Below, one piece after another: positions 1-64,000 of a stretch of DNA of 64,000 bases. This DNA is from Phytophthora colocasiae (Eukaryota > Oomycota > Peronosporomycetes > Peronosporales > Peronosporaceae): contig JAGKQI010000099.1 in NCBI GenBank assembly GCA_018806915.1, positions 1,364,001-1,428,000 of the forward strand. The letters are read 5' to 3'. How positions within the stretch are numbered: the stretch's first letter is position 1; each line of letters opens with the position of its first letter. The notes under the pieces are model-generated. The model was not told the DNA's origin. It did no database searches and saw nothing but the letters and a program-made list of their open reading frames with translations. A program made the translations under genes and the position numbers.

Positions 1-679
1 TCACCTGTTCTTGATCCTGATAAAACTTCAATTTCCCGAAAGGAATATACTTTATCCCACTCATTACCAGAAAGTCCGAGTCTTCTGCCAGGACCGCAAA
101 AGCTTTTCCCGTTCTCACCAATTCGCCCAGCTCCTCATCAGCCTCTCGACTTGCTGTCTTGATCCCAATACCGTGCTTCTTCAACACACCGCGAAGCTTT
201 TCCCGAGCAAAAGGGAAGCGGCCGTTCGTCTGTAATAAAGTTTTGGCCACTTGAATCTTCTGAGGACTCGGAGCAGACGGTAATGACTCTACCTCGGCAT
301 GAGTGGTTGTCTTCTTCAGACTCTGCGCCAATTGACCAATCTGCTCTGCTTTCTGCTCTGCCCTATCCTGGAGACAGTAGCCTTTGCGGTGGCTCTCGCC
401 TCCGAAGCACTGTGGCGGGTCTGTGACGAATAAAAGCTTCACCTTACGGTCTCGGAACTTCTTAAGCCAATCTTCCACGTATCGTTCGAGCCGCAGCGTG
501 CATCCTCCGAGTAACAGCCACGTCGGGGACGAATCTATCTGACGGTACAATTCATCACACAAGTAGTAGAGGAAGCCTACAAAGTCCACAGCGAGCGTCA
601 CATCGTGCAGGTCTGAGTGTTCAACAGACGTCTTGTTCTCCTTCTGCTGACAGAAACGCGTAAGACCACGCACACCCAT
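1..679 (-). CDS. Asteroid/XPG-type PIN-domain protein, N-terminal 226 codons (runs off window)
   Basis: The minus strand is open from an ATG at 679 to the left edge, about 226 codons with no break. The protein begins MGVRGL, the start typical of asteroid and XPG/FEN1-like proteins. An Asp follows in LAVDF (about residue 32), in the place of the first metal-binding acid. Residues 179-202 carry an XPG-I-like block (EADEELGELV ... AEDSDFLV) and then IKYIPFGKL. These are the two halves of a FEN1-like PIN nuclease fold. Family knowledge suggests a structure-specific nuclease or a catalytically weak asteroid relative acting on nucleic acid in the nucleus; the substrate cannot be read here. The start is chosen because MGVRGL is conserved at the true N terminus and an in-frame extension has no support. 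GATC density and hairpin content look ordinary, unlike the retroelements to the right. The C-terminal part lies outside the window. Confidence 0.82.
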   Translation of the reverse strand, partial: MGVRGLTRFCQQKENKTSVEHSDLHDVTLAVDFVGFLYYLCDELYRQIDSSPTWLLLGGCTLRLERYVEDWLKKFRDRKVKLLFVTDPPQCFGGESHRKGYCLQDRAEQKAEQIGQLAQSLKKTTTHAEVESLPSAPSPQKIQVAKTLLQTNGRFPFAREKLRGVLKKHGIGIKTASREADEELGELVRTGKAFAVLAEDSDFLVMSGIKYIPFGKLKFYQDQEQV

Positions 680-1499
680 GGCTGATGCAGATGGTTCAAC
701 TTGGTTGGCTTCTTCAGAAGTGATGCTTTTGGATGCGGGATCGCTATTTCCCCTCGGTTCAATGACACCTTCACTCACCACTTCTAAAAAAAATGTTTGT
801 GTATTATTTTTGACGTTATTTAAACATGGACAAGACCAAGCGCTGCGCAGTGTAGAGATAGGAGAACCCGCTGCAGCTGTTTGCAAATCCTTCCTGGATA
901 TGTCTCGTCGTCCCAGGAAACTTCTCCTCCGTTATCGTCTAGCCACGATAAGGTCTTCAACGTGCTGGGCCAGCACTGCTGGCCAGTTCGTCGATTTCGT
1001 CGTGCAGTATTTGTTCGCTTGGTGTCTCTGTGCGCTCATTGAATAGAAAATCGCCTTTAAGCGTTTTCATGCTGAGGCACACATTTCAGCTAGTTACTAT
1101 CATTCTGAAACACTGGTGACTTGGGTACGGCGTCCAGGAAGCTGTAATGCGGTCTTTCAGCGGTTATTCCATGATATATCGGCGGACATACAGCAATGGG
1201 TATATCCAGGAGGGAACGCGCTGCAAAATAATGTTTTTTGAACACCTCTCTGCTTTGCGGAATGTGGCACCGGCTTCAACAAAAGAGGGGGTGACACTTG
1301 ACAAAGCGGAGCAAATCCTACTTGGCTGTTGCCCAATATAGGGCTGTGATTGGCTAGAATAGGGGGGTGGCAGTTAACAAAAGCAGACACTGATATTACG
1401 GTATTGGCAGGACAGATTAAAGTGCAGGACACATTCAACTACACAGAGCTTACTAGTGAATCATGTGCAACGCGTACATGTGTTCAATCAGCTTGTTAT
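680..1499. other. Upstream region of the asteroid-like gene; no confident gene
   Basis: This 820-base stretch should hold the promoter of the minus-strand asteroid-like gene. I find no clear match to the oomycete initiator consensus. Short open frames exist on both strands, but none has recognisable domains. A minus-strand stretch near 940-1040 reads like protein (containing LHDEIDELASSAGPAR) before a stop and may be a decayed gene piece. The segment 1280-1380 is G-rich and repetitive and could be the edge of a DNA transposon. Confidence 0.4.
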
Positions 1500-1745
1500 C
1501 TACTGTTTACCTTTGTGGTGCTTCGGGGTACGGAACGGAATATACGCTGTCGGGATCGACAAAGTCACAGAGTCCGCATGCGGAGGTGCGCGAGGGCGAT
1601 TTATCGCGATGCCACCCATTATCTGGAGAAAACGATTCGCTTCTTTCTTGGCCTTCTCGATGAAGACAGGTAGCGTGGGGTGTAGCCCTAAAGCCCTCTT
1701 TGCTCTGCGGCTGTAGTATTCCAAGGGGTTATTCGTCTATTCTGC
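1500..1745 (-). pseudogene. Fragment of MULE-like transposase C-terminal region
   Basis: About 75 codons on the minus strand contain TNNPLEYYSRRAK, a good match to the T-N-N-P-[LV]-E-x-Y-N pattern near the C terminus of MULE-family transposases. HPTLPVFIEKAKKEANRF follows, the usual His-Pro-x-[LVP] helix. There is no ATG, no catalytic DDE region and no partner fragment, so this is only a relic. It lies directly against the LTR of element A, so the rest may have been lost when that boundary formed. The family call rests on the one motif and could be wrong. Confidence 0.42.
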
Positions 1746-1770
1746 ATGGCTTCATCCTTCTCGATGTACG

Positions 1771-2760
1771 TGTGGTGTAGTGGATCCGCTTGAATGAGCA
1801 GGGATCCAACGTTCACACACGGCGCCCAGAAACTGACTAACGGAGGGGGTACTCCGATAACCGTGGGGTTGCTGAGGCCCACCTTGTGTACCCGTCAGTG
1901 GGCGGGATCTGCTCTCTCAGGAACGGGAGACTGTACACAGGCGTGAGGGCTTGAACGTCCTTGGCGGGGACTTTGGAGGTTGGACTTGCGCGGGGGTTCC
2001 TGCACACAGGTCCTGGTTAGGGGGATCTTGGTCTTGGACTCGAAGATCTTGTGGATCCTTGGATCCGGGGTTGCCTTGGTGGGTGTGGGGTTCCTTTTCC
2101 TTTTCCTTTACTGTCTTGCTTGCCGCCGCCTGTAGCGGTTGGTCTTGGGGTGGTTGAGAGGTCGAGGGATCCTACGGTTAAGCAATCAACACCGTTGGAT
2201 CCGGGGTCTTCACTAGCGTAAGGTAAGCCGGCCAAATCGGGGATCCGGTCAGCTGTAGCTAGGTAGGCGTAGCAACTTGCAGGAACACTAAGGGGAGGCC
2301 AATACACTATCCTCTTCCCTTGTCTTGGGCCCTGAAGAAATCCACTTGCGCACTAGAAGGTAAATTCGACTCTCTGCTTTATGGTTAGCCAGTTCCTCAT
2401 CCTGTACCCTATCTTTCCCATCGCAAATCTCTATCTTGGATCAGGCCGGATCTCTCGCAGCTGCTTTACTTCGTTGATGTCTTGGGTCGTGAGGATCCGA
2501 GGTCGGATCCGAGGATCTGGTGCCCTGGATCGCGGATCCTCTTCTGTCGAGATCCGTACTTAGGCAAGCGGGATCCGAACTTAAGATGGCGGGATCCGAA
2601 CTTAGGTCAGCCAGGCCTACCGGATCCTAACTTAGGATCCGTCCTGGAGTAGGCTCCACGTATCAGGTATCCGCCCTTGTCGTAGTCCCATGTCGCACGT
2701 CACCCATCATCGTGGTCGCTCTGCGTCATATCTGCCTTGATTGGGATCCGCTTCACCACA
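1771..2760 (-). repeat. 3' LTR of element A
   Basis: This 990-bp repeat matches 14784-15772. It begins TGTGGTGTAG and ends CTTCACCACA on the plus strand. In element sense it is preceded by a purine-rich tract (CAGGGGCGAT) just inside the element. I count about 15 GGATCC sites, where about 0.25 would be expected by chance. The antisense gene starts about 100 bp from its inner edge, so this LTR is well placed to act as an outward and inward promoter. Confidence 0.92.
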
Positions 2761-2861
2761 ATCGCCCCTGGGACGAGGTTGTTGCCGCACGACGGCATCA
2801 CGTCGTTCCCATACAAACTCCTAGTCCCATCCGTCATTCTTCAAATCGCGGCCTCTGCAAG

Positions 2862-5854
2862 ATGGATCCGCCTGGCGACACCGGTTCCTCCGCGTACACC
2901 ACGGTGTTCTTTGGCCAGGATCGCTCTGCAACGCAGCCTCCATGCCCCCACTGCGACCAGGCTCCCTTGGACCCTGCTGCGGCTGCAACTCCCATGGTTC
3001 CAGATCTGGATCCGGTGTATGCGGCCGTCGCTTCCCTCCAGTCTTTCTCCGATGGATACGTCGAGATGCAGACCGGTTACCAACAAGTGCTCCATGGTCT
3101 TACCGCAGCGCGCCGACATAATGAAGAGCTCCACAACATGCTGCAGCCCCGCCTGAACGCTGCCCATGCCTTCATCGACTTCGCACAACGTCGGTATGAC
3201 GTCTCTCAAGCTGCTCTACGTTTGGCGAGACAGAAAGAAGCGGAAGCGGTGCAAGATCTGGATCGGCTCAAGGACGACTTGCGCGAACTCGACATCCTCA
3301 AGGTCAAGTATTCTGATTTGAAGGCATCTTCGGCGGAAGCCTACGCTGTTCTGCAGGATTATGCTGTGGGACTCGAGCGGCAGATTGCTGGGGAAGACAT
3401 CCCAGTGGAGAATCCGTCGGCAGTCCGGTGGCCCAAGATCTCGAGTATCAGCGTGAAGAGTCTTCCGAGTTATTGGAGCGTGCGACCGAACTGGAGACTC
3501 GGCTGCGGACGGCGGAGGCCGCACGAGATGCGGCTGTGCTCGAGCGCAATCGCACCAGTGTCCAGCTCGCAGAGTCGGCCATCCGTTGCGATCAACAAGC
3601 ACGCAAAATCGAAGATCTCCGGGCCCACCGGGACCAGTTACTTGAATCGCTCAAGCAACTCCCCCAACAGAATCTCGTCAAGACAGTCGACTCGCTCAAG
3701 CTGGAAATTCACGTCCGAAAAGTGAGGACCACCGAGTTGGAAGGTCTTCTTGCCAAGTCGGAACGCAGACGTGAGAATCTCCATCGTGTACACTCGCACA
3801 CCCTTTACAAATTCGACCGAGCCAGTGAGAGACTTGCGCGTCTGGAGACAGAAAACGTCAACGCCCGTGAAGAAGCGGAACGTCAGCAGAGACGATCCGA
3901 GAATAATGCACTCAAACGTCTGAGTGCTGAAAAGCGTCTCAAGCGGGCCGAAGATGATCTACTGGAGGCGAAAACTCAACGCGATCGGGCGGATCAAGCC
4001 AGAGATACGGCCAAGCGCGAGCTTAACAGGATCCGAAGCCAAACGCCGAAGCAGAAGAAGATGAGCGCGGATCTCGATCGGATCCGTCTCGAACGCGACG
4101 AAGCCATTCGGAGGTTCACTGCGGCGACCCAGAAACTGGATCGCGTATCAGATGAGCGGGATCAAGCAAGGCAAGTTTTCGCCGGTAAAGACCAGGCTAT
4201 TCGCGACCAAGGGACCGCAATCCAGCACTTAAAGAGGGAATCGGAGCAGCTGGCCACGTTGTTGACGCAAGCAGTGGCCGACCAAGAAGATCTCAAGCGC
4301 CTCAGGCGTAGCTATCAGGATCTCAAGGCCAATCATGACGCGCTCCAGCAAAAGCACTCTACCCTGGAGGAAGAACACCGAAGCGTGATTGACGAGCGTA
4401 CGACGGCCCTCCAAAATCTGGCCTCGATCGCCTCCATGGCGATGCGCAGCTCCGAGCGTGCAGTCTGAGACATCCACTACCCCGGGATCCTTCTCCACCA
4501 AACGTGAACATGATGATAATTCCTCTCCAATGGGAGAACCTCCGCACAAGGTCCCACGTCATACCAGCCTAGTGAAGTCTTCCGGTGCCGTGCCGAAGCC
4601 CGCACCTGTTCCTGTCTCTACAGAGACGGGTAATATGCGCGACGATCCAGAATTTGACTTTGGGGACACAGTGGACGAGCAGTCCGGGCAGGATCCCGAT
4701 CTGGCCGATCCAGTACGCAAAAATCCCCCACTCAAGCCCTCCGAGGAACATCTTCCGAGCGGGAACGCGGAGGTCCCTGGTTCGTCACCTCCCGCGAAGC
4801 CTCCTGTCGCCGCCACCGGGACTTCTCGAAAATCGCAAGACTCAGGCGGACGGAGCTCGACTGGATCTGCCGCAGGTGATGATCGCGATGCCAGTTCATA
4901 TGGGGAGTCCGAAGGATCAGACGATGAGCAGGTACGGGCCGCTAAATCGCGCTCTCGGTCGGATCTGCGCCGCCGTTCGTCTGAGGCAGGGTCGGCGTCC
5001 GCCCCTATTGAGATCGGCGACGTTCCTGCCATTCGGTCCAGCACTGATCCCAGTCCCTCGCTTTCTGCGTCTTCTGTAGTCCATAGATGACTCCCGAAAA
5101 GGTAGCTCCCTGGATCGCGGACCAAGTCAGCCTGCTGAGCCCCCAGACACTCTCCGCGGGTGGTTTGGCTACTTGTTATCGTCCTGGGTGGATGTTTCCT
5201 CTTCGTACCCGTCGTGGTACTTTGGATCCGAGCCATCACCTTCCACGTCTCATCACCAGGGCGAACATTACCGAGTTATATGCGACGGAGCCATGGAAGG
5301 AGCTTGGATCTCGGTCTCCGCCCCCTTACACCTTCCAGGCTGATCTGTCGTCCCATCTAGCGGAGATCCTGGGTTGGTACGATACATTCGAGTCCGCCAA
5401 CATTCAAGCGATCTGGGAGAGTACGCATTCGTTCCCCATCTCTGGGGAGCTGCGAGAAACGGACAACTGGTTCGCAAGCTTCTATCGCCGCAGAAAGAAT
5501 CGTGGATCTCACGCGCGGGACAACTACCGCAAGCTTCAGAACAAAATTTTCAAGAGGATGCGTCTGACCGGATGTTGCGACTTAGATCTGTGGTTGGATC
5601 CTCACTTCATCCATTTCCCAGTACCGTTGGAAGACGTCACTTGGTATCCAGGCGCTGAAGACATCGCCACCGGGGAGGATCCTCCGAAAACTCTCTTGTC
5701 CGCTCTCGAAGATTGTGATCGCAAGGATCATTGGCGTACTCACTATCGGTCTGGATCTTCTCACCCTTGTCTGGGCCCCAGTCGCCTCTCCATGAAGTTC
5801 GTTCGATTGCTGCCAGGTTTTGACCCCGACGCTGCGAGATCCATGTCGTTGTAG
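2862..5854 (+). pseudogene. Antisense accessory gene of element A: coiled coil, acidic/Ser-rich linker, conserved C-terminal domain (frameshifted)
   Basis: This gene lies opposite to gag-pol, between the pol 3' end and the 3' LTR. From ATG 2862 the product is about 990 residues over shifted frames: 2862 to ~3430, 3428-4468, ~4470-5090, 5087-5854. The first ~500 residues are a long charged coiled coil with Glu/Arg/Leu heptads (many ERDEA- and RLE-like turns). Next comes an acidic, Ser- and Pro-rich segment, then a C-terminal domain of ~220 residues. That domain matches the minus-strand gene at 54416-57048 in element D: LITRANITELYATEPWKEL against LITGPNVQALLATRPWEVL, DLDLWLDPHFIHFP against DIDLLLDPYFLHFP, and LLSALEDCDRKDHWRTHYR against LISALAECDQEDLWRNHYR. 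Protein similarity with diverged DNA implies past selection on this strand. Function is unknown; I recognise no family. The frame breaks suggest this copy is dead. Confidence 0.72.
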
Positions 5855-6378
5855 GCAGTTTTGCGTAACTCCATATATCCTCTCGTTCGTATTCAGTTCT
5901 CTTCTATTCTGGATCCACACGGTCTAATCCTGATCTCACCAGTATCACCGCACAGGACAGCGAGATCCATTCTTAGTGAATGAGGATCCGGCCTTTGGAT
6001 CCAAAGGATCCAATTCAGGATCCGGGGATCTGACATCAGTATCCGAAGTTCTGAGTACGAGATCGAATGAGTTGGCCTGACGATCGGGATCGATCATGCG
6101 TATTCCATTCCGAGTCCAGCTGTCAAACGTATTGATTCTCCAGACTTGGATTCGAGACCCAGGGTCGCCGATCTGGGATCCGAGTAGGTGGTTCGGGATC
6201 CAAGCTTGGGATCCATCGGGAGTCCGGATACGGATCGGACCCAGCACCCCCAATACTTTCCAGAAGTCAATCTTCTTTTCTTCATATACAAACATACAAC
6301 ACGTCCACTCGCAGTAAACTGCCAGCCTTCTCTTCCACATCGGTGAGCGCCCTCACCAACGTAGAACCACCACCCTGG
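5855..6378. other. Spacer between the convergent antisense gene and pol of element A
   Basis: The antisense gene (plus) and pol (minus) run towards each other and end here. The 524 bases contain many GGATCC and GATC sites and short A/T-rich patches, with no credible gene. Transcription terminators or poly(A) signals for both convergent genes would be expected here, but I see no clear consensus. Confidence 0.5.
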
Positions 6379-8248
6379 CTATTCCTCTTCGTGGGACTGC
6401 ATCGCTTGGAATCTGTTCCGTTTGCTCCGCTCTTGGAGAAACTGATGCAGTAACGCGCCACAATTCAGGTCTGCTTCATCTACCCAGGTAGGATCCTCGT
6501 ACCCCTTCCAGAACACTTGGAATTCCCGTCGGATCCGGCCATACCGAGTGGGTCGCCCCGTCCGGATGTCCACGATCCGTTCGACTTCGAACTCGTCGTC
6601 CTCCAAGTCGCGATCCCAGCTATCTTCTGGCAGCAAGGCTTCATCGAAGTCTAGGCGATCCGCTTCGTCTACCTTCAACTGGATCTTCGGTCGATCTGGG
6701 AATGTCCTGACTGGCTTCAGCTTGGAGATGTGTACCACTGGGAACAAGTGGTAGTCTGTACCGACGATCTCCAAGCGGGCTGCATACTCGTTTGTCATCT
6801 CCGCTACACGGAACGGTCCACAGGTGAGCCAACTGCTTTGCGTACCCTTCCTTGACTCTTTCTAAGAACAGCCACACTTGGGATCCGACCTCGATGGAAT
6901 GTTGGGTCGCCGTTTCGTTCTGCCGGTCGGCCCGATCCGAGATTGCCTGCTTCAAGCGGTCATTCACTTCAGCTCTGGATAGTTGATAGTGCCGCTGGAT
7001 TTGATACCTCCAGCGCCGCGGATCTACATCGCGACGTCCGGTATTTCCCACGGAGAGCGTCACCTCCAGAGTTGTTTTGGGATCCCACCCATGGGCGAAA
7101 TTGAACGGCGTGTCGCCCCTGGTCCGATCTTGCGCAGTGTTCAAGGCGAAGGTCAAACGTTCGGCATACTCATCCCAATCTCGCTGGTCGGGATCCTGGA
7201 CGTACATCTTGATCGCTCGGGTAATCGTCTGCACCATCCGCTCAGCCGTGCCATTTGACTGAGGTCGATAAGCCATAGTAGCTCTCTGGCGCTGGCCTAG
7301 GATCCGGTTGAAAGCGCGAAAGACGTCGGACATAAAACCGGGTTCCCGGTCGTGTCGGATCACCTGGCTGGCGCCAAACCGGCGAAACACACAGATCTCG
7401 TAGGACTCCCCGATGGCCTGGGCCGTTCGCGTGTTATTAGCATTGACGATCACATAGCCGGGGAAGAGATCCACCCATACCAGCAGCTCAGTATTTCCTT
7501 TCTCGGACCTCGGCAACGAGGGTATGTGGTCCATGGCAATCACTTGGAACGGGTAAGTGGCTTGGATATTGCCTGGCGACACACCACGAATTGTGGGTCG
7601 CCCCTTGCCCGTCTCACAGTCTTCACACTCTCCGACAAACTGTTGTACCGACTTAAAAAGTCCTCTCCAGTATAAATGATCCTTGATCCTCTGGTACGTA
7701 CGGCCAATCCCTTGATGACCTCCTTCTAGACTGTTATGATAGTGATGCAACAGGTCGGTCTGGAGCGTCTCAGGTATAACCAGTCGTAGCAATCCGTCTC
7801 GATCAGCCTCGGCTTTTCGTGAGGGTGCGCAATAGAACAGCAACCCATCCTCGTCCAACTCGAAGTTGTCTGCTAGCAGACGGCACGTCTTGGCTTCAGC
7901 CGCCGTCAGATCCGTCAGCTGTCCTCGCAGGAACGACTTCAGGTTGAAGATCCATGTCTCTTCATCTTGGGATCGTCGGATCCGGTCGATCCTCAGCTGC
8001 TGCACGGACTCTTCGTCGAGTACTCGGGGTCGCCCCTCTCTGGCCTGTCTTCGGGTGGTGACTGCACTGATCCGTGGAGTCGGCTCCTCGGATCCTGAGG
8101 TTAGGATCTCATCCAATCGATTTAGGGTAGCGAGATCCTCGCGATCCACCCCTTGGTCGACTGTAGTTCCGTTTTTCTCGCTGCAGTACTGCGCTAGCCA
8201 AGCTGTCGGCACTTGCGTTCCACGCTCGTTTAACATGTAACAAGTCAT
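6379..8248 (-). pseudogene. Element A pol, integrase and chromodomain part (frameshifted)
   Basis: The frame from ~8248 to ~6830 carries the integrase. It contains an H-H-C-C zinc finger (HHYHNSLEGGHQG ... CEDCETGKG) and the catalytic triad: Asp in AMDHIPSLP, Asp in RHDREPGFMSD, and Glu in SNGTAERM about 35 residues later. Before the C-terminal part the frame shifts near 6800-6830. The frame 6798-6379 then encodes a short GPY-like tail (HLFPVVHISKLKPVR) and a chromodomain (FEVERIVDIRTG ... FQVFWKGYEDPTWV). Chromodomain integrases in this family are thought to steer insertion to marked chromatin. Triad residues are all present, so the frameshift is the only obvious lesion in this part. It ends at a TAA/TGA-like stop after MQSHEEE, the same C-terminal sequence as in C and D (MQSHEEV). 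Confidence 0.85.
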
Positions 8249-10040
8249 GATCCGGCCATTCTCGGAGTCGCACTAGCGCCTTCTGCCTTAGTAACGTCAG
8301 GGCCGGCGCCTTGCAATCGATCTCGCCACGCATCTGGCGAATGACCAGATTCGAATCTCCGCAGATGATAAGCCGCCCCTTAGTCAGATCCTCGAGTAAC
8401 TCGAAGCACAATAAAAGTCCGTTGTACTCCGCTTCGTTGACTGTCAGGCTCTCTGCATATCGAGACGCTGCTTTAACCACCTTCCATTCGGGCTACTTCC
8501 ATACGATCGCACTGAAAGATCCTCCACCACGTTTTACCCTGGCGGATCCATCGAAACTAACCACCCACAATTCCTCGTCCGGCTTTACAGTCGGTACTGG
8601 CATCTGGATCGTTCGGCGTGGTTCCTTCCTTGGGGCGATGTTCATCAAAGCTTGGTCAACCTCGGATCTCGGGGTGATACGTGCGGCGAGGGATCCGAGG
8701 ATCTCGTCTTCCCCCTTGGCACACTTCGTGATCTCCAAGGTCCAAGATGATAATAACGCTGCCCATTGACCCAATCTTCCTTGTAGTCCGGTAGATCGGA
8801 ACAGCCATCCGAGGGTAGAATGCCTGGTTAGGATACGGATGTACCGTCCAACCAACATGGAATATCCGAGATCCAGGATCCTCAGCAAGGCCAGCACTTC
8901 CTTCTCCACGATCCCATAACTCACTTCGTTCGGCTTCAGAGATCTGCTGACGAACATCACTGGCATGTAGATCCCATTGTGACCCTGCGTTAATAAGGCC
9001 GAAATGGCCCACTCGCTGGCGTAAACGATTACCACGGGTTGCTTATCGGGATCGAAGTGCCGAAGTGTAGGGGTCGTAGCGACCTTTCCCTTCAGAGCCT
9101 CGAAAGCGGCTGAAGCACGGATCCACTTCTCATCCAGATCTCTTGGATCGGTTGGATCCCTCGGATCCTCGCTGACGGGGCCGATCGACTGCAGCATCCT
9201 GTTGCTGGATCTCAATTCTGCAAAGTCGACTTCTCTCAGTTCGTACAGCACCGACGCGTAGACCGCCATATCTTCGATGAATCGAGCGTAGTAGTTTAAA
9301 CTACCTAGGAACGATTGCATAGCTCGCAGTGATCTCGGGAATGCGAGATCCACCAGCGCTTCTCGGTCCTTCGGATGTGCCTCTAGTCCCTCGCCAGACA
9401 CTCGGTGTCCCAAGTAGTCGACCTTCTTCAAGCCCCAAAACCTCTTGGCCACGCTGATCGACAGGTTCCACTTGTCACAAGCCTCCAGTAGTTGCCGCAC
9501 TCGTTCACGTAGGTGATCCCAGGATCCGGCGGTTACTAGGATGTCATCAACGTATGACCTTCGCCCGAGAACAGACTGTTTACCATCCGTCTCCGGGATC
9601 CCATCTCGGAAGATATCCATCGCGGATCCGGACCCGGCGGTTGGCGGGATCCGTAGGAATCCATAGAGTGCGTTGTCCAACAAACGCTGGTAGATCTGCG
9701 GGGCATTCTTGAGGCCAAACGACATTCGGTTCCACTCAAACAATCCAAATGGGGTAATAAACGCAGAGATGGCCCTTGCACGATCCGTCATAGACACAAC
9801 CCAAAAACCACTAGCCATATCGAGAGAGCAGTACCACAACACGGCGTCGAGATCCTTTAGTAGATCATTGATGAGGGGCATCGGATACACCATCAACCTC
9901 GTCAAACTATTCACCAGCCGGTAGTCAATACAAAGTCTGATATCGACGCCGTTCTTCTTGATGATGACGACGATCGGTGAGGCCCACGGCGACGTAGAGA
10001 CCTGGACGATCTTCGCTTGTAACAGAAAACCTCTTCACGA
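8109..10040 (-). pseudogene. Element A pol, reverse transcriptase plus two RNase H domains (nonsense and frameshift)
   Basis: The RT palm is intact in sequence: CIDYRLVNSLTR, CSLDMASGFWV and the active site RRSYVDDILVTAG. The first RNase H follows (VVIVYASEWAISALL, VEKEVLALLRIL, LTRHSTLGWLF). Two canonical Asp positions are replaced there (Tyr in VYAS, Arg in TRHS), so it looks catalytically dead, as in C and D. A second RNase H of cellular/archaeal type lies at about 8560-8160: VSFDGSARV, NEAEYNGLLL, CGDSNLVIRQ and ASADSLASA, giving D-E-D-D. An in-frame TAG at 8493-8495 interrupts the gene at the start of the second RNase H. A frameshift near 10020 separates RT from the upstream protease and linker frame. 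Confidence 0.86.
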
Positions 10041-12455
10041 CCCTTATGCCTTGCACTCGTCTCCACCGCCGGCCGACCACTGGCTGTTAAATGGCTCACA
10101 GGTTCCAGCTTCCTTGTAGCAGGGTCCGGTCCATGAGGGGCACCTCCTTCAGCAGGTACTCCAGCGCCACTTCCAGCTTCCAAACCAATTCCAACAGCAG
10201 GATCATCTTTCGGTGCACCACATCCAGCCCTCCGATCGCTTCCTGGGGTCCTTGGTGCATCCACGCACGTCGCCGTCCGTCGGTTCATTTCCCCTTGCGC
10301 TGTTATGTCTTCGTCCGGCCTTCCTGGCGCCTCTGAGCCTTCAATCTTGCCTTGGCGCACGCCATCGTCTTCGCCTTGCCGAGGCGCATCCGTAGCACCC
10401 TTGGTACACGCGTAGGTCGTCCTGGGTGCCTTGCTATCCACGGCGCCCTTCCTGCAGGACGTCTCCGCCGCTCGCTCATGTTTGAGTGAGAAACTCAGAT
10501 TATCACTAAGTGCGGAATCAGACGACCGTTCAGACCTGCCCCGTCCTTGACCCATGTCGCATGTGCGACACCGACCTTCAAGCTGTATCAGGTAAGCATC
10601 CGTATTTGCTTGTAGGTGTCGTTGCGAGGCGCGGGGCACCTCATTTGAAAGGTCTTGGGCAGGCGCGCATAATGGTCGCTCTCCGAGCTTCTGGGCATTC
10701 CTGTGAGCTTCGGGGCATCCTGAAACCTTGGATCTGACCGTGCCATCTGAGTGATGGTCACCTGTCTCATGATTATAGGGCGACCCTTCGGCATCATTGT
10801 CCCGTCTCTGCGCAGAGACAGGGCAACGCCCCGGCTCTTCAAGCAGTCGTATCGACACGGGCCCTTCAGCTTCTAGAGCTCCGTTCGAGGCATGCGATGG
10901 CTTGTTATACGCGCCTCGCTTTGCGCTAGATGCCCATACCAACTTTACCAGTGGGGCATGCGTATTCGCCCCAGGGGGTCCCAAAACGTCACTTCCGGCT
11001 GATTTGTCGGGGTGATTGTCATCGCCCGTCGTGCAGACATGCTGCCAATCCTGAACGTCCGCGTCCCGTCTCTGACCAGAGACAGTACAAGTCGTAGAAT
11101 CTTCAATCAGACCAGCCGAAACGGGCCCGACATATAACTCGGCCTCTGAGGCTTGGATCCGCTTGTATGGGGACACATATCGGTCCGAGGGTGTCGGTGT
11201 AGCGTCCTTTGTAGCCCCTGGCTCAAAACGGACACAGCGATGCAACTGACGCCCAACTGTCGACGGATCGGCTCCACTGGACCGGATGTCGTCTCGCCAA
11301 TTGACCGTCCCTTCAAGGGTCCGGTCCGACGTAGGCGGGGAGCCGGAACAGCGTGACACGACAGCTGCGTGGACGGGGAGCTTCAGAATTCCCTTTGGCT
11401 CCGCGTACTTCGGCCGATCGACCGCCGGCTCAAGCTCCCAAGGCTCCTTCGGACGCGGTGGTGGCGGGATCTCCGTCGTGGCGCTCATGGCAAGGTTCTG
11501 CCACTCGTTGTAGCAACTGGATCCGACGGGGATGAAGCCTGGGGTGCGGGGAACATGATCTCTAGCCAGCCACATGCCGATCTCCTCATTATGGTTGAGA
11601 GAGATCGCCTTCTCGCCGACGTTGGTAAGTTGTAGATACCGGATCTTTCCTGGGCCTTGTACTGACGTCGGTACCCATCGTTTTCCTCTTCGTAACCACA
11701 GCTTCTCGTACTCCTGGAGATGGATCCGATCCGGGTGCTCGAAAGTTTCGCCAGGCTCCAGTCGAATGCCTTCCTGGAGGAGTAGCGGACGCGCTCGGCC
11801 ACTGAAGATCTGTCGCGCCCATGGAGTCGCACCCGGATCTCGTCGTGCAAGCACACGGATCCATTACCCAAGTCGAGTCGGATCCCAGCCGGCACCATGA
11901 AGTCCATACCGAGGATTGCATCACAGTCGGGCGGCAGATCCTCGCGGACCCAGACATCGCAGTAGTACACCAAGTACCCAGCCAAGGTAACCTTGATCCT
12001 TGTTTTGCCTGCTGCAATATACAGTTGCTCACCAATTTCGAGGCATTCTTGTGTTTGACAAGTATCAATCTGGGATCCAACCTTACGAGCAAAGGTGGCG
12101 TCGATGATCGACACCTCGGATCCCGAGGTAAGAAGCACGGTGGACTTGGCATTGTTGATCTTGCACGTTGCCTTGGCCTGCTTGAAGTTTTTGCTGGGGA
12201 CATGGTACGTCCAGTACCAGCTTGACTCTCCAGGCATAAGATCCAAGGACATGGCGACCTCGGATCTCAGGTACTCATCGTCTGTAGAGCGGAAGCTTGC
12301 AACTCTAGCCGTACGTTTCCCATGAAGTTCACATGTATTATCCAATAGACCCGTTCGCTTGTTGCTAACTTGATCCATGGCCTTCTTGTTCACATATGCA
12401 TAGATGTAAGACGTTGAACGCTCGTCTCGTACCGGATTCAAACCCGGCGAGCGTC
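9911..12455 (-). pseudogene. Element A pol, transframe, protease and linker part (protease Asp lost)
   Basis: Starting from the -1 frame just after gag, the sequence reads through a ~90-residue transframe region into a retropepsin-like domain. The expected active site LLLDTGAEVS of element D is LLTSGSEVS here. The catalytic Asp is gone and the Gly-Ser is encoded by GGATCC. The rest of the fold is recognisable (IIDATFARKVG, CDAILGMDFMVPAGIRL). A further shift near 11850 leads into a long low-complexity, charged linker of about 500 residues before RT. That linker is much longer than in C and D and rich in Asp, Gly, Pro and Arg. Without an active protease this copy cannot process its own Gag-Pol. 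Confidence 0.75.
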
Positions 12456-12465
12456 CTAGTTTAAC
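12416..12465 (-). promoter_or_regulatory. -1 ribosomal frameshift cassette of element A (GTTAAAC, TAG, nested stem-loop)
   Basis: On the minus strand the heptamer GTTAAAC (12465-12459) is followed at once by the gag stop TAG (12458-12456). Reading -1 from the slip gives the pol frame (CTA GGA CGC ...). Downstream an outer stem GGACGCTCG pairs with CGAGCGTTC (one G-U pair). It encloses an inner hairpin CCGGGT/ATCCGG with loop TTGA. The same arrangement with base changes occurs in C and D. GTTAAAC is a known -1 slippery heptamer in arteriviruses. The stem is close to the slip site (2-3 nt); the inner hairpin is ~11 nt away. Confidence 0.75.
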
Positions 12466-14783
12466 ATCTTCTCGGCAGCTTCGGGAAGCATATGCTTGCT
12501 TGGATCGAACCACTGCCGGATGAGATTGTAGAACTCCTCCATTTGGCACTTGCCGTGGTCATGAAGCTCTCCACAGCCGCGACATACGAAGAAGCAGCGA
12601 TCCGACGGATGACCTCTCTTGCCGCACTTCTGACAGGTGAGGCGCTTCCAACAGCCAAGATCCGAGTGTTTCCTGGATCCGCAGTGCGAGCAGCGCTGTC
12701 CTTCGTTGGAGAAGCGCGGTCGACGATCTGATGGCGTCGGGTTCGAGCTGACTTGGGTTGGACCCAGGTCCTTCTCAGGGTCTGAGGTTCCTGTCTTGGT
12801 CTCTGCTGGTCCGGTTAGCGCCAAGGTAATCGGTCGGTCACTCGAGGCTGCTACGTATGCTCTGCGGAGCTCATCATCGGATCCGAAGTCGTCAGAGTCG
12901 GATCCCTCGGATTCTATGGCTTGCATGGAGCGGATCGCACGCGTTGGGCCGGTTGGCTGCGGGGCCGTTGTCGTCTTTGGCCGGAACTTGCTGGATCCTG
13001 ACGACGGCTTCTTCTGTCTGGATCTCGCGCGGTCTCGGGCCAGCAATACGTCCTCGAGTTGATCCGCGTCCGCGAGTCGAAGTAACGTCAGTTGGTCCGC
13101 CAGGTCTGCATCACCAAGCGTCTCGATGAAGTGTTCGACGTGTTCGCGGCGGGCCTTGGCATCTCCATCTTTGACCATCACTCGAGCGCGAAGGCCTGCT
13201 ACATTGAGGCGATACAGATATTCCAGCGGTGACTCATCAGATCTCTTACGAGCGTGGTAATATTGCCACGCTACCGAGACCCCAAGGCCGCAGTACTGCG
13301 TCTGGAAAGCTTTTAGCAGATCACTCCACCTCAGCCTCGTGGGTCGACTGAGTTGTCGGTACCAATTTCGCGCCGGACCGGTGAGGAGATCTCCAAAGGT
13401 AAGACACTTTTCTTCGTCCGAAGCTTGATCTCTCGTGAAGGCTGACTTAACCTTACTAATCCATGCTCTTGCTCGTTCCTCGTCATGATCCTTGCCCGTG
13501 AACTCCTTCAGGTCCGATATCGCGAAGATTCGGATCCGTTGAAATGTGCTAGCTCCTGCCGTAACTGATGCAGCGGTTGTCGTCGCCGTACGCCGGGGAG
13601 CAGATCCGTCGAGGTCGTCAGGGTCGTACTCCCAGTTCTCGGGATGTGATCCTACTGACTTCATCTCGACGTCCCGGTATACAGGATCTGCAGCGCGCGT
13701 CGTGGCTCGTGGGACCGCAGTCATCTGTCGCTCCTTCAAGAACTTGTCCATGGCCGACTGGAAGTAAGCTTACAGTCCGTTGGTGGACGCATGCGGCTGA
13801 TCCACGGCTCGGGGCCGATCAGGCGACGGGGTGTCCAGCGTTCGAGTCGGCTTGGCATCCAGGATGTTAGTCGACATACGGGTTGTCAACACAGCAGCAC
13901 CTGCGGGACCGAGCGCCATATGTCGGGGCTCAGACGAGCAGTCAGATCCTGCCTCGGACTCCGCCGAGGCGTATCGAGAGGATCCTGTCTGGTACTCCGG
14001 GGACTGCGCCAGCTTGGACATCGGATCTCGGATCGCTCGTCGCTCACCGACGAGGGGCTTCAGTCGGCTGAAGAGCGAGGCCGCTGTGATACGGATCCTG
14101 TCGTGATCCAAACGGAAGAGGGTATCTCCGTCGAAGGCTCCCGCAGCAAAACCGGCTTCCTCGAGCAAGCGGAGGAGATCCAAAGCACTATCCAGACTGT
14201 TTGTGGATTGAGCCGGTGCCGTGATCGGGCCGGTGAGGGACCCAAGCAATCGAGGTTGCAGGATCCTCATCACAGGGTCCTCCCGGAGGAAGTCCTCGAG
14301 CGCAATCCGGTGATACGAAGCCTCCAGCTGGGTCGACGACCACTCTGACTTCACGTCCGGCTTCTCGTCGACATCAGATCCTGGCGCCTTCAGCTTCTTA
14401 CGCGCAGTCTTCGTCTTCTTATTCGACGTTTTACCACCTGAGGGCTGCGCGGTGGTGGTGGTGGTGGATGAAGATCCAACAGCTTTCGCTGTCGAATCCC
14501 CACCCAGCGGTTCAGAACGCGAGTTCTGGACCGCGGGGGTCCCCGAAGGGACATGGGGAGGAGGAGGAGGTTTTTCTTCCGAGTCTGTTGTCAGACTCAC
14601 CTCCTTCCTGTCGACAGAACTCCCCCCAGGGCTCTGTCAATCCGTGGATCTAGCGTTCAGCGGTACTGACGGCGATCCAACAACCGTCGGCACTTCTTCT
14701 CCCGGTTCTTCCTTCACTTGTACAGTCTCTTCGGACTCACGGTGATATCCGCCGTCCCCAAAAGATCCGGGCACGCGCACCAT
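12456..14783 (-). pseudogene. Element A gag with three zinc knuckles (two in-frame stops)
   Basis: Translation starts at MVRVPGS directly after the 5' LTR and runs in one frame to TAG at 12458-12456, about 775 codons. It is interrupted by TGA near 14637 and TAA near 13770; the reading frame is otherwise kept. The N-terminal third is Pro/Ser/Lys-rich. The capsid-like core lies at 13550-13080 (DLKEFTGKDHDEERARAWIS, NWYRQLSRPTRLRWSDLL, AWQYYHARKRSDESPLEYL). The C terminus has CSHCGSRKHSDLGC, CQKCGKRGHPSDRC and CRGCGELHDHGKC, i.e. two CX2CX4HX4C knuckles and one CX2CX3HX4C knuckle. Gag proteins of this kind form the virus-like particle and bind the genomic RNA. The two stops make this copy non-functional unless suppressed. 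Confidence 0.86.
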
Positions 14784-15772
14784 TGTGGTGTAGTGGATCC
14801 ACTGGAAAGAGCAGGGATTCAACGTTCACACACGGCGCCCAGACACTGACTAACGGAGGGGGTACTCCGATAACCGTGGAGTTGCTGAGGCTCACCTTGT
14901 GTACCCGTCAGTGGCGGGATCTGCTCTCTCAGGAACGGGAGACTGTACACAGGCGTGAGGGCTTGAACGTCCTTGGCGGGGACTTTGGAGGTTGGACTTG
15001 CGCGGGGGTTCCTGCACACAGGTCCTGGTTAGGGGGATCTTGGTCTTGGACTCGAAGATCTTGTGGATCCTTGGATCCGGGGTTGCCTTGGTGGGTGTGG
15101 GGTTCCTTTTCCTTTTCCTTTACTGTCTTGCTTGCCGCCGCCTGTAGCGGTTGGTCTTGGGGTGGTTGAGAGGTCGAGGGATCCTACGGTTAAGCAATCA
15201 ACACCGTTGGATCCGGGGTCTTCACTAGCGTAAGGTAAGCCGGCCAAATCGGGGATCCGGTCAGCTGTAGCTAGGTAGGCGTAGCAACTTGCAGGAACAC
15301 TAAGGGGAGGCCAATACACTATCCTCTTCCCTTGTCTTGGGCCCTGAAGAAATCCACTTGCGCACTAGAAGGTAAATTCGACTCTCTGCTTTATGGTTAG
15401 CCAGTTCCTCATCCTGTACCCTATCTTTCCCATCGCAAATCTCTATCTTGGATCATGCCGGATCTCTCGCAGCTGCTTTACTTCGTTGATGTCTTGGGTC
15501 GTGAGGATCCGAGGTCGGATCCGAGGATCTGGTGCCCTGGATCGCGGATCCTCTTCTGTCGAGATCCGTACTTAGGCAAGCGGGATCCGAACTTAAGATG
15601 GCGGGATCCGAACTTAGGTCAGCCAGGCCTACCGGATCCTAACTTAGGATCCGTCCTGGAGTAGGCTCCACGTATCAGGTATCCGCTCTTGTCGTAGTCC
15701 CATGTCGCACGTCACCCATCATCGTGGTCGCTCTGCGTCATATCTGCCTTGATTGGGATCCGCTTCACCACA
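14784..15772 (-). repeat. 5' LTR of element A
   Basis: This 989-bp partner of 1771-2760 abuts the gag ATG of element A directly (gag codon 1 at 14783-14781), with no leader between. Differences from the partner are concentrated in the first 150 bases at the left end and are rare elsewhere. Its outer flank at 15773 is protease-linker sequence of element B. Confidence 0.92.
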
Positions 15773-16668
15773 GCTACAACGGATGAAGCAACCGCATCGT
15801 CGACTCCCGGAGTCGACGTGCTCTCGCTAGCTTCCAGCGCTAGCGAGTGTTCGCCTATACACATATCATCAGCTCCCGGAGCTGATGTACGATCGCTAGT
15901 TCCCAGAACTAGCAGCGAAGCGCCAGTGGCGTCAGCTCCCAGAGCTGACGCACGTCTTTCGGTTCCCCGAATTTTATTTTTTTCGTCAACTCTCGTAGTT
16001 GACGCGACGTCGTCGGCGCGACCCTTGGAGGCTTGAAGTACCTCCACGGAAACCGGTAATACCGGTAATACCGGTACAATACCTTCTCTCAGGTGAATTG
16101 CATTCACCTGACCATCACTCATGTGACAAACATCATTCAGATGTTTATGCTTCAGGTGATTCACATTCACCTGACCATCACTCATGTGACGGCGACCCTT
16201 CGGCTCAGATTTCTGAGTCGACACACATTTTCTCCCAACGACTCCCTGAGTCGCTGGCGGTCGCCGGCGGCGATCGGAGGCAGCGGCGGACGCTGCTGCC
16301 TCAACTGGGGTATTACATGCACCGCCTGGTGCATGTATAGCACTGACAGGGCCATCGCTCTCTGTCGCGCATGTGTTGTTGAAGCGTACGAGCGTACGCT
16401 TCTTCCAGTTGATCACCGGGTCATGCCGTGCAAGCCACGGCATGCCTAATACCAAGTCGAACTTATCGTCTAGTTCCAAGACGATAAGGTCTTCCACAAA
16501 CGTCCATCGTTTGTAAAAGAAACGCACACGGACCACGCGCTTCTCATTCCTCACGGTGGCACCTGTTGCCAACCGCACCTCCAACACGCCGCGAGGCGTG
16601 TCGGTCTCTTCGAAGTCAAGCCTTCGAAGAATTCCCTGTCGAACAAAGTTGTTCGACGCGCCCGAGTC
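15773..16668 (-). pseudogene. Element B protease and repetitive linker (truncated by element A)
   Basis: The retropepsin motif DSGASNNFVR is intact at 16668 downwards, followed by LEVRLATGATV and FDLVLGMPWLARHDPVINWK, the second half of the fold. A linker of ~200 residues then carries repeated Ser/Thr-Ala/Pro-Gly-Ala/Val-Asp motifs (TSAPGADD, TSTPGVDD, SALGADAT). Their DNA forms six consecutive hairpins (15798-16004). The frame is open until 15773, where element A starts. The RT portion is missing. Protease residues look functional, but the gene is cut. Confidence 0.72.
15798..16004 (-). repeat. Array of six short perfect hairpins in the element B linker
   Basis: Six inverted repeats lie in 207 bases: 15798-15818 (CGTCGACT/AGTCGACG), 15823-15847 (CTCGCTAGC/GCTAGCGAG), 15867-15887 (CATCAGCT/AGCTGATG), 15895-15913 (GCTAGTT/AACTAGC), 15929-15951 (GCGTCAGCT/AGCTGACGC) and 15984-16004 (CGTCAACT/AGTTGACG). 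Five of the six loops are 5 nt and share the pattern C-[CT]-C-[GA]-[GT]. Arms differ between hairpins while pairing is perfect in each. They fall in the repetitive protease-RT linker of B. Confidence 0.85.
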
Positions 16669-16820
16669 CCTAGGGCACGAAGAGAGTTCACTCTCTTCGA
16701 CATCACGTTCAGGATGACAAGGCCTGGCTTGTCACCTTACATCTCGCAGCGAGGAACCTTCTCGCTGGGGGCAGCAGCCTTCAACGTCGCGTGTCCGAGT
16801 TAGACACGCGAGGCTGCATT

Positions 16821-16848
16821 ACCAGTAAGACGCCCCGCGCCTACTGGT
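16821..16848 (-). promoter_or_regulatory. Hairpin enclosing the gag stop of element B
   Basis: ACCAGTA pairs with TACTGGT around a G+C-rich loop. The stop TAG (minus, 16843-16841) lies in the 5' arm in element sense. The -1 frame stays open through it and encodes PVGAGRLTG, matching PVDAGRSTG in H and PVGAGRPTG in F. The arms differ among the three elements yet pair in all. Confidence 0.6.
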
Positions 16849-17639
16849 CCTTGGCGTTTTTTGAACGCCCGCCCGCTGTGAACTTGCGTGCATAGAGACC
16901 GATGTTACCACACAGGTAACATCGAACCTTGACGTTCTTGAGCTGCTGTTGACCAGCAGTCGTAGCACTCGAGAGGTCCATAGGCTCCGGACATTCCGTC
17001 TTCGCAACAGGACGCGCCGGCTTCGGCGTGTTCGCATGGGTTTAGCTTGTTGCCGGCTAAACTCCTATTGCATCGCAAGGCTGATCGCCTTCTCGAGAGT
17101 ATTCGGATACTCTCGGAAGAGATATGTTTTGAAGGGACCATCTCTTAGTCCCTTCATGAACGTGACGACCTTGGTCGCCTCGTCGACCGGGTTGGCCACT
17201 ATGTTCGATACCAAGTATCGAGCACGCTGGGCAAAGGTGTGAACATCATCCTTGGATCGAGAAACTCCGCTCTCGATCTGAACTCGTTCTTCGGAGGCTC
17301 AAACGCAAGCTTGAGTTCCTCCTTGAACACCTCGTACGTGCTGAAGCACGTAGGATCCGAGAGTCGGCGCCCATAGGCCCAACTCCTCGCACGTCCGCCA
17401 AGACATGACATGGCGAACGTGACCTTCGACATCGGGTCGACGATACGTCGAGCCGCAACGGCTGTGTCGAGTTCGACAAGCCAACGAAGGAGGGTCTCGT
17501 CCTCCTTCCCCGTGTAGGTACTCACGTGGAGTTTCAACGACTCCACCGAGGCAGCAACATCTCGTTGCTCCCTAACAATGTACCCCAGAGCAACACCATG
17601 TTGCTCTGTCGGCGATAGCGTACGAAGCATCGTCGCTAC
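16841..17639 (-). pseudogene. Element B gag, main part (frameshifts, decayed zinc knuckle)
   Basis: This piece continues the gag that begins at 30593; element C interrupts it after about 31 codons. Frame joins are good across the insertion if C and one CTAC copy are ignored. It carries the capsid-like core (VSTYTGKEDETLLRWLVELD, FKEELKLAFEPPKNEFRSRA). A shift near 17230 leads to a further stretch (FMKGLRDGPFKTYLFREYP), and another shift near 17060 leads to the nucleocapsid (CPEPMDLSSATTAGQQQ). The knuckle reads CYLCGNIGLYARKF. The His and last Cys of CX2CX4HX4C are replaced by Leu and Phe, so metal binding is lost. Gag ends at CAG TAG inside a hairpin (16821-16848). Confidence 0.75.
17636..17639. 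repeat. Target-site duplication of element C, left copy (CTAC)
   Basis: CTAC precedes the 5' LTR of C (17640), and CTAC follows its 3' LTR at 30499-30502. Removing C with one copy restores the reading frame of B gag, which supports a genuine 4-bp duplication. Confidence 0.85.
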
Positions 17640-18958
17640 TGTGGTGAAGCGCGAATAAGAAATCCGAGAAAGGCAACGTCAGGCCCAGAGAGAGTCGGAT
17701 CAAGCGACAGGGGCCTCTGGCGAAGCAAGATGCCAGTTGATGACCCCAGATTGCGCGAACGACGGCTGACGAATGGACCAGGTCGATGATCGTCTTGATC
17801 TCTCCGGCAGGCAGGTGGATGATGGATGGCGTCTTGGTCGCGTGAGACTAAGCGATCAGAGAGCCCCGCCGTAAGGTCTCACATAGTGGCTCAGCACCGG
17901 AGAGAAGGAGATCAGAGCAGCGGCAGATCGGGACGGGCGCGACCTATCGTGGATCGACGACGACCTGATCATGAGATGCCGCCGAAGGGGGCCGATCCGA
18001 TGTTCAAGTTCAGGGAGATCGCGATCTTAAATATCGGTGACGCGGAGATACGAGATCAAGTGAGAAAGTTGCCGATCAGGATCATTGTCCAAGCTGGCCG
18101 ATCAAGGCTACGGCCAAGACTACTGTTCAGCGCGGCTGATCAAGATTGCTAATCGAGGTCGATGATCGAGATCGATGATTGAGATCGATGATTGAGATCG
18201 GTGATCGAGATCGCAATCAAGGGTTAGGTGGGATCGAGATCGAAGATCGGAGGAGCAGCTGTGTAGCCGGATGTCAGGTGATCGTAGGATAGCAGATGAG
18301 GATGGGACTAGTAGACATAGGAATAACCATAAACAGAATCGAATTTGCTCTGGACCTCACAAGTGCCTTCGTCCAAGACTGGAACCGGGAATTACATTGG
18401 CCCACCAGCATCAGGAAGGTAAGGAGAAGAGATCTAGCATAGAGGTTAATTCTGGATAATACATTGGCCAGTTTTACTCTATCTAGTGATCTATCCTTTA
18501 CGTGCGAACTACGGATCGGAAGGAATTGGCTGCTTGGCCTGACGATCTCGTCGACTCTCAACCCATCAAGACACCCGCTATATGAAGCGGCAAGCATCGT
18601 AAAGGAAGGGATCAGATCCCGAACATTGGACCCTTGGAAGACTTGGATCGAAGACCAGGCGACCGGATCAAGGCTCGAGAACTCGCCTGTGGCCCGGATC
18701 AACCCTTCCGAGGTAGAGTGAAGCATTCCCACGCTATCTCATCACCCCTGCGTCACCCAAGACATTCTTATCATCCCAAGACATCTTCAGAAGTCACCTG
18801 GAAGAGCGTAACCCGCCTACCGACGGGTACACAAGGTGAACACTACACGCAGCAAGATCACGGATCATCGGGGGACCCCCTCCGTTAGTCGGTGTCTGGG
18901 CGCAAGTGGCGATCGCGATCGGCCTCAACCAGATTTTGGCCAGATCCGCTCCACCACA
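17640..18958 (+). repeat. 5' LTR of element C
   Basis: This 1,319-bp LTR starts TGTGGTGAAGCG and ends CTCCACCACA. Compared with the D LTR it lacks one block of roughly 145 bp after about 18000. It carries a GATC-rich minisatellite around 18145-18215. It abuts the gag ATG at 18959 without a leader. Confidence 0.93.
18145..18215. repeat. GATC-based minisatellite in the C 5' LTR
   Basis: Imperfect copies of a GATCGATGATTGA-type unit sit in tandem. The matching block in the other C LTR (27962-28060) has several more units and accounts for most of the length difference between the two LTRs. D has a GAGATC hexamer run at the same place (45850-45900 and 57850-57900). Confidence 0.75.
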
Positions 18959-21275
18959 ATGGTGCGCGTGCCTGGATCTTCTGGTGACTTCGGATATCAC
19001 CGTGAGTCCCAAGAAGATGTCAAGATTAAAGAAGAACAAGGGGAAGAAGTGCCTACGAATGTTGGATCGACGAAGGCACTGAAAACGGATAGACGCACAG
19101 ATCAGCAGAGTTCTGGGAGGATCTCTACTGACAGGCACGAGGCAGACCTGGATCGTAATCCAGATCTCGAAGAAAAACCTCGAATTCCTCCCAAGGACCC
19201 TTCGAGGGCCACCGCGGATCTAGATGAGAATCGATATCCGCACACGAGCGATAAGGAATCAGCAAAGCTGAAACCTAATCTGCTCACCAAGTCCACTGCT
19301 GCCTCAAGATCGACCAAGAAAAAGAAGATCAAGAGCACCCGGACGAAATTGAAAGCTCCAGACTCAGAGCCAGAAGATATGATCAGCCCAGGATCGACGA
19401 TCACCAAGGACGCGATCGAGCAGGCCTATTACAGGAAGATGCTAAGTGAGACCTTGCTTAACGATCCCGTTCTTACGATCATACAAGTCCGCCAGATCGG
19501 TAACCTCACCGGCCCGGTGTCGAAGCCCCGGACTAGCTCGGACCGCCTGAACGCGGTGAAGATTCTACTTGATCTGCTCCAAGAGGCTGGTTTAGTGGCT
19601 GGAGAATTCGACCCAAACTCTCTATTTGACCTGGAACTGGAAGCGATTCAATCTGCGACCCATGATCTATTCAACTCTCTCAAAGTCTTGGTCGGCGAAC
19701 GCCCACCGACGCCCGATCCAGGCTATCAGACCGGATCGTCATGCTACGCGTCAGCGACCTCGGAACCAAACTCCGATAGCCCGAGAAGGCTGCAACGCAT
19801 GTCGTTAGGCCCCTCCGGTGCCAAATTCCTGAAATCGCGTATGAAGAAACAAGATACACGATCGGTGGCTGCGAAACCGGAGGCCAAGACGCCTGATCAG
19901 CAAGAAAACCGCCGGATCCAGACAGACCAGATCGAGCCGACAACTAATTCCACAGAATCGAGCAACAAGTTGGACGACTACTTCCAAATGGCGATGGATC
20001 GTTTCATAAAAGAACGGAGTCTCGCGACACCCCGATCGCCGATCAAAGGTAAGTTGGATGTCGACATGGAGTCCGTTGCGGCCTCAGATCCTGATGCATG
20101 GGAATACGAATCCGGACGATCAGGGTATACCAGGTTCCGGTGGACAGATGTCGAGCCGAGCAGCGATCGCATCCGCGGCGATCGGTCAAGGAGGATCGTC
20201 GGTGATCCAGCGGGTCCGGATCTCAGATCTGAAAGATTTTGCGGGTAAAGATCTGGACGAAGATCGCGCTCGGGCCTGGATCAGTAAGGTCAAGTCAGCG
20301 TTTCAGCGCGATCAGGCTACGGAAGAAGAGAAATGCCTCACGTTTGCAGATCTGATGGTGGGGCCGGCAAAGAATTGGTACAGGCAGCTCAGTCGAACGA
20401 CGAAAACCAAGTGGGCGGATCTGCTGGACAGTTTCCAGACCCAGTATTGTGGGTTGGGTATGTCGGTCGCGTGGCAATACTATCACGCTCGCAAGCGATC
20501 AGAAGAGACTCCTCTCGACTATCTCTACCGACTCAACGTGGCGGCTTTACGGGCTAGGCTGAAGATCAAAGATGGGAGCCCTAAGGCCCGCCGGGAACAT
20601 GTAGACCACTACATCGAGACATTGGGAGATCCGGAGTTAGCTGATCGGCTGACCCTACTCCGACTGAGTGACGTCGATGAACTGGAGGAGGTACTTCGTG
20701 CCCGGGAACGGGCGAAAAGCAGACAGCGTAAATCTGCGTTCGGATCGAAGTACAGACAAAAGGCACCGGCCAGTGCCCCGGCGGCACCCACCCGGGCGGT
20801 GGTACGGGCGATCCAAACCCAAGATCCGAGCTCGGAATCAGAGGAAATATCCGGATCGAACGGATCCGATTCTGAAGGCGATCTCCGGAGAATATATCTT
20901 GCCGCGTCAGAAGACAAGCCGATCAGTACTGGGGGCGTTCCCCACCAACAGGATCAGTCGCGATCGCACACGAACGCGCAAGATCGAGGCCGGATCACGG
21001 ATCGCAGGCAATCAGATCACGATCGAGGTCGCTGTTCGCATTGTGGATCGCGGAAGCACACGGATCTGGACTGCTGGAGACGCCTAACCTGTGACAAGTG
21101 CGGAAAGAGGGGCCACCCAACGGATCGCTGTCTATATACATGCCGTGGTTGTGGGGAGATCCATGAAGCTGGAGAATGCCCCATGGAAGAATTCTACAAC
21201 CAGATCCGCAAGTGGTACGATCCGACCCGACATGCCGGACTGTTCCCCGAGAAGGTGGAAAAGATGTTAAACTAG
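18959..21275 (+). pseudogene. Element C gag with three zinc knuckles (one 1-base insertion)
   Basis: The start MVRVPGSSGD lies immediately after the LTR; ATGGTGCGCGTGCC also serves as candidate primer binding site. The first frame runs to ~20110, where one extra A relative to D (acgAatcc) shifts the frame; the second frame then runs to TAG 21273-21275. The order is a Lys/Ser-rich N terminus, a helix-rich region (LLNDPVLTIIQVRQIGNLTG), a capsid-like core (DLKDFAGKDLDEDRARAWIS, NWYRQLSRTTKTKWADLLDS) and knuckles CSHCGSRKHTDLDC, CDKCGKRGHPTDRC and CRGCGEIHEAGEC. All knuckle ligands are present. Apart from the single base, this gag would be complete at about 770 residues. Confidence 0.87.
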
Positions 21276-21315
21276 GACGCTCGCCGATTTGGAAACCGGT
21301 ACGAGCCGAGCGTTC
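21266..21315 (+). promoter_or_regulatory. -1 frameshift cassette of element C
   Basis: GTTAAAC (21266-21272) is followed by TAG (21273-21275). The outer stem GGACGCTCG/CGAGCGTTC is kept. The inner hairpin CCGATT/AACCGG has one A-C mismatch where D has a full match. The -1 frame enters pol (LGRSPIWKPVR). Confidence 0.75.
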
Positions 21316-22620
21316 TGAGTACTGCATCTATGCATACGTGAACAAGAAATCGAGAGATCAAGATAGGGAGAATTCGGATCTGCGCGGTAATACATGTAAG
21401 TTGCATTCGTATACTGCTAAGATCGCGAATCTTCCCCGGATCGATGAGTTCTCGCGATCTGGTGCGGAAGTGGCTTTGGATCTCAAGGAAGGATAATCCA
21501 GGGGGTATTGGAAATACCACGCACCAGGAAAATGGTTCCGCCAAGCCAAGATCTCAGGCAAGATCAATCATGAAAGAGCGATCTTGCTCCTGGACACTGG
21601 CGCCGAGGTATCCATCTTGGATACCGCCTTTGCTCGTAAGGTTGGGTGCCACTTTGACACTAGTCAGAGGCAGGAGTGTGTTGGGATCGGTGACAATGTG
21701 TATACCACCGAAGGAAGAACGAGGATCAAGATCACGCTTGCGGGATACTTGGTTTACTTTTTCGATATTTGGATCGGGGATCTATCCGGACAAGACGCTA
21801 TCTTGGGTATGGATTTCATGATCCCAGCTGGGGTCCGGATGGATCTAGCGAAGGGATCGATGTGCTTACCTAATGAAGTGGGGATCCCACTTAGTGGTCG
21901 CAAGAGATTATACGGGGAGAAGGTAAGATCGGTGAAATTGGAGGAAGATCTACATATCCCAGTTGGGAGATCTGAAGAGACCGCATCGAGAGTGAAATTA
22001 TCGGCGACGGAGAAATTGTGGGTGACCAGAGGCGACCAATGGGTGCCTACCGTGGTAAATGGACCCGGCCGAACTCGGTACTTAGTGAATTTGAGCGAGA
22101 AGATTTTACGATTGGATCACAGATTACATGTTGGAATGGTACTTGATCAGGAAAAAGTGCCTCGATTCCCCGGGTTTGTGTCGGTCGGGTCCCGGCGCTA
22201 CATGGAGTGGCAGAACCTAGCTCTAGAAGCGACTGTGGACGCAAGACCAGAACCTCAGGAATCCGTAGAGATCCCCTTACCTACGTTACGCCGCGATCCA
22301 TACTCCGCCGAGGTGGGGCAACCAAGACCGATCCTGATCCTGCGCCAATATCGACATTGGAACCTCGATCACCAACCGATACGGCCGAAGTCAAGGTCGC
22401 ATTCATCGATCCCCAACCGGATCCCATGGATACCCCATCGATTACGATCAGTTCCGACAAGACCCCGAGTGGCGAAGCTGGGGGCGGTGAGACTGAGACG
22501 AATGAGAGCTTGCCAGATCAGGCCCCAGATCGGACAGATCGGGTATGCGAAGAAGAGATCGAGGTAAAAACAGAAAAACCAGATTTTCAAATCGAGATCA
22601 AACATGTATCCGACGGTTGA
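21276..22620 (+). pseudogene. Element C pol, transframe, protease and linker part
   Basis: In the -1 frame after gag, about 70 codons lead to an in-frame TAA (21494-21496), also present in D. The retropepsin domain follows: LLLDTGAEVSILD with the catalytic Asp, CVGIGDNVYTTEGRT, and DAILGMDFMIPAGVRMD. A shift near 22278, next to a block of about 21 bp missing relative to D, breaks the linker. A 17-bp deletion near 22612 puts a TGA at the end of the second frame. The protease itself looks intact, but it lies behind a stop and in front of two shifts. Confidence 0.8.
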
Positions 22621-24988
22621 AGACACCCCGATCCTGACAGCCAAGGACGATAGACTCCGTGATCCATCAATGAACGAACCCGATCCTACGTCTCCTGAAT
22701 GGATCGAGAACGCCGATCAGACCCACTTACACGAAAGTGGCGATTTTTCGGCCGAAGATCTAGCCGATAATCTCGCAGTAGTACCAGAGATCCAGATCTC
22801 CACCACTGAAGAAGTCTGGATCGAAGATCTGCAAGTAGGAAATCCGGGATCGGCTACCCCGGAGGAGATCGAGAAACTTCGACAGATTATTTGGAAGAAG
22901 CGACATCTCCTGATCGGAAAGGGAAACGCACTTCCTCCAGCGGCCAAGGGTGTTATATGCGATATCGATGTGGGTGATGCAAAGCCGATCGCACAACGAG
23001 TCCGAAAGGTGGCGCCACAGTTCCGCGAAAAAGTATCGGATCTTATCAAAGGACTCCTAGCTGCCAAGATCATTCGGCCATCGACATCGCCATGGGCATC
23101 TCCGATCGTGGCGATCATCAAGAAGAACGGTGTAGACATCCGACTATGTATCGATTATCGGTTGGTGAACGGTCTCACGAGGCTGATGATATACCCGATG
23201 CCCTTGATCAATGACCTGCTAGAAGATCTTGACAAGGTTCTGTGGTATTGTTCATTAGACATGGCGAGTGGATTCTGGGTCGTATCAATGACCGATCGAG
23301 CTCGCGCGATCTCAGTCTTCATCACTCCATTTGGCCTTATCGAGTGGAATCGTATGCCATTCGGGCTGAAGAACGCCCCTCAGATCTATCAACGTCTTGT
23401 GGACAACGCCCTATATGGATTTTTGAAGACAGGGAACACGGAAGACTCCGCAGATGTGTTTGAATCAGGGATCCCGGAAGATCCTGGTCGCCCGTCAGTT
23501 CTAGGACGGAGATCATACATCGACGATATCTTGATCACGGCTGGATCATGGGATCAAATGTGCGATCGGGTGGAAGACCTATTGGAGGCCTGTGATGAAT
23601 GGAATCTCTCGATCAGTGTGGCAAAGAGCTTCTGGGGCATGGATAAGGTGGAATATCTCGGACACAGAGTGTCGATCAACGGATTGGAGGCAAACCCGAA
23701 AGACCTGAAGTCTCTGACGGATCTACCATTCCCTGGATCACTTCGATCCATGCAATCGTTCCTTGGGAGTTTGAATTACTATAGTCGGTTCATCGAGGAT
23801 TATGCGATCTACGCATCGGTCCTATATGAACTACGTGAGGTGGAGTTCGCAGAACTGAAGAAGCGACCGGACCCGATCACTCGAGATCTCGTTGCGCTTA
23901 AGTCGAATCCGGATGGATCACCAGACACCTCGACTCAAAAGGGGGATAGTACACCGGATCCCGACTTGGGGGCGATGCCTCCCCCCTGTTCAAGCGAGAT
24001 CGAAGCCAATCTGGCCCAAAAAACTGGCGACGAGAGGTGGGGTAGAGCATATAGAGCGTTTACAGCCTTGAAAGCCAAGATCGCGTCGACCCCGATCCTT
24101 CGTCACTTCGACATGGCGAGATTGCCCGTGGTGATTGTGTATGCTAGTGACTGGGCGATTTCCGCCGCCCTGATGCAGGAACACGACCAGATCTACCACC
24201 CGGTCGCGTTTGCCAGCCGAACCTTGAAGACTAACGAGCTGAATTATAATGTTGCCGAAAAGGAGGTGTTGGCTCTGCTTCGGATCTTGGATCTACACTA
24301 CACCTTGTTGGTGGGACGTCGGATCAAGGTCCTAACCCGACACTCCACGCTTGCCTGGCTGTTCAAGTCTGCCGGCCTCCAAGGGCGCCTAGGACAATGT
24401 TCTGCACTTCTATCCCCATGGACGCACGAGATCACGAAGTGTACGAAGGGAGAGGATGAAATACTGGGGGCGATCGCAGCTAATATAACGCCTAGATCGG
24501 AGATCGACGAAGCCCTGATCGCGATCGCGCCACGGAAGGAGCCAAAATGTCGGATCCAGATGCCGATCCCCACCGTAGACCCAGATGAGGAGCTGTGGGT
24601 TATAAGTTTCGACGGATCGGCACGCGTGAAACGAGGAGGGGGCGCTTTCAGCGCGATCGTGTGGAGTTTGCCGGAGTGGAAAGTGATCAAGGCTAGATCA
24701 GACTATGCGGAGAGCCTTACTGTCAATGAAGCGGAATACCGTGGACTCTTGCTGGGTCTTAGCATGATCACACAGTTAGAACGCCGCCGTTTGGTCGTTT
24801 GTGGCGATTCGAACCTGGTGATCCGACAAGTCCGGGGCGAGATCGACTGTAAGGCGCCAGGATTGAAGTTACTGAAACAGAAGGTGCTGGATCGCTTGCG
24901 GAAATGGGGAGATCATGAGCTTGTCCATGTGAAGAGAGACTGGAATGGGAGCGCGGATAGCTTGGCGAGTGCCGCGCTGCAGCGATGA
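22604..24988 (+). pseudogene. Element C pol, RT with two RNase H domains (ends at premature TGA)
   Basis: This frame is open for about 795 codons. RT motifs are LCIDYRLVNGLTR, CSLDMASGFWVVSMTD, PFGLKNAPQIYQR and active site SYIDDILITAG. The first RNase H (VVIVYASDWAISAAL, VLTRHSTLAWLF) has Tyr and Arg at canonical Asp sites. The second RNase H (ISFDGSARVKRGG, NEAEYRGLLL, CGDSNLVIRQ, GSADSLASA) keeps D-E-D-D. The frame ends at TGA 24986-24988, where D has GGA. So this copy has one substitution between RNase H and integrase. Confidence 0.9.
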
Positions 24989-26788
24989 AGCGGGATCGAG
25001 GTCCACGATGAGGCAGATCGGTGTGATCTGATTACCCTGAATCGGCTTAATGAGGTGTTGATCCCTCGAGTTGAAGATCGAACTGTGCAAGTGTCGGCAG
25101 TAGCCACGCGTGCAGCCCGAGCGCGACCTGGTGCCGCTGTCCTGCGAGAGGAACTGATCCGGGAGATGCGGGTTGATCGGATCAGGCGAGCCCAGGACGA
25201 GGAGGTCTGGATCGCAGGACTAAAGAAGTACCTGGCTGGGCAGATCGCGGATCTGACTCGAGCCGAATCTGGATCCTACGCCAAGATCGCCTCTGAGTAT
25301 GAGGTAGATGGACAAGATCTGCTGTTTTACAGCCCACCAGGGCCGAGATCAAGTGGTGATCGCGACCGCCTGATGAGACTCGTCGTTCCAGAAACGCTAC
25401 AGCAGGATGTCCTCCACCACTATCATACGACTCTGGAAGGGGGACATCAGGGGATCGGACGTACTTATCAGCGGATCCGAGATCATTTCCATTGGAGGGG
25501 ATTATATCGGAGCGTGCAGCGATACGTAGGCGAGTGTGTAGACTGTGAGACTGGAAAAGGGAGGCCCACGAACCGGGGCGAGTCGCCGGGGAATCTGCAA
25601 GCGACATATCCATTCCAGATCATAGCGATGGATCACATACTCTCCCTGCCCAGATCTAACAAAGGCAACACCGAACTACTGATCTGGGTAGATCTGTTCA
25701 CGGGATATGTGATCGCGAGGGCCAGTTCCTCCCGATCAGCCCAGACCGTCGCCGAATCCTATGAAGAATGCGTGTTCCGCAGATTTGGCGCTAGCGGGAT
25801 GATCAGGCACGATCGAGAACCGGGTTTCATGTCCGACTTCTTCAGATCGTTCAATAAGATCCTGGGGCAGCGACAACGGGCGACGATGGCCTACCGGCCA
25901 CAAGCCAATGGGACTGCAGAACGGATGGTACAAACGGCGACTAGGGCGATCAAGATGTACGTTCAAGATCTCGATCAGAAGGACTGGGATGAATACGCGG
26001 AGAGACTGACGTTCGCTATTAACACGGCTCACGATCGGGTTCGGGGAGATACCCCTCACTATTTGGTACACGGATGGGATCCGAGATCGACGTTAGAAGC
26101 AACGATCCCGATCGGATCGACCAGACGCCACGATCGCGATCCAAGACGGTGGAGATATCGGGTTCAGAGATACTACCAGCAGTCGCGAGAACAGGTCAAC
26201 GCTAGGCTACGAGAGGCGATTGCAGACCGAGCCGATCGGCACAATGAGGATGTCGATCCGCATCAGATCGAAGCTGGATCACGAGTTTGGCTGTATCTAG
26301 ATCGTGTGAAGGAAGGATATGCGCGTAAACTCGCTCACCTTTGGCACGGCCCGTTCCGTGTTGCAGAGAAGCTCAACGAATTCACGATCAAGCTGGAGAT
26401 CGCGGGATCTGATTACCACATCTTCCCAGTGGTCCATGTTTCTAAGCTAAAGCTGGTACGGAATTTTCCAGATCGACCGCGGATCGAGTTGACGGTGGAT
26501 GAAGCAGATCGGCTCGATTTCGATGAGATCCTCCTTCCGGAGGACAGTTGGGTCCCAGATCTGGATGCCGATGAGTACGAGGTCGAACGGATCTCGGACA
26601 TGCGAAGTGGGAAACGAACTCGCTACGACCGGATCTATCGTGAATTCCTGGTGCACTGGGTCGGTTATGATGAACCGACTTGGGTCGATGAAGCTGATCT
26701 TAACTGTGGAGCCATATTGAGCGCGTTCCTACGTGATCATGCTAACCGAAATCGGTTTGGCGTGATGCAGTCGCACGAAGAGGTGTAG
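24989..26788 (+). CDS. Element C pol, integrase with chromodomain (most complete in window for group I)
   Basis: The frame is open from the stop at 24988 to TAG 26786-26788. The zinc finger is HHYHTTLEGGHQG ... CVDCETGKG (~25415-25560). The catalytic triad is Asp in AMDHILSLP (~25630), Asp in RHDREPGFMSD (~25805) and Glu in NGTAERM (~25915). A GPY-like C-terminal part (HGPFRVAEKLNEFTI, FPVVHVSKLKLVR) and a chromodomain (YEVERISDMRSG ... FLVHWVGYDEPTWVDEADL) follow. All motifs are intact, so the block could be active if translated. It would normally be released from Gag-Pol by protease. D lacks about 510 bp of this region, from within the zinc finger up to the second catalytic Asp. Confidence 0.88.
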   Translation, partial: SGIEVHDEADRCDLITLNRLNEVLIPRVEDRTVQVSAVATRAARARPGAAVLREELIREMRVDRIRRAQDEEVWIAGLKKYLAGQIADLTRAESGSYAKIASEYEVDGQDLLFYSPPGPRSSGDRDRLMRLVVPETLQQDVLHHYHTTLEGGHQGIGRTYQRIRDHFHWRGLYRSVQRYVGECVDCETGKGRPTNRGESPGNLQATYPFQIIAMDHILSLPRSNKGNTELLIWVDLFTGYVIARASSSRSAQTVAESYEECVFRRFGASGMIRHDREPGFMSDFFRSFNKILGQRQRATMAYRPQANGTAERMVQTATRAIKMYVQDLDQKDWDEYAERLTFAINTAHDRVRGDTPHYLVHGWDPRSTLEATIPIGSTRRHDRDPRRWRYRVQRYYQQSREQVNARLREAIADRADRHNEDVDPHQIEAGSRVWLYLDRVKEGYARKLAHLWHGPFRVAEKLNEFTIKLEIAGSDYHIFPVVHVSKLKLVRNFPDRPRIELTVDEADRLDFDEILLPEDSWVPDLDADEYEVERISDMRSGKRTRYDRIYREFLVHWVGYDEPTWVDEADLNCGAILSAFLRDHANRNRFGVMQSHEEV

Positions 26789-27163
26789 ACGCGAAAAGGG
26801 CGATGTGACCAGGTCACAACGCCGAGATCGCGGATGTAGATCTGGATGTCTATCTGGATCGGATGTGGAGATTTTATATTTTTCGTGGAGATTTTATATT
26901 TTTCTTGTATATGCATGTGAAACCGGAGTGATCGGATGGAAGGTGTGGCGATTTCGAAGATGTTAAACGGGGATCGAAGCTGTGGAGCAAGTGTGGAGAA
27001 GAACGCTGATCTCTGAAGTTGGGAAAATTACGTGGGATTGAACGGAGGTTAAGCTGGAGTTGGGATCGCGCGGTGAGGCACCGGATCGGGATGAAGAGCA
27101 TGTAAGCGTGCTGATCGACTCCAGGTTCGGCTGATCACCTCCGGACTGGTCGAGATCGCGAGA
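26789..27163. other. Spacer 3' of pol in element C, with a 20-bp tandem duplication
   Basis: There is no gene here. A 20-bp A/T-rich unit (GTGGAGATTTTATATTTTTC) occurs twice in tandem at 26865-26904; D has the same pair at 54117-54156. As the only T-rich block near the convergent ends of pol and the antisense gene, it is a candidate 3'-end or poly(A) region. That role is inference. Confidence 0.45.
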
Positions 27164-27430
27164 TCAGGGAGTCCCAGGAGGTGTAGGTGGAGCAGGCGGG
27201 TTAAACTTGTTTTCGAGCCGTGGGATCTGTCGAGACGGGTGATCTGCCGGCCGATCTCGGTAATGGTTGCGCCAAAGGTCCTCTTGATAACATTCAGCCA
27301 ACGCAGAGATCAGATCGGTGGGCTCCGGTCGGTTCAGGGTCGGCTGGGCCAAGTTGGCCATTCGGGAAGCCGATCCGGGATACCAGTGCACCATTGGAGA
27401 ATGAGACCTGAAGTGGACCGAGACGGACCA
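27164..27430 (-). pseudogene. Remnant of the antisense accessory gene in element C (C-terminal ~75 codons)
   Basis: The minus strand encodes WYPGSASRMANLAQPTLNRP, a LISALAECYQEDLWRNHYR block, and the Pro-rich tail ending PPTPPGTP, almost the same as the end of the D gene. Upstream of about 27395 the sequence jumps to DNA that lies next to the 3' LTR in D. About 2.5 kb, including the coiled coil and most of the C-terminal domain, is deleted. This copy cannot make the protein. Confidence 0.82.
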
Positions 27431-27450
27431 ACTTACAGGCTGGGGGCGGA

Positions 27451-30400
27451 TGTGGTGAAGCGCGAATAAGAAATCCGAGAAAGGCAACGTCAGGCCCAGA
27501 GAGAGTCGGATCAAGCGACAGGGGCCTCTGGCGAAGCAAGATGCCAGTTGATGACCCCAGATTGCGCGAACGACGGCTGACGAATGGACCAGGGTCGATG
27601 ATCGTCTTGATCTCTCTGGCAGGCAGGTGGATGATGGATGGCGTCTTGGTCGCGTGAGACTAAGCGATCAGAGAGCCCCGCCGTAAGGTCTCACATAGTG
27701 GCTCAGCACCGGAGAGAAGGAGATCAGAGCAGCGGCAGATCGGGACGGGCGCGACCTATCGTGGATCGACGACGACCTGATCATGAGATGCCGCCGAAGG
27801 GGGCCGATCCGATGTTCAAGTTCAGGGAGATCGCGATCTTAAATATCGGTGACGCGGAGATACGAGATCAAGTGAGAAAGTTGCCGATCAGGATCATTGT
27901 CCAAGCTGGCCGATCAAGGCTACGGCCAAGACTACTGTTCAGCGCGGCTGATCAAGATTGCTAATCGAGATCGATGACCGAGATCGATGACCGAGATCGA
28001 TGACCGAGATCGATGGTCGAGATCGATGATTGAGATCGATGATTGAGATCGGTGATCGAGATCGCAATCAAGGGTTAGGTGAGATCGAGATCGAAGATCG
28101 GAGGAGCAGCTGTGTAGCCGGATGTCAGGTGATCGTAGGATAGCAGATGAGGATGAGACTAGTAGACATAGGAATAACCATAAACAGAATCGAATTTGCT
28201 CTGGACATCACAAGTGCCTTCGTTCAAGACCGGAACTGGGAATTACATTGGCCCCCCGGCATCAAGGAGGTAAGGAGAAGAGATCTAGCATAGAGGTTAA
28301 TTCTGGATAATGTCGCGAAGTCGGTGAAACTTTGGTCGCGGAGCAGGGGGCGTATAGTGAACCCTAGTTATACGACTACTGAAAAGGGGTTTTCAGAGTC
28401 GTACAACGGTAGGTTGGCGTGTGGTACCTTGCGGTATCCTCGTGGGTTCGTTGTCTTCGGAAATATGACCCTCGCCGGAGTCTGAGAATGTGTTGTGAAG
28501 AGAAGTAGGGGTTCCCTTGGAGTCTGGTGTCGGTATTCAGGAAATCCTTCCAGGAGCGTTCGGGAGTCGGAATCTCTGGAAAACAAAGTGTTTTCCAGGA
28601 GGTCAGTGGTCGAAAAGAGGTTAATATACCAGAGAAAGTCTGAAATCGGTGTCTGAATATCACAAATCCAGAACCGAGATACCTGACTTTCAGAGATAAA
28701 CAACCAATACACAGAGTTCGAAAATATACAAATATATACAGCCGTTCTTATTCTTTCTAGGCCCTTGAACGGTGGGCTAACACTCCAGGTCAACTAGGGA
28801 CTTGCTACCAGACACCTGGTCTGTCTGGTATCCCTTTACGTTCGCGCACCACCCTCTAGTATAGAGGGAAAATATAAACCAATACAATCGGCTATATATA
28901 ACAGTCTACCTTGCACTCTGAAAACGACTGTCTAGTTTCCAGAGCCTGTCCAAACGAGCAATATGAAATGGGCTACCGCTAGAGACAAAACAAACGACCC
29001 AACTAGGATATGGAATAGGCGGGTCCTTTCAGGTCTCTACGTTACCTGATCTCCACCTAAGGGGATTGAATTTGGTGGAGATCACACGCCGTACGTGATG
29101 ACGCAGTGGCTTGAATACCTCTCAAGCGGACTTGTGCAGTAGCAAGCAAATTGAACTCTGTTTATCGTTTATCTTCCTCATAACTATCATATATCTCTGG
29201 TAACTCTCTTCTTCTTGTTGCCTTTTGCGTCCTTTATGCAGTCAGTCTTCATATCTCAGGTACTCTTGGTCTTTGTATGCATCTGGTACTTTGACTTGGT
29301 CTCAGTATGCAGTCTGTGCAGCCGATCTCGATGGGTTGACAGGTAGAGACGTCATTACGGGGGATGTGCAGGTCAGTAATCACTTGAATGCGTGACTTGA
29401 ACTTGGGTTCACTTGGTTTCAGTATGGTCTTGGATCTTCGGTGGTTTCAGAGTCCGGTATCCTGGTTTTCAGAGTCTGATATCACTTGGTTTTCAGAGTC
29501 TTAGTCACTCAGAGTTAGAGATACCAGAGTCTTGAGTACGAAACCAGAGTACGGAGCACTAATGCTTCGACGTACATGAAGATCTTGAGGGTTGCGCGGG
29601 TGCGCGGCGTCCGGCGCGCGATACTTGGTCTCTGTGAGTATATATTGTGAATCCTTGGACCATCCATCGTCGCGCTGGACGGTAACGGGATGAGGTCTCT
29701 CAGAGATACGTTCTTCTGAGAGACTTTCCGCCAGAACTTAGGCACTCATCGTCGGGGAAAGTCCGGTGACCAGACAGAGTGTAGTTGACCTTCAGAGTTG
29801 TGCACACTCTGAAGTACACTTCTGGTCCTTTGAGCCCCTTTACAGTCAGGCGAATGTTTATCCACAATCTTCCACAGATGTCGCACGGGTGCGGCCGCGT
29901 CCCAAAGTTCCTTTCGCTTATAACCCATAGTATAACCAATCACATCGTAACGTAATATCCACCTGTCGCCCGAAAATCGGAATTAACATCATGTCAATAA
30001 TACATTGGCCAGTTTTACCCTATCTAGTGATCTATCCTTTACGTGCAAACTACGGATCGGAAGGAATTAGCTGCTTGGCCTGACGATCCCGTCGACTCTC
30101 AACTCATCAAGACCCCCGCTATAGGAAGCGGCAAGCATCGTAAAGAAAGGGATCAGATCCCCAACATTGGACCTTTGGAAGACCTGGATCGAAGACCAGG
30201 CGACCGGATCAAGGCTCGAGAACTCGCCTGTGACCCGGATCAACCCCTCCGAGGTAGAGTGAAGCATTCCCACGCTATCTCACACCCCTGCGTCACCCAA
30301 GACATTCTTCTCGTCCCAAGACATCTTCAGAAGTCACCTGGAAGAGCGTAACCCGCCTACCGACGGGTACACAAGGTGAACACTACACGCAGCAAGATCA

Positions 30401-30498
30401 CGGATCATCGGGGGACCCCCTCCGTTAGTCGGTGTCTGGGCGCAAGTGGCGATCGCGATCGGCCTCAACCAGATTTTGGCCAGATCCGCTCCACCACA
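27451..30498 (+). repeat. 3' LTR of element C, split by a solo LTR
   Basis: The LTR runs 27451-28310 and 29997/30001-30498, interrupted at 28311-29996. Without the insertion and one ATAA copy it is about 1,358 bp, against 1,319 for the 5' LTR. The extra length lies mainly in the GATC minisatellite at 27962-28060. The end CTCCACCACA at 30498 is followed by CTAC. Confidence 0.92.
28311..29996. mobile_element. Solo LTR (1,686 bp, unrelated family) inside the C 3' LTR
   Basis: This insertion is absent from the other group I LTRs. It begins TGTCGCGAAG and ends CATCATGTCA (TG...CA). It is flanked by a 4-bp duplication ATAA at 28307-28310 and 29997-30000, and the empty site reads GGATAATACATT in the other LTRs. 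No internal domain or long convincing ORF is present, so the simplest reading is a solo LTR left by recombination. Its family and strand cannot be set from this copy alone; the size would suit a Copia- or Gypsy-type LTR of an oomycete. Confidence 0.8.
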
Positions 30499-30593
30499 CT
30501 ACCGCCGCCTCTCCAATGACTTGCGAAAGTCTTTGGAGAGCTTCCCACTCTGTGTCTGACAGGTGGGCACAGTCCGTGCGCGTCACGGACATG
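30499..30593 (-). pseudogene. Element B gag, first ~31 codons (separated by element C)
   Basis: ATG at 30593 opens MSVTRTDCAHLSDTEWEAL and continues to the C insertion point; the frame resumes at 17639 with MLRTLSPTEQHG. The start is supported by its place next to the LTR and by similarity to the other group II gags, which begin with a short segment and then HL[TS][PD]S ([18 protein letters not shown]). Confidence 0.78.
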
Positions 30594-30606
30594 TGTGGGG
30601 TCCCAG

Positions 30607-30917
30607 CGTAACGGGGTAAGAGGTACCGTCACTAGCGTACACTGTAGATAAGAGGAAGCTCGTAATAATAAGCTTAAGTCTTGTCTTTAGGGTAAAATCA
30701 ACTCTGTTTATGTATGGGACGGGGCCGGAGGGCCCCCTTGCCCTTGTGAACCACTCAAATCTAAGTCTGTACATGATTGGATGAAATGGGTCTGGATCCC
30801 CACTTTCAACCAATCAGAACATGACAGCAGGTCACACGCTAGCCGTGTGACTGCACCTACTTTTGTATATGTATCTATGTAGCTTTTACCTACTTATGTA
30901 AATGGCCCTTTACATCA
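30607..30917 (-). repeat. Group II LTR shared by elements G (3') and B (5')
   Basis: The ~311-bp LTR starts CGTAACGGGG on the plus strand (elsewhere TGTAACGGGG) and ends ACATCA. To its right the minus strand has a polypurine tract GAGAGGAGGG, as expected before the 3' LTR of G. To its left lies the start of B gag, as expected after a 5' LTR, with TGGGACCCC as possible primer site. G and B therefore form a tandem RT-IN-LTR-gag-PR arrangement with one LTR. Confidence 0.65.
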
Positions 30918-31036
30918 CCCTCCTCTCTAAGTTGCGCTTAAGTAACCTAAGCGCGGACACGGAACTCTCGAGAACACACTCTTCAAAAACGGCGACAGGT
31001 TCGACGACAACACTTGGCAGCGAGCGCCGAGCGACG

Positions 31037-32483
31037 ATGGCGATGACGAACTCAAGTGACAGAGACGGCGGGCGGCCGACGCTGAACCCGGTGCCGACGC
31101 TCGTGTCGGCACTACACGCGATGGACCACGAACTCAAGCCCTGGGAACTCTACAGCCTTCAAGGAGCAGAAGAACCTGAATCACTCGACTCGATGAAGCA
31201 GTACTTCACACGGTACCGCGCAGCGAAGAACAAGGGTACCAGCCACGCCTACTCGCACGACGCTCACCAGCGTTCGTGGTGCGCCTTTATTCGTCGTTGG
31301 AACGCGAATCGACGCGAAGGGCGTCCGTTCGCGTCGTGGCTCGGAGCACGGGAGGAGCATCGAGGCGAACGCTCCATTGCGGACCTTCGAGAGCGCATCT
31401 GCAGCTTGGCAGAGCGCGAGTGGCGCCTCTGCTACGTTCATCGGGTCGAAGGCTGCGAGAACTGCGAAACGACTCGCGATCGGCCGACGCGGGACGAATG
31501 GGAGAACCAGGTGCGAACCTGGCCTCTTTCGGAAGACGAGCGGCGCTGGATCGGACGCTACGAGCGTTCGCGCTCGGAGCTGGAGCAAGCGCGCCTACGT
31601 CGTGGACGTGAGCGCTCTTGAAGCCGTAATCGTCATGACAGTCGCGGCCGAAGTCGCCGTGACCCTTCGCCGAAGTTTCATCGCAGCCGCAGTCGTGATC
31701 GAGGACGGCCTTCGGCTGGGGAACGCGGCTCTCCATCACGTCGTCGTTCGCCTTCGCCAGCGCGAGTGTGGACTCATACTCGCGCACAACATTCGGGATA
31801 TCCTGCAGCAGGCGACTACGCGGCTCCCACGTATCCTCCGCTGGCGAATATCCCAGCCAGCGGACGCGATAGTGCTTCTCAGGGGTACGCGCGTGGCTTC
31901 TCAGCATCTTCGACGACGCGGTCCTGTCGCGAGGAACTTCCTCGCGACTCCGGCGGACATCATACGATACGCTCGGCAATCTAGCGCCGGTCTCCAGCCG
32001 CGTCAATCAGCGGGGGTGGACCATTGCGACGGTAGGGCGGAACATTGGGGCGCGACCCTTCGACTCGAACAGTCGCCGGTTTCGTCAGCCTTGTCAACTC
32101 AGCAGCTACCTGCGCGCTCGGATCCTGCTGCGTCTGTGCAGCGGGTGACGATTGAGCAGTACCGGTTAATGATGGCCGAGGCGGAGCAGGCCCGGAACGA
32201 TGCGCTGGACGCGCAGAATCTTGCGGAGAGCGCTCGCACTCAAGCGAGCGCGGCCGAGGTAGCGGCCGAAGTGTCTCAGCGTGATCGTCGCGCGCTGGTG
32301 GAACGCCTCCGTCGACTGGAGAGGGCTGCGTTCGGGGCACCGCAGGCGGAACAGTCTGCGCGTGAGCGGCAGGGGCTTGGGCCAAGCCGGCGTCAGCGTC
32401 GGCGTCATGGAAGGTCGGACTACGAGCCCGCCCGCGGCGCTGCGGATGGGAGTCGGGGACAACAGCAGGAAGATACGGCTTGA
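31037..32483 (+). pseudogene. Antisense ORF of element G: N-terminal domain, RS-rich segment, coiled coil
   Basis: ATG 31037 opens MAMTNSSDRDGG. An N-terminal region of ~190 residues is rich in Trp, Arg and Glu (FIRRWNANRREGRPFASWLG; a CxxC pair in GCENCET). TGA at 31619 interrupts what reads as a continuous Arg-Ser stretch: RRGRERS before it, SRNRHDSRGRSRRDPSP and SRRRSPSPARV after it, in the same frame to TAG 31981. A CGA to TGA change explains it. A further shift near 31980 leads to a coiled coil (MMAEAEQARNDALDAQNLAE, ALVERLRRLERAAFG) and a basic tail to 32483. The gene overlaps the chromodomain part of pol on the other strand. I recognise no family. The part at 31037-31290 has no pol opposite, so it cannot be only a shadow of pol. 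Confidence 0.5.
31287..32006 (-). pseudogene. Element G pol C-terminal extension with chromodomain (frameshifted from pol)
   Basis: The frame next to the main pol ORF encodes KHYRVRWLGYSPAEDTWEPR (31877-31818) and then LLQDIPNVVREYE, a normal chromodomain core with the aromatic and Trp-Glu positions kept. The main pol ORF ends at 31981, a little before it, after PPPLIDAAGDRR, so a 1-base shift around 31950-31990 separates the two. The downstream residues to 31287 are low-complexity and overlap the antisense ORF; their coding status is doubtful. Confidence 0.6.
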
Positions 32484-35400
32484 GGCGCCCGACGTAGAAC
32501 GTCGGGTGGAGACGCATAGCAGTAGCTATGTCTAGCGTGTAGGCGTCCCCCAGCACTTTAATAACCTTGAATGGACCGATATATCTTGGCGCCAGCTTAT
32601 TCGCGCCAAGGTTCGTAATTGCTGTCGCTTGGATTCCGGTGGTCGACAGCAGGACTCGGTCACCCTTGTGGAAAACGCTCGTGTTCTTCCGGCCTCGCTG
32701 GTCTGCGTATTCTTTCTGCTTGTCTATCGCAGACTGCAGCGCATCACGCACGAATCTCGTGATGGCTTGACGACGTAACATGAACTCCGATACCGCTGCG
32801 GAGTCGATCGGCGAAGCAACTTCGCGTGGGGCGAAGTTGGCCGCTGGTGACCCGGCAGGGTCAAATGCGGGCGTAGTGTCAGTTGATCTTCTAGCCTTCG
32901 AGCGCGTCCGGGATGCAATTCCGCATGCGGCAACCGTTGACGTAACCGGTAATTCCGCGCCCACCGGTACTGCTACCGGTGGAACCGACGCCACAGTGGT
33001 GTTGCGATTCCCTCGCGCCTCGGCTTCACTCGACACTAGTGCCGGGCGGGTCGGCACTGCATCCATTTCTCCCCCACCAAGAGTGAAGCGTGCGGAGTCG
33101 GGAGAAGTCCCTAATGCGAGCGTTGTTGATGAAAACGGCGTCAAACCTGTCGACGCATGGACTGCGTTGTTGATAGCGAAGTCGGCGAGCGGCAGGAACG
33201 TACTCCACGACGGGAACGACGTGGCATAGCTTCGAAGGACGTCCTCAACGACTCGGTTGGCGCGCTCCGTTTGCCCATCCGTTTCAGGATGAGCTGCCGT
33301 CGACATCAACAAGCGCGTACCAAGTAGTTCGAACAATCGATCCCAGAAGGTCGATGTAAAGCGAGGGTCGCGGTCAGAGACGATGGATTCCGGCAGGCCA
33401 TGATGCCGGAATACGAGGTCGAGGAACAGGGACGCCGTCGTTTCAGCTGTCACTTGGGCCTCGACTGGAGCAAGACGGACCATCTTGCTAAAGCGATCGA
33501 CGATGACAATGGCGCGCGTGCGACCCTGGTCGTCCGATGGAAGGCCGAAGACGAAATCCATGCTAACGGATCGCCACGCTTCCGTGGCGATAGGCAACGG
33601 GCGCAGCGGAGCTTGCGATGATGGGGCTGGCTTGACACGCTGGCAAGTCTCGCAAGTCCGAACCCATTTGCGAATCCACTTGTACATCCTAGGCCAATAG
33701 AAGTCCCTCGAAATCGCCGCGAATGTCTTCTCGCGGCCCAAGTGGCCGCCCACAGGAGCGTCATGATATTCATGGACGAGACGAGCACGAAGGTCGTCAT
33801 CGGCAGGGATGACGACGCGCGGAGGATCGAAGGCGTCCATTGTATATGTCAACAATGGGCCATCGAGTTGGTATCGCTCGATGTGACTGGGCATAGGGCG
33901 TGTCAGCTGCTTCGATGTCTTCGCACTCGGAGTACGGAGGTGCGCGATGATGTTGGCGTAGAACAGATCGTGCTCGTACGCGTCAGCAATCTGCTGACGC
34001 AGGGCCAGGACTGGAGAAGTGGTCGTCGCGTTGATACCCAGAGCTACGCAACATGCACAGCTTTCATCTTCGTCATCGTCGTCAGCAAGTTGCTGACCGA
34101 CTTGTCGCCGTGGGTCGTAGTCTGGGCGGCGGGACAGCGCGTCGGCAAGGATGTTGTTCTTGCCGGGTTTGTAGTGCACCACGAAGTTGTATTCAGAGAA
34201 GAACGAGAGCCATCGCGCCATGCGCTGGGACAGGTGGGGAGTCTTCATCGCGGTGCGCAGCGACGCGTGGTCTGTATACACGGCAAACGTCTGTTCTCCG
34301 AGCAAATACACCCGGAATTTGATCAGGGCGTAGCGCATAGCGAGGAGTTCCTTGTCGTGGACGGGGTAATTCTTCTCGGCGGGCTTCATTTGTCGTGACT
34401 GGAAGCTCACGACGCGCTCGTGGCCCTCATCGTCGAACTGCATCAGCGCACAGACGATTGCGAAGTCGCTCGCGTCGCACACGACATGGAACGGTTTCGT
34501 GTGATCCGGAAGCATCAGGATCGGCGCCTCCGCCAAGCTCTTCTTCACGGAATCAAACGCAGCTTGGTGGTCGAGGGACCACAGCCACGTCGCGTCCTTT
34601 TTCAGCAGTGAAGACAGTGGTTGGATCAGCCCGGCGTAGTTCTTCGTGTACTTGTGGAGATAGTTCGCCAGACCCAACCACTGACGCAGCTCCGTGGGGT
34701 TCTTGGGAGTCGGCCAAGAACACATCGAGGTGACCTTCTCCGGATCTGCGCGGACGCCGTCCTTGCTCACGTGACAGCCGAGTACGGGAATCTCCGGCGC
34801 ACAGAAGATGCACTTCTTCAAACTCGCGTACAGCTTGTTCTCGCGCATCACTTGGAATACCTGCCTCAAGTGTCGAAGGTGAACCTCGAGAGCGCTGAGG
34901 TTGCCCTCAGCGCGGCTGTGCACGAAGATGTCGTCGAAGTAGCTCGGCGCAAAGTTGCGGAGCGGGCGCAGTACGTAAGACACCATGCGGTTGAACGTGG
35001 CGGGGGCGTTCTTCAGACCCTGTGGCATCACGAGCCACTCCCAAAGCAATCCGCTGGGGGTGCTTACTGCCGTGAGGGGTATGTCACTGGACCTCATCAA
35101 GATCTGGTAGAAGCCATCCGTCAGGTCGATGGCGCTATAGATGACGCTACCTGACATGGAGTCGAGGACCATGTCCTTCCGCGGGATCGGGGTCTGCGCC
35201 GGGATGGTAGCGTCGTTCAGCTTATTGAACGCGTGGACGATGCGCCAGCCGCCAGTCGCCTTCTTCACACAGAACGTGGGGCTAGAGTGTGGGAAGGTGC
35301 TCTCGCGGACGTGACCGGCCAGGCGGCGTTTTTCGAAGAACTCGTCGATGGCCTTGACCTGGTCTCGCGGCAGTGGCCACTGCCGCGTCACGCAGTACTT

Positions 35401-35667
35401 CGTCCCGGGCGCGAGGTCAATCTCGTGCCGAACTCCGCGGTCGGCCGGAAGCTCGGCGGGGATCTCATCCGGGAACACGTCTTCAAACTCGCGCGCGGTG
35501 TCGTAGACTGGGTTACCCGACTCCTTCAGCGCCTCCCAGGACTGTGCTGCGAATCGTTCTTCGCGGGCAGACTTTGGTTCAGCATTCCTCGGTCGCGACG
35601 ACGCGTCGTCACTGATGAGTGCGTGAAGGCCCTCGACTGTCGCGCTGGCCTCGATGACCAAGCACAC
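31981..35667 (-). CDS. Element G pol: RT, RNase H, integrase (1,228 codons, uninterrupted)
   Basis: This is the longest open frame in the window. RT has RHEIDLAPGTKYCVTRQWPL, GGWRIVHAFNKLNDATIP and SAIDLTDGFYQILM, with active site SYFDDIFVHSR (YFDD). RNase H has VVCDASDFAI, HDKELLAMRYAL, YTDHASLRTAM and NILADALSRRPDY, so Asp-Glu-Asp-Asp are present. Integrase has a zinc finger (HEYHDAPVGGHLGREKT ... CETCQRVKP) and a triad with Asp in SMDFVFGLP, Asp in VSDRDPRFT and Glu in DGQTERANR. The C-terminal part contains the GPF motif (LAPRYIGPFKVIKVLG) and a long Pro/Ala-rich tail. There is no stop in 3.7 kb, unlike all other copies, so G pol is the youngest or best preserved. The protease and gag that would precede it are replaced by element H. 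Confidence 0.93.
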   Translation of the reverse strand: MCLVIEASATVEGLHALISDDASSRPRNAEPKSAREERFAAQSWEALKESGNPVYDTAREFEDVFPDEIPAELPADRGVRHEIDLAPGTKYCVTRQWPLPRDQVKAIDEFFEKRRLAGHVRESTFPHSSPTFCVKKATGGWRIVHAFNKLNDATIPAQTPIPRKDMVLDSMSGSVIYSAIDLTDGFYQILMRSSDIPLTAVSTPSGLLWEWLVMPQGLKNAPATFNRMVSYVLRPLRNFAPSYFDDIFVHSRAEGNLSALEVHLRHLRQVFQVMRENKLYASLKKCIFCAPEIPVLGCHVSKDGVRADPEKVTSMCSWPTPKNPTELRQWLGLANYLHKYTKNYAGLIQPLSSLLKKDATWLWSLDHQAAFDSVKKSLAEAPILMLPDHTKPFHVVCDASDFAIVCALMQFDDEGHERVVSFQSRQMKPAEKNYPVHDKELLAMRYALIKFRVYLLGEQTFAVYTDHASLRTAMKTPHLSQRMARWLSFFSEYNFVVHYKPGKNNILADALSRRPDYDPRRQVGQQLADDDDEDESCACCVALGINATTTSPVLALRQQIADAYEHDLFYANIIAHLRTPSAKTSKQLTRPMPSHIERYQLDGPLLTYTMDAFDPPRVVIPADDDLRARLVHEYHDAPVGGHLGREKTFAAISRDFYWPRMYKWIRKWVRTCETCQRVKPAPSSQAPLRPLPIATEAWRSVSMDFVFGLPSDDQGRTRAIVIVDRFSKMVRLAPVEAQVTAETTASLFLDLVFRHHGLPESIVSDRDPRFTSTFWDRLFELLGTRLLMSTAAHPETDGQTERANRVVEDVLRSYATSFPSWSTFLPLADFAINNAVHASTGLTPFSSTTLALGTSPDSARFTLGGGEMDAVPTRPALVSSEAEARGNRNTTVASVPPVAVPVGAELPVTSTVAACGIASRTRSKARRSTDTTPAFDPAGSPAANFAPREVASPIDSAAVSEFMLRRQAITRFVRDALQSAIDKQKEYADQRGRKNTSVFHKGDRVLLSTTGIQATAITNLGANKLAPRYIGPFKVIKVLGDAYTLDIATAMRLHPTFYVGRLKPYLPAVVPDSHPQRRGRARSPTFHDADADAGLAQAPAAHAQTVPPAVPRTQPSPVDGGVPPARDDHAETLRPLPRPRSLECERSPQDSARPAHRSGPAPPRPSLTGTAQSSPAAQTQQDPSAQVAAELTRLTKPATVRVEGSRPNVPPYRRNGPPPLIDAAGDRR

Positions 35668-35841
35668 TTGCTCGATGTCACCGCTTGAGATCGCGAAGGA
35701 AGTGTTTCCAGGAGAGGCCGGGGAGCCGCGTTATCCCGCAAGCGTCGCGAGGGGGACTCGCGCCTTCGATGACCCGCGTGCCCCGTGGAGCACCCTCCAC
35801 GTATTCGACAGCGCAGACAGATTCTTTCTGTGGAGGTGCGG

Positions 35842-36255
35842 TGTAACGGGGTTACACGGCGCTGTGCGCTATGGCTTCAGTGGTGTGGCAGACACCGGCC
35901 GTAGGCACAAGTCGCAGATCTGTATGCATGACACACCGTGTATCTCACACGTCACATATGTAGCCATTGGTTGGTAGTTAGCTCAGAGCCACACATTACA
36001 TTTGACCAGGATTTACTATGCTAGATACTAAATCCGTTACATTTAGGATTAGGGCAATAAAGACAATAAAAATCAGTTTGCATTTTACATAATTAGTGTT
36101 AGTCCTTTTATTTTAGGGACACTAATAGTGTTAGTCCCGTATTAAGTGGACTACTTGGTTCTTGTATAGAACCGAAGGCTAGTGCCTTGCAAACAGGACT
36201 CTACGAGTCAACTAAACTTCCTCTATGCGGTGCACACCTACGCAGCCCCGCTGCA
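35842..36255 (+). repeat. 5' LTR of element H, followed by primer binding site
   Basis: The 414-bp block begins TGTAACGGGG and ends CCCCGCTGCA. A 2-nt spacer (TC) and TGGTAGAACTCG follow, the candidate primer binding site at 36258-36269. F has the same layout on the minus strand: CA, 2 nt, TGGTAGCACTTG. The LTR is A/T-rich in its middle (36000-36130), unlike the coding part. Confidence 0.75.
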
Positions 36256-36312
36256 TCTGGTAGAACTCGTAGTCAATCCAACGCCTGAGTTGAAGACTGT
36301 TTCTCTGTGAGA

Positions 36313-37273
36313 ATGAAGCCAGAAGCATACGCTCACTTGACTCCGAGTCAGCAGGTCACGCTTAACAAGCTTACGTCCTTGCTGGGCCCTGAAGGTATGG
36401 CGCACCTTGCGTCTCAAGGGCCGGAGGCCGTCAACACGCGCCTGGAGGCATTTGCCTCGTACGAGAACGCTCTCGTCGAGCACATTCAGCGGGATGTAAA
36501 AGGGGCTACCCTTCCTCCGAGAGTTAAGCCCGTCACGCTCAGCGTGAAGACCTTCCACGGGAAGGAGGGGAAGAATCTCCTGTTGTGGACCCGAGAGATC
36601 GAAATGGCCATGGGGGCCGCCATGCTCCAGTTGGAGGGGCAACGCGTGGCGTTTGCCATCTCCTAGCTCGAAGGACGAGCACGAGAATGGGCCTTGACGT
36701 CTGGGACGTCGGTGGAAGCGGCCTTCCCCACATGGGGCGAGCTAAAGGCCAAGCTCACGCAAGTGTTTGCTCCAGGCATATCGCGTGCGGTCACGCTTCC
36801 TTGCTTGTCGCCAGGGCAAGAAGGATCTGGTGGACCATGTCCAAGAGCTGCGCACGCTCATTGCTGGCATGGCTGCCGACCCTCTACCTGAGGTGGTCAC
36901 CGTGACCGTCTTCATGGAAGGGCTGCGGGCTGGCGTGGCCAGGACGGAGGCATTCCGTCAGAACCCTCGTAATTTCGAGGACGCTGTCAGCGTGGCATTG
37001 AATGCCGAACACAACCTTAAGTTGTCGAGAGTTGGTGCTAACAGCACAGGGTCCAGCGGACCCGAACCCATGGATCTCAGCTATGCTGAAGACGAAGTAG
37101 CCGAGCTACGAGCTGCGGTGCATCGTATGAGCACCCGGTGCTGCACGTGTGGTAGTCCCACACATCTGAGGCCCAACTGTCCTCTGCGCAAAGAGCGCGC
37201 CGGCCATAATGATCACAATCCTGCCGCGGGTCCCGCTTTGGGCTCTGCCCAGAGAAACGCCGGCTCCCAGTAG
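36313..37273 (+). pseudogene. Element H gag (one stop, one frameshift, intact zinc knuckle)
   Basis: ATG 36313 opens [20 protein letters not shown]. The capsid-like core ([20 protein letters not shown]) runs to TAG 36664-36666 in FAIS*LEGRAREWA. A shift near 36770-36790 moves to the frame of RSRFLACRQGKKDLVDHVQE and VTVFMEGLRAGVART. The nucleocapsid has EPMDLSYA and the knuckle CCTCGSPTHLRPNC, a full CX2CX4HX4C. Gag ends CAG TAG at 37271-37273 within a perfect 9-bp hairpin. The same capsid motifs occur in F and B gag. Confidence 0.83.
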
Positions 37274-37293
37274 ACGCGGGGCGGTCTACTGGG
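37266..37293 (+). promoter_or_regulatory. Hairpin enclosing the gag stop of element H
   Basis: CCCAGTAGA (37266-37274) pairs perfectly with TCTACTGGG (37285-37293) around a G+C-rich 10-nt loop. The gag stop TAG lies in the 5' arm. The -1 frame is open across the hairpin (PVDAGRSTGEELSSAV) and continues without a stop into the protease ORF. The matching hairpins in F and B have different arm sequences with pairing kept. Confidence 0.65.
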
Positions 37294-39276
37294 GAAGAAC
37301 TGAGTTCTGCAGTGCGTGAGAGGCACTGGGGCTCAGCCCCGAAGAGCTCCGTGCTCTTGAACACGGAAAGTGTGAGCAAGCAGGGCTTGCTGGTCGTCCA
37401 GGTGGACGTGAAGGGCTTCGATAAGCCGTGGATCGTGTTGATCGATTCGGGGGCATCTGGCAACTATGCCAGACGCTCCACCGTTGAGGGTAGTCAGCAG
37501 TATGCTGAGGCGCTTCGAGCGCGAAGAGGTGACACCGTCACTGTCCGTCTAGCGACGGGCGTCCGTGTCACGGTGGCCAAGGTCCCCATGGACCTGCGGC
37601 TGAAGTTCTTGGACTTCGACAGCGTGGAGCGCTGCTTGGTCCTGGACCTGGATTCGAGGTACGACCTCATCCTTGGTATGGCGTGGCTGGAGCGCCACGA
37701 GCCATGGATTGATTGGAGGTCGAAGCCCTTAGGTGCTACGCACTTCTCTCCTAGTGGAGCTTTGGCGAGTCATGAACCCACCTCTGCTAGGAAGCAGAAG
37801 CGCTATTGGCGCGAGCATCAAGCCGAATCGGCTATGATGCTAGAAGTCGGTGTGTCCGAGTTTGTGGACAGCACCGTGTGCAAGGACCGCGGTCCTGTTG
37901 AGCGCATAGCTCTGGTTGACAGTGAGTCAACGTGTGGGCAAAGCTCATGTAGACCCTGTGGGGCGGCACGTACTCCGCCGAGTGATACTTGTCGTGGACC
38001 AAGTCGATCACTGAGTGTCTCTGACACTGGACCTGTTACGGTCACTGATTGTGCAGCGGCACGTACTCCGCTGAGCGACGTCGGTCGTCGACCGAGTAAA
38101 TCGCTGAGTGGCACTGACACTGGGCCCGAAGAGGTCAAAACCTGTGCGACGGCACGTACTCCGTCGAATGGACGTTCGTCGGCTAGACGGCGACGTCGTA
38201 AGGCCCTATGGGCAAGACGCTCTGCGTCCGAGTCGTCCGTGACGTCAAGTGTCAAAGCACAGGAAGGCTGTGGGCAGCTATACACTCTGGTCGATGGAGT
38301 GGACGGCAGTGCCGAAGGCAGCGTCCGTCTGGACAGATTACCGAGTGTCGACAAACTCCTTGAGTTAGAAGAGATGTCGCTTGCCGACTTTGGCAATGCC
38401 TTAAAGGCTGGCGAACTCGCCGAGGTGGTCATTGTTCGACCCGAAGAAGAGTTAAACTCATCGTCCGTCGTGGACGAGTCTGTATTGACCAGGGTCAAGA
38501 AGGCGTTGAACGCCAGAAGCGGATCGGAGATCCTCAAGAACCCTTCGGACCCCTTCTACTCCTTGTTGAAGGAATACGGAGATGTTGTCTCGAAAGAGCC
38601 ACCAAGTGGCCTGCCTCCAGACCGAGGCGTGCGTCATGAGATCGACCTAGTTCCCGGAACTAAATACTGCGTAACCCGACAGTGGCCTCTTCCCAAAGAG
38701 CAATGCGACGTCATTGACGCCTTCTTCCGTGCGAAGCACGCTGCGGGTCTTGTGCGCGAGAGCAAGTCTCCGCACTCCGCACCCACGTTCTGTGTCAGAA
38801 AGTCGAATGGCAAGTGGCGTATCGTTCACGCTTCCAATAAGCTCAACGCTGCCACGATTCCGGCGCAGACGCCGATTCCTAGGAAGGATGTTCTTCAGAA
38901 CAACATGGTGGGTTGTACCATGTACAGTGCGCTCGACTTAGTCGACGGCTACTATCAGCTGCTCATGCGAGCCAGTGATATCCCGCTTACAGCGGTGAGC
39001 ACCCCGAGCGGTATGCTCTGGGAGTGGCTCGTAATGCCCCAAGGGCTCTCGAACGCACCTGCCACGTTCAATCGTCTAGTGACGCAACTGTTCCGCCCTC
39101 TGCGAGCATTCGCACAGACGTACTTCGACGACGTGTTCGTCCATAGTCAAGCCGAACACGGCAAGACTGACGTCGAGGTGCACGTGGAACACGTGAGAGC
39201 TGTGCTCGAGTGCACGAACAAGTTGTACGCCAACGCAGACAAGTGCGTCTTTGGCGCGGAAGAAATCCCTTTCTAG
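37274..39276 (+). pseudogene. Element H pol, protease, repetitive linker and RT part (ends by a 1-base deletion)
   Basis: In the -1 frame relative to gag the ORF is open from the gag stop to 39276. The protease has IDSGASGNYARRS, VRLATGVRVTV and YDLILGMAWLERHEPWIDW. The linker includes three 31-residue tandem repeats (37950-38230) whose DNA forms co-varying hairpins. RT has RHEIDLVPGTKYCVTRQWPL, KWRIVHASNKLNAATIP, SALDLVDGYYQLLM and active site TYFDDVFVHSQ. The frame stops at EEIPF-TAG, where one C appears deleted (TTCTAG for TTCCTAG). The downstream frame continues the RT thumb (LGCFIGKHGLRADPAKI). Apart from this base the protease and RT look functional. Confidence 0.87.
37950..38230 (+). 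repeat. Three 93-bp tandem repeats in element H linker, with co-varying hairpins
   Basis: The units encode 31 residues each (ARTPxSD..R.PS.SLS..DTGP pattern). The loop CACGTACT recurs at 37967, 38060 and 38153, exactly 93 bp apart. Its arms are GGCGG/CCGCC, CAGCGG/CCGCTG and CGACGG/CCGTCG, different in each unit yet complementary in each. A second pair also co-varies: AGTGAT/ATCACT in unit 1 and AGCGA/TCGCT in unit 2. So does an inner pair: ACTTG/CAAGT against TCGGT/ACCGA. Encoded residues change at the arms, so the pairing is kept rather than the protein. Confidence 0.85.
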
Positions 39277-39960
39277 GGTGCTTCATCGGGAAGCATGGCC
39301 TTCGTGCTGATCCAGCAAAGATCAAGGCCATTGTGGACTGGCCGGTTCCCTTGAACCAGAAGGACTTGCGTAAGTGGCTTGGCTTGGCCAACTACTTGCA
39401 CAAGTACAGCGAGAACTACGCTGAGTTGGCTCGGCCACTGACGGATCTCCTTAAGAAGGATGCCGAATGGGTGTGGCGTGCTGAGCACGAGATGGCGTTC
39501 ACTCGCATCAAGGATAGCCTGCTTCAGGCACCGATATTGGCGTTGCCAGACCCCGATCGTCCGTTCATCGTCGTCTGTGACGCCTCGAACTTTGCCATCG
39601 GCAGTGCTTTGCTACTAGCAGACGTCGAAGTGCGCGAACGCGTTATTGCGTTTGAGTCTCGACAGCTCAAGGCTGCTGAGAAGAACTATCCAGTTCATGA
39701 CAAAGAGCTACTTGCGATGAAGTACGCTCTCGTCAAATTCAGGGTTCACCTGCTCGGCTCCAAGCCGTTTGTGATCTACACGGATCATGCGTCACTACGC
39801 ACAGCGACGCAGTCGCCTCACCTCTCGCAGAGGATGGCCCGATGGCTCTCCTTCTTCGCTGAGTACAACTTCGAGGTGAAGTACAAGCCTGGCAGGCAGA
39901 ACGTCCTCGCTGACGCTTATCGCGTCGCCCGGACTATGAGTTATCTCATGTCACCTCGGT
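39277..39960 (+). pseudogene. Element H pol, RT thumb and RNase H (1-base deletion near 39920)
   Basis: Motifs are LRKWLGLANYLHKYSENYAE, VVCDASNFAIGSALL, HDKELLAMKYALVKF, YTDHASLRTATQSPH and KYKPGRQNVLADA, so Asp-Glu-Asp-Asp of RNase H are all there. The frame breaks just after LADA: one T is missing relative to the ALSRRPDYEL reading, and the next frame begins at 39921. Group II has only this one RNase H, in contrast to the double arrangement of A, C and D. Confidence 0.83.
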
Positions 39961-41905
39961 GACGTCGTCCGTGACGGACATGGTTCGAGCAGCGTACGCT
40001 CAGGACGACTCTTGTGTCGCGCTGCTTCAAGCTCTAGGGAGCGATGAGTTCAAGGACTTAAAGGTGACTCTGTCACGACGCCTAAAGGCGAGACTCCAGC
40101 GCTATAGCCTGGAAGGCGGTCTGCTGTACTACAGCACGGGTCAGGATGACCCACCACGTGTGGTGGTTCCTCACGATGAGGACCTGAAGTATCGTATCCT
40201 CTATGAGGCCCACAACACGCCCACAAGCGGCCACCTTGGTCGCGAGAAGACCTACGGCCCCGTGAGCTCCATGTACTGGTGGCCGAAGCTGTACAAGTGG
40301 GTTAGCACATACGTGCACACGTGCGAGACGTGTCAGCGGGTTAAACCCTCGCCGCATGCGGCGGCGCCGTTGGCGAGTTTGCCTGTACCATCTGGGTGTT
40401 GGCAGTCGATCAGCATGGACTTTGTGTCTGGCCTGCCAAAGGATACGGCAGGCAACACGGGCGTTGTGGTCTTTGTTGACCGTCTGAGCAAGATGGCTCA
40501 CTTAGCGGCTGTACCGGACACCGTGGATGGCGCTGGTACAGCGACGATCTTTATCGATCGGGTCTTCCGCCAGCTGGGCTGCCAGAGACCATTGTCTCGG
40601 ACCGAGACCCCCGTTTCACGGTTCACTTCTGGACGTCCGTCTTTAAGGTGCTTGGCACTCAACTGGACATGTCCACGGCGGATCATCCGCAGACCGACGG
40701 TCAAACGGAGCGCGTTAATCGCGTCCTGGAGGACATCCTCCGCAGCATATGCGCTGAAACGCCGAAGCGTTGGAGCGCTATGCTTCCTCTCGTTGAGTTC
40801 TCGATGAACATTGCGGTGCATGCCTCGACAGGCTTCACCCCGTTCTACGTGAACGGACTTGCGCATCCGCGCGTACCGCTCACTCCGCCACGTGGTGGCC
40901 TCGGGCTTAGTGGGGGAGGGACTGTGCCGTCGCTCGATTCTGAGCTTGCTGATATCAGCCCTCTGGCAGTCGTAAACAAGTCGATGACTTCCTCTCGGTG
41001 AGACTGAGCGTATTACGCCGTGTGTGTGACGCGATGGCTGAAAGCCAGGACGTTCAAAAGGAACAAGCGGATGCAAAAGAAAGAGGCAATGTGTGGGAAT
41101 TCAAGGTCGGGGACCAAGTTTTATTAAACGCTAAGAACCTACCTACACATGCAGTGTCGGCCGTCTTCAAGACGAAGTGCGCCCGCGCTTCATCGGACCG
41201 TTCACGGTCGTGGCCAAGAAGGGCCTGGCATACACTCTTGATTTGCCAAAGCGGATGCGAACACATCCTGTGTTCTACGTCGGCTTGCTCAAGCCATATC
41301 GGGACCCCGCGGCGGTGAACGCGGAGGCGCTGGCGCCGACGTCACGCGCCCAGACTGCGCCATCTGCAGCATCATCGTCACGTGACCTCGTAGCTCAGCG
41401 AGCTGCAGCTCCTGCTGATGCAGACGAGCAGTCAGAGACTGTGGCCCTTCAAGCCAAGCCATCCGGCTTTCGATCTCCTCCATGTCATGAGCGAGACGGG
41501 CATGCGAATGCCAAACGCTCTCCATGTTCTCTTGAAGAGACCGAGTCTGACTCTGGAGAGTCTCGACTGAGCGATCATGCTGATACCAGCCGTTCCGTGA
41601 CAGATAACGCTCATCACACTCATCGAGTATCGCGTAGCGCAACGAGTCGACCTCCTCCGCCGTTGCTCGACGGGCAGGGGACTCCCCATTACCACGTGGA
41701 GCGCCTGATGGCGCGTCGTCGCCACCGTGGTCAAAACCAGTATCTGGTGAAGTGGCGTGGGTATCCTCATTCCCAAAACTCATGGGAGTTCGAGGGCCCC
41801 CTGAGGCAGGACTGCCCTGACGTCGTGGACGCTTTTGTTCGCGACGATGGGCGCCCGAAGGGCTCGAAGTCGACCACTCGGTCGACTCCCGCTTCTCACC
41901 ACTAG
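39921..41905 (+). pseudogene. Element H pol, integrase and chromodomain (several frameshifts)
   Basis: The zinc finger (YEAHNTPTSGHLGREKT ... CETCQRVKP) and first catalytic Asp (SMDFVSGLP) are in the frame to ~40580. A shift near 40583 hides the second Asp (the other frame reads RDPRFT-like residues), and the Glu is in the frame from 40648 (DGQTERVNR). More shifts near 40985-41000 and 41175 lead to the GPF block (MRPRFIGPFTVVAKKGLAY) and the chromodomain (HYHVERLMARRRHRGQ, QYLVKWRGYPHSQNSWEF) ending at 41905. The last 600 bases overlap the antisense ORF. This integrase is dead as written, but the damage is only small indels. Confidence 0.8.
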
Positions 41906-43167
41906 TGTGAGAAGCTGACGGACTAGCAGCTGAGCTCAAGCTCTGGTCCGTGGCTGGCACAGCCAGTGAGTCTCCTCCGGAGACTGAAGGAGCGCCCTGC
42001 GAAGCAGGAATAGTGGTCTGGGAAGCAGGAGCCACTGCCGTCGTATGACGAGGAAAGCGGCCGGGCCGCATGCGTAACTTCGCGTATTGGAAGAGCAGTC
42101 CTCGAGCGAGGCGGGCGTCCACCTCGGAGCAGCTCTCCCAGAGCCGATCGAACGACGACAGCTTACGTGAAGCCTCGGCCCAAGTAGCCACATGGACCAG
42201 GTAGTCCCTAGTCGTCTCTCCGGTTTGGAGAAGGAGTGGATACGTCCTCATCTGAGGCACAGACTCCCGTCGCCGTTGCTTTTCCAAGCACTGTCGATAC
42301 TCGACGAGTGTGCATACCTGCGGGGTCAGGAACCGCTCATGGAGCCCTTGTCGTTGCTGGGTCTCAGCCACCGTGCGTGGGGCAGCGCCTATGGCATACC
42401 CGCGAAGGTTTGGCTGTGCCATTAACTGCTTCACCTGCTCAGCAGGATCCCGAGGCTCAAAGCCGTAGTCGCGTCGCGACGAAGTACCCACGATGTCCCG
42501 AGGGACCGGACGCTGGGACTCTTGAGCGCTGCTCATCGAGGCCTCCTGCGCCTCATCCAGAGGGTTGGTGATCTTTGACACCTCCGAGCGGCTCAGGCTC
42601 ATCGCGAGCAGGAAGTGGTGGCGCATTGCGCAGTGCGTTGAGCACGAGGCTCGAGGGTCCCTCCGGGAACGGATTCGGAGTGTGCAGCTGCCGGGGAATG
42701 TTGTAGCGACGCGGGTCGCGTGGAGAGCTTCGCTCATACCCCTGGGTCGTCCGTGTACTCTCAGGAGCAGGAGGTTGAGGGGCATCGCCCTGTTCGGACT
42801 CCTCATAGTCCACTTCGATCTCACCCTTCTCCGTAGGAGAGCGACGTGTGTCGCGCGTCGGTGACGCTGTCTGGTACTCAAATGGCGAGCCACCGCTACC
42901 ACTGCTGGTCGGGCTGCCCTTGAACATCGCTCCGTAGCGAAGGCGAGACGCCGTGAAATACTCCGCGATGGAGAGCGTAGAGCGAGCCAGAGGATCAGGC
43001 GAGGAAGCGCAGAGGCGCTGAGGCGGAGAGGCCGGAGGTCGGGACACCCGAGGAGCGGTGGGCTCGCTGGGGCGAATGGGAGAATGTGCTCGTTGAGCCA
43101 GCGCGCACGCGCACTCTCGTTGAGAGATTTCTTTTATCAGAAATTTGCTGTTGACAGGCCTTGACAA
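41289..43167 (-). pseudogene. Antisense ORF of element H: Pro-rich N part, central domain, coiled coil (frameshifted)
   Basis: The minus strand is open 43167-42553 and, in another frame, 42902-41289; joining near 42580 gives about 600 residues. The N part is Ser/Pro/Arg-rich with an acidic patch (EKGEIEVDYEESEQGD) and a motif PRRYNIPRQLHTPNPFP. The middle (EYRQCLEKQRRRESVPQMRT, LVHVATWAEASRKLSSFDRL) looks folded. An Arg/Ser/Gly-rich linker follows, then a coiled coil (SLQENMESVWHSHARLAHDM, LHQQELQLAELRGHVTMMLQ) and a Pro/Arg tail. The 1.0 kb from 41906 to 42902 has no pol opposite, so the ORF there is not a shadow of pol. It starts next to the 3' LTR, as in A, D and G. I recognise no family and see no clear sequence match to the G or A/D antisense proteins. 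Confidence 0.5.
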
Positions 43168-43222
43168 GGCGGTTATGCCGGCAGTTGTAGATACTGCGTA
43201 TCCACAGTTTGGTGGGGGAGGG

Positions 43223-43383
43223 TGTAACGGGGTTACTGTAACGGGGCGGTGCTCTGTGGTAAATGAAACCCTGTCTATTCAATCTGTGTGGCGCCCGGGT
43301 CGGGCGCCGTGAACCAACAAAACACAAGCTAATCTAATTGGTCGCCGTGGTGCACGGCGACCGTGTGACGGAAGCCCGTCACA
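43223..43383. repeat. Short group II LTR between two opposite polypurine tracts
   Basis: The ~161-bp block begins TGTAACGGGG and ends CCCGTCACA. On its left is GGTGGGGGAGGG on the plus strand (43211-43222). On its right is GGTGGGGGGTGG on the minus strand (43384-43395). It therefore fits as 3' LTR of H (plus) and of F (minus). It matches neither the H 5' LTR nor the F 5' LTR well. Confidence 0.55.
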
Positions 43384-45173
43384 CCACCCCCCACCTTAGA
43401 AAGAAGCCTGAAGAGCTTCTCAATCTTCAATTTTCTGCACGATGAAATTGTACTCAGAGAAGAGCGACAACCAGCGCGCCATGCGCTGGGACAAGTGGGG
43501 GCTCTTCGTCGCTGTCCTCAGCGACGCGTGATCTGTGTAGATTGCGAAGGTCTTCTCATCGAGGAGATACACACGGAACTTGATGAGTGCGTAGCGCATG
43601 GCAAGCAGCTCTTTATCATGGATCGGATAATTCCGTTTCGCCTGCTTTAGTTGGCGCGACTGGTAACTCACCACTCGCTCGCGACCCTCGTCGTCAAACT
43701 GCATCAAGGCACAGCCGATCGCGAAGTCGCTCGCGTCGCACACAACGTGGAACGGCTTTGAGTGATCTAGAAGCATCAAGACGGGCGGTTGACAAACTCG
43801 TCTTCACCGCGTCGAAGGCTGTTTGGTGCTCGGGGCGCCATGACCACATGGCGTCTGCCTTCAGGAGTTGAGACACCGGTTGGATCGTCAGCGCGAAGTT
43901 CTTCGAGTAATGGTGGAGATACGTCGCGAGCCCCAACCACTGACGGAGCTGCTTCTGGTCCTGAGGCACGGGCCAAGCGCAGATGGCTTCAATCTTCTCG
44001 GGGTCAGCACGGACACCTTCCCTGCTGACGTAGCTCCCGAGTACTGGGATCTCGGGAGCGCAGAAGATACACTTCTTCAAGTTGGCGTACAGCTTGTTCC
44101 CTCGCATCACTTCGAACACCTGCGGCAGGTGTTGCAGATGCACCTCGACGTCCGTCAAGCCCCGTTCAGCACGGCTGTGGATGAAAATGCCATCAAAGTA
44201 GCTGGGCGCGAAGTCCCGGTACGGGCGGAGCAAGTTAGACACCATGAGGTTGAAGGTTGCAGGGGCGTTCTTGAGCCCCTGTGGCATCACAAGCCATTCC
44301 CAAAGCATTCCACTGGGCGTGCTGACCGCGGTCAGCGGTACGTCATCCTCCCGCATCAAGATCTGATAGAAGCCGTCCATCAGATCGATCGCACTGTATT
44401 TGGTACTCACCGACATGGTGTCGAGCACCATGTCTTTCCGCGGGATCGGCGTCTGCCCCGGGATGGTGGCATCGTTGAGCTTGTTGAAGGCGTGGACGAT
44501 CCGCCATCCACCGGTTGCTTTCTTCACGCAGAACGTCGGACTGGAGTGCGGGGACAGACTCTCACGACGTGGCCGGCTTGCCGGCGACCCTCGAAGAAGG
44601 CGTCGATTGCTTCGACTTGATCAAGGGGAAGCGGCCATTTCCTCGTCACGCAGTATTTTGCACCAGGCACGAGGTCGATCTCGTGCCGAACTCCACGGTC
44701 CGGTGGAAGGACGGCTGGCACCTTGTCAGGGAAGATGTCGATGAACTCGCGAACCAGCGGAGCAACCGGGTTACCAGCGGCTTCGAGTGCTGGTAACGAC
44801 TGGGCCAAGTAGCGAGCCTCGCGAGCGGACTTAGGCTCAGCGCCTTTCGGGCGTTCCCGGGTATTGGCGCTGGGTCACCAGCATCTACATCGACAGCCGC
44901 GATCGTCGCGGTGTTGTCCGCGACGATCATGCAAACCTGCTCGATCTCACCATGTTTCAAGTCGCGGAGAAAGTGTTTCCAAGACAGGCCAGGCAACTTG
45001 GTGATCTCAGACGCATCGCACGGCGGGCGTGCGACCTCGACATTGTGCATTCGCGGGATCGATGCCGCGTCATCCCCCATCAGAACGGAGATAACCTCGG
45101 AGTCAGACGCGTCTGACTCATTCGGAGGAGCGCGGGGTCGCCGGGGCTGGCGGCGACCGCGGCGACGTGTGAA
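43384..45173 (-). mobile_element. Ty3/gypsy element F (group II), left fragment with RT and RNase H
   Basis: Minus-strand pol from the protease-RT linker (at 45173) to a truncated RNase H (43430). Integrase, chromodomain and any antisense ORF are missing; the RNase H runs into non-coding sequence and the LTR at 43383. The other half of F (protease, gag, 5' LTR) lies at 58662-60810, on the far side of element D. Confidence 0.75.
43420..45173 (-). pseudogene. Element F pol: linker, RT (YFDG active site), truncated RNase H
   Basis: The linker (LPGLSWKHFLRDLKHGEIEQ) runs to ~44870, where a shift moves to the frame of SLPALEAAGNPVAPLVREFI and RHEIDLVPGAKYCVTRKWPL. Another shift near 44560 leads to KKATGGWRIVHAFNKLNDAT and SAIDLMDGFYQILM. 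The active site is SYFDGIFIHSR: the second Asp of YxDD is Gly, so polymerisation should be lost even if frames were intact. RNase H (VVCDASDFAIGCALM, HDKELLAMRYALIKF, YTDHASLRTATKSPH) is in a further frame from ~43780. It stops after EYNFIV, before the last catalytic Asp. At least three shifts mark it as dead. Confidence 0.84.
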
Positions 45174-46661
45174 TATGGTGAAGCGCGAATAAGAAATCCG
45201 AGAAAAGGCAACGTCAGGCCCAGAGAGAGTCGGATCAAGCGACAGGGGCCTCTGGCGTGGCAAGATACCGGTTGATGACCCCAGGTTGCGCGAATGACGG
45301 CTGACAAATGGACCCGGATCGGTAATCGCCTTGATCTCTCCGCAAGTGGATGATGGATGGCGTCTTGGTCGAGTGAAACTAAGCGATCAGAGAGCCCCGC
45401 CGTAAGGCCTCACGTAGTGGCTCAGCACCGGGGAGAAGGAGACCAAAGCAGCGGCAGATCAGGACAGGCACGATCTGCTGTGGATCGACGACGACCTGAT
45501 CGTGAGATGCCGCCGAAGAAGGGGGCCGATCCGATATCCTACGATCAGTGGAGATTGCACAAGACCAGTGACGTGACACACCGTGTTAAGCCGGAGGAGA
45601 TGCGAAGAATACCCAAGGAAGCAGTCATGTAGAGGTCACCCCAAGAGGTGATTTCTGGTTCGGACAATGGTGGCAGCATCGGTCGCACGGGGGAGCGATG
45701 CTCAAGTACAGGGAGATCGCGATCTTAAATATCGGAGACGCGGAGATACGAGATCAAGTAAGAAGATTGCCGATCAGGATCATTGTTCAAGCTGGCCGAT
45801 CAAGGCTACGGTCAGGACTACTATTCAGAGCAGCTGATCACGACTACCAATCGAGATCGAGATCGAGATCGAGATCGATGATCGAGATCGATGACCGAGA
45901 TCGGTGATCGAGATCGCGATCAAGGGTTAGGTGAGATCGAGATCGAAGATCGGAAGAGCAGTTGCGTAGCCGGATGTCAGGTGATCGTAGGATAGCAGAT
46001 GAGGATGGGACTAGTAGACGTAGGAATAACCATAAACAGAATCGAATTTGCTCTGGACATCACAAGTGCCTTCGTTCAAGACCGGAACTGGGAATTACAT
46101 TGGCCCCCCGGCATCAAGAAGGTAAGGAGAAGAGATCTAGCATAGAGGTTAATTCTGGATAATACATTGGCCAGTTTTACCCTATCTAGTGATCTATCCT
46201 TTACGTGCAAACTACGGATCGGAAGGAATTAGCTGCTTGGCCTGACGATCCCGTCGACTCTCGACCCATCAAGACCCCCGCTATAGGAAGCGGCAAGCAT
46301 CGTAAAGGAAGGGATCAGATTCCCAACATTGGACCTTTGGAAGACCTGGATCGAAAACCAGGCGACCGGATCAAGGCTCGAGGACTCGCCTACGACCCGG
46401 ATCAACCCCTCCGAGGTAGAGTAAAGTATTCCCACGCTATCTCACCACCCCTGCGTCACCCAAGACATTCTTCTCGTCCCAAGACATCTTCAGAAGTCAC
46501 CTGGAAGAGCGTAACCCGCCTACCGACGGGTACACAAGGTGAACACTACACGCAGCAAGATCACGGATCATCGGGGGACCCCCTCCGTTAGTCGGTGTCT
46601 GGGCGCAAGTGGCGATCGCGATCGGCCTCAACCAGATTTTGGCCAGATCCGCTCCACCACA
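45174..46661 (+). repeat. 5' LTR of element D
   Basis: 1,488 bp, from TATGGTGAAGCG to CTCCACCACA, abutting gag ATG 46662. It contains a GAGATC hexamer run at about 45850-45900 and a very high density of GATC around 45710-45960. Confidence 0.93.
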
Positions 46662-48988
46662 ATGGTGCGCGTGCCTGGATCTTCTGGTGACTTCGGATAT
46701 CACCGTGAGTCCCAAGAAGATGTCAAGATTAAAGAAGAACAAGGGGAAGAAGTGCCTACGAATGTTGGATCGACGAAGGCACTGAAAACGGAAAGATCCA
46801 CAGATCAGCAGAGTTCTGGGAGAATCTCTACTGACAGGCACGAGGCAGACCTGGATCGCAATCCAGATCTCGAAGAAAAACCTCGAATTCCTCCCAAGGC
46901 CCCTTCGAGGGCCACCGCGGATCTCGATGAGAATCGAGATCCGCACACGAGCGATAAGGAATCAGCAAAGCTGAAACCTAATCTGCTCACCAAGTCCACT
47001 GTTGCCTCAAGATCGACCAAGAAAAAGAAGATCAAGAGCACCCGGACGAAATTGAAAGCTCCAGACTCAGAGCCAGAAGATATGATCAGCCCAGGATCGA
47101 CGATCACCAAGGACGCGATCGAGCAGGCCTATTACAGGAAGATGCTAAGTGAGACCTTGCTTAACGATCCCGTTCTTACGATCATACAAGTCCGCCAGAT
47201 CGGTAACCTCACCGGCCCGGTGTCGAAGCCCCGAACTAGCTCGGACCGCCTGAACGCGGTGAAGATTCTACTTGATCTACTCAAGAAGCTGGTTTAGTGG
47301 CTGGAGAGTTCGACCCAAATTCTCTATTTGACCTGGAACTGGAGGCGATTCAATCCGCGACTTATGATCTATTTGATTCTCTCAAAATCTTGGTCGGCGA
47401 ACGCCCACCGACGCCCGATCCAGGCTATCAGACCGGATCGTCATGCTACGCGTCAGCGACCTCGGAACCAGACTCCGATAGTCCGAGAAGGCTGCGACGC
47501 ATGTCGTTAGGCCCCTCCGGCGCCAGATTCCTGAAATCGCGTATGAAGAAACAAGATACGCGATCGGTGGCTACGAAACTGGAGATCAAGACGCCCGATC
47601 AGCAAGAAAATCGCCGGATCCGGACAGACCAAACCGCGCCGACAACTAATTCCACTGGATCAAGCAACAAGTTGGACGACTACATCCAAATGGCGATGGA
47701 TCGTTTCTTAAAAGAACGGAGTCTCGCGACACTCCGATCGCCGATCAAAGGGGAGTTGGATGTTGATATGGAGTCCGTTACCGCCTCAGATCCCGATGCA
47801 TGGGAATACGATCCGGACGATCTGGGCATACCGAGTTCCGGTGGACAGATGGCAAGCCGAGCAGCGGTCGCATCCGCGGCGATCGGTCAAGGAGGATCGT
47901 CGATGATCCAGCGGGTCCGGATCTCAGCGATGTCGGATCTCAAAGAGTTTGCGGGTAAAGATCTGGACGAAGATCGCGCTCGGGCTTGGATCGGTAAGGT
48001 CAAGTCAGCGTTCCAACGTGATCAGGCTATGGAAGAAGGGAAATGCCTCACGTTTGCTGATCTGATGGTGTGACCGGCAAAGAACTGGTACAGGCAGCTC
48101 AGTCGAACGACGAAAACCAAGTGGGCGGATCTGTTGGACAGTTTCCAGACCCAGTATTGTGGGTTGGGTATGTCGGTCGCGTGGCAATACTATCACGCTC
48201 GCAAACGATCGGAAGAGACTCCTCTCGATTATCTCTACCGGCTCAACGTGGCGGCTTTACGTGCTAGACTGAAGATCAAAGATGGGAGCCCTAAGGCCCG
48301 CCGGGAACATGTAGACCACTACATCGAGACATTGGGAGATCCGGAGTTAGCTGATCGGCTGACCCTACTCCGACTGAGTGACGTCGATGAACTGGAGGAG
48401 GTACTTCGTGCCCGGGAACGGGCGAAAAGCAGACAGCGTAAATCTGCGTTCGGATCGAAGTACAGACAAAAGGCACCGGCCAGTGCCCCGGCGGCACCCA
48501 CCCGGGCGGTGGTACGGGCGATCCAAACCCAAGATCCGAGCTCGGAATCAGAGGAAATATCCGGATCGAACGGATCCGATTCTGAAGGCGATCTCCGGAG
48601 AATATATCTTGCCGCGTCGGAAGACAAGCAGATCGGTACTGGGGGCGTTCCCCACCAACAGGATCAGTCGCGATCGCAGGTGAACGCGCAAGATCGAGGC
48701 CGGATCGCGGATCGCAGGGGCACATCAGATCACGATCGAGGTCGCTGTTCACACTGTGGATCGCGGAAGCATACGGATCTAGACTGCTGGAGACGTCTAA
48801 CCTGTGATAAGTGCGGGAAGAGGGGTCACCCAACGGATCGCTGTCTGTATACCTGCCGTGGTTGTGGGGAGATCCATGAAGCTGGAGAATGCCCTATGGA
48901 AGAATTCTACAACCAGATCCGCAAGTGGTACGACCCGACCCGACATGCCGGATTGTTCCCCGAGAAGGTGGAAAAGATGTTAAACTAG
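46662..48988 (+). pseudogene. Element D gag with three zinc knuckles (frameshift and one stop)
   Basis: ATG 46662 directly follows the LTR (MVRVPGSSGD). A 1-base deletion near 47284 (CTCAAGAAG for CTCCAAGAGG in C) ends the first frame at 47297. The second frame runs from 47297 to TGA 48071-48073, where C has GGG, and then on in frame to TAG 48986-48988. Core motifs include DLKEFAGKDLDEDRARAWI, NWYRQLSRTTKTKWADL and AWQYYHARKRSEETPLDYL. The knuckles CSHCGSRKHTDLDC, CDKCGKRGHPTDRC and CRGCGEIHEAGEC keep all ligands. It is close to C throughout, yet each copy has its own lesions. Confidence 0.87.
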
Positions 48989-49028
48989 GACGCTCGCCGG
49001 TTTGGAAACCGGTACGAGCCGAGCGTTC
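48979..49028 (+). promoter_or_regulatory. -1 frameshift cassette of element D
   Basis: GTTAAAC (48979-48985), TAG (48986-48988), outer stem GGACGCTCG (48988-48996) with CGAGCGTTC (49020-49028, one G-U pair), and inner hairpin CCGGTT/AACCGG (48997-49012, loop TGGA). The -1 frame reads CTA GGA CGC into pol. This is the most perfect of the three copies. Confidence 0.8.
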
Positions 49029-52000
49029 TGAGTACTGCATCTATGCATATGTGAACAAGAAATCGAGAGATCAAGATAGGGAGAATTCGGATCTGCGCGG
49101 TAATACATGTAAGTTGCATTCGTATACTGCTAAGATCGCGAATCTTCCCCGGATCGATGAGTTCTCGCGATCTGGTGCGGAAGTGGCTTTGGATCTCAAG
49201 GAAGGATAATCCAGGGGGTATTGGAAATACCACGCACCAGGAAAATGGTTCCGCCAAGCCAAGATCTCAGGCAAGATCAATCATGAAAGAGCGATCTTGC
49301 TCCTGGACACTGGCGCCGAGGTATCCATCTTGGATACCGCCTTTGCTCGTAAGGTTGGGTGCCACTTTGACACTAGTCAGAGACAGGAGTGTGTTGGGAT
49401 CGGTGACAATGTGTATACCACCGAAGGAAGAACGAGGATCAAGATCACGCTTGCGGGATACTTGGTTTACTTTTTCGATATTTGGATCGGGGATCTATCC
49501 GGACAAGACGCTATCTTGGGTATGGATTTCATGATCCCAGCTGGGGTCCGGATGGATCTAGCGAAGGGATCGATGTGCTTACCTAATGAAGTGGGGATCC
49601 CCCTTAGTGGCCGCAAGAGATTATACGGGGAGAAAGTGAGATCGGTGAAATTGGAGGAAGATCTACATATCCCAGTTGGGGGATCTGAAGAGACTGCATC
49701 GAGAGTGAAATTATCGGCGACGAAGAAATTGTGGGTGACCAGAGGCGACCAATGGGTACCTACCGCGGTAAATGGACCCGGCCGAACTCGGTACTTAGTG
49801 ATCACGAATTTGAGCGAGAAGATTTTACGATTGGATTACAGATTACATGTTGGAATGGTACTTGATCAAGAAAAAGTGCCTCGATTCCCCGGGTTTGTGT
49901 CGGTCGGGTCCCGGCGCTACATGGAGTGGCAGAACCTAGCTCTAGAAGCGACTGTGGACGCAAGACCAGAACCTCAGGAATCCGTAGGGATCCCCTTACC
50001 GTCGATCGAACGGCCGACCTACGTTACACCGCGATCCATACTCCGCCGAGGTGGGGCAACCAAGACCGATCCTGATCCTGCGCCAATATCGACATTGGAA
50101 CCGCGATCACCAACCGATACGGCCGAAGTCAAGGTCGCATTCATCGATCCCCAATCGGACCCCATGGATACCCCACCGATTACGATCAGTTCCGACAAGA
50201 CCCCGAGTGGCGAAGCTGGGGGCGGTGAGACTGAGACGAATGAGAGCTTGCCAGATCAGGCCCCAGATCGGACAGATCGGACATGCGAAGAAGAGATCGA
50301 GGTAAAAACAGAAAAACCAGATTTTAAAATCGAGATCAAACATGTATCCGACGCTGACGCCGGCCCCACGGTTGATGACACCCCGATCCTGACGGCCAAG
50401 GACGATAGACTCCCTGATCCATCAACGAACGAACCCTCTCCCGAAGGGATCGAGAACGCCGATCAGACCCACTTACACGAAAGTGGCGATTTTTCGGCCG
50501 AAAATCTAGCCGATAATCTCGCAGTAGTACCAGAGATCCAGATCTCCACCACTGAAGAAGTCAGGATCGAAGATCTGCAAGTAGGAAATCCGGGATCGGC
50601 TACCCCGGAGGAGATCGAGAAACTTCGACAGATTATTTGGAAGAAGCGACATCTCCTGATCGGAAAGGGAAACGCACTTCCTCCAGCGGCCAAGGGTGTT
50701 ATATGTGATATCGACGTGGGTGATGCAAAGCCGATCGCACAACGAGTCCGAAAAGTGGCGCCACAGTTCCGCGAGAAAGTATCGGATCTTATCAAAGGAC
50801 TCCTAGCTGCCAAGATCATTCGGCCATCGACATCGCCATGGGCATCTCCGATCGTGGTGATCATCAAGAAGAACGGTGTAGACATCCGACTATGTATCGA
50901 TTATCGGTTGGTGAACGGTCTCACGAGGCTGATGATATACCCGATGCCCTTGATCAATGACCTGCTAGAAGATCTTGACAAGGTTCTGTGGTATTGTTCA
51001 TTAGACATGGCGAGTGGATTCTGGGTCGTATCAATGACCGATCGAGCTCGCGCGATCTCAGTCTTCATCACTCCATTTGGCCTTATCGAGTGGAATCGTA
51101 TGCCATTCGGGCTGAAGAACGCCCCTCAGATCTATCAACGTCTTGTGGACAACGCCCTATATGGATTTTTGAAGACAGGGAACACGGAAGACTCCGCAGA
51201 TGTGTTTGAATCAGGGATCCCGGAAGATCCTGGTCGCCCGTCAGTTCTAGGACGGAGATCATACATCGACGATATCTTGATCACGGCTGGATCATGGGAT
51301 CAAATGTGCGATCGGGTGGAAGACCTATTGGAGGCCTGTGATGAATGGAATCTCTCGATCAGTGTGGCAAAGAGCTTCTGGGGCATGGATAAGGTGGAAT
51401 ATCTCGGACACAGAGTGTCGATCAACGGATTGGAGGCAAACCCGAAAGACCTGAAGTCTCTGACGGATCTACCATTCCCTGGATCACTCCGATCCATGCA
51501 ATCGTTCCTTGGGAGTTTGAATTACTATAGTCGGTTCATCGAGGATTATGCGATCTATGCATCGGACCTATATGAACTACGTGAGGTGGAGTTCGCAGAA
51601 CTGAAGAAGCGACCAGATCTACGAAAGATCATGGATAGCACGGACCCGATCACTCGAGATCTCGTTGCGCTTAAGTCGAATCAGGATGGATCACCAGACA
51701 CCTCGACTCAAAAGGGGGATAGTCCACCGGATCCCGACTTGGGGGCGATGCCTTCCCCCTGTTCAAGCGAGATCGAAGCCAATCTGGCCCAAAAAACTGG
51801 CGACGAGAGGTGGGGTAGAGCATATAGAGCGCTTACAGCCTTGAAAGCCAAGATCGCGTCGACCCCGATCCTCCGTCACTTCGACATGGCGAAATTGCCC
51901 GTGGTGATTGTGTATGCTAGTGACTGGGCGATTTCCGCCGCCCTGATGCAGGAACACGACCAGATCTACCACCCGGTCGCGTTTGCCAGCCGAACCTTGA

Positions 52001-52833
52001 AGACTAACGAGCTGAATTATAATGTTGCCGAAAAGGAGGTGTTGGCTCTACTTCGGATCTTGGATCTACACTACACCTTGTTGGTGGGACGTCGGATCAA
52101 GGTCCTAACCCGACACTCCACGCTTGCCTGGCTGTTCAAGTCTGCCGGCCTCCAAGGGCGCCTAGGACAATGGTCTGCACTTCTATCCCCATGGACGCTC
52201 GAGATCACGAAGTGTACGAAGGGAGAGGATGAAATACTGGGGGCGATCGCAGCTAATATAACGCCTAGATCGGAGATCGACGAAGCCCTGATCGCGATCG
52301 CGCCACGGAAGGAACCAAAACGTCGGATCCAGATGCCGATCCCCACCGTAGACTCAGATGAGGAGCTGTGGGTTATAAGTTTCGACGGATCGGCACGCGT
52401 GAAACGAGGGGGAGGCGCTTTCAGCGCGATCGTGTGGAGTTTGCCAGAGTGGAAAGTGATCAAGGCTAGATCAGACTATGCGGAGAGCCTTACTGTCAAT
52501 GAAGCGGAATACCGTGGACTCTTGCTGGGTCTCAGTATGATCGCACAGTTGGAACGCCGCCGTCTGGTAGTTTGCGGCGATTCGAACCTAGTGATCCGAC
52601 AAGTCCGGGGCGAGATCGACTGTAAGGCGCCAGGATTGACGTTACTGAAACAGAAGGTGCTAGATCACTTGCGGAATTGGGGAGATCATGAGCTTGTCCA
52701 TGTGAAGAGACACTGGAATGGGAGCGCAGATAGCTTGGCGAGTGCCGCGCTGCAGCAAGGAAGCGGGATCGAGGTCCACGATGAGGCAGATCGGTGCGAT
52801 CTAATCACCCTAAATGAGGTGTTGATCCCTTGA
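48989..52833 (+). pseudogene. Element D pol: transframe, protease, RT, two RNase H domains
   Basis: After the frameshift, ~73 codons lead to TAA 49207-49209 (shared with C; A has Glu there). From there the frame is open for about 1,200 codons to TGA 52831-52833, where C has CGA. Protease: LLLDTGAEVSILD, CVGIGDNVYTTEGRT, DAILGMDFMIPAG. RT: LCIDYRLVNGLTR, CSLDMASGFWVVS, SYIDDILITAG. First RNase H: VVIVYASDWAISAAL and VLTRHSTLAWLF, lacking two canonical Asp. Second RNase H (about 52370-52750): ISFDGSARVKRGG, NEAEYRGLLLG, CGDSNLVIRQ and GSADSLASA, with all four acids. This is the best preserved protease-RT block of group I in the window. Confidence 0.9.
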
Positions 52834-54040
52834 GTTGAAGATCGAACTGTGCAAGTGTCGGCAGTGGCCACGCGTGCAGCCCATGCGCGGCCTGATGCTG
52901 CCGTCCTGCGAGAGGAACTGGTCCGGGAGATGCGGGTTGATCGGATCAGGCGAGCCCAGGACGAAGAGGTCTGGATCGCCGGACTAAAGAAGTACCTGGC
53001 TGGACAGATCGCGGATCTTATGCGTGTTCCGCAGATTTGGTGCTAGCGAGATGATCAGGCACGATCGAGAACCGGGTTTCATGTCCGACTTCTTCAGATC
53101 GTTCAATAAGATCCTGGGGCAGCGACAACGGGCGACGATGGTCTACCGGCCACAAGCCAATGGGACTGCAGAACGGATGGTGCAAACGGCGACTAGGGCG
53201 ATCAAGATGTACGTTCAAGATCTCGATCAGAAGGACTGGGATGAATACGCGGAGAGATTGACGTTCGCCATTAACACGGCTCACGATCGGGTTCGGGGAG
53301 ATACCCCTCACTACCTGGTACATGGATGGGATCCGAGATCGACGTTGGAAGCAACGATCCCGATCGGATCGACCAGACGCCACGATCGCGATCCAAGACG
53401 GTGGAGGTATCGGGTTCAGAGATACTACCAGCGGTCACGAGAACAGGTCAACGCAAGGCTACGAGAGGCGATTGCAGACCGAGCCGATCGGCATAATGAG
53501 GATGTCGATCCGCATCAGATCGAAGCTGGATCACGAGTCTGGCTATATCTAGATCGTGTGAAGGAAGGATATGCGCGTAAACTCGCTCACCTTTGGCACG
53601 GCCCGTACCGTGTTGCAGAGAAGCTCAATGAATTCACGATCAGGCTGGAGATCGCGGGGTCCGACTACCATATCTTCCCAGTGGTCCATGTTTCTAAGCT
53701 AAAGCTGGTACGGAATTTTCCGGATCGACCGCGGATCGAGTTGACGGTGGATGAAGCAGATCGGCTCGATTTCGACGAGATCCTCCTTCCGGAGGACAGT
53801 TGGGTCCCAGATCTGGATGCCGATGAGTACGAGGTCGAACGGATCTCGGACATGCGAAGTGGGAAACGAACTCGCTACGGCCGGATCTATCGTGAATTCC
53901 TGGTGCACTGGGTCGGTTATGATGAACCGACTTGGGTCGATGAAGCTGATCTTAACTGTGGAGCCATATTGAGCGCGTTCCTACGTGATCATGCTAACCG
54001 AAATCGGTTTGGCGTGATGCAGTCGCACGAAGAGGTGTAG
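52834..54040 (+). pseudogene. Element D integrase with internal deletion, and chromodomain
   Basis: The N-terminal part (SAVATRAAHARPDAAVL, RRAQDEEVWIAGLKKYL) stops at ~53018. About 510 bp present in C (25255-25766) are absent, removing the zinc finger and the first catalytic Asp. The frame then resumes at FRRFGASEMIRHDREPGF, with the second Asp and the Glu (NGTAERM), the GPY-like tail and a chromodomain (YEVERISDMRSG ... FLVHWVGYDEPTWV) to TAG 54038-54040. The enzyme cannot be active, so D could only move with help in trans. Confidence 0.88.
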
Positions 54041-54415
54041 ACGCGAAAAGGGCGATGTGACCAGGTCACAACGCCGAGATCGCGGATGTAGATCTGGATG
54101 TCTATCTGGATCGGATGTGGAGATTTTATATTTTTCGTGGAGATTTTATATTTTTCTTGTATATGCATGTGAAACCGGAGTGATCGGATGGAAGGTGTGG
54201 CGATTTCGAAGATGTTAAACGGGGATCGAAGCTGTGGAGCAAGTGTGGAGAAGAACGCTGATCTCTGAAGTTGGGAAAATTACGTGGGATTGAACTGAGG
54301 TTAAGCTGGAGTCGGGACTGCGCGGTGAGGTACCGGATCGGGATGAAGAACATGTAAGCGTGCTGATCGGCTCCAGGTTCGGCTGATCACCTCCGGACTG
54401 GTCGAGATCGCGAGA
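54041..54415. other. Spacer between convergent pol and antisense gene of element D
   Basis: No gene is seen. It holds the same 20-bp A/T-rich tandem pair as C (54117-54156), followed by TTGTATATGCATG. It is a candidate 3'-end region for both convergent transcripts. Confidence 0.45.
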
Positions 54416-57048
54416 TCAGGGAGTCCCAGGAGGTGTAGGTGGAGCAGGCGGGTTAAACTTGTTTTCGAGCCGTGGGATCTGTCGAGACGGGTGGTCTGCC
54501 GGCCGATCGCGGTAATGGTTGCGCCAAAGGTCCTCTTGATCGCATTCTGCCAACGCAGAGATCAGATCGGTGGGTTCCGGTCGGTTCAGAGTCGGCTGGG
54601 CCAGGTTGGCCATTCGGGAGACCGATCCGGGATACCAGTATACCCGATCACGGATAGTGGGGAAGTGCAGGAAGTAGGGATCGAGCAGAAGATCGATGTC
54701 CGCCCACATCGCACGCATCATGGGCAGGAATCGCTTTAACTGTTGCGGCCAACGTTCTCCGGTGCGGCTACGCCGTTGCCGCCGCTCGAGGTAATACCGA
54801 TGAAGATCAGGATCGGCTTCATACATCGCCTTCGTGATCTCGAGATAATGGGTCGATTCCCAGTAGGCCTGCAGGTGATCTGACTCGTAGGCGGCGTAGG
54901 CATCCGCGATCTGCCCCAGCGGAGTTCCAGCACGACGATGTAGATCGAGATCGAAGGTGGGGGGGCCGGTCGGTTGCGGAGCACCTCCCAAGGTCGGGTG
55001 GCAAGTAGGGCCTGCACGTTGGGCCCAGTGATCAGGTTGACCAACCAACCGATCCCGGCTCGGGGAGGACGGTTAGCCGGTGATCTCGCTGGGTAGAGGA
55101 ATCCGGGGGGTAGCAGCAGCCTCTTGGCCAGTGTGGAGAGAATCATACCGACGATCGCCAAGGTTCCGACTAACATCGGATCCCACGGGAAGACATCACC
55201 AGCCGCGAACTGCCGGACGTTCGCATACCCGGGAATGGACGAGCGAATCGCGAACAGAGGAGGGTGCAGCTGGGGGCGCGGCGAGCCGCCGGGAGAGCCG
55301 CCACCCGGAGATCCCCCACCGGGAGGGCTCCCGCCAGCCGGACTACCCCTCGGGGATCCCTGAGGAGAGGTGATCGGAATCTGTGGGGAACCACCCCCCG
55401 GAGGTGTCGGCTGCGCCGGAGGTGTCTGAGGAGCAGGCCCCCCTTGATCACCGGATGCCGGAGGAGGAGGCGTCTGAGGAGCGGGCCCCCCTTGATCGCC
55501 GGATGCCGGAGGATTCCCATGCCGGCGGTGCCACGACAGCGATCGGGGTGTCATAATCCGAAGAGCGTCGTCGGATCCAGCGCTAGAATCCTCTTCGTCG
55601 TCGTCATGCTCCGGATCGGGTTTGCGTTTGGACTGATCCGAGCCACCCTTCTTCGGGGGAGGTGCTTCCACGGTCACTTGCGAGGTGGTCTGGGTGCGAT
55701 CTGCTTCCTCCGCACCCGGCCCAGTCGGAATCACTGGTTCAGGACCCAGATCGAAAGGGTCTGGGCCTTCCTCGTGCTTTTCCTCGAGCTCGGTCGCCTG
55801 GGCCTGGCCACCAGGTTGGTCCCCAGCGGGAACGTCAGGTGTAGCCGCATCGTGATCGGTAGGGGGAGGCTCCGTCCGCGAAGCCTTGTGCGGGGGCGAT
55901 GTAGCAGGAGAGGGGGGCGGACTGAGAGCACGTTTGACCCCCCGTTCATCTTGAGCGGCGCGGAGCCGAGAAACCATTTCGGTGAGGACGTTGGTAGTCG
56001 CCCATACGTTATCTTCTGCCTGATCGTAATTCTCCTGCAATGCTTGAAGACTCGCTTCTAACTCTTGCACTTCGGCATGGGTACCGATCAGATCATCCTC
56101 TACAACAAACAGAATATGAGTGATCGTGGTCAGGTGGAGGGGGATCTAGACTATATGCGTACCTAGACGAGTGGATCGCTGTCGCTCGGTGCTGAGATCC
56201 GCCTGTGCTCTGTCGCGATCTGCGAACGCTTGGTCTCGTTCTACGAGTAGGCGATCCCGATCCGAAGTGACTCGGTTCAGTTCGGAGTTAGCGTGGGCGA
56301 GTTGATCGATGACGAGGTCGCGTTCGGCAACAATGTTGGTCAGGGAAGCGGTCGCTCGGGCGAAGTCCGCCAAGGCTCTATCTCGCTCGGCCAGGGCCAA
56401 TCGGGTGGGAGCCCCGGTCGAGGGCGTGGGGTTGGAATCCAGTTGGAGATGCGCAAGATCAGCCGAGATCCGGTTGTAGCTGGCTTTAGCGGTGACGGAT
56501 TCCTGCTTCGCCTCGGCTAGATTACAAGCATGAATCCGAGCTTCAGCCTGCAGATCCTGGATCTCATCGGTAGCTTGTTCCACTTCACCCGTCAGGCGAT
56601 CCCGATCCTCGGTGACTTGATCGAGTTCAGCCTGAGCGGTGTCGAGACGCCGCTCGAACTCGTCACGTTCCGACGGGAGCTGGTGAACTTGCGAGCGCAA
56701 TCCATCGAGATCGGAGGCCTCATCTGCGATATCAGCGATCTCGCGCTCCAGACGCACGATCTCGTTCTGCTGGTCCGCCCGGAACCGCTCCATGGCGTCG
56801 ACATGCGCCCGAAGCTCCATGGCTTCACGACTTAGCTGATCGCGTTCGCGCACCAGGCGATCCCGCCCTGGACTGCCCGGCATTGGCCCAGCCTCATCGG
56901 ATGAGAGCGGGCGCGCGTGGTCTGGAGCCGGACCCGACGAACGTCGCGAGATGTCGGAGTGGGGAGATGGCGGACCGTCAGGAGATCTTGGGGAGTCGGG
57001 AGGTGTGGGCAGATAATCACTCCCCGGATCACTTCCTTGTTGACTCAT
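54416..57048 (-). pseudogene. Antisense accessory gene of element D: coiled coil, Pro/Gly/acidic linker, conserved C-terminal domain
   Basis: ATG 57048 opens MSQQGSDPGSDYLPTPPDSP. Residues ~70-300 are a dense coiled coil (ELRAHVDAMERFRADQQNEI, LTEVEQATDEI-like heptads) to a break at 56146. Coiled coil resumes at 56070 (MQELEASLQALQENYDQAED), followed by an acidic Pro/Gly-rich linker with a PGGGSP repeat. A hydrophobic stretch follows (MLVGTLAIVGMILSTLAKRL, possible membrane segment), then the conserved domain. The final frame 55048-54416 contains YWESTHYLEI, DIDLLLDPYFLHFP, VYWYPG and LISALAECDQEDLWRNHYR. A matching domain is in element A (plus, 5087-5854). Breaks: between 56146 and 56070, and near 54960. 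Predicted length is about 870 residues. No known family is recognised. The start is 125 bp from the 3' LTR, so LTR-driven antisense transcription is plausible. Confidence 0.78.
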
Positions 57049-57173
57049 GTAGGCCGGAGAAAGTCGGGTGATGGTGGTCGAGACGCTGTTGGGTAACTTG
57101 TGCCTTGGACAGAAGATTGGAGAATGAGACCTGAAGTGGCCCGAGACGGACCAACTTGCAGGCTGGGGGCGGA

Positions 57174-58661
57174 TGTGGGGAAGCGCGAATAAGAAATCCG
57201 AGAAAAGGCAACGTCAGGCCCAGAGAGAGTCGGATCAAGCGACAGGGGCCTCTGGCGTGGCAAGATACCGGTTGATGACCCCAGATTGCGCGAATGACGG
57301 CTGACGAATGGACCCGGATCGGTAATCGCCTTGATCTCTCCGCAAGTGGATGATGGATGGCGTCTTGGTCGAGTGAAACTAAGCGATCAGAGAGCCCCGC
57401 CGTAAGGCCTCACGTAGTGGCTCAGCACCGGGGAGAAGGAGACCAAAGCAGCGGCAGATCAGGACAGGCACGATCTGCTGTGGATTGACGACGACCTGAT
57501 CGTGAGATGCCGCCGAAGAAGGGGGTCGATCCGATATCCTACGATCAGTGGAGATTGCACAAGATCAGTGACGTGACACACCGTGTTAAGCCGGAGGAGA
57601 TGCGAAGAATACCCAAGGAAGCAGTCATGTAGAGGTCACCCCAAGAGGTGATTTCTGGTTCGGACAATGGTGGCAGCATCGGTCGCACGGGGGAGCGATG
57701 CTCAAGTACAGGGAGATCGCGATCTTAAATATCGGAGACGCGGAGATACGAGATCAAGTGAGAAGATTGCCGATCAGGATCATTGTTCAAGCTGGCCGAT
57801 CAAGGCTACGGTCAGGACTACTATTCAGAGCAGCTGATCACGACTACCAATCGAGATCGAGATCGAGATCGAGATCGATGATCGAGATCGATGACCGAGA
57901 TCGGTGATCGAGATCGCGATCAAGGGTTAGGTGAGATCGAGATCGAAGATCGGAAGAGCAGTTGCGTAGCCGGATGTCAGGTGATCGTAGGATAGCAGAT
58001 GAGGATGGGACTAGTAGACGTAGGAATAACCATAAACAGAATCGAATTTGCTCTGGACATCACAAGTGCCTTCGTTCAAGACCGGAACTGGGAATTACAT
58101 TGGCCCCCCGGCATCAAGAAGGTAAGGAGAAGAGATCTAGCATAGAGGTTAATTCTGGATAATACATTGGCCAGTTTTACCCTATCTAGTGATCTATCCT
58201 TTACGTGCAAACTACGGATCGGAAGGAATTAGCTGCTTGGCCTGACGATCCCGTCGACTCTCGACCCATCAAGACCCCCGCTATAGGAAGCGGCAAGCAT
58301 CGTAAAGGAAGGGATCGGATCCCCAACATTGGACCTTTGGAAGGCCTGGATCGAAAACCAGGCGACCGGATCAAGGCTCGAGGACTCGCCTACGACCCGG
58401 ATCAACCCCTCCGAGGTAGAGTAAAGTATTCCCACGCTATCTCACCACCCCTGCGTCACCCAAGACATTCTTCTCGTCCCAAGACATCTTCAGAACTCAC
58501 CTGGAAGAGCGTAACCCGCCTACCGACGGGTACACAAGGTGAACACTACACGCAGCAAGATCACGGATCATCGGGGGACCCCCTCCGTTAGTCGGTGTCT
58601 GGGCGCAAGTGGCGATCGCGATCGGCCTCAACCAGATTTTGGCCAGATCCGCTCCACCACA
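57174..58661 (+). repeat. 3' LTR of element D
   Basis: 1,488 bp, from TGTGGGGAAGCG to CTCCACCACA. In 57715-57955 I count 20 GATC tetramers, about one per 12 bases. The antisense gene starts about 125 bp to its left, transcribed away from this LTR. Confidence 0.93.
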
Positions 58662-58688
58662 CTACTTCTCGTACGCCTGGCGATGCCA

Positions 58689-59340
58689 CTACTTCGGCAT
58701 CGCGAGCCATCTTGGCTCCCTGCGGACTCTTCCATCCGCTTGTGGACCTAAGTTACCCACCTGGTTAGTGCCCTCGGGCACTACCACAGTCGCAGCCTGT
58801 ACGTCGCTGCGACTTCGTGCATGAGGCCCTGCTGTCGTTGCAGACCCACAAGTAGGGCAAGGGCCTCCGCCCGTTGCCCCGGCCATCCATGGCCCACGAT
58901 CACTTCTCGTGTGGGGCGATGTAGCACCGACTACACCAGCCCCCAAATACTCCTCGGACGCTGCCGCGTCCTGGCGGTTCCAGCGAACGCCCTTAGTCCT
59001 GACAGAGGTGGGAACATGACTCACCAAGGCTCTGTCAGAGACTGCAGGCCGGCTAGCCCCAATGGCTTTGCCGCGCCAATCGATCCAGGGCTCGTGCTTC
59101 TCAAGCCACGGCATCCCTAGGATCAAGTCGTACTTGTCCATCTCGAGGACAATGAACGACTCCACGCTGTCGAAGTCCTCGAACTTCACAGCCAGGTCCA
59201 CTTGGACCTTTGGTACTTCTACCACCGTACCATCGGCTAGTCGAACGGCGACTAGCCCACTTCCCTCGCTCTCACGTAGAGCGTCCTCAAACTTGCCGCG
59301 GTTTCTCGCGACAGTTCGCCGGTGAGTCTAAATCCTAGAC
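58689..59340 (-). pseudogene. Element F protease region (active site changed, frameshifted)
   Basis: The second half of the retropepsin fold is clear: GTVVEVPKVQVDLAVKFEDF and YDLILGMPWLEKHEPWIDW. Upstream, the expected D-S-G-A is DSPA (near 59330) and a shift lies between it and GKFEDALRESEG. The downstream linker ends at a TAG near 58689, just before element D. The domain would not be active. Confidence 0.72.
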
Positions 59341-59489
59341 TCTAAAGGGGTTGTTAAACCCCCGTACACTTGCGTGTACCACCAGCAGCCCACCGCTCCT
59401 TCTCCGCTTTGAGAGTCCCAAGACTTTCTGGGGCTTAGTCACCACTGCGTGTGCCTCCCGCACCACCCGCATGGGGACTTAGTGTTTCC

Positions 59490-59515
59490 CCAGTAGGGCG
59501 CCCCGCCCCTACTGG
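59490..59515 (-). promoter_or_regulatory. Hairpin enclosing the gag stop of element F
   Basis: CCAGTAGGG pairs perfectly with CCCTACTGG around an 8-nt G+C-rich loop. The gag stop TAG (minus, 59511-59509) is in the 5' arm. The -1 frame through it reads PVGAGRPTGETLS, matching H (PVDAGRSTGEELS). Confidence 0.65.
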
Positions 59516-60478
59516 TCCCCGGAGTTCCCCTGACTCTTGGGCGCCGGCTTCTTCCAGCGGCCCTTAGAGCCCTGAGGCTTGGAAGACCTCTTCCATTGCC
59601 CCCCAGAGGGGCAGACACGTGCGAAGTGTCCGAAACGCCCGCACTCGAAACAGCGGATGCGTTTCTGCTCGGCGAGCCCCAAGTCCATAGGGGCTGGTCC
59701 AGAGCCTGCTCCATTCCCAGGAGCACTGGCCGACGCCGTCGTTGGCCCGCTGTGGCCATATCACGTAGAGGCAGGAGTCTGAGCCTGTATGGCTGTACTT
59801 CTCCTGGAGCGCGACTTGTATCGCCTCCTCCATCGTATTGGCCTGCAAGCGGAACAGTTGCGTGCGGGCCGGGCTTACTCTTAAGCCGTCCATGAACACA
59901 GTGACTTGGATGTGTTCAGGTAGGGGATTCCCCACCAGAGACGCCGCGAGAACACGCATCTCCTGGATGTACTCGTGCAGGTCACGTTTCCCTTGCTTGC
60001 AGGCTAGGAAGCGTGACCGCTGGCGATACTCATAGTTCGCCGGGAGGAATGCGGCCCGGAGCTGTTCGCACAGCTGGGCCCAGGATGTAAAACATCCAGG
60101 CGACGTCGCTTCGCGCGTGTACGCCCATGTCTTCGCTCGACCCCCGAGGTTTGACAGCGCGAAAGCGACTCGAAGTCGCTCCACCGAGATGAGAGCCGCC
60201 TCCATGGCGAGCTCAACTTCTCGGATCCAGAAGTGAAGGTTTTCACCTTCTATCCCTTCATAGGGAAGAACCTTGAGTCTTAAAGGCTTGGGTTGAACCG
60301 GCCTCGGTTCAACCACAGGAGCCTCAAAGGTTCCTCGAACGTGCTCGATGAGCCCATGTTCATACATGTCGAACGCCGCCGCCAAGCTTCGGAAGGCATC
60401 CATCCCAAAGATGCCCGCCATCTTCCGGACCGACTCAAACTGAGAGTCGGTCAAGTGAGGAAACTCACTTCTATCCAT
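59509..60478 (-). pseudogene. Element F gag (one frameshift before the zinc knuckle)
   Basis: ATG 60478 in a good context (GCCACCATGG) opens MDRSEFPHLTDSQFESVRKM. The capsid-like core is intact in one frame to ~59780 (KVLPYEGIEGENLHFWIREV, RSRFLACKQGKRDLHEYIQE, VTVFMDGLRVSPARTQLFRL). A shift near 59770 hides the nucleocapsid. The correct frame there reads APMDLGLAEQKRIRCFECGR and FGHFARVC, a full CX2CX4HX4C knuckle, and ends at CAG TAG. It is the best preserved group II gag in the window apart from that shift. Confidence 0.84.
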
Positions 60479-60571
60479 GGTGGCCAACTACTTCTGGCCA
60501 CAGAGGATTCAGGTAATCAATCTAATCGATCTACCCGCGTAGGCGTAGGATTGACTACAAGTGCTACCAAG

Positions 60572-60810
60572 TGTGACGGGGGTCACACAGCACTTCACAC
60601 TTGGAGTATACAAACTCCTAGTGAACGGCAGTTCACTCGGTCTCCAAAGACTTGGGGAGACTAACTAAAGATTAGGTAGATTTAAGACAGAATATATTAT
60701 ACTTAGTTGTTAGCTTGGCCTGCAATACAAACTAAAAGATATATATAGTGTAACCTATAAAGAAGGCTGCGGAGCCACCCGCCACGTGTCACCATGATGT
60801 GTGACACACA
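60572..60810 (-). repeat. 5' LTR of element F (outer end approximate)
   Basis: In element sense the LTR ends CCCCCGTCACA at 60572, followed by CT and the primer site. The body is A/T-rich (60660-60750) and includes hairpins such as GTGAAC/GTTCAC near 60624. The outer end is set near the ACACACAATG at about 60810 because LTRs should start TG on this strand. I could not confirm it with a partner. Confidence 0.55.
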
Positions 60811-60924
60811 ATGTATCCACTTCGAAAGAGTGACTACCAAAACCTCCACCAAAGCAGCCACACAAGGTTATAGCCGAAATTAAAGCCAAGGACGTAGCGA
60901 GTGACAATGGAACGAGAAAGTTAT

Positions 60925-61760
60925 GCTCTGCCCAAATGAACATGACAAGAAGATCGTGTCGATCTTTGAAGAATTCATTGACATTCCTGGATCATCGGGT
61001 CCGACATAGCAAACATTCTCCATCGGAAACAGCAACGAAGACTACCGTCACTTCCGACCTTACGTCGTCCGTCCAGCATTCCTCAATTTCCTCAAAGCCA
61101 TGGAAACTACCACGAACTACCCTGTTGTCTTGATTCATGGCGTTTTCGGGTATGAACTCGTCGTCCTTTGTGGAATTCCATATTGGCCAGAAGAAGCTCT
61201 GGCCAAAATGAATCGCAACCACCTCATTGTAGACGTGAGGGTGTTGTAGTCCGACCACGACCAAGCTTGTGAAGCCTTTTCTACCAGTTATTTGGAGGCC
61301 ACTGTCAGACTACGGAGAAGAAGACAGTCTTATAGCAGGTCACAGCCGCTTTGGAGCCACGTATGAGGCTCCGTTACATCCCAACTGGAGTGAAGACAAT
61401 CCTGTCCATCTTGTCGGCTACAGCTTCGGATCCACCACCGCTCTGGAACTGTATCAACTAATCTGTTGCGACTTCTTTAAGGTCGGCAGTGACTGTCGCT
61501 GGGTGGTCAGTCTGGTCTCCATTGCTAGTCCTCTTACTGGTTCGACTGTGACGCATCCATTCAGGCTGAACGACCTTCCGATGGTACCATATCCACTTGG
61601 ACACTTCATCGGAGCTGTGCTGGGCGTTTGGTTCAAGTTGCACACGGATTGGCCAGTGCTCACTCAAGTCTTCGAGAGATTTTGTCACCTTCCGGTCGAA
61701 TCAACAGCTTCACTGACCTAGCAGTCTTCAACATCCTCCCTAGAGAGCGAATAGACGGTT
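60925..61760 (+). pseudogene. Lipase-like pseudogene (alpha/beta hydrolase)
   Basis: Fragments of one protein appear in shifting frames. KKIVSIFEEFIDIPGSSG runs to an in-frame TAG near 61007. RHFRPYVVRPAFLNFLKAM and NYPVVLIHGVFGYE (oxyanion-side His-Gly motif) run to a TAG near 61248. In the next frame come SLIAGHSRFGATYEAPLHPN and VHLVGYSFGSTTALELYQL, where GYSFG is the G-x-S-x-G nucleophile elbow. VVSLVSIASPLTGSTVTHPF and PYPLGHFIGAVLGVWFKLH follow. The trace ends at FNILPRER near 61745. The catalytic Ser is kept, but stops and shifts kill the gene. The motif order resembles secreted or lysosomal-type lipases; the family name is inference. Confidence 0.72.
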
Positions 61761-62290
61761 AGTCCACATGGACAAGATCTTCCTCGTGTCCGTGGCAACG
61801 TCCAGTCATGTGACTATACCTCGGGTTGAAACTGCGCTGGTGGCTTTGGTGATTGTCTTCACAATTGCTGCTGCTATTGGTGTTTCTAGTAGAAACGTCG
61901 CCTTGACGAGCTTGTCGGTGTTGGTGTTGTTGGTTTGTCTTCCGGTGCTGCGACGACGTCTTCAAGTTCTGGATTACGCCTCGATCCCTTCTCTTTACGC
62001 GCTTTTGCTGGTCATGAGGGGATACGTTCGCTTTCTCCGCAAGAACTTCGATGGCTTTGATCGAATTCTGTGGGGTGAAAATGACGGTGCTGTGAATCTC
62101 CACTCCATGCTACGACCGTGGGCTCCAACAATTGATAACGACAGTGACACGGAATTGACTACATCCACATCCTCGTCCTCTTCGTGTTCTTCAATTCCAT
62201 CCAACAGTGGCTGCATCTCGGACGCGGCCATATTCAGGTTGTGATCATTCGCCAGCGCTTCTTTCAGTAAGCCTTCATGCACCCCTGGGT
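61761..62290. other. Undecided coding region between lipase pseudogene and TMEM184 gene
   Basis: Two readings compete. On the plus strand 61768-62244 is open for 158 codons with two hydrophobic stretches (ALVALVIVFTIAAAIGV, LTSLSVLVLLVCLPVL) and a Ser-rich tail. On the minus strand ATG 62282 opens MHEGLLKEALANDHNLNMAA, followed by an acidic patch (DGIEEHEEDEDVD) to a stop at 61995. A divergent start 85 bp from the TMEM184 ATG would suit a compact oomycete locus. Neither reading has a recognised domain and each is largely the other's shadow, so I call neither. Confidence 0.35.
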
Positions 62291-62538
62291 CACATCAGCT
62301 TCATATAAGCAAAGCCACCTCATCCGCCGTGATATTTGTACGTCCTGCAGTGCCTCGTCCTGCAGCTATGGACACGCCAATGCACGCCATCAACGAGTCC
62401 AGCCTCATGTTAGGCAACGCCACAGGCGACGGCCAAGTGCTGGGTCTCCCGCTCAACTGGGTGGAGACTAATCGCGCTCTGAGTCTTCTCATCGCCTTCG
62501 CCTGCTGCGTGGTGGCCACTCTATTGAGCGTCTACAAC

Positions 62539-63617
62539 CAGCGTTGTTACAATTATAATTGCAATTAAATAATTGAGATAATTGTCCCATCCCAATAACA
62601 ATGCTACATTGCGACAATGCGAAAATTGAATTGTTGGACGGTAGAAACGGGTTTCTAAACCCAGGGTTCGGTTCATTCGCAACGGTTCGCTCTATTTAAC
62701 TGGCCTTGCAAGATCACTGGAGGTCATTAAACGTAGCTAGACTCTCTAAGAGCCCTCACATCCAATTTCAAGACTTCTACGGTCGTGGATGTCTATATGA
62801 GGTGACGAAGTTGAAGCCTAAGACAAAGAATGAGACGAGATGGACGATCGTGATGAAGATGATGAAGCGTTGTGAAGAGCTTCTTCCTTTCTCCGTCAAA
62901 TCAGCGCTTCCGACGCGGTCAGGTGTGGTATTGAGAACGTCATGCTTACGGCTACAGACGCTGTAGACGTGTCGAAGCTGCTTGTGGACTTGAGGAATCT
63001 TGAGAGCGTTACAATCGAACTCCAGAGCGAGAACCTGACTATGCTGCAGGTGCGAGACCTCTTTGATCACACGATAGAGTTACCCTATCACGAAGAAGTA
63101 CCTTGGCCCCAATGCGTCGATTGTCAACAATCCAGTTTTCGAAAAAGCGCTGGTGAAACTGCAGGCTGGTCGCAGACTGACACCACCTGAGAAAGCTGCT
63201 TGTGTGGGGTTTCTAGTGCCGAGTACATCAGGAGAAAACGCTGTGGAAGCTGCTGGTCGCGGTGCAGACCTGAATTCGTTTGCACAGCAAGCATTTAAAC
63301 GACGCCGCATTGAGGGCACTCAAGAAGTGCTAATGAACACTGACTTTGTTCCGCCAACCTCCAATATCTGCGAAAGGCTGTTTTCGCAGTCAAAGCTGAT
63401 CTTCACTGATCAAAGACGTGCTATGCGGCCAGCAACGCTGGAGATGTTCGTCTTTCTTAAAGCAAATAGAAGTCTGTGGTAACTTACCACTCGCGAGGCT
63501 ACGTAGTGAGGAAGTAGATGTACTACATAGTACAATACAATATCGACATTGTACAATGTACATTGTGGCGAGGTTGCCCATCTCAATCAATTTTTCAATG
63601 TTATTGTTACAACGCTG
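62539..63617 (+). mobile_element. hAT element remnant (1,079 bp) in the TMEM184 gene
   Basis: Terminal inverted repeats CAGCGTTGTTACAAT (62539-62553) and ATTGTTACAACGCTG (63603-63617) match at 14 of 15 positions. They are flanked by the perfect 8-bp duplication TCTACAAC (62531-62538 and 63618-63625). Eight-base duplications and CAG...CTG tips are characteristic of hAT transposons. The interior keeps only the C-terminal part of a transposase, so the element is a deletion derivative that depended on a full-length relative. Confidence 0.93.
62706..63482 (+). pseudogene. hAT transposase C-terminal fragment (frameshifted)
   Basis: Three overlapping frames give FYGRGCLYEVTKLKPKTKNE and TRWTIVMKMMKR, then DVSKLLVDLRNLESVTIELQ, then a dimerisation block: NTDFVPPTSNICERLFSQSK, LIFTDQRRAMRPATLEMFVF and LKANRSLW. 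The last block (P-x-[ST]-x-x-x-E-R-x-F-S, then RRxxM-P) is the conserved C-terminal dimerisation domain of hAT transposases. The BED zinc finger and most of the catalytic region are absent. Confidence 0.85.
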
Positions 63618-64000
63618 TCTACAACATCATCCAGCACTTGGCGCACTACTCCAGGCCGCAATTGCAGCGGTACATTGTCCGCATCCTGGTGATCGTCCCA
63701 GTCTACGCTTTAGGCTCGTTAATGTCATTGACATTCGTGAATCAGGCACTGTACTTCGACTCGATCCGCGACTGCTACGAAGCCTTCGTGGTCTACAGCT
63801 TCCTGGCTCTAGTACTAAGTTTCGCAGGTGGAGAGAGTGTCTGCGTCTTGAAGATGCAGAGCGAGCCGGATATCCGCCATCCGTGGCCAATTAACCGCTG
63901 CTCTAACCCTTTGGGACGAGATGGAGACTCCTGAGACTGTGCAAGCGAGCCACCATCCAGTTTGTCTTTGTGAAACCGGTATTTGCAGCTCTATTGTGGC

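Follow-up and report, generated by a model that had tools for sequence, protein, structure and literature searches.

Why should the protein-coding DNA of a retroelement be packed with short, perfect hairpins? The question is raised by a 64-kb stretch of Phytophthora colocasiae DNA (the window; coordinates below refer to it), for which an earlier note had described dense perfect stems in the coding DNA of the elements that it called Group II, offering as causes either selection for a folded genomic RNA or a mutation process that perfects near-palindromes. Dense, stable genome structure is usually interpreted as selection for RNA folding. The wobble, strand and turnover tests presented here separate pairing from folding and favour a copying bias. 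Specifically, the best reading, to which we give an even chance, is templated homogenisation of one hairpin arm by the other while the element replicates, with selection on the protein acting as a filter. The features concerned are the following:

15780–17640, minus strand: element B, from the M family of Ty3 elements (gag-protease part), stems of 7–10 bp
17335–17352, 17486–17508, 17526–17546 and 17586–17608: stems quoted by the earlier note from the region 17281–17640
17640–30502, plus strand: Group I Ty3 insertion, a control with chance-level hairpins
30502–36312, minus strand: element F, part of a Ty3 element with a single open pol frame
33387–33412, 34892–34913, 59235–59257 and 60291–60314: the other quoted stems
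33793–33816, minus strand: hairpin common to F, L026 and L027 and carrying paired changes; imperfect in L032
35841–35857, no strand assigned: hairpin GTGTAAC-ggg-GTTACAC, same sequence in the LTR of M3 (L019:1502)
36313–41300, plus strand: element G, gag-PR-RT-RH-INT, saturated with perfect stems of 5–6 bp, no excess of stems of at least 7 bp
41300–43280, minus strand: 3' half of H, no excess of stems of at least 7 bp (3 versus 1.9)
43280–45172, minus strand: element H, of the K family (RT-RNase H part), interrupted by a Group I insertion
45173–58661, plus strand: Ty3 insertion of Group I separating H from J, a control with chance-level hairpins
58665–61210, minus strand: element J, gag and protease part

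Perfect stems of at least 7 bp occur at 5–13 per kb in B, F, H and J, compared with 0.5–1.2 elsewhere, and all eight quoted stems are found in the sequence. In the main count (perfect stems of at least 7 bp, loops of 3–12, control the mean of 20 dinucleotide shuffles), B, the element with the highest hairpin density in the window, has 35 stems against 0.9, F 34 against 4.5, H 20 against 2.5 and J 16 against 1.7. The corresponding figures are 10 against 7.2 and 7 against 8.3 for two Group I elements, 9 against 4.8 for element A, and 5 against 3.4 and 3 against 1.5 for the left and right margins. Codon-preserving shuffles of 11 ORFs (100 each, same stem threshold) give 23 against 3.0 (maximum 7) for F, 16 against 1.2 (maximum 5) for B, 6 against 0.9 (maximum 4) for H and 5 against 0.7 (maximum 4) for J; two Group I ORFs have 0 against 1.2 and 1 against 1.8, and three A ORFs 2 against 0.7, 1 against 0.8 and 0 against 0.9. 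When codon-junction context is preserved as well, the shuffle means are 3.5 for F (maximum 9), 2.8 for B (maximum 6), 1.6 for H (maximum 4) and 0.6 for J (maximum 3). The earlier note had named equal hairpin density in shuffled genes as the outcome that would undo its claim; F, B, H and J lie above their codon shuffles, and that outcome therefore did not occur. It was also right that Group I elements and host margins lack dense hairpins.

Its description of Group II as hairpin-dense nevertheless needs amending for G, the very interval to which it was attached (36313–41300), where stems of at least 7 bp number 6 against 3.6 in dinucleotide shuffles, no enrichment, and the two ORFs have 3 against 1.8 and 0 against 0.3 in codon shuffles. 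The excess in G appears only at shorter thresholds: 36 stems of at least 6 bp against 10.8 (dinucleotide shuffles), and 124 of exactly 5 bp against about 31 (30.9). Counting stems of at least 5 bp with loops of 0–8, gag has 29 against 6.8, PR-linker 42 against 9.8, RT-RH 44 against 10.8 and INT 30 against 9.7, and all four regions exceed the maximum of 200 shuffles. Under the codon shuffle, the larger G ORF keeps 16 stems of at least 6 bp against 5.2 (maximum 12) and the smaller one 2 against 1.7.

The trait occupies one branch of the Ty3 RT tree (8 rows versus 7, support 100/100); the other 7 rows, Ty3 elements from the same genome, lack the hairpins. Membership of Ty3 is indicated by the RT-RNase H-integrase order, a Ty3-like pol (Pfam) and LTRs in the M copies; there is a structure match to Ty3-G Gag-Pol (PDB 7q5b, E 6.9e-112), and known Ty3/gypsy elements share the order gag, protease, RT, RNase H, integrase. 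The pol frame of F (31981–35667, 1228 aa) encodes RT, RNase H, integrase and an SH3_Tf2-1 domain. F has four copies, each of 2.4–3.6 kb (97.3% nucleotide identity), B, truncated at 17640 by a Group I insertion, has one at L007:1115-2998 (93%), and G has G2, in pieces in L019 (91–96%). For the G family at least 24 pol matches span almost the entire query at 89–100% identity, the one in the window among them, and further matches are fragmentary. H has relatives in L026-L028 and L032 (K family), and J is read, from order and strand alone, as the upstream half of H's element. The Group I insertion between them carries LTRs of 1489 bp that are 99.2% identical. Within the elements the trait spans coding DNA and LTR, and it is near chance outside them: in non-coding LTR sequence, M3 has 9 stems over 470 bp (control 0.4) and M1 has 7 (control 0.5), and the hairpin at 35841–35857 is taken to belong to a shared LTR. 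Hairpins at comparable density were absent from 14 other 10-kb loci, a search for relatives in viral contigs returned none, and tblastn against plasmids returned only distant RTs, in 3 records.

Stem length is family-specific, namely 5–6 bp in G, 7–9 bp in F and the K family and 7–11 bp in the M family. In G there are 122 stems of 5 bp, 51 of 6, 13 of 7, none of 8 or 9 and one of 10, and in M1 34 of 7 bp, 25 of 8, 35 of 9, 24 of 10, 10 of 11 and one each of 12 and 13; 13 bp is the longest among elements with measured spectra, and L029-L031, of M1's family, have no stems at 12 bp. The ends are sharp, with a Watson-Crick fraction of 0.11–0.42 just past them. Pairing is Watson-Crick only, with G.T mismatches no more frequent than A.C ones: perfect windows are enriched 7.8-fold at 6 bp and 15-fold at 7 bp, compared with 1.5 and 1.5 at 6 bp and 2.1 and 2.3 at 7 bp for windows that contain a single G.T or a single A.C, respectively. 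One-mismatch stems number 10 (G.T) and 9 (A.C) in M3 and 0 and 0 in F; this count requires 8 pairs in total and therefore has little bearing on G, which was judged by the window counts. In their perfect Watson-Crick arms, short spacers and indifference to wobble, the stems match what is expected of quasipalindrome correction.

Stems are kept between copies at most 3% apart, partly kept at 10–22% and show essentially no relation from 28% onwards; between families, hardly any helix position is retained. Stem conservation at 2–3% divergence also fits selection and counts against templated homogenisation. In the first four pairs of copies, with ratios worked out from rates, stem changes (both directions summed) ran at 0.7–0.9 of the outside rate, where neutral is 1, and loop changes at 1.5–2.2 times that rate; G versus G2 was mixed (stem ratio about 0.7 in gag, 0.6 in PR, 1.3 in the linker), and M1 versus M3 by codon position gave changes at 23 of 2488 sites in stems and 139 of 4962 outside (both directions). 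Larger family sets made the stem depletion clearer, at 0.36–0.58 of neutral expectation in five M-family comparisons, with loop changes at 0.25–2.4 of outside and so not consistently raised; L026 or L028 against L027 showed stem changes above the neutral figure (1.6 and 1.7). Between L026 and L027, at 10% divergence, 5/7 and 5/5 double-changed pairs (two directions of one comparison) were compensatory versus 0.38 in controls, and the hairpin at 33793–33816 has A-T to G-C inside and G-C to A-T at its end. Of 40 stem clusters compared across B, M1, M2 and M3, 20 occur in every one of the four; among the 20 variable ones, gaps in M2 and M3 account for many absences, and those remaining mostly differ by 1–2 bases.

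These data are compatible with a model in which the element is single-stranded during replication, most simply in reverse transcription or as cDNA, and its short inverted repeats fold. One arm would then template the other, and near-complementary arms would be turned into stems of perfect Watson-Crick pairing, with a family-typical maximum of about 6 bp in G, 9 bp in F and the K family and 11 bp in the M family. Point mutation would break stems and purifying selection on gag-pol would reject rewrites that damage the protein, so that the hairpin load would settle at the limit set by the protein code. Templated copying would thus be the agent, presumably within the reverse-transcription cycle, and the length limit would probably be a property of the enzyme. 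Arm homogenisation via template switching is documented in other systems, in the accessible parts of PMC8604942, PMC3820800 and PMC8794818. The mutational alternative of the earlier note is favoured because it fits the Watson-Crick-only stems, their sharp ends and family-specific length, their presence in LTRs, and short-term keeping with long-term turnover. The specific form proposed there, template switching by the reverse transcriptase, can only be inferred: none of 44 changed loops was inverted, as such switching would leave them, no multi-base one-arm event was caught, and stem-completing changes hit both arms at the binomial expectation, in their concordance as in their imbalance, with no excess of one-arm overwriting (low power, 28–37% divergence). 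One-mismatch M-family stems are largely common to M1, M2 and M3 (22 of 23 in M1, 18 of 20 in M3) and were therefore not corrected. In simulations on random coding sequences, neither the runs with copying nor those with selection raised stems well above chance; copying was set far rarer than point mutation, and the simulation therefore lends templated homogenisation no support.

The alternatives differ in what they expect of wobble, strand and descent. Selection for a folded sense genomic RNA would account for folding that is stabler than in dinucleotide shuffles (mean sense z of -5.3 in M3, -2.7 in J, -2.1 in G, -1.2 in F and -1.1 in H, against -0.35 in Group I and -0.25 in A), but the antisense strand folds about as stably, sense-strand A.C is at least as common as G.T (79 versus 34 in 8-bp windows of M1) and within-stem decay between copies yields G.T and A.C alike (23 and 22). 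We regard this explanation, the other one offered by the earlier note, as highly improbable, the lack of any G.U preference over A.C, the similar folding of the two strands and the near-complete loss of helices between families all speaking against it; as the main cause, RNA-structure selection was rejected by these tests. If instead local self-complementarity of both strands were selected (of sense as well as antisense RNA, or of RNA as well as cDNA), for example because it hinders dsRNA formation or small-RNA targeting or shapes the cDNA, G.U and A.C would be penalised alike. The equal mismatches, the similar antisense z, the depleted stem substitutions of the five M-family comparisons and the mostly compensatory double changes all agree with this. 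It is nonetheless rather unlikely: we know of no selective agent here that would favour 5–6 bp in one family and 9–11 bp in another, F lacks one-mismatch intermediates of either kind, and pairing is essentially lost between families.

Processes outside selection on pairing were weighed as well. Cruciform repair or replication template switching could act on integrated copies independently of the element's own cycle, and host polymerases are known to homogenise arms (PMC8604942, in its accessible part); Group I insertions inside hairpin-rich elements are at or near chance, however, as are the host margins and the other Ty3 lineages, and this makes a host-side origin improbable. That hairpins are mobile modules which, in the manner of palindromic repeat elements, were inserted again and again is barely credible: a few adjacent hairpins in B are similar (15798, 15867, 15929), but no consensus common to many was found among 112 M3 hairpins, whose commonest left-arm 5-mer occurs in just 6, and alignment of the F, H, G and M3 RT proteins needs few gaps. 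A stronger version of templated homogenisation holds, tentatively and at somewhat less than even odds, that the RT clade or its replication complex rewrites arms so often that whole elements converge on hairpin saturation, stem length being the enzyme's molecular ruler and protein selection alone limiting the load. In that case perfect secondary structure would have arisen as a by-product of mutation, not as an adaptation.

Genome-scale ordered RNA structure, with folding energy below that of shuffled controls, is known from RNA viruses. The Ty3 clade resembles them in this along the element and differs in having no G.U tolerance, no sense-strand bias and no conserved helices. In quasipalindrome correction and template-switch mutation (PMC8604942, PMC3820800, PMC8794818), imperfect repeats become perfect, as is proposed here, and multi-base changes arise in coding DNA; in the accessible parts of these papers they are described for host-genome DNA replication, whereas here the pattern is saturating and confined to one retroelement clade, and no spacer inversion was seen. 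As far as the accessible text goes, nematomorph palindromes are also perfect inverted repeats within protein genes, both arms encoding conserved protein, and their authors consider template switching among the possible mechanisms, alongside stochastic emergence. Those palindromes are mitochondrial with arms up to 142 bp, whereas the present stems, in Ty3 elements on large contigs of a nuclear-type genome, are mostly 5–11 bp, dense along the element, of family-specific length and also found in LTRs. No report of hairpin saturation in retroelements was found in the open-licence literature, among the matches listed. If the copying reading is true, it implies an RT error mode that can be measured and has an inherent length limit, and it offers a natural system in which to follow the origin of perfect stems and the amount of structure that protein-coding DNA tolerates. 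Of the 7-bp slots attainable by synonymous change (greedy count), M3 realises 28 of 54 in RT-RH-INT, whereas Group I realises 0 of 53. Stems and non-stem sequence differ little in protein identity: relative to F, stem and outside values are 0.51/0.56 and 0.64/0.73 for M1, 0.54/0.59 and 0.65/0.62 for M2, 0.83/0.74 for H and 0.57/0.57 for G. Codon register gives a weak and mixed signal, with 3-3 rarest in M3 (8/45) and counts of 11/13/9 in F, 4/4/4 in H and 12/14/17 in M1.

The 92.5-Mb genome containing the window has eukaryotic Ty3 content, and within the window itself Ty3-type LTR elements are nested in one another. A second set of element parts (B, F, G, H and J) is cut or surrounded by Group I elements, which serve here as controls, and by element A:

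17640-30502 and 45173-58661, Group I elements
1771-2760 and 14784-15772, LTRs of element A, 99% identical

The pol frame of F is open (1228 aa), and its nearest solved structure is Ty3-G Gag-Pol. The density of perfect stems of at least 7 bp (loop 3-12 nt) is 13.3 per kb for B, 5.7 for F, 5.2 for H and 6.3 for J; Group I, A, G and both margins have 0.5-1.2 per kb. All eight stems quoted in the earlier note are present, and the density it described is unmatched both by shuffles preserving the protein and its codon usage, the check it had proposed, and by shuffles that additionally preserve codon-junction context. For G (36313-41300), the interval it named, the claim fails for stems of at least 7 bp (6 against 3.6 expected) but stands for shorter ones: stems exactly 5 bp long number 124 (31 expected) and those of 6 bp 32 (9 expected). 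In gag, PR-linker, RT-RH and INT of G, the count of stems of at least 5 bp is 3.1- to 4.3-fold the mean of the shuffles, every part exceeding the maximum of 200 shuffles.

Outside the window, 16 loci of 10 kb were first fetched (two window flanks and 14 others), among which only L005 and L007 are hairpin-rich; each contains relatives of F and B. From these came copies of a related family, M:

L017 and L007, M1
L005 and L018, M2
L019, M3, found by extending

M pol is saturated with perfect stems of at least 7 bp (M1 has 59 over 3.2 kb, M2 has 51). For the LTR, M3 carries 9 in 470 bp where 0.4 are expected, and M1 carries 7 where 0.5 are expected. Four adjoining stretches outside M hold 1, 6, 10 and 9 stems against 4.1, 3.2, 6.6 and 3.8 expected, the last of these counts being higher than in any of 40 shuffles (at most 7). 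The LTRs of M1 and M2 each seem to be interrupted by an insertion, the two insertions being different but lying at almost the same position (L007:3548-4243; L018:3383-7690); the 696-bp insert in L007 has 4 stems against 0.56 expected. M3 is inserted within G2, the G-family copy in L019, and therefore dates after it. Six residues that F, G and H have between NKLNDAT and IPRKD are absent from M3 (L019:4875-6080).

In a 15-row RT-RNase H tree, a branch supported at 100/100 separates all hairpin-rich rows (more than 3 times expectation for stems of at least 7 bp, or more than 2 times for at least 5 bp) from all others, although the tool warned of long branches meeting and the root merely serves the drawing:

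Hairpin-rich (8 rows): F, its copy, K1, K2, H, G, M3, Mb
Others (7 rows): highest values 2.2 (A) and 2.0 (L013)

The RT active-site motif of H (43784-44566) is YFDG, where F, G and M3 have YFDD, so that this copy looks inactive from its sequence.

Stem length differs by family. Maximal stems in M peak at 9 bp with nearly none past 11; M1 has 34, 25, 35, 24, 10, 1 and 1 of 7 to 13 bp, against 3.2, 0.4 and 0.2 expected at 7, 8 and 9 bp and 0.0 beyond. Those of G peak at 5-6 bp (122 of 5 bp against 42.6, 51 of 6 bp against 10.4, 13 of 7 bp against 3.4, none of 8 bp, one of 10 bp), while F, its copies and the K family (L026-L028, kin of H) are intermediate, mostly 7-9 bp. Stem ends are sharp, pairing ceasing abruptly. 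Amino acid identity to F is close inside and outside stems (M1 0.51/0.56 and 0.64/0.73; M2 0.54/0.59 and 0.65/0.62; H 0.83/0.74; G 0.57/0.57). Among synonymously attainable, non-overlapping slots, counted greedily, the stop-free RT-RH-INT stretch of M3 realises 28 of 54 at 7 bp and 17 of 32 at 9 bp; the figures are 11 of 50 and 3 of 30 in F, and 0 of 53 and 0 of 22 in Group I.

The earlier note had offered selection for a folded RNA, or a mutation process such as template switching by reverse transcriptase. Folding selection would favour G.U over A.C among one-mismatch stems on the coding strand, and this excess is absent. Taking B, F, G, H and J together, 6-bp windows reach 7.8 times expectation when perfect and 1.5 with either G.T or A.C; 7-bp windows reach 15, 2.1 and 2.3. 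Among windows of M1, A.C is commoner than G.T. One-mismatch hairpins (G.T/A.C) number 10/9 in M3, beside 112 perfect stems, 8/15 in M1, 2/2 in B, 0/0 in F and 1/0 in H and J combined, with M1, M3 and B belonging to one family; G has 0/0, of little weight for its short stems since the count requires 8 pairs. Stem changes between copies, over eight non-independent directional comparisons, comprise 23 G.T, 22 A.C, 32 other, 4 compensatory and 45 gaps. Folding z-scores (sense/antisense) are -5.3/-6.1 in M3, -2.7/-3.3 in J, -2.1/-2.1 in G, -1.2/-0.9 in F and -1.1/-1.8 in H, with -0.35/-0.7 in Group I and -0.25/0.02 in A.

Within families (97-99% identity) most stems are retained, changes relative to neutral expectation being 0.33, 0.41, 0.54, 0.71, 0.00 and 1.14 for six comparisons within the F family and 0.36-0.58 for five within M. 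Between L026 and L027 (10% divergence), 0.94 and 0.88 of Watson-Crick pairs are kept against 0.83 and 0.84 of control pairs, and compensatory double changes are 5/7 and 5/5 against 0.38 in controls, both directions probably sharing events; the hairpin at 33793-33816 is retained in F, L026 and L027 with paired changes. Comparisons with L032 (19-22% away) keep 0.80-0.86 against 0.63-0.69, with no compensatory excess; broken pairs across the six L026/L027/L032 comparisons are 22 G.T and 35 A.C. Stem changes exceed the neutral figure for L026 or L028 against L027 (1.62 and 1.69), which a concurrent gain of stems would lead one to expect. In 11 comparisons between families, pairing lies close to the control level (0.39-0.60 against 0.42-0.58; largest excess L027 to F, 0.60 against 0.50), and fully shared hairpins number 0-2 in 11 of a set of 12, the twelfth being G in M3 (7/45). 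Stems are therefore held for some time and later replaced at other places.

A model in which the arms are made complementary by copying, through homogenisation in the element's replication cycle, would predict that stems are perfectly Watson-Crick paired, that the machinery limits their length, that they occur in coding and non-coding DNA, that their occurrence stops near element ends, and that they are retained in the short term but turn over freely. Perfect stems, a length limit, presence in coding DNA and LTRs, limits near element ends, and retention followed by turnover are all observed, and we give homogenisation an even chance of being the cause. Selection acting on both strands would account for the wobble and strand results too, but does not easily explain family-specific stem length, and we consider it rather unlikely. 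Copying would further predict one-arm multi-base events and perhaps loop inversions; neither was found, the comparisons available being for the most part either too close or too distant. In M, ancestral stem mismatches were left uncorrected.

Related processes are described elsewhere: perfect coding palindromes in nematomorph mitochondrial genes, with template switching discussed as a possible origin (PMC6649704), inverted-repeat arms in yeast coding DNA homogenised by template switching (PMC8604942), such mutations being associated with RNase H2 loss in yeast (PMC3820800), and a proposal that template switching in DNA replication creates and maintains RNA hairpins (PMC8794818). The open-licence literature searched yielded no description of a comparable hairpin-rich retroelement clade.

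Element A (1771-15772) has 990-bp LTRs, and its + strand ORFs at 2712-5854 oppose its - strand pol; the only one scanned, 2712-3725, has no Pfam match. GGATCC and GGATC words, judged by eye and uncounted, seem abundant in this part (1700-6500). In the right margin (61210-64000), seven perfect palindromic stems measure exactly 7 bp (loop 0-2), against 0.0 expected.
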